DNA from: Salvelinus alpinus
Taxonomy: Eukaryota > Chordata > Actinopteri > Salmoniformes > Salmonidae
Direction of reading: 5' to 3'
Length of the DNA stretch: 64,000 bases
NCBI RefSeq assembly: GCF_045679555.1
Contig: NC_092087.1
Coordinates: 88,558,966 to 88,622,965, forward strand
Part shown: one piece after another, positions 1 through 64,000 of the stretch
Numbering within the stretch: the first letter of the stretch is position 1
Layout: the number at the start of each line of letters is the position of its first letter
Made by a program: the position numbers and the translations under genes
The notes under the pieces: model-generated
Databases searched by the model: none
What the model was told of the DNA's origin: nothing
Seen by the model: only the letters and a program-made list of their open reading frames with translations

Positions 1-426
1 TTGTAAAACAGGCCGTTTCATCAACTTAATTAGTCCTGATTCCTGTGACTAATCAATTTGGCTAATTAACCTCTTAATATCAGCTACCCAACTTTATCAG
101 GAGGAGTTATCCTGAGCCTATTTGCAATGTGTTTACACAGCGGCAAATACAGAAATATGATTTTTCTCTCACTATGATCAGCTTAGTAAAACACTGAAGG
201 ATACAAACTTGAAACCACTGATCATGACAATTTAGCCCACGGGATGAATCTCCTGGACAGCAGTGACTAGCCTGGTTTTCCAGACCATATTGTCTATTTT
301 ACTTTGACCTGTCCTGTTTTTAGAATATGTTTTCTGTGTTGTTGGATGTGGGTCTTGGTCAGTTTAGCTCAGAAAATGCTGCCCTCGTCAATCTGCCGCC
401 ATAGGCCTAATCCTATGCAGGCCGGC
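1..426. other. Unassigned flank
   Basis: No exon, transposon or repeat is recognised here. The stretch is AT-rich and leads into the 44-bp array that follows. In the paralogous locus at 56.5 kb the same array is preceded by a 47-bp array instead, so this flank is not shared. Confidence 0.4.
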
Positions 427-848
427 CTTGTGTTTCATGTTAATATTACTGCTAAACACAACCCACCGTCACTGTGTCTCATGTTAATACTACTCCTAAA
501 CACAACCCACCATCACTGTGTCTCATGTTAATACTACTGCTAAACACAACCCACCATCACTGTCTCATGTTAATACTACTCCTAAACACAACCCACCATC
601 ACTGTGTCTCATGTTAATACTACTCCTAAACACAACCCACCATCACTGTGTCTCATGTTAATACTACTCCTAAACACAACCCACCATCACTGTGTCATGT
701 TAATACTACTCCTAAACACAACCCACCATCACTGTGTCTAATGTTAATACTACTCCTAAACACAACCCACCATCACTGTCTCATGTTAATACTACTCCTA
801 AACACAACCCACCATCACTGTGTCTCATGTTAATACTACTCCTAAAGC
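427..848. repeat. 44-bp minisatellite, array A
   Basis: About ten tandem copies of a 44-bp unit containing atgttaatactactcctaaa and caacccaccatcactg. Some units lack the 2-4 bases of the tgtg/tgtc step. The array ends at a short tail (aaagctctt, then gcatcaactcaatcac) that also follows the arrays at 30.2 and 56.7 kb. The three arrays are therefore paralogous, each sitting on the downstream (intron) side of a receptor first-exon cassette. Confidence 0.95.
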
Positions 849-1065
849 TCTTTCGAAGCATCAACTCAATCACTCTTACTCTTACTGTCACTCTGTTGCT
901 CTGAGAGCTCTTAAAATAGCATGCTAAAGTCGTCATGTGAAACAACATGTACAATGTACTTTGCGTCTTTTGTTGCACACAATATAGCTCAGTATTTGTC
1001 ATGGGTGCCAATGATTTTGGTCGTGACTGTATATCTAACAATCAGATTAATATGTCGAAATACAT

Positions 1066-1097
1066 GTATACACGCACGCGCACGTGCACACACGCAC

Positions 1098-1171
<74 letters not shown>
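1066..1171. repeat. CA microsatellite
   Basis: A CA dinucleotide run of about 100 bases with an imperfect acgc-rich start. The same microsatellite is shorter and interrupted in the duplicate at 58276-58330. Confidence 0.97.
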
Positions 1172-1173
<2 letters not shown>

Positions 1174-1493
1174 TTATACTTGACCCTGTTATACTTTGAC
1201 AGTGAACATGACCCTATTGAATGGAGATCTGGGTATTACTGGTGAAACAACAGTCCAGGGTCAGTATTCACAAAGTGTATCAGAGTAGGAGAGCTGATCT
1301 GGGATCAGTTTAGCCTTTTAGATCATAATTATACGGAACGTCTGAGACACTTTATGAATACAGGCCCTGATGTAACAACCAAAACACAGTTCAAAATAAA
1401 CCAACAAGAACAAAGATACAGTAAGTCATGTGATGTTCGGCTAAAAACATCAAAACTAAAACTATATAACAAGATATTGTCCAGTGTACTTAC

Positions 1494-1640
1494 AGAGTGA
1501 AGTGAAGGGGAGAGGTCTTGAACAGTTAGTCAACGTACTGTCACTGCGTGGAAACAAGAAGTAGTCTACTGTAAGTATTAGTAGAAGCAGGCGTAGCCTA
1601 AGTGTGAGTTCTGTGGTTGACACATTTTAAAAGTAGTCTA
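1494..1640 (-). promoter_or_regulatory. Receptor promoter/first-exon cassette 1 (no gene body seen)
   Basis: Read on the minus strand this is a non-coding exon ending in a GTAAGT donor just below 1494, with a TTTTAAAA-type TATA-like element about 100 bases upstream. The sequence matches the first exons of the two intact receptor genes. No receptor exon follows towards position 1, so the rest of its gene either lies beyond the window or is lost. The ETS/PU.1-type ttcctctt seen in cassettes 2, 3, 6 and 7 is not obvious here. Confidence 0.6.
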
Positions 1641-2599
1641 GTCAGGGCATTAACATGCAGTAAGAGCATGTCACATAAGGGATGTTACTCTATCTAAATA
1701 GAAAATGGTCTAAAGTCAGCATACTGTAGTTACATTTCTTAATTTGAGGAGTGGGCCTACATGTTTAACAAGAGACAAAATGTGACCGATTCCCATCGCT
1801 CTTCAGCAGCTGCATCAAAGTGGTACTGAAGGTTCCAGAACAGATGAAAGGGGAGTATCATTGGTACCAGTGTTCTAGACTAGAGCTCTCCCTACTGACA
1901 TCTCAACATTACTGCAGCTTCCAGGCTTCATATGTCCCCACTAGTCCGATGAAAATCTACAAAATAGAAGGTAGAAAATGTTTTAAAAAATAAATTTAGA
2001 ATAAACCAGGCACACACATAAAAGTACTGTTATTGGGACTTATGTTGAACTGGCGTTTGAATTGAGTGAACAAGTGATCTCAACTAGCTTGTTAGCTACA
2101 TGAAGCTGCTGTTATTCAGTGATAAACAAGTATTTTTGTGCATCACACAGCTACTCTGAATGGACTGGATTGTGAACAATCAGCTGCCGCTGAATTACAG
2201 CAATACCCCACAGTTAGCTTGTGAGCTAGCTAGTTACCTAACTTTGAGCTATCAACATTAGCTAGCTAGAAACAACAGACAACAGTGAGCTGTCATTATG
2301 CCAAGGCCAAGGCAAGCTGCTCTGAGTTTCCAGTGTGTGCTTGTGTGAAAGAGATGTGTTCAGCTCACTGATCTTCAGAACAACGGACCCAAAGTGAACC
2401 CTGACATGCATATAACTAAGTCTGTCTATCTGTCTGGGATTATTGTGTCCTATTGTGTCTGACTGATGCGTGTTTTTTTTAAATGACAATGAATAATCTT
2501 TCATGTAATTATTTATTGCTGCTTTGTTATTGTTATTTTATTGTGTGATTTATTTGTATTTTTTTTGCATTTTTATAATTTAAATAATCAAATATTTTC
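1641..2599. other. Cassette upstream region, no gene
   Basis: Unique-looking upstream sequence of receptor cassette 1. It contains one isolated 47-bp unit (about 1873-1918) of the family that forms arrays at 29.4, 45.8 and 56.5 kb. The part at 2030-2280 recurs near 38620-38850 and 59220-59480, upstream of other cassettes. No protein-coding exon is visible. Confidence 0.6.
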
Positions 2600-2706
2600 T
2601 TACATAAAAACAACTGCATTGTTGCTTAAGGGCTTGTAAGTAACCATTTCACAGTATGGTCTACACCTGTTGTATTCGGCGCATGTGACTAATACAATTT
2701 GATTTG
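2600..2706 (+). mobile_element. L2/SINE-type retroposon 3' tail
   Basis: The segment contains gcattgttgcttaagggctt, ctacacctgttgtattcggc and gcatgtgac before an AT-rich end. This is the familiar 3' end of a salmonid L2-related LINE and its partner SINEs. Copies lie at 45078-45175 and 59808-59912. It is a fragment without coding capacity. Confidence 0.65.
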
Positions 2707-3485
2707 TGTGTTTAGGTGCTGGACATTGTTCCCTCTGACACTGGGTTTCTGAACCTCTAAAAGTCTGAGCCGTTTCGGGGGTTCTACTAGCTGACATATG
2801 GAATTGTTTTAAGGTGGTCATAGCATGGATCATTTAGCTATTTGATTTTGAATTATAGTACCCCTGAATTATAGTACCCTTTTAGGTTAAAAAGGAGAAG
2901 GACTAATGTTTGTGAGAGCAGGCAGGTGACTGCAATATAGTCTGCCTGGAACATGCCCCATATTCAAATGTAATTCAATTAAATAATAGCAATTATTTAT
3001 CCCCTGTTGGGGCAATTACTAGGCACCCTATGGCATCAGGCTGGCAGTGAGTCTCACAGTGACATCACAAGGGGTCACATGTCCAGTCACATGACCATTC
3101 ATACATACACAGTAAAACATATGATAACAACAGATGTCAGCCCCCTTAGTGTCTACAACATGGTCATCACAGAGGAGGTTCACTGGGCAAATATCCCTTC
3201 AAGGTTCTAATGATGATGTAATTTCCATGTTTCACAGCTCAGGGAGAGGGAGAGGGGGAAGGAAATCAGAGGTGCACTCCTCTTCACTTTGATTGACACT
3301 TCACACACTCATTCTATATGTCTAGTGTTCTGTCTGGGATCTGTGGTCTGTGCCAGAGGACTACAAATGGGGTGACACACCTCCAAGCCTCCTGTTCCCT
3401 TTTAAAGTAGGGACACAGTCCCTCATCCTTTTCCTTCATCTTCATCATTCGCCTCCCTCTCCACTATCCAGTCACTGCGTGGTGG

Positions 3486-4912
3486 TCAGGGTTGCCATGG
3501 TTTCCTGTCTCTTCCTCTCTGGTCAGGCTTGTGTTTGAAGCAACACTTGTCACCATAGAAACAGCCGGTGGTCCTCCAGAAGAAACACTCGTCACCATTG
3601 ATGGGAGCCATCCTCCTGGTCCTGGGAGAGAGAGAGAAAAACAGTATGAAAACACAAACACCTGCACCTGTGCTCCTGCTTCCTCCTTCCATCACTTTGT
3701 ACATTTCAAAAGTTTATATGAGTTGATTGGTAACACTTTAGAAAAACTCATAATGATGTTTTGAATGACAGACGGATGTCCTTACCCTGTGGAGGCGTAC
3801 TGGGAGGCTGAGGAGGTGTTGAGGCCTATAGGGTTGGTCCTCTGAGGAGAGGGAGGGGTTCTCTGCATCCAGCGGTCTGGGTACCTGATCACCAGCCTGG
3901 TGCTCTCCAGCTCCACCCCCTGAACAGGAGGACAAACTGCAAGCGCAGTCCAAATACATACAATTGAACCAAAAGCATAGTCCCAAAAGTACAATGAAAC
4001 GAATAACATTGCATTTTATTTTATAACCACCAGAAAGGAGTTGAATCGTTGTACTTTTCTCTCTGTGTTGGACAATGATGATACTATTTATGTGCAAGAC
4101 TCAAGCTCTCCACTGAAGGCTCTTGACTCTGTGTATCATACAGAGACGTCTAACTCACCATTGTGATCTCTACAGTGCTGTCAGGTGGACATCAGTAGCA
4201 ACACGCAGGCTCAAACCCTGGTACATTCTTATTCAGAAGACCATTTAATAAGGAAAACTGCCATTATATATATCCTCTCTTCTAGCAGGAAATGAGAACA
4301 CATACAAACTCACATCTCAATCTTGTTTAATGCTAACACTACCCAAAATTTGAATCAAACATGTGAAAAAGTCCTTTCATTATTCAGCACCTTGATCTTG
4401 GAATGTCTTTCCTTGGAGGAGTTCAAAGGTTAAATAGATGAACAGGTTATTGAGACATGTAGCTGTTTCTAGTTGTCAGTCCATGTCACTAGTTTGCATT
4501 GCCTTTTTTTAAGCCCCCGTTCCCACAGGAGACCTTTTGCATCTTGCCAGGCCGCCATTGTAAATGAGAATTTGTTCTTAAATGACTTGTCTGGTTAAAT
4601 AAAGATTAAATAAAGATTATCCTAAAAGTGCAATGGAACCAATAGCATAGTCCTAAAAGTACAATAGAACCAATCACGTAGTCCTAAGCGTACAATGGAA
4701 CCAATGGCATAGTCCCAAAAGTACAATCGAAGCAATAGCATGGTCCCAAGAGTACAAACCCCTTAAGTTCAAGCTAAAAAAATTCAAGCACATCTCACAT
4801 AGTTAAATGCATATGACAGCATTATGTTTCATCCCACCTCTCACCTTTAGCCTCTCCAAGGTGCAAGTGGACATGTTGGGATTCTTGAAGTTGACAAAGG
4901 TACATAATCTCT
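3486..4912 (-). CDS. 3' exons of a TPR-RRM-CCCH protein, left copy
   Basis: Three phase-consistent minus-strand exons are seen. About 4845-4912 encodes CTFVNFKNPNMS, an RRM RNP1-like strand, then TLERLK, and ends at a GTGAGA donor. Exon 3786-3919 begins GVELESTRLVIRYPDRW, the end of the RRM fold. Exon 3486-3621 encodes MAPINGDEC and a CCCH zinc finger with spacing C-x7-C-x5-C-x3-H (CFFWRTTGC, GDKC, FKH), then stops after RDRKPWQP. The product is probably an RNA-binding protein with a C-terminal zinc finger. The frame stays open for about 20 more codons beyond the TGA, and the duplicate reads cysteine at that codon, so this stop may be a recent truncation. The upstream exons of the same gene are probably those at 11.8 and 12.2 kb. 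I do not recognise the named orthologue. The weakest point is the acceptor of the RRM exon, which could be at any of several AGs. Confidence 0.7.
4535..4615 (+). mobile_element. SINE/LINE 3' tail fragment
   Basis: The sequence runs from gccattgtaaatgagaattt to ggttaaataaagattaaata, the 3' tail shared by salmonid SINEs and their L2-type partner. It is present at the equivalent place in the right duplicate (61795-61865), so it is older than the segmental duplication. Confidence 0.75.
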
Positions 4913-5109
4913 CTTGTAGAACTCTGATACTCTCTCTTTCCCCACACCAACAGTACACAACCTAGATCTAGAATGTAGAACTCTGATACTCTCTCTTTCC
5001 CCACACCTACAGTACATAACCTCGATCTAGAATGTAGAACTCTGATACTCTCTATCTCCCCTCACCTACAGCACAGAATATAGAAGGAGGAGAGGAAGGG
5101 AGGAAATTG

Positions 5110-8100
5110 TCCACAGTCAGAGGAGAGGTCCACCATTGGAGTCCTGAGGGGAGGAGAGGTCCACCACTGGAGTCCGGAGGGGAGGAGAGGTCCACCACCG
5201 GAGTCCATAGGGGAGGAGAGGTCCACCACTGGAGTCCATAGGGGAGGAGAGATCCACCATTGGAGTCCTGAGGGGAAGAGAGGTCCACCACTGGAGTCCT
5301 GAGGGGAGGAGAGGTCCACCACCGGAGTCCTGGGGGGAGGAGAGGTCCACCCCTGGAGTTCATAGGGGAGGAGAGGTCCATCACTGGAGTTCATAGGGAA
5401 GGAGAGGTCCACCACTGGAGTCCTGGGGGGAGGAGAGGTCCACCACTGGAGCTCATAGGGGAGGAGAGGTCCACCACTGGAGTTCATAGGGGAGGAGAGG
5501 TCCACCACTGGAGTCCTGAGAGGAGGAGAGGTCCACCACTGGAGTCCTGAGAGGAGGAGAGGTCCACCACTGGAGTCCTAATGGGAGGAGAGATCCACCA
5601 CTGGAGTCCTGAGAGGAGGAGAGGTCCACCACTGGAGACCTGAGAGGTGGAGAGGTCCACCACTGGAGTCCTGAGAGGGAGGAGAGGTCCACCACTGGAG
5701 TCCTGAGGGGAGGAGAGGTCCAACACTGGAGTCCTGAGGGGAGGAGAGGTCCACCACTGGAGTCCTGAGGGGAGGAGAGGTCCACCACTGGAGTCCAGAG
5801 GGGAGGAGAGGTCCACCACTGGAGTCCATAGGGGAGGAGAGGTCCACCACTGGAGTCCATAGGGGAGGAGCGGTCCAACACTGGAGCACATAGGGGAGGA
5901 GAGGTCCAACACTGGAGTCCTAATGGGAGGAGAGGTCCAACACTGGAATCCTGAGGGGAGGAGAGGTCCAACACTGGAGTCCTGAGGGGAGGAGAGGTCC
6001 ACCACTGGAGTCCTGAGGGGAGGAGCGGTCCAACACTGGAGCACATAGGGGAGGAGAGGTCCAACACTGGAGTCCTAATGGGAGGAGAGGTCCAACACTG
6101 GAATCCTGAGGGGAGGAGAGGTCCAACACTGGAGTCCTGAGGGGAGGAGAGGTCCACCACTGGAGTCCTGAGGGGAGGAGAGGTCCACCATCGGAGTCCT
6201 GAGGGGAGGAGAGGTCCATCACTGGAGTCCTGAGGGGAGGAGAGGTCCACCACTGGAGTCCATAGTGGAGAAGAGATCCACCATTGGAGTCCTGAGGGGA
6301 GGAGAGGTCCACCACTGGAGTCCTGAGGGGAGGAGAGGTCCACCACTGGAGTCCTGGGGGGAGGAGAGGTCCACCACTGGAGATCATAGGGGAGGAGAGG
6401 TCCATCACTTGAGTTCATAGGGGAGGAGAGGTCCACCACTGGAGTCCTGGGGGGAGGAGAGGTCCGCCACTGGAGTTCATAGGGGAGGAGAGGTCCACCA
6501 CTGGAGTTCATAGGGGAGGAGAGGTCCACCACTGGAGACCTGAGAGGAGGAGAGGTCCACCACTGGAGTTCATAGGGGAGGAGAGGTCCACCACTGGAGT
6601 TCATAGGGGAGGAGAGGTCCACCACTGGAGACCTGAGAGGAGGAGAGGTCCATCACTGGAGTCCTGAGAGGAGGAGAGGTCCACCACTGGAGTCCTAATG
6701 GGAGGAGAGATCCACCACTGGAGTCCTGAGAGGAGGAGAGGTCCACCACTGGAGACCTGAGAGGTGGAGAGATCCACCACTGGAGTCCTGAGAGGGAGGA
6801 GAGGTCCATCACTGGAGTCCTGAGGGGAGGAGAGGTCCATCACTGGAGTCCTGAGGGGAGGAGAGGTCCACCACTGGAGTCCATAGGGGAGGAGAGGTCC
6901 ACCATTGGAGTCCTGAGGGGAGGAGTGGTCCATCACTGGAGTCCTGAGGGGAGGAGAGTTCCACCACTGGAGTCCTGGGGGGAGGAGAGGTCCACCACTG
7001 GAGACCTGAGAGGAGGAGAGGTCCACCACTGGAGTCCTGAGGGGAGGAGAGGTCCACCACTGGAGAACTGAGAGGAGGAGAGGTCCACAACTGGAGTCCA
7101 TAGGGGAGGAGAGGTCCACCACTGGAGAACTGAGAGGAGGAGAGGTCCACCACTGGAGTCCGGAGGGGAGGAGAGGTCCACCACCGGAGTCCATAGGGGA
7201 GGAGAGGTCCACCACTGGAGTCCATAGGGGAGGAGAGATCCACCATTGGAGTCCTGAGGGGAAGAGAGGTCCACCACTGGAGTCCTGAGGGGAGGAGAGG
7301 TCCACCACTGGAGTCCTGGGGGGAGGAGAGGTCCACCCCTGGAGTTCATAGGGGAGGAGAGGTCCATCACTGGAGTTCATAGGGAAGGAGAGGTCCACCA
7401 CTGGAGTCCTGGGGGGAGGAGAGCTCCACCACTGGAGCTCATAGGGGAGGAGAGGTCCACCACTGGAGTTCATAGGGGAGGAGAGGTCCACCACTGGAGA
7501 CCTGAGAGGAGGAGAGGTCCACCACTGGAGTCCTGAGAGGAGGAGAGGTCCACCACTGGAGTCCTAATGGGAGGAGAGATCCACCACTGGAGTCCTGAGA
7601 GGAGGAGAGGTCCACCACTGGAGACCTGAGAGGTGGAGAGGTCCACCACTGGAGTCCTGAGAGGGAGGAGAGGTCCACCACTGGAGTCCTGAGGGGAGGA
7701 GAGGTCCACCACTGGAGTCCTGAGGGGAGGAGAGGTCCACCACTGGAGTCCTGAGGGGAGGAGAGGTCCACCACTGGAGTCCATAGGGGAGGAGAGGTCC
7801 ACCACTGGAGTCCATAGGGGAGGAGAGGTCCACCACTGGAGTCCATAGGGGAGGAGAGGTCCACCACTGGAGTCCATAGGGGAGGAGCGGTCCAACACTG
7901 GAGCACATAGGGGAGGAGAGGTCCAACACTGGAGTCCTAATGGGAGGAGAGGTCCAACACTGGAATCCTGAGGGGAGGAGAGGTCCAACACTGGAGTCCT
8001 GAGGGGAGGAGAGGTCCACCACTGGAGTCCTGAGGGGAGGAGCGGTCCAACACTGGAGCACATAGGGGAGGAGAGGTCCAACACTGGAGTCCTAATGGGA

Positions 8101-11100
8101 GGAGAGGTCCAACACTGGAATCCTGAGGGGAGGAGAGGTCCAACACTGGAGTCCTGAGGGGAGGAGAGGTCCACCACTGGAGTCCTGAGGGGAGGAGAGG
8201 TCCACCATCGGAGTCCTGAGGGGAGGAGAGGTCCATCACTGGAGTCCTGAGGGGAGGAGAGGCCACCACTGGAGTCCATAGTGGAGAAGAGATCCACCAT
8301 TGGAGTCCTGAGGGGAGGAGAGGTCCACCACTGGAGTCCTGAGGGGAGGAGAGGTCCACCACTGGAGTCCTGGGGGGAGGAGAGGTCCACCACTGGAGAT
8401 CATAGGGGAGGAGAGGTCCATCACTTGAGTTCATAGGGGAGGAGAGGTCCACCGCTGGAGTCCTGGGGGGAGGAGAGGTCCGCCACTGGAGTTCATAGGG
8501 GAGGAGAGGTCCACCACTGGAGTTCATAGGGGAGGAGAGGTCCACCACTGGAGTCCTGAGAGGGAGGAGAGGTCCATCACTGGAGTCCTGAGGGGAGGAG
8601 AGGTCCATCACTTGAGTTCATAGGGGAGGAGAGGTCCACCACTGGAGTCCTGGGGGGAGGAGAGGTCCGCCACTGGAGTTCATAGGGGAGGAGAGGTCCA
8701 CCACTGGAGTTCATAGGGGAGGAGAGGTCCACCACTGGAGACCTGAGAGGAGGAGAGGTCCACCACTGGAGTCCTGAGAGAAGGAGAGGTCCACCACTGG
8801 AGTCCTAATGGGAGGAGAGATCCACCACTGGAGTCCTGAGAGGAGGAGAGGTCCACCACTGGAGACCTGAGAGGTGGAGAGGTCCACCACTGGAGTCCTG
8901 AGAGGGAGGAGAGGTCCACCACTGGAGTCCTGAGGGGAGGAGAGGTCCAACACTGGAGTCCTGAGGGGAGGAGAGGTCCACCACTGGAGTCCTGAGGGGA
9001 GGAGAGGTCCACCACTGGAGTCCATAGGGGAGGAGAGGTCCACCACTGGAGTCCATAGGGGAGGAGAGGTCCACCACTGGAGTCCATAGGGGAGGAGCGG
9101 TCCAACACTGGAGCACATAGGGGAGGAGAGGTCCACCACTGGAGTCCTAATGGGAGGAGAGATCCACCACTGGAGTCCTGAGAGGAGGAGAGGTCCACCA
9201 CTGGAGTCCTGAGAGGGAGGAGAGGTCCATCACTGGAGTCCTGAGGGGAGGAGAGGTCCATCACTGGAGTCCTGAGGGGAGGAGAGGTCCACCACTGGAG
9301 TCCATAGGGGAGGAGAGGTCCACCATTGGAGTCCTGAGGGGAGGAGTGGTCCATCACTGGAGTCCTGAGGGGAGGAGAGTTCCACCACTGGAGTCCTGGG
9401 GGGAGGAGAGGTCCACCACTGGAGACCTGAGAGGAGGAGAGGTCCACCACTGGAGTCCTGAGGGGAGGAGAGGTCCACCACTGGAGAACTGAGAGGAGGA
9501 GAGGTCCACAACTGGAGTCCATAGGGGAGGAGAGGTCCACCACTGGAGAACTGAGAGGAGGAGAGGTCCACCACTGGAGTCCATAGGGGAGGAGAGGTCC
9601 AACACTGGAGTCCTGAGGGGAGGAGAGGTCCAACACTGGAGTCCTAATGGGAGGAGAGGTCCACCACTGGAATCCTGAGGGGAGGAGAGGTCCAACACTG
9701 GAGTCCCGAGGGGAGGAGAGGTCCAACACTGGAGTCCATAGGGGAGGAGAGGTCCACCACTGGAGTCCAGACAGGAGGAGAGGTCCACCACTGGAGTCCT
9801 GAGGGGAGGAGAGGTCCACCACTGGAGTCCTGGGGGGAGGAGAGGTCCACCACTGGAGACCTGAGAGGAGGAGAGGTCCGCCACTGGAGTCCTGAGGGGA
9901 GGAGAGGTCCACCACTGGAGTCCTGGGGGGAGGAGAGGTCCACCACTGGAGACCTGAGAGGAGGAGAGGTCCGCCACTGGAGTCCTGAGGGGAGGAGAGA
10001 TCCACCACTGGAGAACTGAGAGGAGGAGAGGTCCACCACTGGAGTCCATAGGGGAGGAGAGATCCACCACTGGAGTCCTGAGAGGAGGAGAGGTCCACCA
10101 CTGGAGACCTGAGAGGAGGAGAGGTCCAACACTGGAGTCCTGAGGGGAGGAGAGGTCCAACACTGGAGTCCTAATGGGAGGAGAGATCCACCACTGGAAT
10201 CCTGAGGGGAGGAGAGGTCCAACACTGGAGTCCCGAGGGGAGGAGAGGTCCAACACTGGAGTCCATAGGGGAGGAGAGGTCCACCACTGGAGTCCAGACA
10301 GGAGGAGAGGTCCACCACTGGAGTCCTGAGGGGAGGAGAGATCCACCACTGGAGTCCTGGGGGGAGGAGAGGTCCACCACTGGAGACCTGAGAGGAGGAG
10401 AGGTCCACCACTGGAGACCTGAGAGGAGGAGAGGTCCAACACTGGAGTCCTGAGGGGAGGAGAGGTCCAACACTGGAGTCCTAATGGGAGGAGAGATCCA
10501 CCACTGGAATCCTGAGGGGAGGAGAGGTCCAACACTGGAGTCCCGAGGGGAGGAGAGGTCCAACACTGGAGTCCATAGGGGAGGAGAGGTCCACCACTGG
10601 AGTCCAGACAGGAGGAGAGGTCCACCACTGGAGATCATAGGGGAGCAGAGGTCCATCACTTGAGTTCATAGGGGAGGAGAGGTCCACCGCTGGAGTCCTG
10701 GGGGGAGGAGAGGTCCGCCACTGGAGTTCATAGGGGAGGAGAGGTCCACCACTGGAGTTCATAGGGGAGGAGAGGTCCACCACTGGAGTCCTGAGAGGGA
10801 GGAGAGGTCCATCACTGGAGTCCTGAGGGGAGGAGAGGTCCATCACTTGAGTTCATAGGGGAGGAGAGGTCCACCACTGGAGTCCTGGGGGGAGGAGAGG
10901 TCCGCCACTGGAGTTCATAGGGGAGGAGAGGTCCACCACTGGAATCCTGAGGGGAGGAGAGGTCCAACACTGGAGTCCCGAGGGGAGGAGAGGTCCAACA
11001 CTGGAGTCCCGAGGGGAGGAGAGGTCCAACACTGGAGTCCAGACAGGAGGAGAGGTCCACCACTGGAGTCCTGAGGGGAGGAGAGGTCCACCACTGGAGT

Positions 11101-11500
11101 CCTGGGGGGAGGAGAGGTCCACCACTGGAGACCTGAGAGGAGGAGAGGTCCGCCACTGGAGTCCTGAGGGGAGGAGAGGTCCACCACTGGAGAACTGAGA
11201 GGAGGAGAGGTCCACCACTGGAGTCCATAGGGGAGGAGAGGTCCACCACTGGAGTCCATAGGGGAGGAGAGGTCCAACACTGGAGTCCTGAGGGGAGGAG
11301 AGGTCCAACACTGGAGTCCTAATGGGAGGAGAGGTCCAACACTGGAATCCTGAGGGGAGGAGAGGGCCAACACTGGAGTCCTGAGGGGAGGAGATGTCCA
11401 CCACTGGAAGTCCATAGAGGAGGAGAGGTCCACCACTGGAGTCCAGACAGGAGGAGAGGTCCACCACTGGAATCCTGAAGGGGGGGAGAGGTCCTCCCCT
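5110..11500 (-). repeat. 31-bp minisatellite, about 6.4 kb
   Basis: About 205 copies of a 31-bp unit (gaggtccaccactggagtcc plus tgaggggagga on the plus strand). Frequent variants replace gtcctgagg with gtccatagg, gttcatagg, gacctgaga or gtcctaatg. A few units are 32 bp. Because 31 is not divisible by 3, three units give a 31-codon period, and the consensus on the minus strand has no stop in any frame. Long overlapping reading frames such as 8680-10101 result, reading VDLSSPQDSSGGPLLPSGL and similar. Higher-order structure is visible: a block near 5171 recurs near 7157, and one near 6010 near 8032. The right duplicate holds only about 0.6 kb (62412-63029), where the array is bounded by splice-site-like sequences. 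Confidence 0.95.
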
Positions 11501-11599
11501 CAGGAAATATTGTAGCTAAAACTCACAATAAATCAATGTTAGATGTACAGCATGTATGTCTTTATTGCTGTAATGTTTTGGTTAAATCAGAAATCAAAC

Positions 11600-11745
11600 T
11601 CCTCTAATAATGGCTATGCTCCCCATGGTGGGGTCTGGTAGTACATTCTGTATATACGATGCACCCTGTGGTGGGGTCTGGTAGTGCATCCTGTCTAAAC
11701 TATGCCCCCTGTGGTGGCCTATCTATACTATGTCCTCTGTGGTAT
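11600..11745. repeat. Short tandem repeat, about 45-bp unit
   Basis: Three to four degenerate copies of a unit containing atgc, cccctgtggtggggtctggt and agtgca. A longer version is at 63130-63355 in the right duplicate, just past the 31-bp array in both cases. Confidence 0.75.
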
Positions 11746-11769
11746 GGTCTGCTAATGCTAATACTATAC

Positions 11770-11858
11770 ATCTGGCAGCCCCAGGAGAGCCGAGAGCAGC
11801 CTGCACCATTGTAAACTTCTAGCAGCAACATAATCTGCATCTCCTCAAAACCCAGATC
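11770..11858 (-). pseudogene. UBA-like exon, damaged
   Basis: On the minus strand the sequence reads DLGFEEMQIMLLL. It continues from the end of the TPR exon (VLQLI) in the correct phase and looks like the first helix of a UBA-type domain. After LLL the better protein-like continuation, KFTMVQAALGSPGAAR, is in another frame, as if two bases of an AGAG step were lost. The expected acceptor AG at the 5' edge reads AT, directly after the CT run. A GTATAG donor-like site closes the exon. The two lesions suggest that the left gene copy is not fully functional. The family match is from general resemblance only. Confidence 0.45.
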
Positions 11859-12079
<221 letters not shown>

Positions 12080-12183
12080 AATCATCTGAAAATGCAAAGA
12101 AGCAGACAAGTTCACCAATCAACAAAGCTTTGGACAGAAATCTAATTTTACAAGACTAGAGCCTGACCCCTGACCCCCCTCAC

Positions 12184-12288
12184 TATGAGCTGCAGGACCT
12201 CGCAGTAGAAGAGCTTAGTGGAGGCCTCCTCACAGTCCTGATCCAGCTTCAACACCTGCTGCATGGCCCTCTCTGCCTCACCATACTG
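12184..12288 (-). CDS. TPR exon of the TPR-RRM-CCCH gene, left copy
   Basis: A 105-bp, 35-codon exon starts QYGEAERAMQQVLKLDQDC and ends FYCEVLQLI. The pattern (G-E-A, A-M-x-x-V-L-x-L-D) is one tetratricopeptide helix pair, a protein-protein interaction motif. The acceptor is a pyrimidine-rich tract ending CCAG before CAGTATGGTGAGG. The donor is GTGAGG. The exon is open and begins and ends in phase 0, matching the UBA-like exon that follows. Its first bases and its acceptor are the seed of the 64-bp array immediately upstream. Exons further 5' are not seen: the array runs straight into receptor-cassette sequence at 13185, so the left copy appears to have lost its 5' part. Confidence 0.6.
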
Positions 12289-13185
12289 CTGGAGAGAGAA
12301 GAGGGGAGGAAGAGAGGGGGAAAAGGGAGGGGAGAGTTGCCTCACCATACTGCTGGAGAGAGAAGAGGGGAGGAAGAGAGGGGGAAAAGGGAGGGGAGAG
12401 ATGCCTCACCATACTGCTGGAGAGAGAAGAGGGGAGGAAGAGAGGGGGAAAAGGGAGGGGAGGGTTGCCTCACCATACTGCTGGAGAGAGAAGAGGGGAG
12501 GAAGAGAGGGGGAAAGGGAGGGGAGAGATGCCTCACCATACTGCTGGAGAGAGAAGAGGGGAGGAAGAGAGGGGGAAAAGGAGGGGAGAGTTGCCTCACC
12601 ATACTGCTGGAGAGAGAAGAGGGGAGGAAGAGAGGGGGAAAAGGGAGGGGAGAGTTGCCTCACCATACTGCTGGAGAGAGAAGAGGGGAGGAAGAGAGGG
12701 GGAAAAGGGAGGGGAGAGATGCCTCACCATACTGCTGGAGAGAGAAGAGGGGAGGAAGAGAGGGGGAAAAGGGAGGGGAGGGTTGCCTCACCATACTGCT
12801 GGAGAGAGAAGAGGGGAGGAAGAGAGGGGGAAAAGGGAGGGGAGAGTTGCCTCACCATACTGCTGGAGAGAGAAGAGGGGAGGAAGAGAGGGGGAAAAGG
12901 GAGGGGAGAGATGCCTCACCATACTGCTGGAGAGAGAAGAGTGGAGGAAGAGAGGGGGAAAAGGGAGGGGAGGGTTGCCTCACCATACTCCTGGAGAGAG
13001 AAGAGGGGAGGAAGAGAGGGGGAAAGGGAGGGGAGAGATGCCTCACCATACTGCTGGAGAGAGAAGAGGGGAGGAAGAGAGGGGGAAAAGGGAGGGGAGA
13101 GTTGCCTCACCATACTGCTGGAGAGAGAAGAGGGGAGGAAGAGAGGGGAAAAAGGGAGGGGAGAGTTGCCTCACCATACCATAAA
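12276..13185 (-). repeat. 64-bp minisatellite carrying a splice acceptor
   Basis: About 14 tandem copies of a 64-bp unit. On the minus strand each unit holds a C/T-rich tract, CCAG, and the first bases of the TPR exon (CAGTATGGTGAGGCA). Units differ mainly in aaaa versus aaa and in gagag versus gaggg steps. One unit near 12978 has tcctgg in place of gctgg. The array therefore spans an intron-exon boundary, and each unit also holds a GTGAGG donor-like string. Confidence 0.93.
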
Positions 13186-13301
13186 ACACACATCCTACAC
13201 AGTATAGATGTCAACCCTACTCCCTATCAGTCTGGTCCTGAAGGGCCCTCAGATAAATCCACTGTGTCTCTCACTCACTCACTCACTCTCACACACACAC
13301 A

Positions 13302-13385
<84 letters not shown>

Positions 13386-13590
13386 TGCATGTCTATTTTG
13401 CCCTGGTTAATCATCTCATCACTATGTAGATCAACACTCCTACACTGAGACACTTTATGAATACTGACCCTGATGTAACAACCAAAACACAGCTCAAAAC
13501 ATAACAACAAGTAAAATGATACATTAACCTCAAGTATATGACTTATTACTAAAAACAAATATCCCAAAACTATATTTCAAGATATTGTCA
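13186..13590. other. Receptor first-intron sequence fused to the 64-bp array, with a CA microsatellite
   Basis: From ataaaacacacatcctacac onwards the sequence matches the first intron of receptor gene 1 at 28615-28990, so 13185 is a breakpoint between two unrelated loci. It includes a CA/CACG microsatellite at about 13290-13378. No exon is seen. Confidence 0.7.
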
Positions 13591-13601
13591 AGAGTACTTA
13601 C

Positions 13602-13750
13602 AGAGTGAAGTGAAGGGGAGAGGTCTTGTACAATGAGTCAACTTACTGGTAGTGCATGGAAACTGACATTAAAAGTGTGTTGTCTGTGGTTGATACATAT
13701 TTAAAGTAGTTAAGACACAAGTAGCTGATGCAGAACTTCCTTCCTCTTTA
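13602..13750 (-). promoter_or_regulatory. Receptor promoter/first-exon cassette 2 (no gene body seen)
   Basis: This is a minus-strand non-coding exon ending at a GTAAGT donor, with a TTTAAATA TATA-like element near 13700 and an AAAGAGGAA PU.1/ETS-type box at about 13741-13748. All three elements line up with cassette 3 of intact gene 1. Downstream on the minus strand lies the truncated TPR gene rather than a receptor, so the cassette has lost its gene or now drives something else. Confidence 0.6.
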
Positions 13751-15089
13751 AGTCATTAACATGCATGAAGACCAGACCAGCACATAGAAAGGGGAGGTTA
13801 CTGTATTTCAATAGAAAATGTACAACAGACTGCATATTTAGTTGCCTTTCTTCATTTGAGTACTGGGCTTACATTGTTTTAAACGTGGCCCATTTACAAT
13901 GTATTCTATTGACTAAATACAGAATCATGTTTACTATAGCCTACTATTTTACTGTAGCCTCCCTCTGAGTTCTACATGGAACAGGTCAAAGTTCCATTTA
14001 CATTTAGTCAGTTCCATGATGTCATTCATTCTATTCTACAAACACATTCAATTTACACTCCTCATCAGCTGCATCAAAGTGCTACTGACGGTTCCAGTTT
14101 TCTAGACTAGAGCTCCACCTACTGGCATCTCAACATTACTGCAGCCGTCAGATATGAATGTCCTCAATAATGTTGGGATAATAACAACATTACAAACTGG
14201 AAATTAATCAGATAAAATGGTGAAAAACAACACTGTCTAGTACTTGACAGTCACATTTAATAAGCACACAAACACGTGTAGTGAAATCCTGCATGGAGTC
14301 TTCACGGTACACTTTAAGAGCGCAGCAGCAGTCAGGAAGGAGGAAATCAAGACGGCTCTTCCGGCTCAGTGTCGGAGCTCTCGATTGGCGGGGCAGTTTT
14401 GACGGGTGTGTTCAACTCCGCTTACGTCTTGTTTGGTTTCAGCTTGCTTAGTTTATAACATTTCTAAGTGTGATCGCTGTTGTTATCGCGCTACTCCTGA
14501 CGAGTTGGAAGCGTTCTGGCCTCTGATCTCATCGATTACTAGCAACATTGTTGCAAACTTTTGTCAAACGAACAACCAAGGATTGTGTCGGACGGACAAA
14601 TACACGTTCAAGCCTGGACACAACAGCTAAGCCCATCTCTCTTTCTATCTCCTTCAGTGAAATATGTTCTCTCTTAGTGCTGCTCTCTCTTCATGTTCAG
14701 AGCCTTTAGTGAACTAATAATGCACTTTGGGACTGTTTGACATTTTAGGTAAAGGGAGGTTGCTGAGTGTTTTGAACTTTATTGATTTTGTGTGGGACAA
14801 CAGAAATCTGGACATTTTTAAGTCCTTTTTTGTCTATGAACACACCTACACACACCCATTCATACCCCCTCCCTCCTCCACTTGGAGGTAATACAGAATA
14901 TTGCAAATTCTCTAAGTTTTATTACTGCGTTCTTTCTTGTCCATTGTTTCTAGGAAGTTGCCTTTGAATTACTTTGCCATTAATCTTGTATGAGTTATTA
15001 TTGGTTAGGTTACCCCTGTGCTGTGACTTGTCTTCTCCTTTCTCCCCACTGGCTATCTGGCCAACAGGCTTACCTATAGTCAGTCTCTT

Positions 15090-15812
15090 CTGCTAATGTG
15101 TCTGGTAGTGGTTCTCTATCTATCCTACTCTTTTCAGTTCAACAGGTTAATACCTGTCTGGTAGTGGTTCTCTATCTATTCTACTCTTTTCAGTTCAGCA
15201 GGTTAATACCTGTCTGGTAGTGGTTCTCTATCTATCCTACTCTTTTCAGTTCAGCAGGTTAATACCTGTCTGGTAGTGGTTCTCTATCTATTCTACTCTT
15301 TTCAGTTCAACAGGTTAATACCTGTCTGGTACTGGTTCTCTATCTATCCTACTCTTTTCAGTTCAGCAGGTTAATACCTGTCTGGTAGTGGTTCTCTATC
15401 TATCCTACTCTTTTCAGTTCAACAGGTTAACACCTGTCTGGTACTGGTTCTCTATCTATCCTACTCTTTTCAGTTCAGCAGGATAATACCTGTCTGGTAG
15501 TGGTTCTCTATCTATTCTACTCTTTTCAGTTCAGCAGGTTAATAGTGGTTCTCTATCTATCCTACTCTTTTCAGTTCAGCAGGTTAATACCTGTCTGGTA
15601 GTGGTTCTCTATCTATCCTACTCTTTTCAGTTCAGCAGGATAATACCTGTCTGGTAGTGGTTCTCTATCTATTCTACTCTTTTCAGTTCAACAGGTTAGT
15701 ACCTGTCTGGTAGTGGTTCTCTATCTATCCTACTCTTTTCAGTTCAGCAGGTTAATACCTGTCTGGTAGTGGTTCTCTATCTATTCTACTCTTTTCAGTT
15801 CAGCAGGTTAAA
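15090..15812. repeat. 56-bp minisatellite
   Basis: About 13 copies of a 56-bp unit containing cctgtctggtagtggttctc, tatctatcctactc and cagttcagcaggttaata. One unit near 15541 is shortened. A further partial unit (gttaacatctgtctgg) lies at about 18050 beyond the nested insertion, showing that the insertion split the array. Confidence 0.95.
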
Positions 15813-18052
15813 ACTTCTTGCCACTAGGGGAGTGCCATTTCGACATAGTCCAGATTCGTCTCCAAATTAAACTGCCTCGTACTCAATTCTTGCTCGTACA
15901 ATATGCATATTATTATTAGTATTGGATAGAAAACACTCTCTAGTTTCTAAAACCGTTTGAATTATGTCTGTGGGTGAAACAGAACTCGACTTAGAGCGAT
16001 TTTCCTATGTGTATGTCAGAATTCAGAATTGTACTGGCTGTTCTGAGATCTGTGTATTAATTTGCCTGTCCTCTATTGGTTGAGATGCACTGCATACGCC
16101 TTCCCCTGGGTGTCAGCGAATAGGGAGACTTGAAATGGAGTCTCTGTGTAATTCCCAAAGTTTATAAATTGATTGGAATCACGGTGGCCATTCTTTGGGA
16201 TCTGCGCTCGGGCGCGAAGAGGAGCTTTGCATATCGTTGTGGAAGCTCTGGTTTTAGCTCCTTAGATAATTCCGGTCATGTTTTTATTCGATATAAGCTT
16301 TAAAGACATCATAATCTTGTTATTTTGAACCGAATTATTTCAGTTTATATCAGTTTATTGCGATTTTCTGGCATTTCTTTGTGACGCACTTTCAAGAGTT
16401 GGACACTTTCCCTGTACATGCCGAACGTTAGTGGCCATTTCGACAGGACAAGAGGACATCTTTCGACCAAAAGACGATTAGACCGGAGAAAGGACACATT
16501 GCCCAAGATTCTGATGGAAGCTCAGCTAATAGTAAGAACTATTTATGCTGATAAATCGTTGTTCTGTTGAAAAATGGTAAACGCATAAGCTGCCATTTTT
16601 TGGGGGGTAGCTTCGCTTTGGCGCAACTTGTATTGCGCAGTAAGGTTAATTTTAAAAATGTAATTCAGCGATTGCATTAAGAACTAATTTGTCTTTCAAA
16701 TGCTGTCCACGCTGTATTTTTTAGTCAAGTTTATGATTATTTAATGATTAGACTAAGTCACTCTCCAAGATGGCGCCCGACATTTTCTGCCCAGTTTAGC
16801 TACTTTTCTCATTGTATAACCACGATTTGTGATGCTAAATATGCACATTTTCGAACAAACTCTATATGCATTGTGTAATATGATGTTACAGGACTGTCAT
16901 CTGAAGAATTCTGAGAAGGTTAGTGAAAAAATTAATATATTTTGGTGGCGATAACGTTATCACCCCTTTTGCATTGATTCAATGCTGGGGTGATGTTAGC
17001 TCATGTGGTATGCTAATATAACGATATATTGTGTTTTCGCTGTAAAACACTTAGAAAATCTGAAATATTGTCTGGATTCACAAGATCTGTGTCTTTCGAT
17101 TGCTGTAGGCTGTGTATTTTTCTGAAATGTTTTAGGATGAGTATTTTGGTAATTGACGTCGGTCTCTGTAATTATTCCGGCTGCTTCCAACGCTATTTCA
17201 GATTGCAGCTGCAATGTACAACTGTGATTTATACCTGAAAAATGCACATTTTTCTAAAAAAAAATATCCTATACCATAAATATGTTATCAGACTGTCATC
17301 TTATGAAGTTGTTTCTTGGTTAGTGGCTATATATATCTTTATTTAGTCGAATTAGTGATAGCTACTGATGCAGGAAAAAAATGGTGGACAAAAAAAAGTT
17401 GTGTCTTTTGCTATGGTGGTTAGCTAATAGAAATACATATTTTGTCTTCCCTGTAAGACACTTAGAAAATCTGAAATATTGTCTGGATTCACAAGATCTG
17501 TGTCTTTCGATTGCTGTAGGCTGTGTATTTTTCTGAAATGTTTTAGGATGAGTATTTTGGTAATTGACGTCGGTCTCTGTAATTATTCCGGCTGCTTCCA
17601 ACGCTATTTCAGATTGCAGCTGCAATGTACAACTGTGATTTATACCTGAAAAATGCACATTTTTCTATAAAAAAAATATCCTATACCATAAATATGTTAT
17701 CAGACTGTCATCTTATGAAGTTGTTTCTTGGTTAGTGGCTATATATATCTTTATTTAGTCGAATTAGTGATAGCTACTGATGCAGGAAAAAAATGGTGGA
17801 CAAAAAACAGTTGTGTCTTTTGCTATGGTGGTTAGCTAATAGAAATACATATTTTGTCTTCCCTGTAAAACATTTAAAAAATCGGAAATGATGGCTGGAT
17901 TCACAAGATCTGTATCTTTCATTTGGTGTCTTGGACTTGTGATTTCATGAACATTTGATTATATGATATCCCTGTGGCTTTAGGCTAGGCTATGCTAGTC
18001 AGCTTTTTTGATGGGGGGGATCCCGGATCCGGGTTTGTGACTCTATAAAGTT
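15813..18052. mobile_element. Salmonid interspersed element nested in the 56-bp array
   Basis: A 2.2-kb insertion is flanked by gtta on both sides. It shares its body with 33610-34915: tgcctcgtactcaattcttg, gatagaaaacactctctagt, and the tgaaatattgtctggattca block. No transposase or reverse transcriptase frame is visible, so it looks like a non-autonomous element. It carries an internal tandem duplication (separate entry). Confidence 0.65.
17030..17880. repeat. 411-bp internal tandem duplication
   Basis: The block starting acacttagaaaatctgaaat at about 17046 recurs at about 17457, with a third diverged start at about 17868. The first two copies are nearly identical, including their minus-strand reading frames (16996-17247 and 17362-17658), which are not considered genes. 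Confidence 0.85.
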
Positions 18053-18309
18053 AACATCTGTCTGGCGCCCGAACATAAAACCTTTCTCTTTACTTCTCTC
18101 TAACAACACTGCTACAAACTGATGTCTGTATTGGTACAACATGTCAATGTCATATTCTGTTACACAGTTTCTGTCTCAAATGGCACCCTAATCCCTATAT
18201 AGTGCAATACTTTTGACCGGGGGGGGGGGGGGGGTGTTCGTTCCAGGGGATGACTGATATCATGCACTCCATCCATGATACAGTATGATGGGAATGTGTT
18301 TGTCAGCAG

Positions 18310-18757
18310 CAAACCACCCTGCATCGCACTGCTAGCTTGATTCTAAGCAGGGTTGGTCCCTGGATGGGAGACCAGATGCTGCTGGAAGTGGTGTTGGAGG
18401 GCCAGTAGGAGGCACTCTTTCCTCTGGTCTAAAAAAATTATCCCAATGTCCCAGGGCAGTGATTGGGGACATTACCCTGTGTAGGGTGCCGTCTTTCAGA
18501 TGGGATGCTAAACGGGTGTCCTGACTCTCTGGTCACTAAAGATCCCATGCCACTTATCATAAGAGTAGGGGTGTTAACCCTGGTGTCCTTGCTAAATTCC
18601 CAATCTGTCCCTCATACCATCACGGTCACCTAATCACCCCCAGCTTCCAATTGTCTGATTCATCCCCCTCCTCTCCCTGTAACTATTCCCCAGGTCGTTG
18701 CTGTAAATGAGAATGTGTCCTCAGTCAACTTACTTGGTTAAATAATATAAAAAAACG
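18310..18757 (+). mobile_element. 5S-rRNA-derived SINE
   Basis: The head (tctaagcagggttggtccct, then ggatgggagaccagatgctg) follows the 3' half of 5S rRNA, including the internal promoter region. The body (ccctgtgtagggtgccgtct, ttcagatgggatgctaaacg) and the L2-like tail (gtaaatgagaatgtgtcctc, ttggttaaata) fit a SINE3-type retroposon. It is not a functional 5S gene: the 5' part is diverged and no 5S terminator follows. A G-run at about 18219-18235 precedes it. Confidence 0.8.
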
Positions 18758-18769
18758 TACCCCTGTATG

Positions 18770-18912
18770 CAGAACAATTTACCCATGGAGCATGTCAGGC
18801 AGAGTGTGTAGATTGACGGGAAAATAAACAATTTCATCCATTTTAGAATAAGGCTGTAACTCAACAAAATGTGGAAAAAGTCAAGGGGTCTGAATACTTT
18901 CTGAATCCACTG
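18770..18912. mobile_element. Tc1-like transposon arm
   Basis: The sequence ends in ggaaaaagtcaaggggtctg, aatactttctgaatccactg, the terminal repeat type of salmonid Tc1/mariner elements. The same arm with more internal sequence is at 39085-39390. No transposase is present. Confidence 0.6.
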
Positions 18913-19990
18913 TGGGCCTTGATTGAATCCTAATGTGCTTGTAGACAATGCTTTTATTTAAAGGCAGAGTTCCTGCGTTAGTGGAGATCACATTCAAGGT
19001 AAACACAGCAGATGTCAGCTCAATTGGAAATGACCTTTAAATGCTTTAGCACGGTTTCTAATTGGATCCAGGCCCCAGGGTTAGATACGTCTACATCCAT
19101 TGTTTTTCACAAGGGTTTTAAAAGGACCCTCTAGACATAACCTCCTTATTGTTGCATTCTGACTTTGTGAACAACCAAAAGGTCAAATAGAGGTTGCTTA
19201 TATTTGTCCTGTTTCAGATGTAAGTGTGTAACATGTACAGTGTGTGTGGTGTGAAATGGAAATAGTTTGTTGCATATCCCACTCCTCCTGAGACACCCTC
19301 GGGGAGGAGAAAGCGTTGCATATTCAGCTGTTTCTCTGTTAGAAAATGGACAAGAACAAAGATGGTGTGGTCACCACTGAGGAATTTCTGGACAAGGTGC
19401 CCATATTGACCCCCACAGCCTCCACCCCTAGCTCTCCTCTATCCCCAAACACAGACTCATTAGGGCTGTCAGGGGGGTAAAATGTACCCCCTCCATGGAT
19501 CTCCACTCTCCCATCCGGCCCAATATCTACTGTTTGTTTACTGAATTCTGTGTTATTATTTAGTTAGTAAATATATAAGCCAATTTGTATATTGCTGATT
19601 CATTATGGAAACCAGAGTTCGTGCAGATAACCAATAATTTTACGACGTTCAGATGAGACTGAATGAGGTAAAGAATAATTGATGACTGAAATGTAAGAGA
19701 TTTAGATCTGTAAGAGTTCATTCGGAAGACGGAACTCCTTTAAATAATATTCTCGTGGTGCCCCAGGTTATTACTGAGTTAATTGTTACATGATTTAATT
19801 CAATCACGTAATCAATTAAACGTTAGGTAATCGATTTAATAAAATAGCATGCCATCACATTAATGACATTCACAGACACTACAAAGTGATAAGAAACGTT
19901 GCATCAGAACCTTGAGGCAAAATATTACCATAACTTTGTCATAAAACCAATAATAAATGTATATGAACAAACCAAGTAAACATATATCAT
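18913..19990. other. Intergenic stretch with one exon-like island
   Basis: Apart from the EF-hand exon at 19343-19396 nothing is recognised. The rest is AT-rich and has no long reading frame. Confidence 0.5.
19343..19396 (+). pseudogene. Isolated EF-hand exon, KChIP-like
   Basis: After a pyrimidine-rich acceptor (tttctctgttag) 18 codons read KMDKNKDGVVTTEEFLDK. The loop D-x-N-x-D-G-x-V-x-x-x-E has all calcium-ligand positions of a canonical EF-hand. The start KMDKNKDGVVT matches the last EF-hand of Kv-channel-interacting proteins, where from memory an exon also begins at this lysine. The position of a donor reads CAAG-GTGCCC, which is weak. Otherwise the frame runs on through a Ser/Pro-rich stretch to a stop at about 19480. 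No other exon of such a gene is seen nearby, so it is probably a dispersed fragment. Confidence 0.45.
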
Positions 19991-20009
19991 GTATCATCTA
20001 ACAGTACTA

Positions 20010-20170
20010 TATATTGTAATAGAATAGTACAGTACAGTATAATGTAATAGTACAGTACTGTATAATGTAATAGAATAGTACAGTACTGTGTAATGTAATA
20101 GAATAGTACAGGACTGTATAATGTAATAGAATAGTACAGGACTGTATACTGTAATAGAATAGTACTGTAG
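20010..20170. repeat. AT-rich tandem repeat, about 28-bp unit
   Basis: About five copies of a unit containing gtaatagaatagtacagtac and tgta. It is unrelated to the 28-bp array at 49-52.7 kb. Confidence 0.85.
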
Positions 20171-20399
20171 ATTAGAAGTATTGTTCCTGTGAGCGAACAT
20201 CAAGAAGAAATTAAAAGATATTTCTAATGTTCTCAGCCTTCATATAAAATATAACTGGACGTCGAGGCTATTTTAGAAATACAAAGCAAAGTTATTGTGT
20301 TCAGATTCTATTCCATGTTACTTAAAAAATGAATGGAAAAATATTTAACATAATTATTTACAAGGTTCCCCCTCTTATTCATCATAGTTTAAAAGGCAA

Positions 20400-20700
20400 A
20401 ACTGACCCTAGATCAGCTCTCCAACTAAGTGTGAATACAGTAGTCCTGTGTGTTGGTAGAGCATGGTGCTGACCCTAGATCAGCTCTCCAACTAAGTGTG
20501 AATACAGTAGTCCTGTGTGTTGGTAGAGCATGGTGCTGACCCTAGATCAGCTCTCCAACTAAGTGTGAATACAGTAGTCCTGTGTCTCAGTTGGTAGAGC
20601 CTGGTGTATGGGTTCAATTCCCAATGGGGCCACCGGCATGAAAGATGGATCCACAAAGTGTTTCTAAATGGCATATCATGATATATTATTATAACACTTA
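20400..20700 (+). repeat. 67-bp triplication running into a tRNA-like SINE head
   Basis: The unit ctgaccctagatcagctctc, caactaagtgtgaatacagt, agtcctgtgt occurs three times (from 20402, 20469 and 20536). The last copy continues into tctcagttggtagagc and gggttcaattccc, the A- and B-box-like parts of a tRNA-derived SINE, up to about 20700. The first two copies stop after ttggtagagcatggtg, so part of the SINE head was copied with the unit. Confidence 0.75.
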
Positions 20701-20734
20701 GTTTGACTATACAGGTCCAGATATACAGGGTTTC

Positions 20735-21365
20735 TGTCAAACTTGTTGTGTTCAGGTCTTCTTGGTTCTGGGTTTGTTGTGTTCAGGTCCTCTTGGTTCT
20801 GGGTTTGTTGTGTTCAAGTCTTCTTGGTTTGTTGTGTTCAGGTCTTGGTTCTTGGTTTGTTGTGTTCAGGTCTTGGTTCTTGGTTTGTTGTGTTCGGGTC
20901 CTCTTGGTTCTGGGTTTGTTGTGTTCAGGTCTTCTTGGATTTGGGTTTGTTGTGTTCAGGTCTTCTGGGTTTGTTGTGTTCAGGTCCTCTTGGTTCTGGG
21001 TTTGTTGTGTTCAGGTCCTCTTGGTTCTGGGTTTGTTGTGTTCAAGTCTTCTTGGTTTGTTGTGTTCAGGTCTTGGTTCTTGGTTTGTTGTGTTCAGGTC
21101 CTCTTGGTTCTGGGTTTGTTGTGTTCAGGTCTTCTTGGTCCTTGGTTTGTTGTGTTCAGGTCCTCTTGGTTCTGGGTTTGTTGTGTTCAGGTCTTCTTGG
21201 TCCTTGGTTTGTTGTGTTCAGGTCCTCTTGGTTCTGGGTTTGTTGTGTTCAGGTCTTCTTGGATTTGGGTTTGTTGTGTTCAGGTCCTCTTGGTTCTGGG
21301 TTTGTTGTGTTCAGGTCCTCTTGGTTCTGGGTTTGTTGTGTTCAGGTCTTCTGGGTTTGTTGACT
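20735..21365 (-). repeat. 31-bp minisatellite growing from a receptor tail exon
   Basis: About 20 copies of a 31-bp unit (gttcaggtcctcttggttct, gggtttgttgt). It starts directly at the 3' end of the short ITIM terminal exon of gene 1. The equivalent place at gene 2 (39735-39790) has only about two units. The sequence is unrelated to the 31-bp array at 5-11.5 kb. The plus-strand frames (for example 20703-21374) are repeat artefacts. Confidence 0.93.
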
Positions 21366-21413
21366 CTACTATAGATCGCAGAGGAGTCCTCAGCTGCTTG
21401 TGCTGCCGTTGGT
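21311..21413 (-). CDS. Candidate alternative terminal exon of receptor gene 1
   Basis: After a CTTCAG acceptor the frame reads PTAAQAAEDSSAIYSRVNKP and stops inside the first units of the 31-bp array. The acceptor phase (one base, then whole codons) fits the membrane-span exon of gene 1, which ends with two bases of an arginine codon, so splicing past the other tail exons would give a short tail with a Y-x-x-V motif. A homologous exon sits at the same relative place in gene 2. Whether it is used is inference. Confidence 0.5.
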
Positions 21414-21734
21414 CTGAAGAGAGAGAAACAGAAATTAAACAGAATCTGCAACCCAAAAAACCCTTCTTATACTCTTTATAGTGCATTACTTTGACCAAGG
21501 CCTAAATGGCTCTGGTGAAAAGTAGTGCACTAAATAGGGAATAGGGTTCCATTTGGAACACAGCACAGTTCCTCAAAACCACCACTCTCTCATTATATTG
21601 TTGGGTTTGTAAGGAAATGCCGTCACTAGTGGCCACTAGGGGTCAACTCTTTCGCTTATTAATGATGTCATGGTCTTCTCGTCCAATAAGCAGCAGCATA
21701 TGAATGAGCTGTAATCAAGAATAAAGCTTGTTTA

Positions 21735-22380
21735 CAACCAAATCTAAAAACATATGGAACTGGAATGTTATAGGAGGGTCAGATTTTCTTTGGGCGAATT
21801 CACTTGTTTTTGAGAAACTATCCCCAAGCATCTATTCACTTCCTCATCCTCGTTGTTCAGTAAGTGGCTCCAAAAACACCCAAAACATCCTTTTAGAAAC
21901 TAAAAAGCTCTAAGTAGTCTACAGTGATGCAGGTCTTTACATGTTGTACACATGAAATCTGTCATTCAGAACTTAATCCACAACGTTATGTTCCATGTTG
22001 TTGAGACTTGAACGATGCTTCTCGTCCGTTCTAGCAGCATGATACACTGAGAATGGAACAGTTGGACGGGGAAACAGCACGAGTCACACAACGGAATATA
22101 ACGTTGTGGATAAAGTTTGGAATGACACTTTCATGTGTACAACTGTTCCATCTAAAGTCCTGCATCACTATACTGAGAGCTTTCTGTTTCTAAAAGACGT
22201 ATTTGGGTGTTTTTGGAGCATTTGTTCATGTTTTTAAGAGCCTCTACTGCACAACGAGGATGAGGAAGTGAATCGCTGGTTGGGGAAAGTTTCTCTAAAA
22301 CAAGGGAAGTCACTATAAAAGGTGTCTGGACCTTTCTATAACATGGCATTTATATAAAAAATATAAATTTGGTTGTAAAA
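21735..22380. mobile_element. Foldback (long inverted repeat) element
   Basis: The left arm (about 21735-22000) and the right arm (about 22090-22380) are imperfect inverse copies. Accaaatctaaaaacat faces atataaatttggt, cttcctcatcctcgttgt faces acaacgaggatgaggaag, and ttaatccacaacgttat faces ataacgttgtggataa. The loop is about 90 bases. The element has no reading frame and is probably a MITE. Confidence 0.7.
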
Positions 22381-22456
22381 AAGCCAACTTCTGCTTTAAT
22401 GTGGTGTATCCACAATGCTCTAGAATTGGCACTGTTGTTGTAATGGCAGAATATGC

Positions 22457-25400
22457 TCACCGGTTGGCAGCACTGGGGCAGTTGAATTTCACAGCATCGT
22501 ACTGGACATCCTCTTCCTGTTTCTGGGGTTTACACAGCTGAACGGTGGAGTACAGAGGCACTTCCTGGATTTTTAAGCGAGAGAAGTGGACGCTGGCATA
22601 GTGAACGTCATCCTGGTCGACTGTGGCCGCTGTCTGTGCTGCAGTAGGAGTCATGACCATGCCTGAGACGTTTTCATACACTGGACTAGAGTCTCCCTGA
22701 TGGGAAGAAGACAGACAACATAATGAGAAGAAATGTCCCACAAAGCAATACAAATAATCTGATAGTAACAGACTCACCTGTACATTCTCTGCTCTGTCTC
22801 TTGTGTCAGAGATGGATTTGGAGGCCTTCTTTCTGTTTTTAAATTAAATAATTCATTTATTATTGAAAGAATGAATGAATCAATCAATGATTAAATTAAG
22901 TTAATAAAAAGTGTTAGAGTGAAATAATCGTTAAAAGATCACTCACCTGAACCACATGAGTCCAGAGAGACAGAGGATGAGAACCAGAACAACCACTATG
23001 ATTCCTACAGCTGCAGTCAGAACTGAGGACTGTTTCTCTAAAAGATAATGTAGATGATACGAGTCCTGGCATGTTATAAACTGAAAATTAACATAGTACA
23101 GGACAATAATACAATGTTTGTTAAGGGATCTCATCTCAACGTATATATAATTAAAAAACATTATAAGCCTAATTATTAATATTAGTTTGAAACGTCATTT
23201 TGTGTTGAAATATTGAAGATGAATCTTCACCTGGTAAAATGATCATCAGAGCTGTAGAGTTCCTAGATCCTCTTCCATTCCAGGCCTCACAGTGGTAATG
23301 TCCATTGTCCTTAGACTTGAAGTTACTTATGTTGTACATCTGTCCAGATCCATTTAGAAAAGTCTCATTTTGAAAGTACCAGGTGTATTTGTCCACAGGT
23401 GGGTTGGCATCACTGCTGCAGGTCAGAGTCACTGAACTGCCCTCCACTATTTCACCAGAGGGACTGACTAACACTGAGGTGTTCCTTGGACCATCTGGTG
23501 TAGAATACATTGTATTTATTTATAGCAACACTTGTGTTTACATTTTACGGGTGAGTTTGAAATAATTTATAAATTATAATAAATTATTAATTCAGAGCAA
23601 AAGAAATTCTGAAACAGAATCACTTAAAATAATGATGACATTGTGGTAAAGCACATTCAGGGAAATGGATGTGTCACGATCGTGTGGAGAGACGGACCAA
23701 GACGCAGCGTGATTCGAGTTCCACATCTTTATTTTTAGTGAAACTTAAAATAAACCAAGAAACAAACAATGACCGTGCAGTACTGAGGTGCAACATGCAC
23801 TCACTCAAAAACAATATCCCACAAAGCAGGTGGGAGAAAGGGCTTCCTAAATATGATCCCCAATTACAGGCAACGATTACCAGCTGCCTCTAATTGGGAA
23901 CCATACAAACCAGCCACATAGAAAATAAATGACTAGAACACCCCCCTAGTCACGCTCTGACCTAAACACCATAGAGAACCGAGGGCTCTCTATGGTCAGG
24001 GAGTGACAGGATGTTACACACTAAAATATTAATTGATAGATATATTTATGTGGAAAACAATCTATTCCCAAGTATCAACATGATCAGTATATCAAACTGG
24101 ACATCGAATCCTCCAATGTACTTACATGTGACAGTGAGAGTCTCTTCAGCAGAGGGGAGATCCTCATAGCCTTCTACAGCACAGGAGTATCTGCCTGTAT
24201 CCTCACTGCTGACTGAGAACAGGATATAGACAGGAGAGTAGGTGTTGCTGTTTGGTATAGGCTGTCCATTCTTATACCAACTGTAGGCTGTGATGGGGTC
24301 CAGTGTACAGTTGGTTCTACATGTCAGTGTGACATTCTCCCTCTCTGACACAGATGTAGGATCCATCTCCAACACAACATCTAGAATAAAATGAAACATA
24401 TCATTATTATCCTCCTATATATGTCCTCTTATGTGAAATATTACATTTGTTTTTTTCCCTGTTACATAACACTGCAGTGTCTGTATGACTGCATTTTAAA
24501 AAGGTAATTACGGTCATTAATTTGATATATTTAGCCAGGACAGTCAACTTTGTAATAATTTCAACAGTTTTCCAGGAAATCCTGGGTTCCATAGTATCAA
24601 TAAAACAGATTAAAACACAACATACTCATTAGCATACATAGAAAACAACACTCACATTACAGCTATCTAGATATGTGTCATAGATGTGAGATGTATGACA
24701 GATTACCTGTGACAGTCAGGGAGACACGTGAGCCAGAAAACTTTCCTCCAGATGTTATGAATCTGAACCTGTACACAGCAGAGTCACTCAGTCTCAGGTC
24801 TGTGATTCTCAGGGTACAGTCATTCTTCTTATCCCCAAGGTACTCTATATGACCCTCATAGCCTGCCACAGAGCTCAGATCTTCAGCCTCCATACCAGAC
24901 CATTTGGTAAACCAGAAAGCTGTTTTTATTTCATGGTAACTGGGATATGTGTAAGAGCAGGATATGTTCACTGTTGACCCCTTCAAGGCACAGATACTCT
25001 GATGGGTGTAAGTCACACTCCAACACTTCTGACCTGAAATACAAGAAGACAATAGAACACCTTTATAAAATTCTTAATTACAATATCTACTGTATACACT
25101 TATGCTGTTACGTTCCTCAGCAAGAAAACCTAAAATGTAACCAAAACAAAAGTGGGAATTAACAAAAGAGTCACTGACAAAGACAAAAATGAGACCAGTG
25201 GGTTCTGAAAGACACTCATGGGGGTGTCCATTGAAAATTGACTATCAACAACAACTGGAACCAAAAAGACATGAGCGCCCACAACATTTGCCCAAGAAGA
25301 GGCAAACAAAATAAAACTCCACATGCCAGCACAGTTGTAACACATACTGACTAACGAGTGATGCCAATCGGGGCACCCCACCTCCAAATATAAATGGGGG

Positions 25401-27727
25401 AAAAAATCAACAATGTTAAAATTATATACTGTGAAAGTAACCAGGAAGTGACTATCCCCTCAGCTTTGTAGTTTTTAAACTTTGGTAGTTTTTTTTCATG
25501 GGTCTTCAGTGCTCAAAAAGTAGTGCAATGGTGTACAAGTGCAAAAACGTAATGAAAGGTATCTGGTAGAAGTAAATTCATCCATTGACTGCATTTTCAT
25601 GAATTTGATTATATATCTTGAAGCTCGTTCAACACTGCGAGGCAAAGCATACGGACCTAAAGCAGAAGTGGATGTCACATTCACAGCAAATTAAATAATG
25701 ATTGTCTGACAACCTGAAACAAATGTTGTATGTAAAAGTCCACACTTACACACTGCAGGAGAGTGGAGATCCTCATGGCCTTTTACAGCACAGGAGTAAC
25801 TGTCTGCATCACTAAAGGAGTCTGAGTACAGGCTGGAAGTGTCCTCCTTTACTTTGTGTCCGTTCTTGTACCAGATGTAGGTGGGGTTGTCAGTCAGAGT
25901 ACAGGTGGTGCTACAGGTCAGTGTCCTCTTCCCTGCCTCTGTGGCAGGAGTCACCTTCACCTGCAGGTCTGAATACAGAGTAAATGACAATAACATAATA
26001 AAACCAATAGTGTATTATGGATTAAAAAAATGTAGAATTAAACATCAAATAGAAATATATGTATAAACATGAACATTTCTTCAGTGTAACCTGTGACAGT
26101 CAGAGTTGTTCCAGGGAAGCTGTATCCCCATCTTGAGGTCTGTGTGTTAAATATGAACTTGTACTCAGCTGAGTCCTTTTCTCTCAGATTTGTGATTCTC
26201 AGGGTGGAGCGACCTCTCTCCATCTCTCCAGCATACTCCACACGACCTGTATACCCTGGGTCTGTGGTTAGGTCTTCAGGGGTCGACTTATCACTTCTAA
26301 ACCAGAATGATGATTTGGTGTAATAATAGCTAACATAAGTACAGGATATGTTCACTGTTGACCCCTTCAAGGCACAGATTGTCCTCTTGGTGTAAGTCAC
26401 TCTGTTGCAGCGCTGACCCGGGACACCTAAAACACAATGGAATCACATAAATACATTATACAGTATTGTCAGTTATTTTCATAAAGGCCAAGCCCTATCA
26501 AATTATACAGTGAGACCAAAAGGACTTAGTACAAACATTCTGTATACATGAGATTCCATATTAGATTCACACTCACACACTGCAGGAGAGCGGAGATCCT
26601 CATGGCCTTTTACGGCACAGGAGTAACTGTCTTCATAGTTACTGGAGACTGGGTCTTTGTACTGGGGGGAGGTGCTCTCATCTAGATGTTGTCCGTTCTT
26701 GTACCAGATGTATGTGGGGTTGTCAGTCAGAGTACAGGTGGTGCTACAGGTCAGTGTCTTCCTATTACTTGTGTATGTTACCTCCACCTGCAGTTCTGAA
26801 TGCAGAGAGTGTATTAAAACACAACTGAACAATCCGCTCTAGATTAATACAATTGTACTGTTCTCATTGGGCCTAGTCCTAATTTGAGACAAACATGTGT
26901 AAATCTGTATGCCATAAATCATGTAATCTATTGATTTAAGTAAACATATTACTGTGGATCTGTTGTCACAAGTTAAGATTAATCTTTTGTGGAGGATTAA
27001 TATAATATTTGTCATTTGAAGTGGTGCGTTATTCCATGTACAATATCACAATACCTGTAATAATGAGAGTGACATAGTCAGAGCGAGGAGTCCATGAGTA
27101 GGACGTTGTTGTAAACGTGAAATAATATGTTGCAGCATCACTCCATTTCAGGTCTGTGATTCTCAGGGTGCAGTCATTCTCCTTGTTCCCTCGGTACTCC
27201 ATACGGCCCTCGTTCTTATCTTGGATGTCATAAGTATACCTAACACCACTCTTCCAGTTATACCATGTGGTTGCTGTGACTGTTTGACCTCTGGGATATG
27301 TGTAAGAGCAGGACAGATCCACTGTTGAGCCCTTCAAGGCACAGATACTCTGAGTGGTGTGTGTCACTCTCCAGCCATCCTGACCCAGTACCACTGAAAC
27401 AGTCACACAACACAATAGTATCAGAATTAGGACAAGGTCTATTGGTTCGCGCTGACAGTAGGGTTTGTCCACACTTTGTTGCCATAGTTGCTGAGTTGAG
27501 TGTGAAGGAAACCACAGATAAGCATTACTCAGTGAGGTGTGAAAGATAACTATTTACAGTGAAGTGGAGACTCCTGACAGAACAGATCAGAAAAACATTA
27601 TGACTCTTATCCTTTTAGAAATGTCTGTAGATTAATAAACAGAGCAACTAAAAGATAAGAATGAGACCATACCTGCTACAGACAAGAGAAAGACCACCAA
27701 CACACTTCCTGTTGTTCTCAAGGCCAT
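22457..27727 (-). CDS. Siglec/CD22-like inhibitory receptor, gene 1
   Basis: The eleven coding exons on the minus strand are 27673-27727, 27055-27393, 26577-26795, 26091-26426, 25750-25968, 24707-25033, 24126-24380, 23231-23494, 22947-23037, 22778-22832 and 22457-22696. They total 2400 nt (about 799 aa) with GT-AG sites and phase-1 Ig junctions. Residues 1-18 are a signal peptide ([18 protein letters not shown]). Three V-C2 pairs span 19-583, one Ig domain 584-671, and a membrane helix about 678-699. The V domains have a B-strand Cys (SCSY) and, in V1 and V3, an E-strand Cys (NDCTLRI) with no F-strand Cys, plus an extra Cys in SICALKG that can pair with TTCTL in the next domain. This is the Siglec pattern. 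The sialic-acid arginine position (F-strand Tyr+3) is Arg in V3, Thr in V1 and Ile in V2. The tail has VYENV, VHYASV, LYSTV and VQYDAV, so at least two ITIMs. It probably acts as an inhibitory B-cell or myeloid surface receptor. The exact orthologue is not certain. Confidence 0.85.
23672..24008 (-). mobile_element. Solo LTR in an intron of gene 1
   Basis: A 337-bp element bounded by TG and CA (tgtcacgatcgtg to gggagtgaca) is flanked on both sides by the 5-bp target duplication ggatg (23667-23671 and 24009-24013). It shares ccaa, cgcagcgtgatt and ttgggaacca landmarks, in the same order, with the LTRs at 35.4 and 37.4 kb. It is thus a diverged relative, left by LTR-LTR recombination. It lies between the exons for the seventh and sixth Ig domains. 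Confidence 0.8.
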
Positions 27728-27769
27728 TGTTGCATCTCCCACCCTGCAGTCTTAGAAACATAAACAACA

Positions 27770-27945
27770 ACTCACTCTATAGCTGGTGAATAACTACATA
27801 CAAACCATCAGGGGCAGCAGGTAGGGCTCTAGTCAAAGTAGTGCACTCTGTAGCTGGTGAATAACTACATACAAACCATCAGGGGCAGCAGGTAGGGCTC
27901 TAGTCAAAGTAGTGCACTCTATAGGGAATATGGTGTCATTTGGGA
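27770..27945. repeat. 70-bp tandem duplication upstream of the signal-peptide exon
   Basis: The sequence agctggtgaataactacata, caaaccatcaggggcagcag, gtagggctctagtcaaagta occurs twice in a row. Only one copy of its start lies at the same place in gene 2 (44480). It is intronic. Confidence 0.8.
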
Positions 27946-28024
27946 TGCAGATATAACAACACATCATCACAGCCTTGAGTGGATGGTGTGTAAATAACAT
28001 TCATCATAATGGTTTGGTAATATG

Positions 28025-28315
28025 GTGTGTCAGCTGTTTTGGCAGGTAGCCTAGTGGTTAAGAGAGTTAGGCCAGTAACTGAAACATTGCTGGTTCAAAT
28101 AAATGTGCAGGCAAGGTGGAAAAATCTGCCAATTTGCCCTGGAGCAAGGTAGTTGCACCCCACAACAGCTGATCCTGGGTGGTGCTGACATGAACGTTGA
28201 TTAAGGCAGCCCCCCACACCTCTCTGATTCAGAGGGGTTTGGTTGAATGCAGAAGACACATGTTGGTTTAATGCATTCAATTGTGCAACTGGCTAAGTAT
28301 ATTATCAACAACAAC
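28025..28315 (+). mobile_element. tRNA-derived SINE
   Basis: The head has an A-box-like tagcctagtggttaagag and a B-box-like ttgctggttcaaat. The body ccctggagcaaggtagttgc, cctctctgattcagaggggt and gcattcaattgtgcaactgg is a common salmonid SINE. It is not a tRNA gene: no cloverleaf acceptor stem is formed. Confidence 0.8.
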
Positions 28316-28994
28316 TTATTGAACAGATGTGTAGAACTGTAAACACATATTTCTACATTGATTGTGCTGAAGCTGTTTTATTCTCAGGAGCCCAAATACA
28401 GGAGGATAAATGTCAATCCTCTACGGTCCGTCAAGCTGTACAGCAGCCTAGAGACTGAACACCAGGTTCAATATAGCTTCTACCTGAAAGCTGTGAGTCT
28501 AAACAGCAAGTGACTCTCTCACCCACCCCCCCCCCCAATCTGTGGTGAAGGCCCATAAGGCCCATGGAGTCTGTATCAAAGTCTAGAGAGCTGGTTGTTA
28601 TGGATGTAGAAAGTTAAAACACACGTCCTACACAGTATAGATGTCAACCCTACTCCCTATCAGTCTGGTCCTAAAGGGCCGTCAGCTAAATCTATTGTGT
28701 CATTCACACACATGGGGGCGAACACGTACACACACACAGACTGACACAAACAGACACACACACTGCAGTGTTACAATGTTTGTCTGCATGTCTATTTTAC
28801 CCTGGTTAATCATCTCATCACTATGTAGATCAACACTCCTACACTGAGACACTTTATGAATACTGACCCTGATGTAACAACCAAAACACAGATCAAAACA
28901 TAACAAGAAGTAAAATGATACATTACCCTCAAGTAAATGACTTATAGCTACAAACTAATAACCCAAAACTATATTTCAAGATATTGTCAACAGT

Positions 28995-29150
28995 ACTTAC
29001 AGAGTGAAGTGAAGGGAGAGGTCTTGTACAGTGAGTCAACTGACTGGTAGTGAGTGGGATCTGCTAGTAAGTGTCAGTTCTGTGGTTGATACATATTTAT
29101 AGTAGAACACAAGTAGCTGATACAGAACTGTCCTTTCCTTCCTCTTTAAG
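28995..29150 (-). promoter_or_regulatory. Promoter and non-coding first exon of gene 1 (cassette 3)
   Basis: On the minus strand a perfect TATAAATA lies at 29094-29101. It is followed by a short leader that ends at 29001 with the donor GTAAGTACTG. The next exon would begin at 27743 (CTGCAG acceptor), 16 bases before the ATG. An AAAGAGGAAG box (29139-29148), which fits the PU.1/ETS consensus of blood-cell promoters, sits about 40 bases upstream of the TATA box. The start site is inferred at about 29065 from TATA spacing. Confidence 0.65.
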
Positions 29151-29445
29151 ACATTAACATGCATGAGGACCAGAACAGCATGTCAGAAAAGGGAGGTTAC
29201 TGGACAAAATGTCCCCCATTTCCACTTTTATTTAAATACAGAACCATGTTAACAATATGTTGACTATTCTATATGGAATGTTTATAATATCTCAGAATGT
29301 GTTGCCTTGTCCCTCTGAGTTCTACATGGAACAGGTCAAAGTTCCATTTACATTTGGTCAGTTCTATGATGTCATTCATTCTATTCTACAAACACATTCA
29401 ATTTACACTCCTCATCAGCTGCATCAAAGTGGTACTGAAGGTTCC

Positions 29446-29687
29446 AGTGTTCTGGACTAGAGTTCTCCCTACTGGCATCTCAACATTACTGCAGTGTTCT
29501 AGACTAGAGCTCTCCCTACTGGCATCTCAACATTACTGCAGTGTTCTAGACTAGAGCTCTCCCTACTGGCATCTCAACATATCTGCAGTGTTCTAGACTA
29601 GAGATCTCCCTACTGACATCTCAACATTACTGCAGTGTTCTAGACTAGAGATCTCCCTACTGGCATCTCAACATTACTGCAGCCTCC
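29446..29687. repeat. 47-bp minisatellite, array 1
   Basis: About five copies of a 47-bp unit (tgttctagactagagctctc, cctactggcatctcaacatt, actgcag) lie upstream of the gene 1 promoter. Single or few units occupy the same place relative to the other cassettes (about 1873, 14095, 37980, 53400, 59070). Confidence 0.93.
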
Positions 29688-30164
29688 AGTCCTGATGTCC
29701 TCATTCATTTGTGCTGTAATATGAATAGAATGAATGGATACTGTTCCATTAATTCCTGCCATTCCTCCTATATCTCTGCCCACCAGCCTCCTCTGTTGTA
29801 CAGTACTAGTAGTAGCTTCATCTATCAGAGGCATCAATGAACATCACCATAGCCTGCTGTATTGACTGTGTAGTGTGTTGTAGTCTGCTGTTCATAAATA
29901 ATGTCATTTAGCAGATGCCTTTATCCAAAGCGACTTACAGTTAGTTATATGTGTATATATTTTACGTATGGGTGGTCCAGGGAACAAAACCCATCACGTT
30001 GCAGGTGCCATGCTCTACCAACTGAGCTACAGAGGACCATATTCTATAAAGTCTAATGTGCATATATAGATTTCTGATATGATTCAGGAGGCCTGTCAGA
30101 GGACAGACAGGAAAGCAGAACAGGAAAGTGATTGTGTTCATCTAAACCAACGAACCCACAACAC
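29688..30164. mobile_element. Spacer with a minus-strand tRNA-like SINE
   Basis: At about 29900-30042 the minus strand reads tcctctgtagctcagttggt, agagcatgg, then a diverged B box, and ends in the cgctttggataaaggcatct, gctaaatg type tail seen in salmonid SINEs. The rest of the stretch shows nothing recognisable. Confidence 0.65.
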
Positions 30165-31625
30165 TGTGTCTCATGTTAATACTACTCCTAAACACAACCC
30201 ACCATCACTGTCTCATGTTAATACTACTCCTAAACACAACCCACCATCACTGTGTCTCATGTTAATACTACTCCTAAACACAACCCACCATCACTGTGTC
30301 TCATGTTAATACTACTCCTAAACACAACCCACATCACTGTGTCTCATGTTAATACTACTCCTATACACAACCCACCATCACTGTGTCTCATGTTAATACT
30401 ACTCCTAAACACAACCCACCATCACTGTGTCTCATGTTAATACTACTCCTAAACACAACCCACCATCACTGTGTCTCATGTTAATACTACTCCTAAACAC
30501 AACCCACCATCACTGTGTCTCATGTTAATACTACTCCTAAACACAACCCACCGTCACTGTGTCTCATGTTAATACTACTCCTAAACACAACCCACCGTCA
30601 CTGTATCATGTTAATACTACTCCTAAACACAACCCACCGTCACTGTATCATGTTAATACTACTCCTAAACACAACCCACCGTCACTGTATCATGTTAATA
30701 CTACTCCTAAACACAACCCACCGTCACTGTATCATGTTAATACTACTCCTAAACACAACCCACCATCACTGTGTCTCATGTTAATACTACTCCTAAACAC
30801 AACCCACCATCACTGTCTCATGTTAATACTACTCCTAAACACAACCCACCATCACTGTCTCATGTTAATACTACTCCTAAACACAACCCACCATCACTGT
30901 GTCTCATGTTAATACTACTCCTAAACACAACCCACCATCACTGTGTCTCATGTTAATGCTACTCCTAAACACAACCCACCATCACTGTGTCTCATGTTAA
31001 TACTACTCCTAAACACAACCCACCATCACTGTGTCTCATGTTAATACTACTCCTAAACACAACCCACCATCACTGTGTCTCATGTTAATACTACTCCTAA
31101 ACACAACCCACCATAACTGTGTCTCATGTTAATACTACTCCTAAACACAACCCACCATCACTGTGTCTCATGTTAATACTACTCCTAAACACAACCCACC
31201 ATCACTGTGTCTCATGTTAATACTACTCCTAAACACAACCCACCATCACTGTGTCTCATGTTAATACTACTCCTAAACACAACCCACCATCACTGTGTCT
31301 CATGTTAATACTACTCCTAAACACAACCCACCATCACTGTGTCTCATGTTAATACTACTCCTAAACACAACCCACCATCACTGTGTCTTATGTTAATACT
31401 ACTCCTAAACACAACCCACCATCACTGTCTCATGTTAATACTACTCCTAAACACAACCCACCATCACTGTGTCTCATGTTAATACTACTCCTAAACACAA
31501 CCCACCATCACTGTGTCTCATGTTAATACTACTCCTAAACACAACCCACCATCACTGTCTCATGTTAATACTACTCCTAAACACAACCCACAACACCGTG
31601 TCTCATGTTAATACTACTCCTAAAG
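30165..31625. repeat. 44-bp minisatellite, array B
   Basis: About 33 copies of the same 44-bp unit as array A. A sub-block of four or five units with ccgtcactgtatc (30590-30735) shows local amplification of a variant. The array ends in aaagctcttatgaagcatcc, the same end as the other two arrays. Confidence 0.96.
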
Positions 31626-31933
31626 CTCTTATGAAGCATCCACCAAATCACTCTCTCTCTTACTTTCGGCCATTTTCAAAATGTCTCCACAACAATCTAT
31701 TGCTCTCAGAGTCCTTACAATAGCATGTACAAGTCTTTATGTGAAACCCCAGGTACAATACTGTATCAGATTGATATGCAAAAATATATCTACAGAGTAT
31801 ACTGAACATAACAGAAAACCCATAGAATATACATTCCAATAGCATCGCCATGCACATAACAGGATACAGAAGTTAATGTTTACAAACAAATTATAAAAGA
31901 TACATATTTTAAGATATCCTCAAGCATACTTAC

Positions 31934-32040
31934 AGAGTGAAGGGTAGACGTGTTTTAAGTTACCTTACTGTCAGTCTAAATAAATAGACACTGAGTGTGA
32001 AGTTTGAGATCTGTGGTTGATAAAACTTTGAATGAGTCAG
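31934..32040 (-). promoter_or_regulatory. Receptor first-exon cassette 4 (no gene body of its own)
   Basis: A minus-strand GTAAGTATG donor at 31934 is followed by a diverged leader and a weak TATA-like region. No coding exon lies between it and cassette 3 of gene 1, so it could be an alternative first exon of gene 1 or a relic. Confidence 0.45.
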
Positions 32041-32869
32041 TGTCCATAGAGTTTAATAGAGGGCGTATTTGTTTCAAATCATGTTTTAGCATGGCTAAAG
32101 CCATTGAATACACCGTTTCAGTTGGTTTGCAAACTGTCATTAAACTTATGGAAGTTGAAGAAGAAGACATTAACTGCTTTAAAATGGAAAAAGCCCTCAA
32201 TGGCACTTCCCATTCTGTTACAGAAGCTGTCATGACAAAGATGCATAGATGTACCCTCTATCCAATTCTATGTTAGGGACCAGGAAGCTGATGCAGAGGG
32301 CTTTCTTCCGCAGTCATACAGACAGTGTTCGAGAGCATCAAAACTGTGATGTATCATGGGTAAATTGTGACTGGCTGATCTATAAATAATATTGAGTAGT
32401 TTTTATCATGCAAGGTGATTTGTAGATCTCGACTCGCCTATAAAGTCAGCTGCAATGTTGAACACTCCCACATTTACAAAAAACCCATTCAAGTCACGGG
32501 ACTGATATTAAGATTTCACATAAGAACATTCTCACATCATGTTCAAATCATCTGTAAGTGACTTTGTTGAGCTTCACAATAAATGTTTTTAAACTTTTGA
32601 ATGATTTCGAAATTATGTGCGAGAAATGCCGCTTATCAGTCACATGACGAATGGGATTTGTGCCACGAATGCTAAAACGTTAGCAAGTGGAAACAGTGCC
32701 AGGGGAAACTAAACCAAAGCATGGACTGCTGTCACACCATGTTCATAGACTGCTAAAAGGGTAGGGAAACCAATGTGTCATTTTGTAATTTGGGTGAACC
32801 TTCAAGATATGATAACAATATATTAGCAAGAGAATAGAGATGTAAGGTCTAGATTTGGTTTGGTGCCAT
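32041..32869. other. Spacer, nothing recognised
   Basis: AT-rich unique sequence. The two opposing frames at 31976-32276 overlap the cassette and have no recognisable domain, so they are not called as genes. Confidence 0.4.
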
Positions 32870-33440
32870 AGCTCTTCAGTCCATGTTCTGTGGTGGTTCT
32901 CTTCAGTTCATGTTCTGTGATGTTTCTCTTCAGTCCATGTTCTGTGATGGTTCTATCAGTCCCGGTTCTGTGATGGTTCTATCAGTCCCGGTTCTGTGGT
33001 GGTTCTCTTCAGTTTAGGTTTGTTGGTGGTTCTCTTCTCTCCAGGTTCGGTGGTGGTTCTCTTCCCTCCAGGTTCTGTGGTGGTTCTATCAGTCCCGGTT
33101 CTGTGATGGTTCTCTTCAGTCCATGTTCTGTGATGGTTCTCTTTAGTCCAGGTTCTGTGGTGGTTCTCTTCAGTCTAGGTTCTGTGGTGGTTCTCTTCTC
33201 TCCAGGTTCGGTGGTGGTTCTCTTCCATCCAGGTTCTGTGGTGGTCGTATCAGTCCAGGTTCTGTGGTGGTCGTATCAGTCCAGGTTCTGTGGTGGTTCT
33301 CTTCAGTCTAGGTTCGGTGGTGGTTCTCTTCCCTCCAGGTTCAGTGGTGGTTCTCTTCCCTCTAGGTTCAGTGGTGGCTCTCTTCCCTCTAGGTTCTGTG
33401 ATGGTTCTATCAGTCCAGGTTCTGTGGTGTTTTTTCCCCT
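32870..33440 (-). repeat. 27-bp minisatellite
   Basis: About 20 copies of a 27-bp unit (ttctgtggtggttctcttca, gtccagg). Since 27 is a multiple of 3, the minus strand gives a stable nine-residue repeat (TEPRGKRTT) for the units that continue the tail exon at 33250-33516. Confidence 0.9.
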
Positions 33441-33516
33441 GGATGGTCTGATACACGGAGGGCTGAGCGTCTCTCTGAAGAGATGTGAACGTGTCACTGG
33501 GGGAGATTTTCACACT
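33250..33516 (-). pseudogene. Orphan receptor tail exon
   Basis: Behind a CTCTCTCAG acceptor region the minus strand reads VKISPSDTFTSLQRDAQ and SVYQTIQG, a tyrosine motif of the S-x-Y-x-x-I type found in immune-receptor tails, and then enters the 27-bp array in frame. It differs from the tails of genes 1 and 2. With the acceptor at AGAG it is in phase with the exon-like piece at 35072-35152. No Ig exons accompany it, so it is probably a relic of another receptor. Confidence 0.45.
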
Positions 33517-33609
33517 CTGAGAGAGACAGCGACACAGGAAACACAGTATGATCACTTTACACACTGCTCTAGGATAGGGGGTGCTGTTGTCACTTTTTCT
33601 GGAAATCTT

Positions 33610-34915
33610 GTAATTTTTAAACGGCTTCCTACTCAATTCTTGCTCGTACGATATGCATATTATTATTATTATTGGATAGAAAACAGTCTCTAGTTTCTAT
33701 AGCCGTTGAAATTTTGTCTCTGAGTGGAACAGAACTCATTCTACAGCAATTTCCCTGACATGGAGTCAGATTTCACACATCTTGGCCCCTGATCTGGAGT
33801 CAGTTTAAAGGTCCCCGTGAATGCTATGAGGATACAGACAGGAGAAATCGTGTTTCTGTCGAAATGTTAATCGCTTATGACGCCATTTTGTTAGACGTAG
33901 CTTCGCTTGGCGCAAACTGTATTGAAAAGTAAGGATAATTAAAAAAATGTAAATCAGCGATTGTATTAAGAATTAAATTGTCTATCAATCGCTGTCCACC
34001 CTATATTTTTTAGTCACGTTTATGAGTATTTATGTATACGACTAGATCACTGTCTAATATGGCGCACGACATTGTCTGACCAGCTGGGCAACTTTTGTCA
34101 TTGTCTAACCATGATTTTGGTGGCTAAATATGCACATTTTCGAACAAACTGTATATGTATGTTGTAATATGATGTTACAGGAGTGTCATCTGAAGAATTC
34201 TGAGAAGGTTAGTGAAAAAATTTATATATTTTGGCGATGTTTACGTTATCGCTCTCTTTGGCTAGAATCAATGCTGGGGTAATGTTTGCACATGTGGTAT
34301 GCTAATATAACGATTTATTGTGTTTTCGCTGTAAGACACTTAGAAAATCTGAAATATTGTCTGTATTCACAGGATCTGTGTCTTTCGATTAGTGTATGCT
34401 GTGTATTTTTACGAAATGTTTGATGATTAGTAATTAGGTAATACACGTTGCTCTATGTATTTATTCTAGTCGATTTGTGACGGTGGGTGCAATTGTAAAC
34501 TATGATATCTACCTGAAATATGCACATTTTTCTAACAAAACCTATCCTATACCATAAATATGTTATCAGACTGTCATCTGATGAGGTTTTGTCTTGGTTA
34601 GTGGCTATCAATATCTTAGTTTAGCCGAATTGGTGATAGCTAGTGGTGTTGGTGGACAAAGAAAAGATGGTGTCTTTTGCTAAGGTGTTTACCTAATAGA
34701 TTTACATATTGTGTCTTCCCTGTAAAACATTTTAAAAATCGGACATGTTGGCTGGATTCACACGATCTGTGTCTTTCATTAGCTGTATTGGACTTGTTAA
34801 TGTGTGAAAGTTAAATATTTAAAAAATATTTTTTTTTTGAATTTCGCGCTCTGCCTTTTCAGTGGAATGTGGGAGGAGTGCCGCTAGCGGCACCCCGGGG
34901 CTAGACAGGTTAAAG
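33610..34915. mobile_element. Salmonid interspersed element, second copy
   Basis: Diverged and shorter relative of 15813-18052. It shares ctactcaattcttgctcgta, the tgaaatattgtctg block and aaatatgcacattttc. It ends in caccccggggctagacaggt. It carries one instead of two copies of the 411-bp block and has no coding capacity. It sits directly upstream of the orphan tail exon. Confidence 0.65.
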
Positions 34916-35071
34916 TGTTCATCACTTTACAGACTGCTCTATAGCATTCTCTCTCACTTCTACTTTCTGTGTCTGTCTTTCTCTCACTCACCCACTTACC
35001 CACTCACACAAACAAACACAAATACTATATACAAAATAAACACATGAATGAATATGTTATAACATACTTAC

Positions 35072-35152
35072 TTCCAGAGTGTCTGGTCCTCATTTTCAGT
35101 GGTGTGTGTGTCCCAGTTAGGGTCAGGATGGACCCGCCAGTCCATCCAAAAT
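35072..35152 (-). pseudogene. Possible tail exon partner of the orphan exon
   Basis: The minus strand is open as WMDWRVHPDPNWDT, then TENEDQTLW, ending at a strong GTAAGTATG donor. The phase of that donor fits the orphan exon, giving TLWNVKI, where TLYNV would be an ITIM-like motif that has lost its tyrosine. No clear acceptor is seen at the other end. The call rests on reading-frame logic only. Confidence 0.3.
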
Positions 35153-35216
35153 GTAAGTAAAAGTAAAATGATACAGTACACACACATATATATATTTAAT
35201 GATCTCGTCAACTTAC

Positions 35217-35320
35217 ATAGTGAAGGGGAAAGATCTTGTACAGTGAGTCAACGTACCGTTGTAGCAGTGCATAGAAACAAGAAGTGTGATTTTAGTGATT
35301 AACACATTTTGAAAGTAATC
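35217..35320 (-). promoter_or_regulatory. Receptor first-exon cassette 5 (no intact gene body)
   Basis: A minus-strand GTAAGT donor at 35217, leader and TATA-less AT-rich upstream part match the other cassettes. The orphan tail exons at 35.1 and 33.5 kb lie downstream of it, so it may have belonged to a receptor that has decayed. Confidence 0.5.
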
Positions 35321-35406
35321 AGGGATTTAAGACAATCACATGCATCAACAGGATGTCAGAAAGGGATGTACTGGATGTACTGCTAAAGACCACATACAGT
35401 AGCTAT

Positions 35407-37777
35407 TGTAATGGTTTTCTTCTGTGGAAGGAGAGGACCAAAGCGCAGCGTGATTAGTGTTCATCATGTTTAATAAAAAGACAAAAAACTGAACACTTCC
35501 AAAATACAAAAACAACAAACGTGAAAACCGAAACAGTTACAAAGACTGAAGACAACCACCCACAAAACCCAACAGAAAACAGGCTACCTAAATATGGCTC
35601 CCAATCAGAGAAAAACGACTAACACCTGCCTCTGATTGGGAACCATATCAGGCCAAACACAGAAACAAGAAAACTAGGCACACAACATAGAATGCCCACT
35701 CAGCTCACGCCCTGACCACACTAAAACAAAGAAAATACAAAAGAACTATGGTCAGAACATGACAGTTCCCCCCCCCCCCCCCCCCAAGGTGCGGCCGCAA
35801 AACCTGAACCTATAGGGGAGGGTCTTGGTGGTCATCTGTCCGCGGTGGAGGCTCTGGCGATGGACGTGGACCCCACTCCACCATTGTCATTTCCCGCCTC
35901 CGTGGACTCCTATGAACGGCGACCCTCATCGACGACCTAGAATTGGCAACCCTACTAAATGGCCCCACTGGACTGAGGGGTGCCTCAGGACTGAGGCGCC
36001 CCTCAGCTCTGGCGGCTCCTGACTGGTGGGCGGCTCTGGCGGCTCCTGACTGACGGGCGGCTCTGGCGGCTCCTGACTGACGGGCGGCTCTGACGGCGCT
36101 GGACAGACGGGCGGCTCTGACGGCGCTGGATAGACGGGCGGCTCAGACGGCGCTGGACAGACGGGCGGCTCAGACGGGGCTGGACAGACGGGCGGCTCAG
36201 ACGGCGCTGGACAGACGGGCGGCTCAGACGGCGCTGGACAGACGGGCGGCTCAGACGGCGCTGGACAGACGGGCGGCTCAGACGGCGCTGGACAGACGGG
36301 CGGCTCAGACGGCGCTGGACAGACGGGCGGCTCAGACGGCGCTGGACAGACGGGCAGCTCTGGCCTGCTGAGGTGCACATTAGGCCTTGTGCGTAGTGCC
36401 CGAACTGGTGGTACCGGTCTAGGGACATGCCCCTCAGGGCGAGTGTGGGGAGGAGGAACAGGGCGTACTGGACTCTGGAGACGAACAGGAAGCCTAGTGC
36501 GTGGAGCAGGAACAGGGCGTACTGGGCTCTGGAGACGCACTGGATGCCTGGTGCGTGGTACCGGTACTGGTGGTACCGGGCTGAGGACACGCACCTCAGG
36601 GCGAGTGTGGGGAGGAGGAACAGGGCGTACTGGACTCTGGAGACGAACAGGAAGCCTGGTGCGTGGTGTTGGCACTGGTGGTACTGGGCTGGTGCGAGGA
36701 GGTGGCACCGGATAGACCGGACCGTGAAGGTGCACAGGAGGTCTCGAGCACCGAGCCTGCCCAACCTTACCTGGTTGAATGCTCCCCGTAGCCAGGCCAG
36801 TGCGGCGAGGTGGAATAGCCCGCACTGGGCTGTGCTGGCGAACTGGGGACACCATGCGTAAGGCTGGTGCCATGTACGCCGGCCCGAGGAGACGCACTGG
36901 AGACCAGATACGTTGAGCCGGCTTCATGGCACCTGGCTCGATGCCCACTCTAGCCCGGCTGATACGAGGAGCTGGGATGTATCGCACCGGGCTAAGCACG
37001 CGTACTGGGGACACCGTGCGCTCCACCGCATAACACGGTGCCTGACCAGTACGACGCTCTCCACGGTAAGCATGGGGAGTTGGCTGAGGTCTCCTACCTG
37101 GCTTAGCCACACTCCCCGTGTGCCCCCCCCCCCCCCTCCCAATACATTTTTGGGGCTGCCTCTCGGGCTTCCTTGCCAGCCGTGTTCCCACATACCGCTG
37201 GTTCCTCTCTCCGGCTGCCTCTGCTCTCCTAGCTGCCTCCACCTGTTCCCATGGAAGGCGATCCCTTCCGCCAGGATCTCCTCCCATGTGTAGACTCCCT
37301 TGCCTTCCAGAACATCCTCCCATGTCCATTCCTCACGATCTTTCGGCCGCTGCTGCTGCTGCCCGTTACCACGCTGCTTGGTCCTTTTTTGGTGGGTGGT
37401 TCTGTAACGGTTTTCTTCTGTGGAAGGAGAGGACCAAAGCGCAGCGTGATTAGTGTTCATCATGTTTAATAAAAAGACAAAAAACTGAACACTTCCAAAA
37501 TACAAAAACAACAAACGTGAAAACCGAAACAGTTCTATCTGGTGCAGACACACAAAGACTGAAGACAACCACCCACAAAACCCAACAGAAAACGGGCTAC
37601 CTAAATATGGCTCCCAATCAGAGACAAACGACTAACACCTGCCTCTGATTGGGAACCATATCAGGCCAAACACAGAAACAAGAAAACTAGACACACAACA
37701 TAGAATGCCCACTCAGCTCACGCCCTGACCACACTAAAACAAAGAAAATACAAAAGAACTATGGTCAGAACGTGACA
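35407..37777 (-). mobile_element. Non-autonomous LTR retrotransposon
   Basis: Direct repeats at 35407-35764 and 37403-37777 are nearly identical. Both begin TG and end CA and are flanked outside by the target duplication gctat (35402-35406 and 37778-37782). Orientation is minus: the C-run at about 35767-35786 is, on the minus strand, a G-rich polypurine tract just before the 3' LTR. The 1.64-kb interior has no gag, protease, reverse transcriptase or integrase frame, only a proline-rich frame. The paralogous cassettes show the empty site. The right LTR holds about 15 extra bases. Confidence 0.88.
35926..37329 (-). CDS. Proline-rich ORF inside the LTR element
   Basis: A 467-codon frame without recognisable enzymatic domain. 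The middle has repeats such as PVRLQSPVRPVPPPHTRPE and PRTRLPVRL. The C-terminal part has about ten copies of the nine-residue unit SEPPVCPAP (27-bp unit at about 36100-36355), followed by SQEPPEPP repeats. Being rich in Pro and Arg and driven by the element's own LTR, it may be a degenerate gag-like or captured frame. It is not part of a host gene. Translation is unproven. Confidence 0.4.
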   Translation of the reverse strand: MDMGGCSGRQGSLHMGGDPGGRDRLPWEQVEAARRAEAAGERNQRYVGTRLARKPERQPQKCIGRGGGGHTGSVAKPGRRPQPTPHAYRGERRTGQAPCYAVERTVSPVRVLSPVRYIPAPRISRARVGIEPGAMKPAQRIWSPVRLLGPAYMAPALRMVSPVRQHSPVRAIPPRRTGLATGSIQPGKVGQARCSRPPVHLHGPVYPVPPPRTSPVPPVPTPRTRLPVRLQSPVRPVPPPHTRPEVRVLSPVPPVPVPRTRHPVRLQSPVRPVPAPRTRLPVRLQSPVRPVPPPHTRPEGHVPRPVPPVRALRTRPNVHLSRPELPVCPAPSEPPVCPAPSEPPVCPAPSEPPVCPAPSEPPVCPAPSEPPVCPAPSEPPVCPAPSEPPVCPAPSEPPVYPAPSEPPVCPAPSEPPVSQEPPEPPVSQEPPEPPTSQEPPELRGASVLRHPSVQWGHLVGLPILGRR

Positions 37778-37782
37778 GCTAT

Positions 37783-39084
37783 GTACATTTCTTCATTTGA
37801 GGAGTGGGCCTGCATTTTTTAAAGGGGCTAAATGCAGCCCATTTTCAATGTAGTCTTTTCTTTAAATACAGATCCACAACAAAGTGTTGACTGTTCTATA
37901 TGGTTTCTTAATGTGTTTCCTCACATAATGTGACCCATCCCTCCTCATCATCTCCATCAAAGTGGTACTGAAGGTTCCAGTGTTATAGACTAGAGCTCCT
38001 CCTACTGGCATCTCAACATTACTGCAGCCTCCTGTCTCTCTTCATATGTCCCAATCATGTCCTCATCCACTTGGATCAATAACAAAATAACAAACTGGTA
38101 ACAAGATGCCTGAGACTGAGATCCCGATTCCCAACCCTTTCCCAAGTGTGCAAGTTCACTCTTCCCGTCATGGATTTAAAAGTATGAGACTGGTGTGAAC
38201 ATTGGAGTTTCCGTATTTGTTAACTGAATCCATATCAGTGGAACAGGCGAAGCTGAAGTCTTTGCCATATACACAGTCTATGTCTTTGCCAGGGGCCAGG
38301 GAAACGGACGAGGGATTCACATTTTCTCAAAATGTATTTTCATCCATGTTGTTTTTTTCTGTGATTGACACTCGACTAGTGAATTCAGACAATCCGATCA
38401 GAGAGCGAAACATGCAAATCTACGATGCTCATAAGGTCTACTTCGGGGAAGAAGTGGGCGGATGCAGGGGATACCAGCGGAGGAGTCAAACAGAAGATGG
38501 CATCAGATAAAGATACAAATGAAAATACACAAAATAAAATGTCAAATAACATTTGAAAATGTAAAAAAATCGATACAGAATGAACCACGCATGTAAAGAT
38601 ACTGTGTTATTAAGAGTTGACGTGGACCTGGCATATGAATTCAGTGAACTAGCTATCTCAGCTGGCTTGTTAGCTACATGAAGCAGACGTTGTTCAGTGA
38701 AACCGAAAGCTAGCCAGCTAGAAGTTAACTCTGTTACCTCTGACAATCAAGTGATGTGACTTCCATAAACTGGCATTGTTGTGCATCACACAGCTGCTCT
38801 GAGCAAAGTGGATTGTGAACTATACGGCGCGTTGCCGCTGAATTACAGCGGCATGTTTATGATTTGTTTACAATTTGTTTACACTTCACACATTAGTAAT
38901 GTTTTGATAAAAGTAATAAGAAACATTGCATCAAGCAGAACTACTTCCTGAATTTTGTGGCAAAATTGTGCTCTAACTTTGTAATAGAAACATTTAAACA
39001 AATATTTGAAAAAATCTAGCAAACTATATATAAAGTGTATAGAAACTAATTTAATTTATTTGGGTAACAGACAACAAAATTTAC
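37783..39084. other. Cassette 5 upstream region, no gene
   Basis: It resumes the cassette upstream sequence interrupted by the LTR element, including one 47-bp unit at about 37980 and the block at 38620-38850 that recurs at 2.1 and 59.3 kb. The 102-codon frame at 38202-38510 has no recognisable domain, and I see no splice or promoter support for it. Confidence 0.5.
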
Positions 39085-39390
39085 TTGCTGTAAAAAAAAA
39101 TGTTTAACCTGGTAGCATCATACCCAAGAAAGACTCGCTGCCAATGGTGCTTTAACAAAGTACTGAGTAAAGAGTCTGAATACTTACGTAATGTGATACT
39201 TCAATTCTGTATTTTTAATCAATTTGCAAACCTTTCTAAAAACCTGTTTTTGCTTTGTCATTATGGGGTATTGTGTATAGATTGATGAGGGGGAAAAAAA
39301 CGATTTCATTAATTTTAGAATAAGGCTGTAACGTAACAAAATGTGGAAAAAGTCAAGGGGTCTGAATACTTTCTGAATGCACTGTATATT
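39085..39390. mobile_element. Tc1-like transposon arm
   Basis: The sequence contains caatggtgctttaacaaagt, actgagtaaagagtctgaat and the terminal aaaaagtcaaggggtctgaa, tactttctgaatgcactgta. This is the 3' part and inverted terminal repeat of a salmonid Tc1/mariner element. No transposase remains. Confidence 0.7.
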
Positions 39391-39391
39391 A

Positions 39392-39712
39392 CTAGATACT
39401 ATTATAAACCAGGTAGTTTGTGTCCTGGATGCTGATTGGCTGAATAAGCATTTCATTTCATGTACTGTATATCAGACAATAGAACACTGGTATGACACAA
39501 AAATATTTGTTTACTTTCTATTTATGTTGGTAACCAGTTTGTAATAGCAATAAGGCCCTCGGGCTTGTAGTATATGGTCAATATACCACGGCTAAGGGCT
39601 GTATCAAGGCACTCTGCATTGTGTTGTGCAGAAGAACAGTCATTAGCCGTGGTACTGTATATTGGCCAATATACCACACCCCCTCTGACCTTATTGCTTA
39701 ATTATACCACTA
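39392..39712. mobile_element. MITE-like element with internal inverted repeat
   Basis: Ggtaaccagtttgtaatagc, aataaggccctcgggcttgt and tcaatataccacggctaagg face gccgtggtactgtatattgg further on. Ends are AT-rich. This is a familiar non-coding salmonid element. Confidence 0.6.
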
Positions 39713-39768
39713 GTTTGAATATACGGGTCCAGATATACAAGGTCTTCTTGGTTCTGGGTTTGTTGTGT

Positions 39769-39850
39769 TCAGGTCTTCTTGGTTCTGGGTTTGTTGACTG
39801 TGCTGTAAAGAACAGAGGAGGCCTCCTCAGCTGCTTGTTCCACCGTGGGC
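39769..39850 (-). CDS. Candidate alternative terminal exon of receptor gene 2
   Basis: After a TCTCCAG acceptor the frame reads PTVEQAAEEASSVLYSTVNK and ends PRTKKT then stop. VLYSTV fits the ITIM consensus. The acceptor phase fits the membrane-span exon (40954-41044). It is homologous to 21311-21413 near gene 1 and lies about 0.5 kb beyond the main stop codon. About two units of the 31-bp repeat that expanded at gene 1 follow. Confidence 0.5.
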
Positions 39851-40393
39851 CTGGAGAAAGAAACAGACGTTAAACTGAATTTGAGTCCCAAATGGCACCC
39901 TACTCCCTTATAGTGCACTACTTTAGACCAGTAGTGAACTAAATAGGGAATAGGGTGCCATTTGGAATGCAAGCAGAACAGTTACTCAAAATCCTCATCA
40001 CATCACATCACTCCTTCATTATAGACATGTCATAGTAACTGTCTTGAGATGTATATTGTAGAGTTTGTAGTTTCAGGAAATGTCATTTGGCCTGAAAACC
40101 CCTGGAACCTTTTAGACATTAAAACTGTGACTTTTCAAAATGTCCACTGTTACACCATAGTAGTTCAATGAAATGTCATATGACATGAAGATTTCTCCTT
40201 CAACCCTTCAGATAGTGATGGAGGGAGTTTTCAGGGAGCAATGAGGGGTCACTAGGGGTCAACTGTTTTGCTTATTTTAATGACATCATTGTCCTCCAAT
40301 AAGCAGCAGCATATGAATGACCTTGATGCTGTCTGGGTGTTCACAATGTTCTATATAGTATAGACTCTATGTTGTTGTAATGGCAGAATATGC

Positions 40394-43300
40394 TCACTGG
40401 GTGGCAGAACTGGGGAGGTTGAATTTCACAGCAGTATATTGGACATTTTTGTCATGTTTCTGTGGTTGATGCAGCTGGACGGTGGAGTACAGAGGCACTT
40501 CCTGGTTTTTGGAACGAGAGAAGTGGACGCTGGCGTAGTGAACATCATCCTGGTCGTCTGTGGCTGCTGTCTGTGCTGCAGTAGAGGTCATGGCCATACC
40601 TGAGATGTTGTCATACACTGGACTAGAGTCTCCCTGATGGAGAGAGAGAACAGACAACATGAGGAGCGGAAATGTTCCACAAAGAATACACAGTCAACAC
40701 AGTCATCTTCTGATTCCAACAGACTCACCTGTCCATCGTCTGCTGTGTCTCTTGTGTTGCAGGTGGATGTGGAGGCTTTCTTCCTGTTGTACATTAATGA
40801 ATGTATGAAGATATCAATCAATTAAGAAATTAAGTTACTTTTTTTTCTTCTTTTAAATGCACCTTTATTTAACTAGGCAAGTCAGTTAAGAACTATTTCA
40901 AATTTACAATGACTAAAGTGAAATTATTAAAAAAGATATGCAATCTCACTCACCTGAACCACATGAGTCCAGAGAGACAGAGGATGAGAACCAGAACAAC
41001 CACTATGATTCCTACAGCTGCAGTCACAACTGATGTTTGTTTCCCTAAAATAAAATATGGATGATATGAGTACATGGCATGTTCTTATAATCTAAAATCT
41101 AACACATTATAGAATATCAACACAATACATGTTAATATTTTGGGATCTTATAAGACTTGTGACATCATAAGCCAACACATAATTATAAACCAAAGTGTAA
41201 TCAGTCAAAACACAATGATTAAGATCAGCTTGAAACCTGTCAATTTGTATTGAAGTTTTGAAGATGTAACTTTACCTGCTACAATGATCATCAGAGCTGT
41301 AGAGTTCATAGATCCTCTTCCATTCTGGGCCTCACAGTAATATTCTCCTCTGTCCTCAGAGCTGATGTTAGTGATGCTGTAACTCTGTCCTGATGCTTTT
41401 GGTGAGGTTACGTTCTTCTTGTACCAGGTGTATTTGTCCACAGGTGGGTTGGCATCACTGCTGCAGGTCAGAGTCACTGAACTGCCCTCCACTATTTCAC
41501 CAGAGGGACTGACTGACACTGAGGTGTTCCTTGGGTCATCTGGTGAACAATACGTAACAACAATGTTTTAAATAGTGTTTTACTTGTGATTGAAATATGA
41601 ATTTAAATGTGATCCTCTGATTAAAAGATAAGGTTAGGTGTATTTACACTGAACGTCCACAGACACAGAAGAAGAATTGAGACGTCCATATTTATTCTCA
41701 GCCTCACAGTAGTATTCTCCTCTGTCCTCAGAGATGATGTTAGTGATGCTGTAACTCTGTCCTGATGCTTTTGGTGAGGTTACATTCTTCTTGTACCAGG
41801 TGTATTTGTCCACAGGTGGGTTGGCATCACTGCTGCAGGTCAGAGTCACTGAACTGCCCTCCACTATTTCACCAGAGGGACTGACTGACACTGAGGTGTT
41901 CCTTGGACCATCTGGTATTGAAGATGACAAAAAAAATAACAACTCATATACCATGTAAGGAAGCAAGAGATTATGTAAATTAATATAGATTAGTATATTA
42001 CACTGACATGTAGAACCATGTATTACAGAGATGATGTAAATTAGTATAGATTAGTATATTGCACTAACATGTAGAACCATGTATTATATAGATGATGTAA
42101 ATTAGTATAGATTAGTATATTACACTGACATGTAGAACCATGAATTAGAGAGATGATATCAATGACTTTCACTGTAGATATATCAACACCCCATGTACTC
42201 ACATCTGACAGTCAGAGTCTCTTCTGGAGAGAGGATTCTCTCTAAGCCTTTTACAGCACAGGAGTAGTTCCCTGCATCCTCACTGCTGACTGGGTCTAGG
42301 ATCAGGCTGTTATAACTGGTGACTGTGTCTAGGATCAGACTGTTATAACTGGTGATTGGGTTGTTCAGACGTTGTCCGTTCTTGTACCAGATATAGGTGG
42401 GGTTGAGACCGACTGTACATTGGGTTATACATCTCAGTGTGACTCTCTCCCCCTCTGAGACAGACGTAGGATCCATCTCCAACAGGATATCTAAGAGGAA
42501 ACATCAGTCATATTTGACTCCAGACAGACTTGTCATGTGATTAGACTTGTCCTATTACCGTAGTAACTGTAGGTGCAGTATTACCTGTGACAGTCAACAT
42601 CACACCAGGAAGGCCAGAAAATCTCCCCTCATCTGTTGTTAGTAATCTGAATTTGTATTCAGCCGAGTCCTTCTCTGTCAGGTGTGTTATTGTCATGGTG
42701 TGGTGGTTCTCTGTGTTTCTATTGTACTCCACACGACCTGCATACTCTGGATATGAACTGAGATCTACAGGGTGTTTCTGTGTAAACCAGAATGAACCTT
42801 GTTCTATATAACTAGTGGGATGAGAGTAAGAGCAGGCTATCTTCACTGTGGAGCACCTCAAGACACAGATTCTCCTCTTGGTGTAAGTCACACTCCAGCA
42901 GTTGTGACCCTGAGCACCTGAAACATAAAGGGGCTCTCTGTAATAGTTTTAACTTTTCATGTCTTGTTTCTTTAGGTGCAAAGTAAATAAGTAAACTGTT
43001 CATTTCAAGTCGTTTCAGTATAAATCATAACCATTTGAGCTGTTGGTATTGCTAGAGTGAAACACTGAGTTTTAATCAACACTTTTTTTCCCACTCACAC
43101 ACTGCAGGAGAGCGGAGAACCTCATGGCCTTTTACAGCACAGGAGTAACTGTCTACATAGTTACTGGAGACTGAGTCTTTGTACTGGGGGGAGGTGCTCT
43201 CATCTAGATGTTGTCTGTTCTTGTACCAGATGTATGTGGGGTTACCAGTCAGAGTACAGGTGGTTTTACAGGTCAGTTTGTTGTCATATTTCCTCTCCAC

Positions 43301-44429
43301 CTTTAGATCTGAAGGGAGAGGTTATGAAACAATAATGGAGGAAGTCTGTCAGTCACCACCATTTCACTGTTCTCATAGAACATGTAATAAATGACTTGTA
43401 CTCTACTATTTATTCTGTACCTGTGAGACTGAGAGGGAATCCATATGAATATTTCCATTCTGAATACTGGTTTGTTTTATATCTGAAGTAATATGTTGTT
43501 ATGTCTCTCTGTCTCAGGTCTGTGATTCTCAGGATGCAGTCCTTCTCTGTAGTTCCATGGTACTCCACACGACCTTCATAATTAGGGTCCCTTCTCAGAT
43601 CATACAGCTTACCATTCAACCGTTTGTTATACCAGACTATCTCTGTGACTTGGGTCACACTGGGAATAGGACAGTGCATGTCCACTGATGACCCCTTTAA
43701 GGCACAGACACTCCTCACAGTATATTGCCTCAGAATACCTGAAACACAGTGTCACAGGACTCAACCATGAGAGAACTTCATTTGTGACGTCAAGACTATA
43801 AAGAAACAGACAATACAATAATACATCCAAATGCATGTAAACATGTGTAGCTGTACTATACTATACTGTACTACTATACTGTAGTGTACTGAATGTACAT
43901 CTACTCAAATGTACATTCCCTTATATCATTCTAGTATTCATTTCAATATACATCATGGAAGTAAAAAGCACTGGTGGCCAGGGTTGGGGTCAATCCCATT
44001 TAAATTCCAGTCAATTCAGAAAGTAAAACAAATTACAATTCCACATTTTCTAAATGTTCCTAATTGAAAAGCATTGAAAATAATTGGAATTGGAATTTCA
44101 GTCTACTTCCTGAATTGAGTGGAATTGAGATGGAATTGACCCCAACTCTGCTGGTGGTTGACAACATTCTTATTCTGCTACTGCTGCTGATGTGCAGAAG
44201 TGTGAATGGAAACCAGAGATAAGCATCACTCAGTGAGGTGTGAAATATGACTATTGAAAGTGAAGTGGAGACACCTAACAGAACACACCAGAATATCATT
44301 ACAATTGTTATGCTTTTAGAAATGTCTTTAGATTGATATACAGGGCAACTAAAACATTATGAATGAGACCATACCTGCTACAGACCAGAGAAAGACCACC
44401 AACACACTTCCTGCTGTTCTCAAGGCCAT
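40394..44429 (-). CDS. Siglec/CD22-like inhibitory receptor, gene 2
   Basis: The ten coding exons on the minus strand are 44375-44429, 43421-43738, 43099-43308, 42585-42917, 42203-42490, 41648-41911, 41276-41539, 40954-41044, 40729-40783 and 40394-40633. They total 2118 nt (about 705 aa). The layout is signal peptide ([18 protein letters not shown]), V-C2-V-C2 (19-401), two near-identical Ig domains (402-489 and 490-577), a membrane helix about 584-605 and a tail. V1 has the Siglec B-E cysteine pair (KDCILRI) and no F-strand Cys. Both V domains keep Arg at F-strand Tyr+3 (YYFRY, YKFRL), the sialic-acid contact of Siglecs. The tail has VYDNI, VHYASV, LYSTV and VQYTAV. Compared with gene 1 it has one V-C2 pair fewer and one more membrane-proximal domain. 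Exon 42203-42490 has an 11-residue tandem duplication (TSYNSLILD). No disabling change was seen. Confidence 0.85.
40855..40915 (-). mobile_element. SINE tail fragment in an intron of gene 2
   Basis: Cacctttatttaactaggca, agtcagttaagaac is the reverse of the common ggttaaataaaggtg 3' tail. The fragment is absent from the equivalent intron of gene 1. Confidence 0.7.
41980..42165. repeat. AT-rich tandem repeat, about 60-bp unit
   Basis: Three copies of a unit with gtaaattagtatagattagt, atattacactgacatgtaga, accatg in an intron of gene 2, between the exons for the second C2 and the first membrane-proximal Ig domain. Confidence 0.85.
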
Positions 44430-44966
44430 TGTTGCATCTCCCACCCTGCAGTCTTAGAAACATAAACAACAACTCACTCTATAGCTGGTGAATAACTCCA
44501 CCTGATACATTGAAGTAGAAACTGTAAATGGGGTACAGGGCCTCATTACTGAAAATGAACCAGGCTCATATTGTGTTGTGTTGTATTGTGCTATATGGTT
44601 GTCTATGTGAATACTGTCTGTCTGTAAGTCTATTGCACCATGTATGTAATGTGTGTGATGTGTTGCATGTCTGTCTACGTCTGTCTATTTAAGATGACAT
44701 GTTGCGTGATGCAAAAATAATTTCCTAATGTATACAATAAAGTCATCAACAACAACAACAATCACTTATTGAACAGATGTGTAGAACTGTAAACACATAT
44801 TTCTACATTGATTGTTCTGAAGCTGTTTTATTCTCAGAACCCCAAATATAGGAGGATAAATGTTCGATCCTCTACGGTCCGTCAAGCTGTACAGCAGCCT
44901 AAAGACTGACCACCAGGTTCAATGATAGCTCCTATCCCCAAGCTGTGAGGATAAACAGCAAGTGAA

Positions 44967-45000
<34 letters not shown>

Positions 45001-45346
45001 CAGCGTTACACTGAGCATGTCGTGTTCCACCTGGTTCATCATGTCATCCCGATGTAACTCTATTTCTTGAATTGCATTGTTGGTTAAGGGCTTGTAAGTA
45101 AGCATTTCACAGTAAGGTCTACACCTGTTGTATTTGGCGCATGTGACAAATACCATTTGATTTGATTTTAATTAGATCAGCACTCCTACACTGACACACT
45201 TATTTAATGAATACTGACCCTGATGTAACAACCAAAACACAGCTCAAAACATAACAAGAAGTAAAATGATATATTTCCCTCAAGTCTATGACTTATGACT
45301 AAATACAAATAACTAAAAACAATATTTCAAGATATTGTCAAGAGTA
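44430..45346. other. First intron of gene 2, with repeat insertions
   Basis: Sequence homologous to the first intron of gene 1. It contains a CA microsatellite (44970-44999) and an inserted L2/SINE-type tail (about 45078-45175) that interrupts the otherwise conserved catcactatgtagatcaaca region. No exon is seen. Confidence 0.65.
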
Positions 45347-45351
45347 CTTAC

Positions 45352-45474
45352 AGAGTGAAGGGGAGAGGTCTGTACTGTAAGTCAACTTACTAACAGTGCA
45401 TTGGAACACTGTGGTTCAACCATATTTAAAGTAGTCAGGGCACAAGTAGGTGATGCAGAACTATCCTTCCTCTT
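45352..45474 (-). promoter_or_regulatory. Promoter and non-coding first exon of gene 2 (cassette 6)
   Basis: The minus-strand leader ends at 45352 with GTAAGTACTC. A TTTAAATA TATA-like box lies near 45422-45430, and an AAAGAGGAAGG PU.1/ETS-type box at about 45467-45476. The order and spacing match gene 1, but the TATA box has one changed base. Confidence 0.6.
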
Positions 45475-45773
45475 TAACACATGCATCATGACCAGACCAG
45501 CACTTCAGAAAAGGGAGGTTAGTGAATAAGAGTGGGTCATTCACTTCCAAATGATGGACCTTACACTTCTTTAAATACAGAACCATGTCATTTATTTGTT
45601 CACTATTCTATTTGGAATGTTTATAATATCTTAGAGGGGCAAGGCAACACATTCTGAGTTCTATATGTAACAAGTCAAAGTTTAATTTACATGTGGTCAG
45701 TTCCATGATATCATTCATTCTATTCTACTAATCAGTTCAATGTACACTCCTCCTCACCTACTGAAGGGTCCAG

Positions 45774-46525
45774 TGTTCTAGACTAGAGTTCTCCCTACTG
45801 GCATCTCAACATTACTGCAGTGTTCTAGACTAGAGCTCCACCTACTGGCATCTCAACATTACTGCAGTGCTCTAGACTAGAGCTCTCCCTACTGGCATCT
45901 CAACATTACTGCAGTGTTCTAGACTAGAGCTCCACCTACTGGCATCTCAACATTACTGCAGTGCTCTAGACTAGAGCTCTCCCTACTGGCATCTCAACAT
46001 TACTGCAGTGTTCTAGACTAGAGCTCCACCTACTGGCATCTCAACATTACTGCAGTGTTCTAGACTACAGCTCTCCCTACTGGCATCTCAACATTACTGC
46101 AGTGTTCTAGACTAGAGGTCTCCCTACTGGCATCTCAACATTACTGCAGTGTTCTAGACTAGAGGTCTCCCTACTGGCATCTCAACATTACTGCAGTGTT
46201 CTAAACTAGAGCTCTCCCTACTGGCATCTCAACATTACTGCAGTGTTCTAGACTAGAGGTCTCCCTACTGGCATCTCAACATTACTGCAGTGTTCTAGAC
46301 TAGAGTTCTCCCTACTGGTATCTCAACATTACTGCAGTGTTCTAGACTAGAGCTCTCTCTACTGGCATCTCAACATTACTGCAGTGTTCTAGACTAGAGG
46401 TCTCCCTACTGGCATCTCAACATTACTGCAGTGTTCTAGACTAGAGTTCTCCCTACTGGCATCTCAACATTACTGCAGTGTTCTAGACTAGAGCTCTCCC
46501 TACTGGCATCTCAACATTACTGCAC
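45774..46525. repeat. 47-bp minisatellite, array 2
   Basis: Sixteen copies of the 47-bp unit upstream of the gene 2 promoter. Two alternating variants (gctccacc and gctctccc) in the first third show dimer-wise amplification. Confidence 0.95.
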
Positions 46526-46619
46526 CATCTTAATAATAATTTCCTTAATAATGTGTGGCTAAAAACAACATAACGAACTGGAAACAAATCACAAAAAATT
46601 GTGAAACACAAGACTGGCT

Positions 46620-46990
46620 AGCCTATCTGTAAATAGCCCATTACACTACCTCATCCCCATACTGTTATCTATTTTTGCTCCTTTGCACCCCAGTATCTCT
46701 ACTTGTACACTCATCTTCTGCACATCTAGCACTCCAGTGTTTAATTTCTGTATTGTAATTATTTAGCCACTATGGCCTATTTATTGCCTTACCTTTGTTA
46801 TCCTACCTCATTTGCACACACTGTATATAGACTTTTTCTACTGTATTATTAACTGTATGTTTGTTTATTCCATGTGTAACTCTGTGTTGTTGTTTGTGTT
46901 GCACTGCTTTGCTTTATCTTGGCCAGGTCGCAGTTGTAAATGAGAACTTGTTCTCAACTAGCCTACCTGGTTAAATAAAGGTGAAGAAAA
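46620..46990 (+). mobile_element. 3' end of a salmonid L2-type LINE
   Basis: Contains tctatttttgctcctttgca, ccccagtatctctacttgta and the tail aggtcgcagttgtaaatgag, aacttgttctcaactagcct, acctggttaaataaaggtga. The paralogous place at 55815 lacks it (actggctgcttgacaaagtc is uninterrupted), so it is a later, 5'-truncated insertion. Confidence 0.75.
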
Positions 46991-47089
46991 ATATATATAT
47001 ATAAATAAACGTAGTCACATTTAAGGATAAAAACACTGATGTCTGTAGTAGTACATCTTGCCACTATCGTATGTGATGTATGTGGCAGG

Positions 47090-48672
47090 GACTCTAGACA
47101 ATCACGGATTATAAATGGAAAACCAGCCACATCGCAGACACCAACGTCTTGCTACCTGATAAGCTAAACACCTTCTTCGCCAGCTTTGAGGATAACTCAG
47201 TGTCGCCGACACGGGCCGCTCCCGAGGACATGAGCTCTCGTTCTACGTGGCCGACGTGAGTAAGACATTTAAGAATTTTAACCCTAACAAGGCTGCCGGC
47301 CCAGACGGTATCCCGGGTCCTCAGAGCATGCGCAGTTCAGCTGGCTTCACGGACGTATTCAATCTATCCCTATCCCAGTCTGCTGCCCCTATGGGCTTCA
47401 AGATGTCCATCATTGTTCTTGTACCCAAGAAAGCGAAGGTAACTGAACTAAACTGAACTAAATGACTTCACTCACTTCTGTAATCATTAAGTGCTTTGAG
47501 AGGCTAGTTAAGGATCACATCACCTCAACCTTACCTGGCACCCTGGACTCACTGCAATTCACATACCGTCCCAATAAATCCACGGATGATGCCATCGCAT
47601 TGCACACTGCCCTATACCATCTGGATAAGAGGAATAACTATGTAAGAATGCTGTTCATTGACTACAGCTCAGCCTTCAATGCCATAATACCCTCCAAGCT
47701 CATCATTAAGCTCGGGGCCCTGGGTCTGAACCCCGCCCTGTTCCACTGGGTCCTGAACATCCTGATGGGCCGCCCCCAGGTGGTGAAGGTAGGAAACAAG
47801 ACCTCTACTACGCTGATCCTCAACACAGGGGCCCCACAAGGATGCGTGCTCAGCCCCCTCCTATGCTCCCTGTTCACCCATGACTGTGTGGCCACGCATG
47901 ACTCAACTCAATCAACACGTTTGCAGATGACACAACAGCCTACAGGGAAGAGGTGAGGGCCCTGGCGGAGTGGTGCCAGGAAAATACACTCCCCTTCAAC
48001 ATCAACAAAATGAAGGAGCTGAACGTGGACTTCAGGATACAGCAGAGGGAGCACACCCCAAACCATATCGATGGGGCTGCAGTGGAGAAGGTGAAATCCT
48101 TCAAATTCCTCGGTGTACACATCACTAACAATCTGAAATGGTCCACCCACACAGACAGTGTTGTGAAGAAGGCGCACCAGGTCCTCTTCAACCTCAGGAG
48201 GCTGAAGAAATTTGGCTTGTCCCCTAAGACCCTCACAAACTTTTACAGATGCACCATTGAGAGCATCCTGTCGGGCTGTCATCACCGCCTGGTATGGCAA
48301 CTGTACCATCTGCAACCACAAGTCTCTACAGAGGGTGGTGCGATCAGCCCAACGCATCACCAGGAGCATACTGAATGCCCTTCAGGACATCTACACCACC
48401 CGGTGTCACAGGAAGAAAAATATAATCAAAGACCTCAGCCACTTAAGCAACGGCCTGTTCACCCCACTATCATCTAGAAGGTGAGGTCATTACAGGTGCA
48501 TCGAAGCTGGGACCGAGAGACGGAAAAACAGCTTCTATCTCAAGGCCACCAGACTGTTAAATAGCCATCAGTACCAGTACCCTGCTCTGAACTTAGTCAC
48601 TGTCACTACCCGGCTACCACCCGGTTACTCAATCCTGCAACATAGGCTGTAGCCGTATGTTAATAGACATGG
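47090..48672 (+). mobile_element. Decayed LINE with reverse transcriptase, copy A
   Basis: Plus-strand frames 47247-47456, 47462-47956 and 47953-48477 together give an L2/Rex1-type reverse transcriptase: [55 protein letters not shown]. The catalytic FADDTT is present but in a shifted frame, after a frameshift near 47910, and about ten residues after it appear deleted before AYREEV. A stop and frameshift also precede [16 protein letters not shown]. The copy is inactive. It ends where the 23-bp array begins. Confidence 0.85.
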
Positions 48673-48673
48673 A

Positions 48674-49025
48674 ACACTGGTCACTTTATAATGTAACATT
48701 GGTCACTTTAATAATGTAACACTGTTCACTTTAATAATGTAACACTGGTCACTTTATAATGTAACACTGGTCACTTTAATAATGTAACACTGGTCACTTT
48801 AATAACATAACACTGGTCACTTTAATAATGTAACACTGGTCACTTTAATAATGGAACACTGGTAACTTTAATAATGGAGCACTGGTCACTTTAATAAAGT
48901 AACACTGGTCACTTTAATAAAGTAACACTGGTCACTTTAATAATGTAACACTGGTCACTTTAATAACATAACACTGGTCACTTTAATAATGGAACACTGG
49001 TCACTTTAATAATGGAACACTGGTC
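48674..49025. repeat. 23-bp array derived from a LINE 3' UTR
   Basis: About 15 copies of actggtcactttaataatgt plus aac. The first unit is continuous with the 3' end of LINE copy A (ggaacactggtcactttata), so the array arose by amplification of the LINE's own 3' untranslated sequence. Confidence 0.88.
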
Positions 49026-52000
49026 TAATGTAGCCTGTTATCCATATATAGTCTAATGTAGCATGTTATCCATATATAGTCTAATGTAGCCTGTTATCCA
49101 TATATAGTCTAATGTAGCCTGTTATCTATATATAGTCTAATGTAGCCTGTTCTCCATATTTAGTCTAATGTAGCATGTTATCTATATATATTCTAATGTA
49201 GCCTGTTATCCATATTTAGTCTAATGTAGCATGCTATCCATATATAGTCTAATGTAGCATGTTATCCATATATAGTCTAATGTAGCCTGTCATACATATA
49301 TAGTCTAATGTAGCCAGTTATCCATATATAATCTTATGTAGCCTGTTATCCATATATAGTCTAATGTAGCATGTTATCCATATATAGTCTAATGTAGCCT
49401 GTTATCCATATATAGTCTATTGTAGCCTGTTATCCATATATAGTCTAATGTAGCATGTTATCCATATATAGTCTATTGTAGCCTGTTATCCATATATAGT
49501 CTAATGTAGCATGTTATCCATATATAGTCTATTGTAGCCTGTTATCCATATATAGTCTAATGTAGCATGTTATCCATATATAGTCTAATGTAGCATGTTA
49601 TCCATGTTATCCATATATAGTCTAATGTAGCCTGTTATCCATATATAGTCTAATGTAGCATGTTATCCATATGTAGTCTAATGTTATCCATATATAGTCT
49701 AATGTAGCATGTTATCCATATATAGTCTAATGTAGCCTGTTATCCATATATAGTCTAATGTTGTCTGTTATCCATATATAGTCTAATGTAGCATGTTATC
49801 CATATATAGTCTAATGTAGCATGTTATCCATATATAGTCTAATGTTATCCATATATAGTCTAATGTAGCATGTTATCCATATATAGTCTAATGTAGCATG
49901 TTATCCATATATAGTCTAATGTAGCATGTTATCCATATATAGTCTAATGTTATCCATATATAGTCTAATGTAGCATGTTATCCATATATAGTCTAATGTA
50001 GCATGTTATCCATATATAGTCTAATGTAGCATGTTATCCATATATAGTCTAATGTTATCCATATATAGTCTAATGTAGCATGTTATCCATATATAGTCTA
50101 ATGTAGCATGTTATCCATATATAGTCTAATGTAGCATGTTATCCATATATAGTCTAATGTAGCATGTTATCCATATATAGTCTAATGTAGCATGTTATCC
50201 ATATATAGTCTATTGTAGCCTGTTATCTATATATAGTCTAATGTAGCATGTTATCCATATATAGTCTAATGTTGTCTGTTATCCATATATAGTCTAATGT
50301 AGCCTGTTATCCATATATAGTCTAATGTAGCCTGTTATCCATATATAGTCTAATGTAGCATGTTATCCATATGTAGTCTAATGTTGTCTGTTATCCATAT
50401 ATAGTCTAATGTAGCATGTTATCCATATATAGTCTAATGTAGCATGTTATCCATATATAGTCTAATGCAGCCTGTTATCCATATATAGTCTAATGTAGCC
50501 TGTTATCCATATATAGTCTAATGTAGCCTGTTATCCATATATAGTCTAATGTAGCATGTTATCCATATATAGTCTAATGTAGCATGTTATCCATATATAG
50601 TCTAATGTAGCATGTTATCCATATATAGTCTAATGTTATCCATATATAGTCTAATGTAGCATGTTATCCATATATAGTCTAATGTTATCCATATATAGTC
50701 TAATGTAGCATGTTATCCATATATAGTCTAATGTAGCATGTTATCCATATATAGTCTAATGTTATCCATATATAGTCTAATGTAGCATGTTATCCATATA
50801 TAGTCTAATGTAGCATGTTATCCATATATAGTCTAATGTAGCATGTTATCCATATATAGTCTATTGTAGCCTGTTATCTATATATAGTCTAATGTAGCAT
50901 GTTATCCATATATAGTCTAATGTTGTCTGTTATCCATATATAGTCTAATGTAGCCTGTTATCCATATATAGTCTAATGTAGCCTGTTATCCATATATAGT
51001 CTAATGTAGCATGTTATCCATATGTAGTCTAATGTTGTCTGTTATCCATATATAGTCTAATGTAGCATGTTATCCATATATAGTCTAATGTAGCATGTTA
51101 TCCATATATAGTCTAATGCAGCCTGTTATCCATATATAGTCTAATGTAGCCTGTTATCCATATATAGTCTAATGTAGCCTGTTATCCATATATAGTCTAA
51201 TGTAGCATGTTATCCATATATAGTCTAATGTAGCATGTTATCCATATATAGTCTAATGTAGCATGTTATCCATATATAGTCTAATGTTATCCATATATAG
51301 TCTAATGTAGCATGTTATCCATATATAGTCTAATGTTGTCTGTTATCCATATATAGTCTAATGTAGCATGTTATCCATATATATTCTAATGTAGCATGTT
51401 ATCCATATATAGTCTAATGTAGCATGTTATCCATATATAGTCTAATGTAGTCTGTTATCCATATATAGTCTAATGTTATCCATATATGGTCTAATGTAGC
51501 CTGTTATCCATATATAGTCTAATGTAGCATGTTATCCATATATAGTCTAATGTAGCATGTTATCCATATATAGTCTAATGTTATCCATATATAGTCTAAT
51601 GTAGCATGTTATCCATATGTAGTCTAATGTTGTCTGTTATCCATATATAGTCTAATGTAGCCTGTTATCCATATATAGTCTATTGTAGCCTGTTATCCAT
51701 ATATAGTTTAATGTAGTCTGTTATCCATATATAGTCTAATGTAGCATGTTATCCATATATAGTCTAATGTTATCCATATATAGTCTAATGTAGCCTGTTA
51801 TCCATATATAGTCTAATGTAGCCTGTTATCTATATATAGTCTAATGTAGCCTGTTATCCATATATAGTCTAATGTAGCCTGTTATCCATATATAGTCTAA
51901 TGTAGCATGTTATCCATATATAGTCTAATGTAGCCTGTTATCCATATATAGTCTAATGTAGCCTGTTACCCATATATAGTCTAATATAGCCTGTAATACA

Positions 52001-52715
52001 TATATTGTCTAATGTAGCCTGTTATCCATATATAGTCTAATGTAGCATGTTATCCATATATAGTCTAATGTAGCCTGTTATCCATATATAGTCTAATGTA
52101 GCCTGTTATCCACATATAGTCTAATGTAGTCTGTTATCCATATATAGTCTAATGTAGCCTGTTATCCATATATAGTCTAATGTAGCATGTTATCCATATA
52201 TAGTCTAATGTAGCCTGTTATCCATATATAGTCTAATGTAGCCTGTTATCCACATATAGTCTAATGTAGCATGTTATCCATATATAGTCTAATGTAGCCT
52301 GTTATCCATATATAGTCTAATGTAGCCTGTTATCCATATATAGTTTAATGTAGTCTGTTATCCATATATAGTTTAATGTAGTCTGTTATCCATATATAGT
52401 CTAATGTGGCATGTTATCCATATATAGTCTAATGTTATCCATATATAGTCTAATGTAGCCTGTTATCCATATATAGTCTAATGTAGCCTGTTATCTATAT
52501 ATAGTCTAATGTAGCCTGTTATCCATATATAGTCTAATGTAGCATGTTATCCATATGTAGTCTAATGTTGTCTGTTATCCATATATAGTCTAATGTAGCC
52601 TGTTATCCATATATAGTCTATTGTAGCCTGTTGTCCATATATAGTCTAATGTAGCATGTTATCCATATATAGTCTAATGTAGCCTGTTGTCCATATATAG
52701 TCAATTGTAGCCTGT
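49026..52715. repeat. 28-bp AT-rich array, about 3.7 kb
   Basis: About 135 units of tagtctaatgtagcatgtta, tccatata. A shorter unit lacks gtagcatg, and gtagcctg and gttgtctg variants occur. Higher-order copies are visible: a block beginning attgtagcctgttatctata near 50213 recurs about 650 bases later, near 50865. The array joins the 23-bp array on the left and receptor first-intron sequence (cassette 7) on the right. Five units remain at 55965-56110. Confidence 0.95.
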
Positions 52716-52937
52716 TACCATACACATATACACACACAGGCATTTTTTTACCCTGGTTAATAATTTCTTTCCCATGTAGATCAACACTCCTACACTGACA
52801 ACCTTTATGAATACTGGGCCTGACGTAACAACCAAAACACAACTCAAAACATAACAAGAAGTAAAATGATACATTACCCTCAAGTATATGACTTATAACC
52901 AAAAACTATTTTTCAAGATATTGTCAAGACTTCTTAC

Positions 52938-53085
52938 AGAGGGAAGTGTCTTGTCTTGTACAGTGAGTCAACTTATTGGCAGTGTGTGGAAACTGCTAGT
53001 AACTGTCAGTTCTGTGGTTGACACATATTTAAAGTAGTCAGGATACAAGTACCTGATACAGAACTGTTCTTTCCTTCCTCTTTAA
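52938..53085 (-). promoter_or_regulatory. Receptor promoter/first-exon cassette 7 (no gene body seen)
   Basis: A donor GTAAGAAG at 52938 (weaker than in the intact genes), leader, TTTAAATA box near 53030 and PU.1/ETS-type box near 53075-53082. Downstream on the minus strand are only the 28-bp array and LINE copy A before the gene 2 cassette. Confidence 0.5.
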
Positions 53086-54060
53086 GACATTAACATGCAT
53101 GACGACCAGAACAGCATGTCAGAAAAGGAAGATTACTGTATTAAAATGGGTCCTACATTTCTAAAATTGACAAAATGTCCCCCATTTCCACTTTTATTTA
53201 AATACAGAACCATGTTAACAATATGTTGACTATTCTATATGGAATGTTTATAATATATTAGAATGTGTTGCCTTGTCCCTCTGAGTTCTACATGGAACAG
53301 GTCAAAGTTCCATTTACATTTGGTCAGTTCCATGATGTCATTCATTCTATTCTGCTAATCAATTATATTTACACTCTTCATCAGCTACTGAAGGTTCCAG
53401 TGTTTTAGACTAGAGCGCTCCCTACTGGCATCTCAACATTACTGCACCATCCAAATAATAATGTCCTCGATAATGTTGGACTAATAAAACATAACAATCT
53501 GGAAATAGATTTGATAGAATGATGAAACACAACACTGGATACTTGACAAAGTCATATTTAACCACACATGTCTGTAGTATTACAACATAATATAATTATA
53601 TAATTATTCATAATATAATTCCACTATAATTATGTTTAACTGTTGACCATTGTGTACAGTACTAGTAGTAGAGGCATCAGTATAATCACCATAGTGTTGC
53701 TGTATTGACTGTTAAGGCTGGTGTTTCTTAATCCTGGTCCTGGGGTGTTTTCATTAGTCACAGACCGTTGTGAAACATTTGGACTGTTGCAAATGTTTTG
53801 CAATGGAAACTGTTTACCACATCGTTTTGCAACAAAAACAGTGTCTATTGGAAAAATTCACATAGGTCCCTTCCTGTTTTTTTTCTGTTTGCTCTGTTTG
53901 GTTACTAGAGTATACAGTAGACAGTTGATGTTACAAAACGTTTTGCAACAGACCAAATTGTTTAGCAAATGGTATTAATTATTTCCCTATCAGCAGCACA
54001 CCTGTAAGTAACTTTTAAGCACACAAACACTGATTTCTGTAGTAGTACATCATGCCACTC
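53086..54060. other. Cassette 7 upstream region, no gene
   Basis: Homologous to the upstream region of cassette 3, with a single 47-bp unit at about 53400. The frame at 53721-53978 has no recognisable domain. No exon is called. Confidence 0.5.
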
Positions 54061-54069
54061 TCATATGTG

Positions 54070-55318
54070 GCAGGAACTCCAGACAATCACGGATTATAAA
54101 TGGAAAACCAGCCATGTCGTGGACAGTGGCGTCTTGCTACCTGATAAGCTAAACACCTTCTTCGCCCGCTTTGAGGATAACACAGTGCCGCCGACATGGG
54201 CCGACGTGAGTAAGACATTTAAGCGTGTTAACCCTAACAAGGCTGCAGGCCCAGATGGTATCCCTAGCCGTGTCCTCAGAGCATGTGCAGATCAGCTGGC
54301 TGGAGTGTTTAAGGACATATTCAATCTCTCCCTATCCCAGTCTGCTGTCCCCACTTGCTTCAAGATGTCCACCATTGTTCCTGCACCCAAGAAAGCCATG
54401 GTAACTAAACTAAATGACTATCACCCCGCAGCACTCACTTCTGTCATCATGAAGTGCTTTGAGATGGTAGTTAAGGATCATATCACCTCAACCTTACCCG
54501 ACACCCTAGACTAACTGCAATTTGCATACCGCACCAATAGATCCATGGATGATGCAATCGCCATTGCACTGCATACTGCCGCATACCATCTAGACAAGAG
54601 GATTATCTACTGTGTGGAAGAATGCTGCTCATTGACTACAGCTCAGCCTTCAACACCATAGTATCCTCCAAGCTCATCATTAAGCTTTGGGCCCTGGTGA
54701 CAAGCTTCAAGTTCCTCATCTTACATATCAATGACAATCTGAAATGGTCCACCCACACAGACCGTGTTGGGAAGAAGGCGCTACAGTGCCTCATTAACCT
54801 CAGGAGGCTGAAAAAATGTGGCTTGGCCTCAAAGACAGGTCGCAATTGTAAATGAGAACTTGTTCTCAACTTGCCTACCTGGTTAAATAAAGGTGAAATA
54901 AATAAAATAAAATAAAAAGACCCTCACAAACTTTTACAGATGCACCCTTCAGAGCATCCTGTCAGGCTTTATCACCGCCTGGTATGACAACGGCACCGTC
55001 CGCAACCGCAGGTCTCTCCAGAGGGTGGTGCAATAAGCTCAACGCGTCACTGGGAGCACACTGCATGCCCTTCAGGACATCTACAGCACCCGGTGTCACA
55101 GAAAGGCCAAGAAGATTATCAAATACCAGCCACCCGAACAATGGCCTGTTCACCCCGCTATCAGCCAGAAGGCGAGGTCATTACAGGTGCATCAAAGCTG
55201 CGACCGAGAGACTGAAAAACAGCTTCTATCTCAAAGCCATTAGACTGTTAAATAGCCATCACTAGCCGGCTACCACCCGCTTACTCAATCCTGCACCTTA
55301 GAGGCTGCTGCCCTATGT
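54070..55318 (+). mobile_element. Decayed LINE with reverse transcriptase, copy B
   Basis: The frame at 54065-54514 reads LLPDKLNTFFARFEDN, NPNKAAGPDGIPSRVLRAC, FNLSLSQSAVP, and stops before LQFAYRTNRSMDDA. The later parts ([29 protein letters not shown]) are in broken frames, with the central catalytic region deleted between about 54690 and 54700. It starts at the same point in flanking cassette sequence as copy A (acaatcacggattataaatg), so both descend from one insertion. Confidence 0.85.
54838..54925 (+). mobile_element. Tail-only LINE insertion in copy B
   Basis: Aggtcgcaattgtaaatgag through ggttaaataaaggtg and an A-rich end interrupts the reverse transcriptase region. It is flanked by aagac on both sides, and copy A lacks it. 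It is an extremely 5'-truncated retroposition of about 80 bases. Confidence 0.75.
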
Positions 55319-55495
55319 TAAGAACAAATTATTATTTACAATGACGGCCTACCCCGGCCAAACCCGGACGATGCTGGGCCAATTGTGCGCCGCCCTATGG
55401 GACTCCCTGTCACGGCCGGATGTGATACAGCCTGGATTCGAACCAGGGACTGTGGTGACGCCTCTTGCCCTGATATGCAGTGCCTTAGACCCCTG
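55318..55495 (-). mobile_element. tRNA-derived SINE
   Basis: On the minus strand the sequence reads ggtctaaggcactgcatatc, cctggttcgaatccaggctg (B box), catagggcggcgcacaattg, and ends in ttgtaaataataatttgttc. The A-box end is incomplete. It lies directly after the 3' end of LINE copy B. Confidence 0.8.
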
Positions 55496-56455
55496 AGTCC
55501 ATGTGTGTGTGTTAACTATTTCACTGTACTAGAATGCTTAACTGTACTAGAATTCCCATCACTCCTCATCTGCATCAAAGTGCTGTTGAAGGTTCCGTGT
55601 CCTAGACAAGAGCTCTGCCAACCAGCATCTCAACATTACTGCAGCGTCGAGTCTTCATGTGATGTCCTCATTCATTTGGACAGTAATATATAATGCCAAT
55701 ATCATATTCTGTTCCTCTGTGGGCCCTTAAACAGTACTGGTCCCTAATAATAATGTCCTCAATAATGTTGGGCTAATAAAACATTACAAACTAACAACAG
55801 ATCAGATAGAATGGTGAAACACAACACTGGCTGCTTGACAAAGTCACATTTAAGCACCAAACACTGTACAACATGCCACTGTCATATTCTGTTACACTGT
55901 TGACACTTGTGCAAATTGCAGTAGTAGTCTTAGCTAGCAGTATTGAGTGCTGCTGTTCATGTTGTATAGTCTAATGTAGCCAGTTATCCATATATAGTCT
56001 AATGTAGTCTGTGATCCATATATGGTCTAATGTAGCCTGTTATCCATATGTAGTCTAATGTAGCCTGTTATCCATATATAGTCTAATGTAGCCTGTTGTA
56101 CATATATTCTATTCTGTGAATATAAAGTGCTAATGAAGTACATACAGTATAATGTCCATATAAAGAACTCTGATATGGTTCAGACTGTAGAGGTCTATGG
56201 ATGACAGGAAGGTGATACTGAGTCAGTTGATCTAAACCAACAACACTTACTGGCAGTGCAGAGAAACAGTGTGAGATTTGGGATTGACACATTTTAAAAG
56301 TTGCCTACTCAGGACGTTAAGACATTGACATGGATAAACAGCATGTCAGAAAAGGGTTGAATATCGTCCTTTGAGGTGTGGACCTACATTTTTAAGAACC
56401 AAAATATGACCCATTTCCATCACTCCTCACCAGCTGCATCAAAGTGGTACTGAAG
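55496..56455. other. Spacer with a small 28-bp repeat cluster
   Basis: Cassette-type upstream sequence with five units of the 28-bp repeat at about 55965-56110. A strongly degenerate first-exon-like piece (acttactggcagtgcagaga, then gattgacacattttaaaagt) lies near 56245-56305. No coding exon is seen. Confidence 0.5.
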
Positions 56456-56655
56456 GTTACAGTGTTCTAGACTAGAGTTCTCCCTACTGGCATCTCAACA
56501 TTATTGCAGTGTTCTAGACTAGAGGTCTCCCTACTGGCATCTCAACATTACTGCAGTGTTCTAGACTAGAGCTCTCCCTACTGGCATCTCAACATTACTG
56601 CAGTGTTCTAGACTAGAGTTCCACCTACTGGCATCTCAACATTACTGCAGCCTCC
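56456..56655. repeat. 47-bp minisatellite, array 3
   Basis: Four copies of the 47-bp unit. The last joins the following 44-bp array directly (actgcagcctccaacccacc), so one recombination event fused two arrays that lie apart elsewhere. Confidence 0.93.
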
Positions 56656-56656
56656 A

Positions 56657-58052
56657 ACCCACCATCACTGTGTCTCATGTTAATACTACTCCTAAACACA
56701 ACCCACCATCACTGTCGCATGTTAATACTACTCCTAAACACAACCCACCATCACTGTGTCTCATGTTAATACTACTCCTAAACACAACCCACCATCACTG
56801 TGTCTCATGTTAATACTACCCCTAAACACAACCCACCATCACTGTGTCTCATGTTAATATTACTCCTAAACACAACCCACCATCACTGTGTCTCATGTTA
56901 ATATTACTCCTAAACACAACCCACCATCACTGTGTCTCATGTTAATATTACCCCTAAACACAACCCACCATCACTGTGTCTCATGTTAATACTACTCCTA
57001 AACACAACCCACCATCACTGTCGCATGTTAATACTACTCCTAAACACAACCCACCATCACTGTGTCTCATGCTAATACTACTCCTAAACACAACCCACCA
57101 TCACTGTCTCATGTTAGTACTACTCCTAAACACAACCCACCATCACTGTGTCTCATGTTAATACTACTCCTAAACACAACCCACTATCACCGTGTCTCAT
57201 GTTAATACTACTCCTAAACACAACCCACCATCACTGTGTCTCATGTTAATACTACTCCTAAACACAACCCACCATCACTGTGTCTCATGTTAGTACTACT
57301 CCTAAACACAACCCACCATCACTGTGTCTCATGTTAATACTACTCCTAAACACAACCCACCATCACTGTGTCTCATGTTAATACTACTCCTAAACACAAC
57401 CCACCATCACTGTGTCTCATGTTAATACTACTCCTAAACACAACCCACCATCACTGTGTCTCATGTTAATACTACTCCTAAACACAACCCACCATCACTG
57501 TGTCTCATGTTAATACTACTCCTAAACACAACCCACCATCACTGTGTCTCATGTTAATACTACTCCTAAACACAACCCACCATCACTGTGTCTCATGTTA
57601 CTACTACTCCTAAACACAACCCACCATCACTGTGTCTCATGTTACTACTACTCCTAAACACAACCCACCATCACCGTGTCTCATGTTAATACTACTCCTA
57701 AACACAACCCACCATCACTGTGTCTCATGTTAATACTACTCCTAAACACAACCCACCATCACTGTGTCTCATGTTAATACTACTCCTAAACACAACCCAC
57801 CATCACTGTGTCTCATGTTAATACTACTCCTAAACACAACCCACCATCACTGTGTCTCATGTTAATACTACTCCTAAACACAACCCACCATCACTGTCTC
57901 ATGTTAATACTACTCCTAAACACAACCCACCATCACTGTGTATCATGTTAATACTACTCCTAAACACAACCCACCATCACTGTGTCTCATGTTAATACTA
58001 CTCCTAAACACAACCCACCATCACTGTGTCCCTTGTTAATACTACTCCTAAA
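56657..58052. repeat. 44-bp minisatellite, array C
   Basis: About 32 copies of the 44-bp unit of arrays A and B, with variants such as attactcc, tcgcatg and gttactact. It ends in aaagcccttacaaagcatca like the others. Confidence 0.96.
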
Positions 58053-58709
58053 GCCCTTACAAAGCATCAACTCAATCACTCTTACTCTTACTGTCAATCT
58101 GTTGCTCTCAGAGCTCTTAAAATAGCATGCACAAGTCTTTATGTGAAACCACATGTACAATGTACCTCCCATCTTTTGTAGCACACAATATAGCTCAGTA
58201 TTTGTCATGGGTGCCAATAATTTTGGTCGTGACTGTATATCTAACAATCAGATTAATATGTCAAAATGCATGTATACACACACACACACACACAAACAGA
58301 CACATAACACACACACACACACACACACAGTTATACTTGACCCTGTTATACCTTGACAGTGAACATGACCCTATTGAATGGAGATCTGGGTATTACTGGC
58401 AAACTCTACTGATCATGTTTTAAACATGTAAATGAATAAACTGAACTAAACTAAACACATGAAACCATAGTCCAGGATCAGTATTCACAAAGTGTATCAG
58501 AGTAGGAGAGCTGATCTGGATCAGTTTAGCCTTTTAGATCATAATTATACGGACCGTCTGAGACACTTTATGAATACAGGCCCTGATGTAACAACCAAAA
58601 CACAGTTCAAAATAAACCAACAAGTACAAAGATACAGTAAGTCATGTGATGTATGGCTAAAAACATCAAAACTAAAACTATATTTCAAGATATTGTCAAG
58701 TGTACTCAC

Positions 58710-58850
58710 AGAGTGAAGTGAAGGGGAGAGGTCTTGAACAGTCAGTCAACGTACTGTCACTGTGTGGAAACAAGAAGTAGTCTACTGTAAGTGTTAGTAG
58801 AAGCAGGCGTAGCCTAAGTGTGAGTTCTGTGGTTGATACATTTTAAAAGT
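58710..58850 (-). promoter_or_regulatory. Receptor first-exon cassette 8 (no gene body seen)
   Basis: The minus-strand donor reads GTGAGTACAC in place of GTAAGTACAC. The leader and the TTTTAAAA element match cassette 1. The nearest receptor exons downstream belong to gene 2, beyond cassettes 7 and 6. Confidence 0.5.
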
Positions 58851-60679
58851 AGCCTGGTCAGGTCATTAACATGCAGGGACAGCATGTCACATAAGGGATG
58901 TTACTGTATCTTAATAGAACATGGTCTAAAGTCAGAATACTGTATTTACATTTCTTTATTTGAGGAGTGGACCTACATGTTTTACAAGAGACACAATGTG
59001 ACCCATTCCCATCACTCCTCATCAGCTGGTACTGAAGGTTCCAGAACAGATGAAAGGGGAGTATCTTTGGTTCCAGTGTTCTAGACTAGAGCTCTCCCTA
59101 CTGACATCTCAACATTACTGCAGCTTCCAGGCTTCATATGTCCCCACTAGTCCGATGAAAATATACAAAATAGAAGGTAGAACATTTTCAAAAATATATA
59201 TAGAATAAACCAGGCATGCACATAAAAGTACTATTATTGGGACTTATGTTGACCTGGCGTTTGAATTGAGTGAATTAGTGATCTCAGCTAGTTTGTTAGC
59301 TACATGAAGCTGCTGTTATTCAGTGATAAACAAGTATTTTTGTGCATCACACAGCTACTCTGAATGGACTGGATTGTGAACAATATGATGTGCTGCCTCT
59401 GAATTACAGCAAGACCCCATAGTTAGCTTGTGAGCTAGCTAGTTAGCTAAGATTTAGCTATCAACATTAGCTAGCTAGAAACAACAGACAACAGTGAGCT
59501 GACATTATGCCAAGGCCATTGCAAGCTGCTCTGAGTTTCCAGTGTGTTCTTGTGTGAAAGAGATGTGTTCAGCTCACTGATCTTCAGAACAATGGACCCA
59601 AAGTGAACCCTGACATGCATATAACTAAGTCTGTCTGTCTGGGATTATTGTGTCCCATTGTGTCTGAGTGATGCGTCTTTTTTTAAATGACAATGAATAA
59701 TCTTTCATGTAATTGTTTATTACTGCTTCATTATTGTTATTTTATTGTGTGATTTTTTTTCTTCTTCATTTTTATAATTAAAAAAATCTAATATTTTCTT
59801 ACATATTAACAACTGCATTGTTGCTTAAGGGCTTGTCAGTAACCATTTTACAGTAAGGTCTACACCTGTTGTATTCGGCGCATGTGACAAATACAATTAG
59901 ATTAGATTTGATTTGTGTGTTTAGGTGCTGGACATTGCTCCCTCTGACACTGGGTTTCTGAACATCTAAAAGTCTGAGCTGTTTGGGGGGTTCTACTAGC
60001 TGACATATGGAATTGTTTTAAGGTGGTCATACCATGGATCATTTAGCTATTTGATTTTGAATTATAGTACCCCTTTAGGTTAAAAAGGAGAAGGACTAAT
60101 GTTTGTGAGAGCAGGCAGGTGACTGCAATATAGTCTGCCTGGAACATGCCCCATATTCAACTGTAATTCAATTAAATAATAGCATTTATTTATCCCCTGT
60201 AGGGGCAATTACTAGGCACCCTATGGCATCAGGCTGGCAGTGAGTCTCACAGCGACATCACAAGGGGTCACACTTTCAGGTCACATGTCCAGTCACATGA
60301 CAAAACATACATACACAGTAAAACACATGATAACAACAGATGTCAGCCCCCTTAGTGTCTACAACATGGTCATCATAGAGGCGGCTCCCTGGGCAAAGAT
60401 CCCTTCAAAGTTCTAATGATGACATCATCTCCATCATCTGACATCAATGATGACATGTTTCACAGCTCAGGTCGAGGGAGAGGGGGAAGGAAATCAGAGG
60501 TGCACTCCTCTTCACTTTGATTGACACTTCACACACTCATTCTATATGTCCAGTGTTCTGTCTGGGATCTGTGGTCTGTGCCAGAGGACTACAAACGGGG
60601 TGACACCCCCCCCCCCAAGCATCCTGTTCCCTTTTAAAGTAGGGACACAGTCCCTCATCCTCTTCCTTAATCTTCATCA

Positions 60680-62230
60680 ATCTCCTCCCTCCCTACTATC
60701 CAGTCACTGAGTGGTGGACAGGGTTGACATGGTTTCCTGTCTCTTCCTCTCTGATCAGGCTTGTGTTTGAAGCGACACTTGTCACCATAGAAACAGCCGG
60801 TGGTCCTCCAGAAGAAACACTCGTCACCATTGATGGGAGCCATCCTCCTGGTCCTGGGAGAGAGAGAGACAAACAGTATGAAAACACAAACACCTGCACC
60901 TGTGCTCCTGCTCCCTCACTTTGTACATTTCAAAAGTTTATATGAGTTGATTGGTAACACTTTAGAATAACTCATAATGATGTTTTGACTGCAGATGGAT
61001 GTCCTTACCCTGTGGAGGCGTACTGGGAGGCTGAGGAGGTGTTGAGGCCTATAGAGTTGGTCCTCTGAAGAGAGGGAGGGGTTCTCTGCATCTAGCGGTC
61101 TGGGTACCTGATCACCAGCATGGTGCTCTCCAGCTCCACCCCCTGGACAGGAGGACAAACTACAGGCGCAGTCCAAATACATACAATTGAACCAAAAGCA
61201 TAGTCCCAAAAGTACAATGGAACTAATAGCATTGTCACAAAAGTACAATGAAACGAATACAATTGCATTGCATTTTATTACCACCAGAAAGGAGTTGAAT
61301 CGTTGTACTTTTCTCTCTGTGTTGGACAATGATGATACTATTTATGTGCAAGACTCAAGCTCTCCACTGAAGGCTCTTGACTCTGTGTATCATGCAGAGA
61401 CGTCTAACTCACCATTGTGATCTCTACAGTGCTGTCAGGTGGACATCAGTAGCAACACACAGGCTCAAACACTGGTACATTCCTATTCAGAAGACCATTT
61501 AATATGGAAAACTGCCATGTTATATATCCTCTCTTCTAGCATGAAATGAGAACACATACAAACTCACATCTCAATCTAGTTCAATGCTAACAGTACCGAA
61601 TATTAGAACCAAACATGGGAAAAAGTCCTTTCAATATTCAGCCCCTTGACTTGGAATGTCCTCCATTGGAGGAGTTCAAAGGTTAAATAGATGAACAGGT
61701 AATTGAGACATGTTGCTGTTTCTATTTGTCAGTCCATGTCAATAGTTTGCATTGCCTTTTTTTAAGCCCCCGTTCCCACAGGAGACCTTTTGCTTCTTGC
61801 CAGGCCATTGTAAATAAGAATTTGTTCTTAATTGACTTGCCTGGTTAAATAAAGATTAAATAAAGATGATCCTAAAAGTGCAATGGAACCAATAACATTG
61901 TCCCAAAAGTACAATATAACCAATAGCATAGTCCTAAGCGTACAATGGAACCAATAGTATAGTCCCACATGTACAATGGAACCAATGGCATAGTCCCAAA
62001 TTACATTGGAACCAATGGCATAGTCCAAAAGTACAATTGAACCAATAGCATGGTCCCAAAAGTACAAACTCCTAAAGTTTAAGCCAAAAAATTGAAAGCA
62101 CATCTCACATAGTTAAATGCGTATGACAGACAGCATTATGTTTCATCCCACCACTCAGATGGAGCCTCTTTCAGGTGCGAGCCATGTTGGGATTCTTGAA
62201 GTTGACAAAGGCACATCATTTCTCTTGTAG
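60680..62230 (-). pseudogene. 3' exons of the TPR-RRM-CCCH gene, right copy (pseudogene)
   Basis: The RRM exon (about 62167-62225) still reads CAFVNFKNPNMART but then has TGA, and its donor is changed from GTGAGA to CTGAGT. Exon 61009-61142 begins GVELESTMLVIRYPDR and then has TAG in place of the tryptophan codon of the left copy. The CCCH exon (from 60853 down) keeps all four zinc ligands and reads GDKCRFKHKPDQ, and the TGA that ends the left copy is TGT here, so the frame runs about 17 codons further. Two stops and a lost donor make this copy non-functional as an ordinary mRNA. Confidence 0.8.
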
Positions 62231-62411
62231 AACTCTGAAACTCTCTCTCTCCCCTCACCTACAGTACAGAATATAGATGGAGGAAGGAAGGGAGGGAGGT
62301 GACCACAGTCAAAATACAAGGAAATAGGAACAGGGTGCTATATGAGACAGCCTATAGAACCTATAACTGTAGGAATGTATACTGTGGAATAACCAGAATT
62401 AAACATACTCA

Positions 62412-63029
62412 CCCACTGTAGTCCTGAGAGGAGGAGAGGTCCATCACTGGAGTCATGAGGGAAGGAGAGGTCCACCACTGGAGTCCTGAAGGGAGGAGAG
62501 GTCCACCACTGGAGTCCTGAGGGGATGAGAGGTCCACCACTGGAGTTCTGAGGGGAGGAGAGGTCCACCGCTGGAGTTCTGAGGGGAGGAGAGGTCCACC
62601 ACTGGAGTTCTGAGGGGAGGAGAGGTCCACCACTGGAGTCCTGAGGGGAGGAGAGGTCCACCACTGGAGTTCTGAGGGGAGGAGAGATCCACCACTGGAG
62701 TCCTGAGGGGAGGAGAGGTCCACCACTGGAGTCCTGGGGGGAGGAGAGGTCCACCACTGGAGTACTAAGGGGAGGAGAAGCCTACCACTGGAGTCCAGAG
62801 GGGAGGAGAAGCCTACCACTGGAGTCCAGAGGGGAGGAGAAGCCTACCACTGGAGTCCTGGGGGGAGGAGAGGTCCACCACTGGAGTACTAAGGGGAGGA
62901 GAAGCCTACCACTGGAGTCCAGAGGGGAGGAGAGCTCCACCACTGGAGTCCTGAGGGGAGGAGAGGTCCACCACCAGAGTCCTGAGAGGAGGAGAGGTCC
63001 ACCACTGGAATTCTGAGGGGAGGAGAGGT
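62412..63029 (-). repeat. 31-bp array, right copy: exon made only of repeats
   Basis: About 20 units of the 31-bp repeat. On the minus strand the array is entered at TTTAG (63030-63034) and left at a strong donor GTGAGTATG (just below 62412), with frames open across most of it: VDLSSPQNSSGG, LLPSELQWWTSPPLRTP and so on. It lies exactly where an exon between the UBA-like and RRM exons would be expected. The left copy lacks the donor, because the array there runs directly into flanking sequence near 5110. Confidence 0.6.
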
Positions 63030-63129
63030 CCACCAGCTAAACCTCAAAATAAATAATTGTTAGATGTACTACAGGTATTTCTTTATTGTCGTAGTATTTT
63101 GATTAAATCAGAAATCAAACTTCTCTAAT

Positions 63130-63355
63130 AATGGCCATGCCCCCTGTGGTGGGGTCTGGTAGTGCAGTCTGTATTTACAATGCCCCCTGTGGTGGGGTCT
63201 AGTAGTGCAGTCTGTCTATACTTTGTCCCATGTGGTGGGGTCTGGTAGTGCAGTCTGTATATACCATACCCCTGTGGTGGGGTCTAGTAGTGCAATCTGT
63301 CTATACTTTGTCCCCTGTGGTGGGGTCTGGAAGTGCAGCTTGTCTCTACTATGGT
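63130..63355. repeat. Tandem repeat, about 45-bp unit
   Basis: Five copies of a unit with atgccccctgtggtggggtc, tggtagtgcagtctgtatat. It corresponds to 11600-11745 on the left side. A short GACA run (63370-63392) follows, where the left copy has its long GA/GACA tract. Confidence 0.85.
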
Positions 63356-63439
63356 GGGGAGATGGAGTAACAGACAGACAGACAGACACACACAGACACA
63401 AAAACACATTTAAGGTGAGGGAGGACACACATTTTTTAT

Positions 63440-64000
63440 GAGCATGGCCTTATTTCTATCACAGCATTTTGGATGACTGTCTTTCATTTTCCATTCGCCC
63501 AGCTCAATGTAACATGGATATATTTAACTACTACATGTCATGATACTCTAATGTTCCCTATAGCCATCATGAGGTTGTTACAACCTAGAATATGAATGGA
63601 AGCATACAACGTAGGTGCACAGGTTGAGAGAAACATTTGAGTAATCAAGGTGACAGACAGTTACACATTCAATACCACCTTGTACACTCTGGCCTGCATC
63701 TAGCTGATCTAGGATGTAATCATTAGTCCAACAGTTGCAAACAAGAGTTTCTCCAGGACAAATACAGGTATGTTTATCCTATTTAGTTCCGTTTGCTTGG
63801 TTTAAAAATTGTTTTTCAGCAGAATCGGTGGAATGAATACACCTCTGATCACATTCAAACACAGTTCACTTTCGAAGCAGACACATACAAACAGCATGAT
63901 CACATTGCCCGTTGTAGAATTCCTTCTCGCATCTCTGCATTATACCCCTCTTACCTTGTCCCTTCACTTGTGGACTTCAGTGCACAACACATCAGCTGTC
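63440..64000. other. Right end, nothing recognised
   Basis: The resemblance to the left copy ends here: the UBA-like exon expected at this distance is not found. No gene, transposon or repeat is recognised. Confidence 0.4.

Follow-up and report, generated by a model that had tools for sequence, protein, structure and literature searches.

A mirage-type 64-bp minisatellite at a likely intron-exon boundary in the genome of Salvelinus alpinus

A 64-bp minisatellite was identified in a 64,000-nt stretch of the Salvelinus alpinus genome (hereafter the window), and this repeat likely spans an intron-exon boundary, the exon being a prediction from sequence. Arrays of this kind are already known as the "mirages" of amphioxus, and the present array appears to be one of them in a vertebrate genome. 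We consider it likely that this mirage-type array is a neutral passenger beside a gene copy that may be a truncated 3' fragment. The array and the exon bases that its units appear to carry are located as follows:

12274..13179, minus strand: 64-bp minisatellite, 14 full units plus 13 nt (Tandem Repeats Finder and unit list)
12274..12288, minus strand: 15 putative exon bases common to the units, CAGTATGGTGAGGCA, with GAG in one unit (unit list)

Tandem Repeats Finder (TRF) reported the array at 12274-13179 with a period of 64, 14.2 copies, 96% matches, and a score of 1714. By direct reading, with the units located via the string TGCCTCACCATAC, we counted 14 full units starting at 12274, 12338, and so on to 13103, of which 11 are 64 nt long and three (at 12466, 12529, and 12976) are 63 nt long, and a 13-nt partial copy (13167-13179) closes the outer end. 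On the minus strand, the unit reads 5' to 3' as A/T, a pyrimidine tract, CTCTCCAG, CAG, and TATGGTGAGGCA; the string CCAGCAG is present in 13 of 14 units and is replaced by CCAGGAG in the unit at 12976. The first-pass annotation had described such a minisatellite with a tract, CCAG, and TATGGTGAGGCA, which both TRF and the unit list bear out, and its coordinates were correct to within a few bases. The units also follow a higher-order pattern in which a fixed series of three end variants appears three times over, with a 63-nt unit after the third end variant seen twice (12466 and 12976), and such a recurring order is expected if the array grew by duplication of multi-unit blocks. The mean column identity of the units in a MAFFT alignment was 0.937 over 91 pairs, a value depressed by the way gaps fall in the three units of 63 nt. 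All of this structure is observed directly in the DNA. The array contains 13 of the 14 homopurine/homopyrimidine runs of at least 40 nt in the window, and 13 of the 16 plus-strand clusters of G-quartet motifs found by a scan that covered G-rich plus-strand motifs only; the long homopurine runs and the G-quartet motifs of the units are probably the cause of the instability of the array.

The innermost unit runs unbroken into GAGAGGGCCATGCAGCAGG..., which is open for 105 nt (12288-12184, minus strand). Based on open frame, splice signal, and phase, we place the start of a putative first exon at this unit:

12184..12288, minus strand: putative exon of 105 nt, QYGEAERAMQQVLKLDQDCEEASTKLFYCEVLQLI, phase 0 at both ends (open frame, signals)

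This exon is open in one frame only, with stops in the other two, and the open frame requires upstream phase 0. The CAG of the unit may belong either to the intron or to the exon (CAG/CAG). The unbroken passage from the innermost unit into the open exon supports the earlier claim of a repeat across a likely intron-exon boundary, and the 14 near-identical copies agree with the claim of about 14 acceptors before one exon. A chance meeting of array and exon was ruled out because the array continues unbroken into the exon and the exon acceptor is among the strongest outside arrays. The exon had been annotated as a TPR exon; its open frame stands as a prediction, but the TPR label is weak, with both Pfam matches of the 105-nt exon peptide under the curated cut-off (TPR_2, E 0.076, 13.6 bits, cut-off 27; TPR_19, E 0.1, 13.4 bits, cut-off 25). 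The TPR_2 match covers profile positions 16-33 of 34, which is the second half, or about half a motif. No TPR match was present among the Pfam matches up to E 10 for the joined 124-aa protein described below, or in a Pfam scan of a 163-aa read of the exon region. No second copy of the 105-nt exon was found in the window; a second gene copy (copy 2) matches the first (copy 1) as far as about 63353 and diverges beyond.

Two further exons are predicted downstream:

3786..3919, minus strand: putative downstream exon, GVELESTRLVIRYPDRWMQ...YASTG, in frame with the first exon (comparison with copy 2)
3486..3621, minus strand: putative last coding exon, CCCH-like motif CFFWRTTGCFYGDKCCFKH, end KPWQP-stop (frame, Pfam)

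The three putative exons (12288-12184, 3919-3786, and 3621-3486) join in frame to a stop and would encode 124 aa, with the joins made by GT/AG borders seen in the sequence and all exon borders predicted. The last-exon peptide matches Pfam zf-CCCH_3 (E 0.0052, 17.4 bits, cut-off 31; 16.6 bits in the joined protein), and a pattern C-x7-C-x5-C-x3-H is visible by eye; the Pfam CCCH cut-off is not reached, and the motif is graded as CCCH-like only. PDB searches returned no convincing relative (best E values of 0.05, 0.11, and 0.2), and two patterns gave 0 matches in a collection of viral contigs. Both downstream exons occur again near 60.8-61.1 kb, and identity between copy 1 and copy 2 is 130/134 (97.0%) for the exon at 3786-3919, 132/136 (97.1%) for the other exon, and 1053/1124 (93.7%) for the aligned non-exon bases. 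In the first of the two exons (about 61.1 kb), copy 2 has TAG where copy 1 has TGG, and this in-frame stop makes copy 2 look broken. The second copy of the CCCH-like gene end occupies 60640-62278 on the minus strand and has an altered C-terminus. A stretch of about 150 bp of intron (about 4025-4185) is nearly identical in both gene copies, above the rest of the intron. A possible small extra exon seen by eye at about 4852-4890, NPNMSTCTLERLK, was omitted from the joined protein because conservation of its donor does not extend to copy 2.

Splice sites were scored with a vertebrate weight matrix, and YTNAY was used as the branch motif. The features that bear on splicing, together with a neighboring array, are:

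12276..12284, minus strand: donor-like ATG/GTGAGG in the putative exon start, also in each unit and the partial copy, 15 in total (score 5.2)
13180..13254, minus strand: nearest YTNAY branch-like motifs, A at 13182, 13211, 13227, and 13254 (motif scan)
5120..11494, minus strand: 31-bp minisatellite, in the intron downstream of the putative first exon, 205 copies (TRF)

The putative exon acceptor scores 8.64, a value reached by 139 of the 9190 AG sites scored in the window on both strands. Of these 139, the 64-bp array accounts for 14, the 31-bp array (5120-11494) for 108, and the stretch at 62413-63035 for 8, and the other 9 lie elsewhere. A special enrichment of acceptors in the 64-bp array was ruled out, since the 31-bp array and its copy-2 counterpart at 62413-63035 are also rich in sites of at least this score. 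Outside the 13 arrays of at least 400 bp, 3 of 3052 minus-strand AG sites reach the score of the exon acceptor, and two of these three are the putative CCCH-exon acceptors of the two gene copies. The GTGAGG donor-like string that the first-pass annotation reported in each unit was recovered, and ATG/GTGAGG scores 5.2 versus 1.8 for the exon's own putative donor ATA/GTGAGG (12184); 23 of 3127 minus-strand GT sites outside arrays reach 5.2. The scan for YTNAY found 0 motifs in the 64-bp array versus 14.5 expected at the window rate. The nearest ones are all found beyond the upstream end of the array. Their distance from the exon acceptor is 894-966 nt, with 41-48 AGs in between, and their distance from the outermost acceptor is 65-137 nt, with 2-9 AGs in between. 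Because genuine branch sites are degenerate, one could be provided by the GCAAC or GGCATC that each unit carries about 48 nt upstream of the AG, which makes the absence of YTNAY a weak argument against splicing at the units.

We infer that tandem duplication of a 64-nt segment, made up of roughly 49 nt from an intron's 3' end and the 12-15 nt that open the adjoining exon as labeled here, was followed by amplification through slippage or unequal exchange, as with the many other minisatellites in the window. If the locus is transcribed, a readable product would come only from the acceptor that touches the exon, which is the only one of the 14 copies that keeps the frame. When read in the exon's phase to the exon donor, all 13 outer acceptors lead to a stop, at codon 25, 46, or 67, and their use would add 64-829 nt to an RNA that would probably be sent to decay. 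The donor-like string would be ordinary exon coding sequence (Tyr-Gly-Glu-Ala) carried in the duplication. If splicing depended on the upstream YTNAY motifs alone, other AGs should be encountered first and the resulting RNA should be non-coding; the first AG reached would lie at or before the outermost unit, so the gene would be disrupted, not left untouched. If degenerate branch sites in each unit were used, the acceptors should be near-equal, with exon definition favoring the innermost.

The same observations could be taken to mean that the array is a splicing regulator, in which outer acceptors compete and give stop transcripts and the number of units tunes the level of functional protein. 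Fourteen near-identical strong acceptors, the stop behind every outer one, and the position of the nearest YTNAY upstream of the array, from which scanning would meet the outer AGs long before the innermost, are consistent with this role. However, the 2-9 other AGs between these motifs and the outermost acceptor, the abundance of acceptor-like strings in the neighboring array, the unproven activity of the gene, and the reports that published mirages do not disturb splicing all argue against it, and we regard regulation by the array as unlikely. The stops likewise tell against acceptor choice, which the first-pass annotation had raised, as a functional process. The version in which this is a vertebrate mirage in a live gene, where acceptor number would set the fraction of stop transcripts and length polymorphism would tune expression via competition, appears quite improbable. 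The annotation had also raised micro-exons. Each unit does carry an acceptor and, 7 nt on, a donor scoring 5.2, and the 14 GT...AG spans of 56-57 nt would leave 7-nt micro-exons between very short introns, or might be removed stepwise by nested or recursive splicing. Exons of 7 nt and introns of 56-57 nt are very short for a vertebrate, 7 nt breaks the frame unless taken in threes, and the array is devoid of YTNAY, all of which speak against functional micro-exons, and we give this reading hardly any credence.

Beyond the outer end of the array come two bases and then the border of a repeated block:

13182..14144, no strand assigned: left edge of the repeated CD22-like block, matching 28615-29494 at 78.8% (self-comparison)

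Splice signals and open frames were searched across 13182-22600, where 73 acceptor and 39 donor candidates scored at least 0, and no upstream exon of the exon-bearing gene was found. The search gave 6 open exons of 36-300 nt ending in phase 0 and, without restriction on phase, 17 open frames of 36-400 nt (overlapping variants counted apart in both), none of which appeared TPR-like by eye; the best of the 17 resembles the cytoplasmic exon of the neighboring Ig gene. A stricter pass over 13182-23000 (4 acceptors, 9 donors) detected no exon of the internal type, and its one candidate for an initial exon lay at the Ig gene. As a control, the same thresholds recovered several Ig exons of at least 200 nt both in 22600-27600 (best 8 of 10) and in 40600-44000 (best 8 of 20). 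Pfam matched nothing in the three minus frames of 13182-22501, a result that is uninformative because the scan also loses the exon's own TPR signal in its 163-aa context. These searches would miss upstream exons that have weak signals or an unusual length or that lie farther off.

The end of the array at the edge of a duplicated block and the lack of an upstream exon in the searched region suggest that the gene copy may be a 3' fragment, with the putative exon as the 5' stub of a truncated gene. It could instead be a live gene with overlooked upstream exons, because its frame is intact and joins two open exons and copy 1 is free of the stop in copy 2. A related possibility is a dead 3' fragment that has lost its upstream exons, with an array that broke or ends at the block edge and takes no part in the splicing of any coding transcript. 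This possibility shares ground with the neutral-passenger explanation and does not exclude it. The edge at 13182, the stop in the paralogous copy 2, and the failure of thresholds that recover neighboring Ig exons to yield a TPR-like one among the 6 phase-0 candidates all favor a dead fragment. The first and both downstream exons are nevertheless open in copy 1, the kinds of upstream exon named above would escape detection, and the Pfam scan is too weak for a single TPR exon, and we hold this possibility as a serious but tentative one. Pseudogene status had been named in the first-pass annotation as what would overturn its reading; the missing upstream exon and the block edge bring the gene copy near that state, since it may be a 3' fragment, but the exons of copy 1 are open.

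The surrounding locus is rich in repeats, with arrays of period at least 10 making up 34% of the window (31 merged arrays). The CD22-like Ig block is tandemly repeated, the sequence from 13182 onward corresponding to that from 28615 onward, with a partial copy near 45 kb. Two tandem CD22-like Ig genes lie on the minus strand (22461-27553 and 40394-43751), and the Ig exon at 26041-26442 matches Pfam Ig_CD22 (E 2e-8); an ITIM-like cytoplasmic exon was seen by eye near 22461-22537. A strong acceptor-like string recurs along the minus strand of the 31-bp minisatellite (5120-11494; counterpart 62413-63035). One 44-bp minisatellite is present at three places (429-846, 30153-31624, and 56655-58052) and marks repeated blocks of the locus. 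Reverse transcriptase remnants are present at 47462-48477, with an RVT_1 match for 47462-47953, and at 54008-55265, the latter by eye only.

Amphioxus mirages are minisatellite-like duplications of intron-exon boundaries, described in the lancelet genes for the globins BflGb6 and BflGb9, Adh3, troponin C, and PGBD5 (PMC3087553, PMC3902484). RT-PCR suggested regular splicing (PMC3087553), and the authors considered that units could act as cryptic sites (PMC3087553, PMC3902484). Similar to the BflGb6 mirage, in which an intron's 3' end is repeated together with the 5' part of exon 2, the unit of the 64-bp array combines an intron end with adjoining putative exon bases, the feature by which mirages are defined. 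The 64-bp unit also resembles the Adh3 mirage units of 10-72 bp in size, and the 14 acceptor-like AGs scoring at least 8.64 and 15 donor-like ATG/GTGAGG strings parallel the AG/GT signals described in many amphioxus mirage units. Different from those systems, the array has 14 copies in the one haplotype examined versus 3 and 6 in the two BflGb6 haplotypes, and its unit is 64 bp versus the 150-160 bp given for amphioxus globin mirages. The host is a fish and not a lancelet, and the gene, which may be truncated, is known here from sequence alone.

Turri et al. are said to have described, in 1995, a minisatellite of human IFI6 (6-16) with a 12-nt unit at an exon end that gives multiple splice donors. 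According to a later paper, its downstream repeat units are used as donors (PMC4526556). Both this minisatellite and the 64-bp array supply repeated splice sites, but IFI6 repeats donors with alternative transcripts reported, whereas the present array repeats acceptors recognized in the DNA only. Duplication of an intron end and exon start can give a new intron its acceptor and tract, as outlined for potato RdRp and ATP2A1 (PMC4974935), and the likeness to the array lies in the copied intron end and exon start, at the level of sequence. A VNTR in TERT intron 6 (VNTR6-1, 38-bp unit) has been linked to TERT splicing (PMC11830802) and is likewise a vertebrate minisatellite in a gene and tied to splicing; unlike the array, it is described as intronic, and that description mentions no repeated acceptors or exon bases in the unit. 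Within the partial coverage of a literature search of titles and abstract openings, no other acceptor-bearing minisatellite at a vertebrate exon appeared, only those of lancelets. The earlier view that expansion across such a boundary is rarely reported is therefore fair, but the kind itself is known from amphioxus (PMC3087553).

If the gene copy is dead, the array would be an ordinary minisatellite in a repeat-rich locus. If it is expressed, the locus would be a natural setting in which to test how the splicing machinery picks one of 14 near-identical acceptors within a single transcript. The array also illustrates that the growth of a minisatellite can carry splice signals with it, which may be raw material for intron gain.
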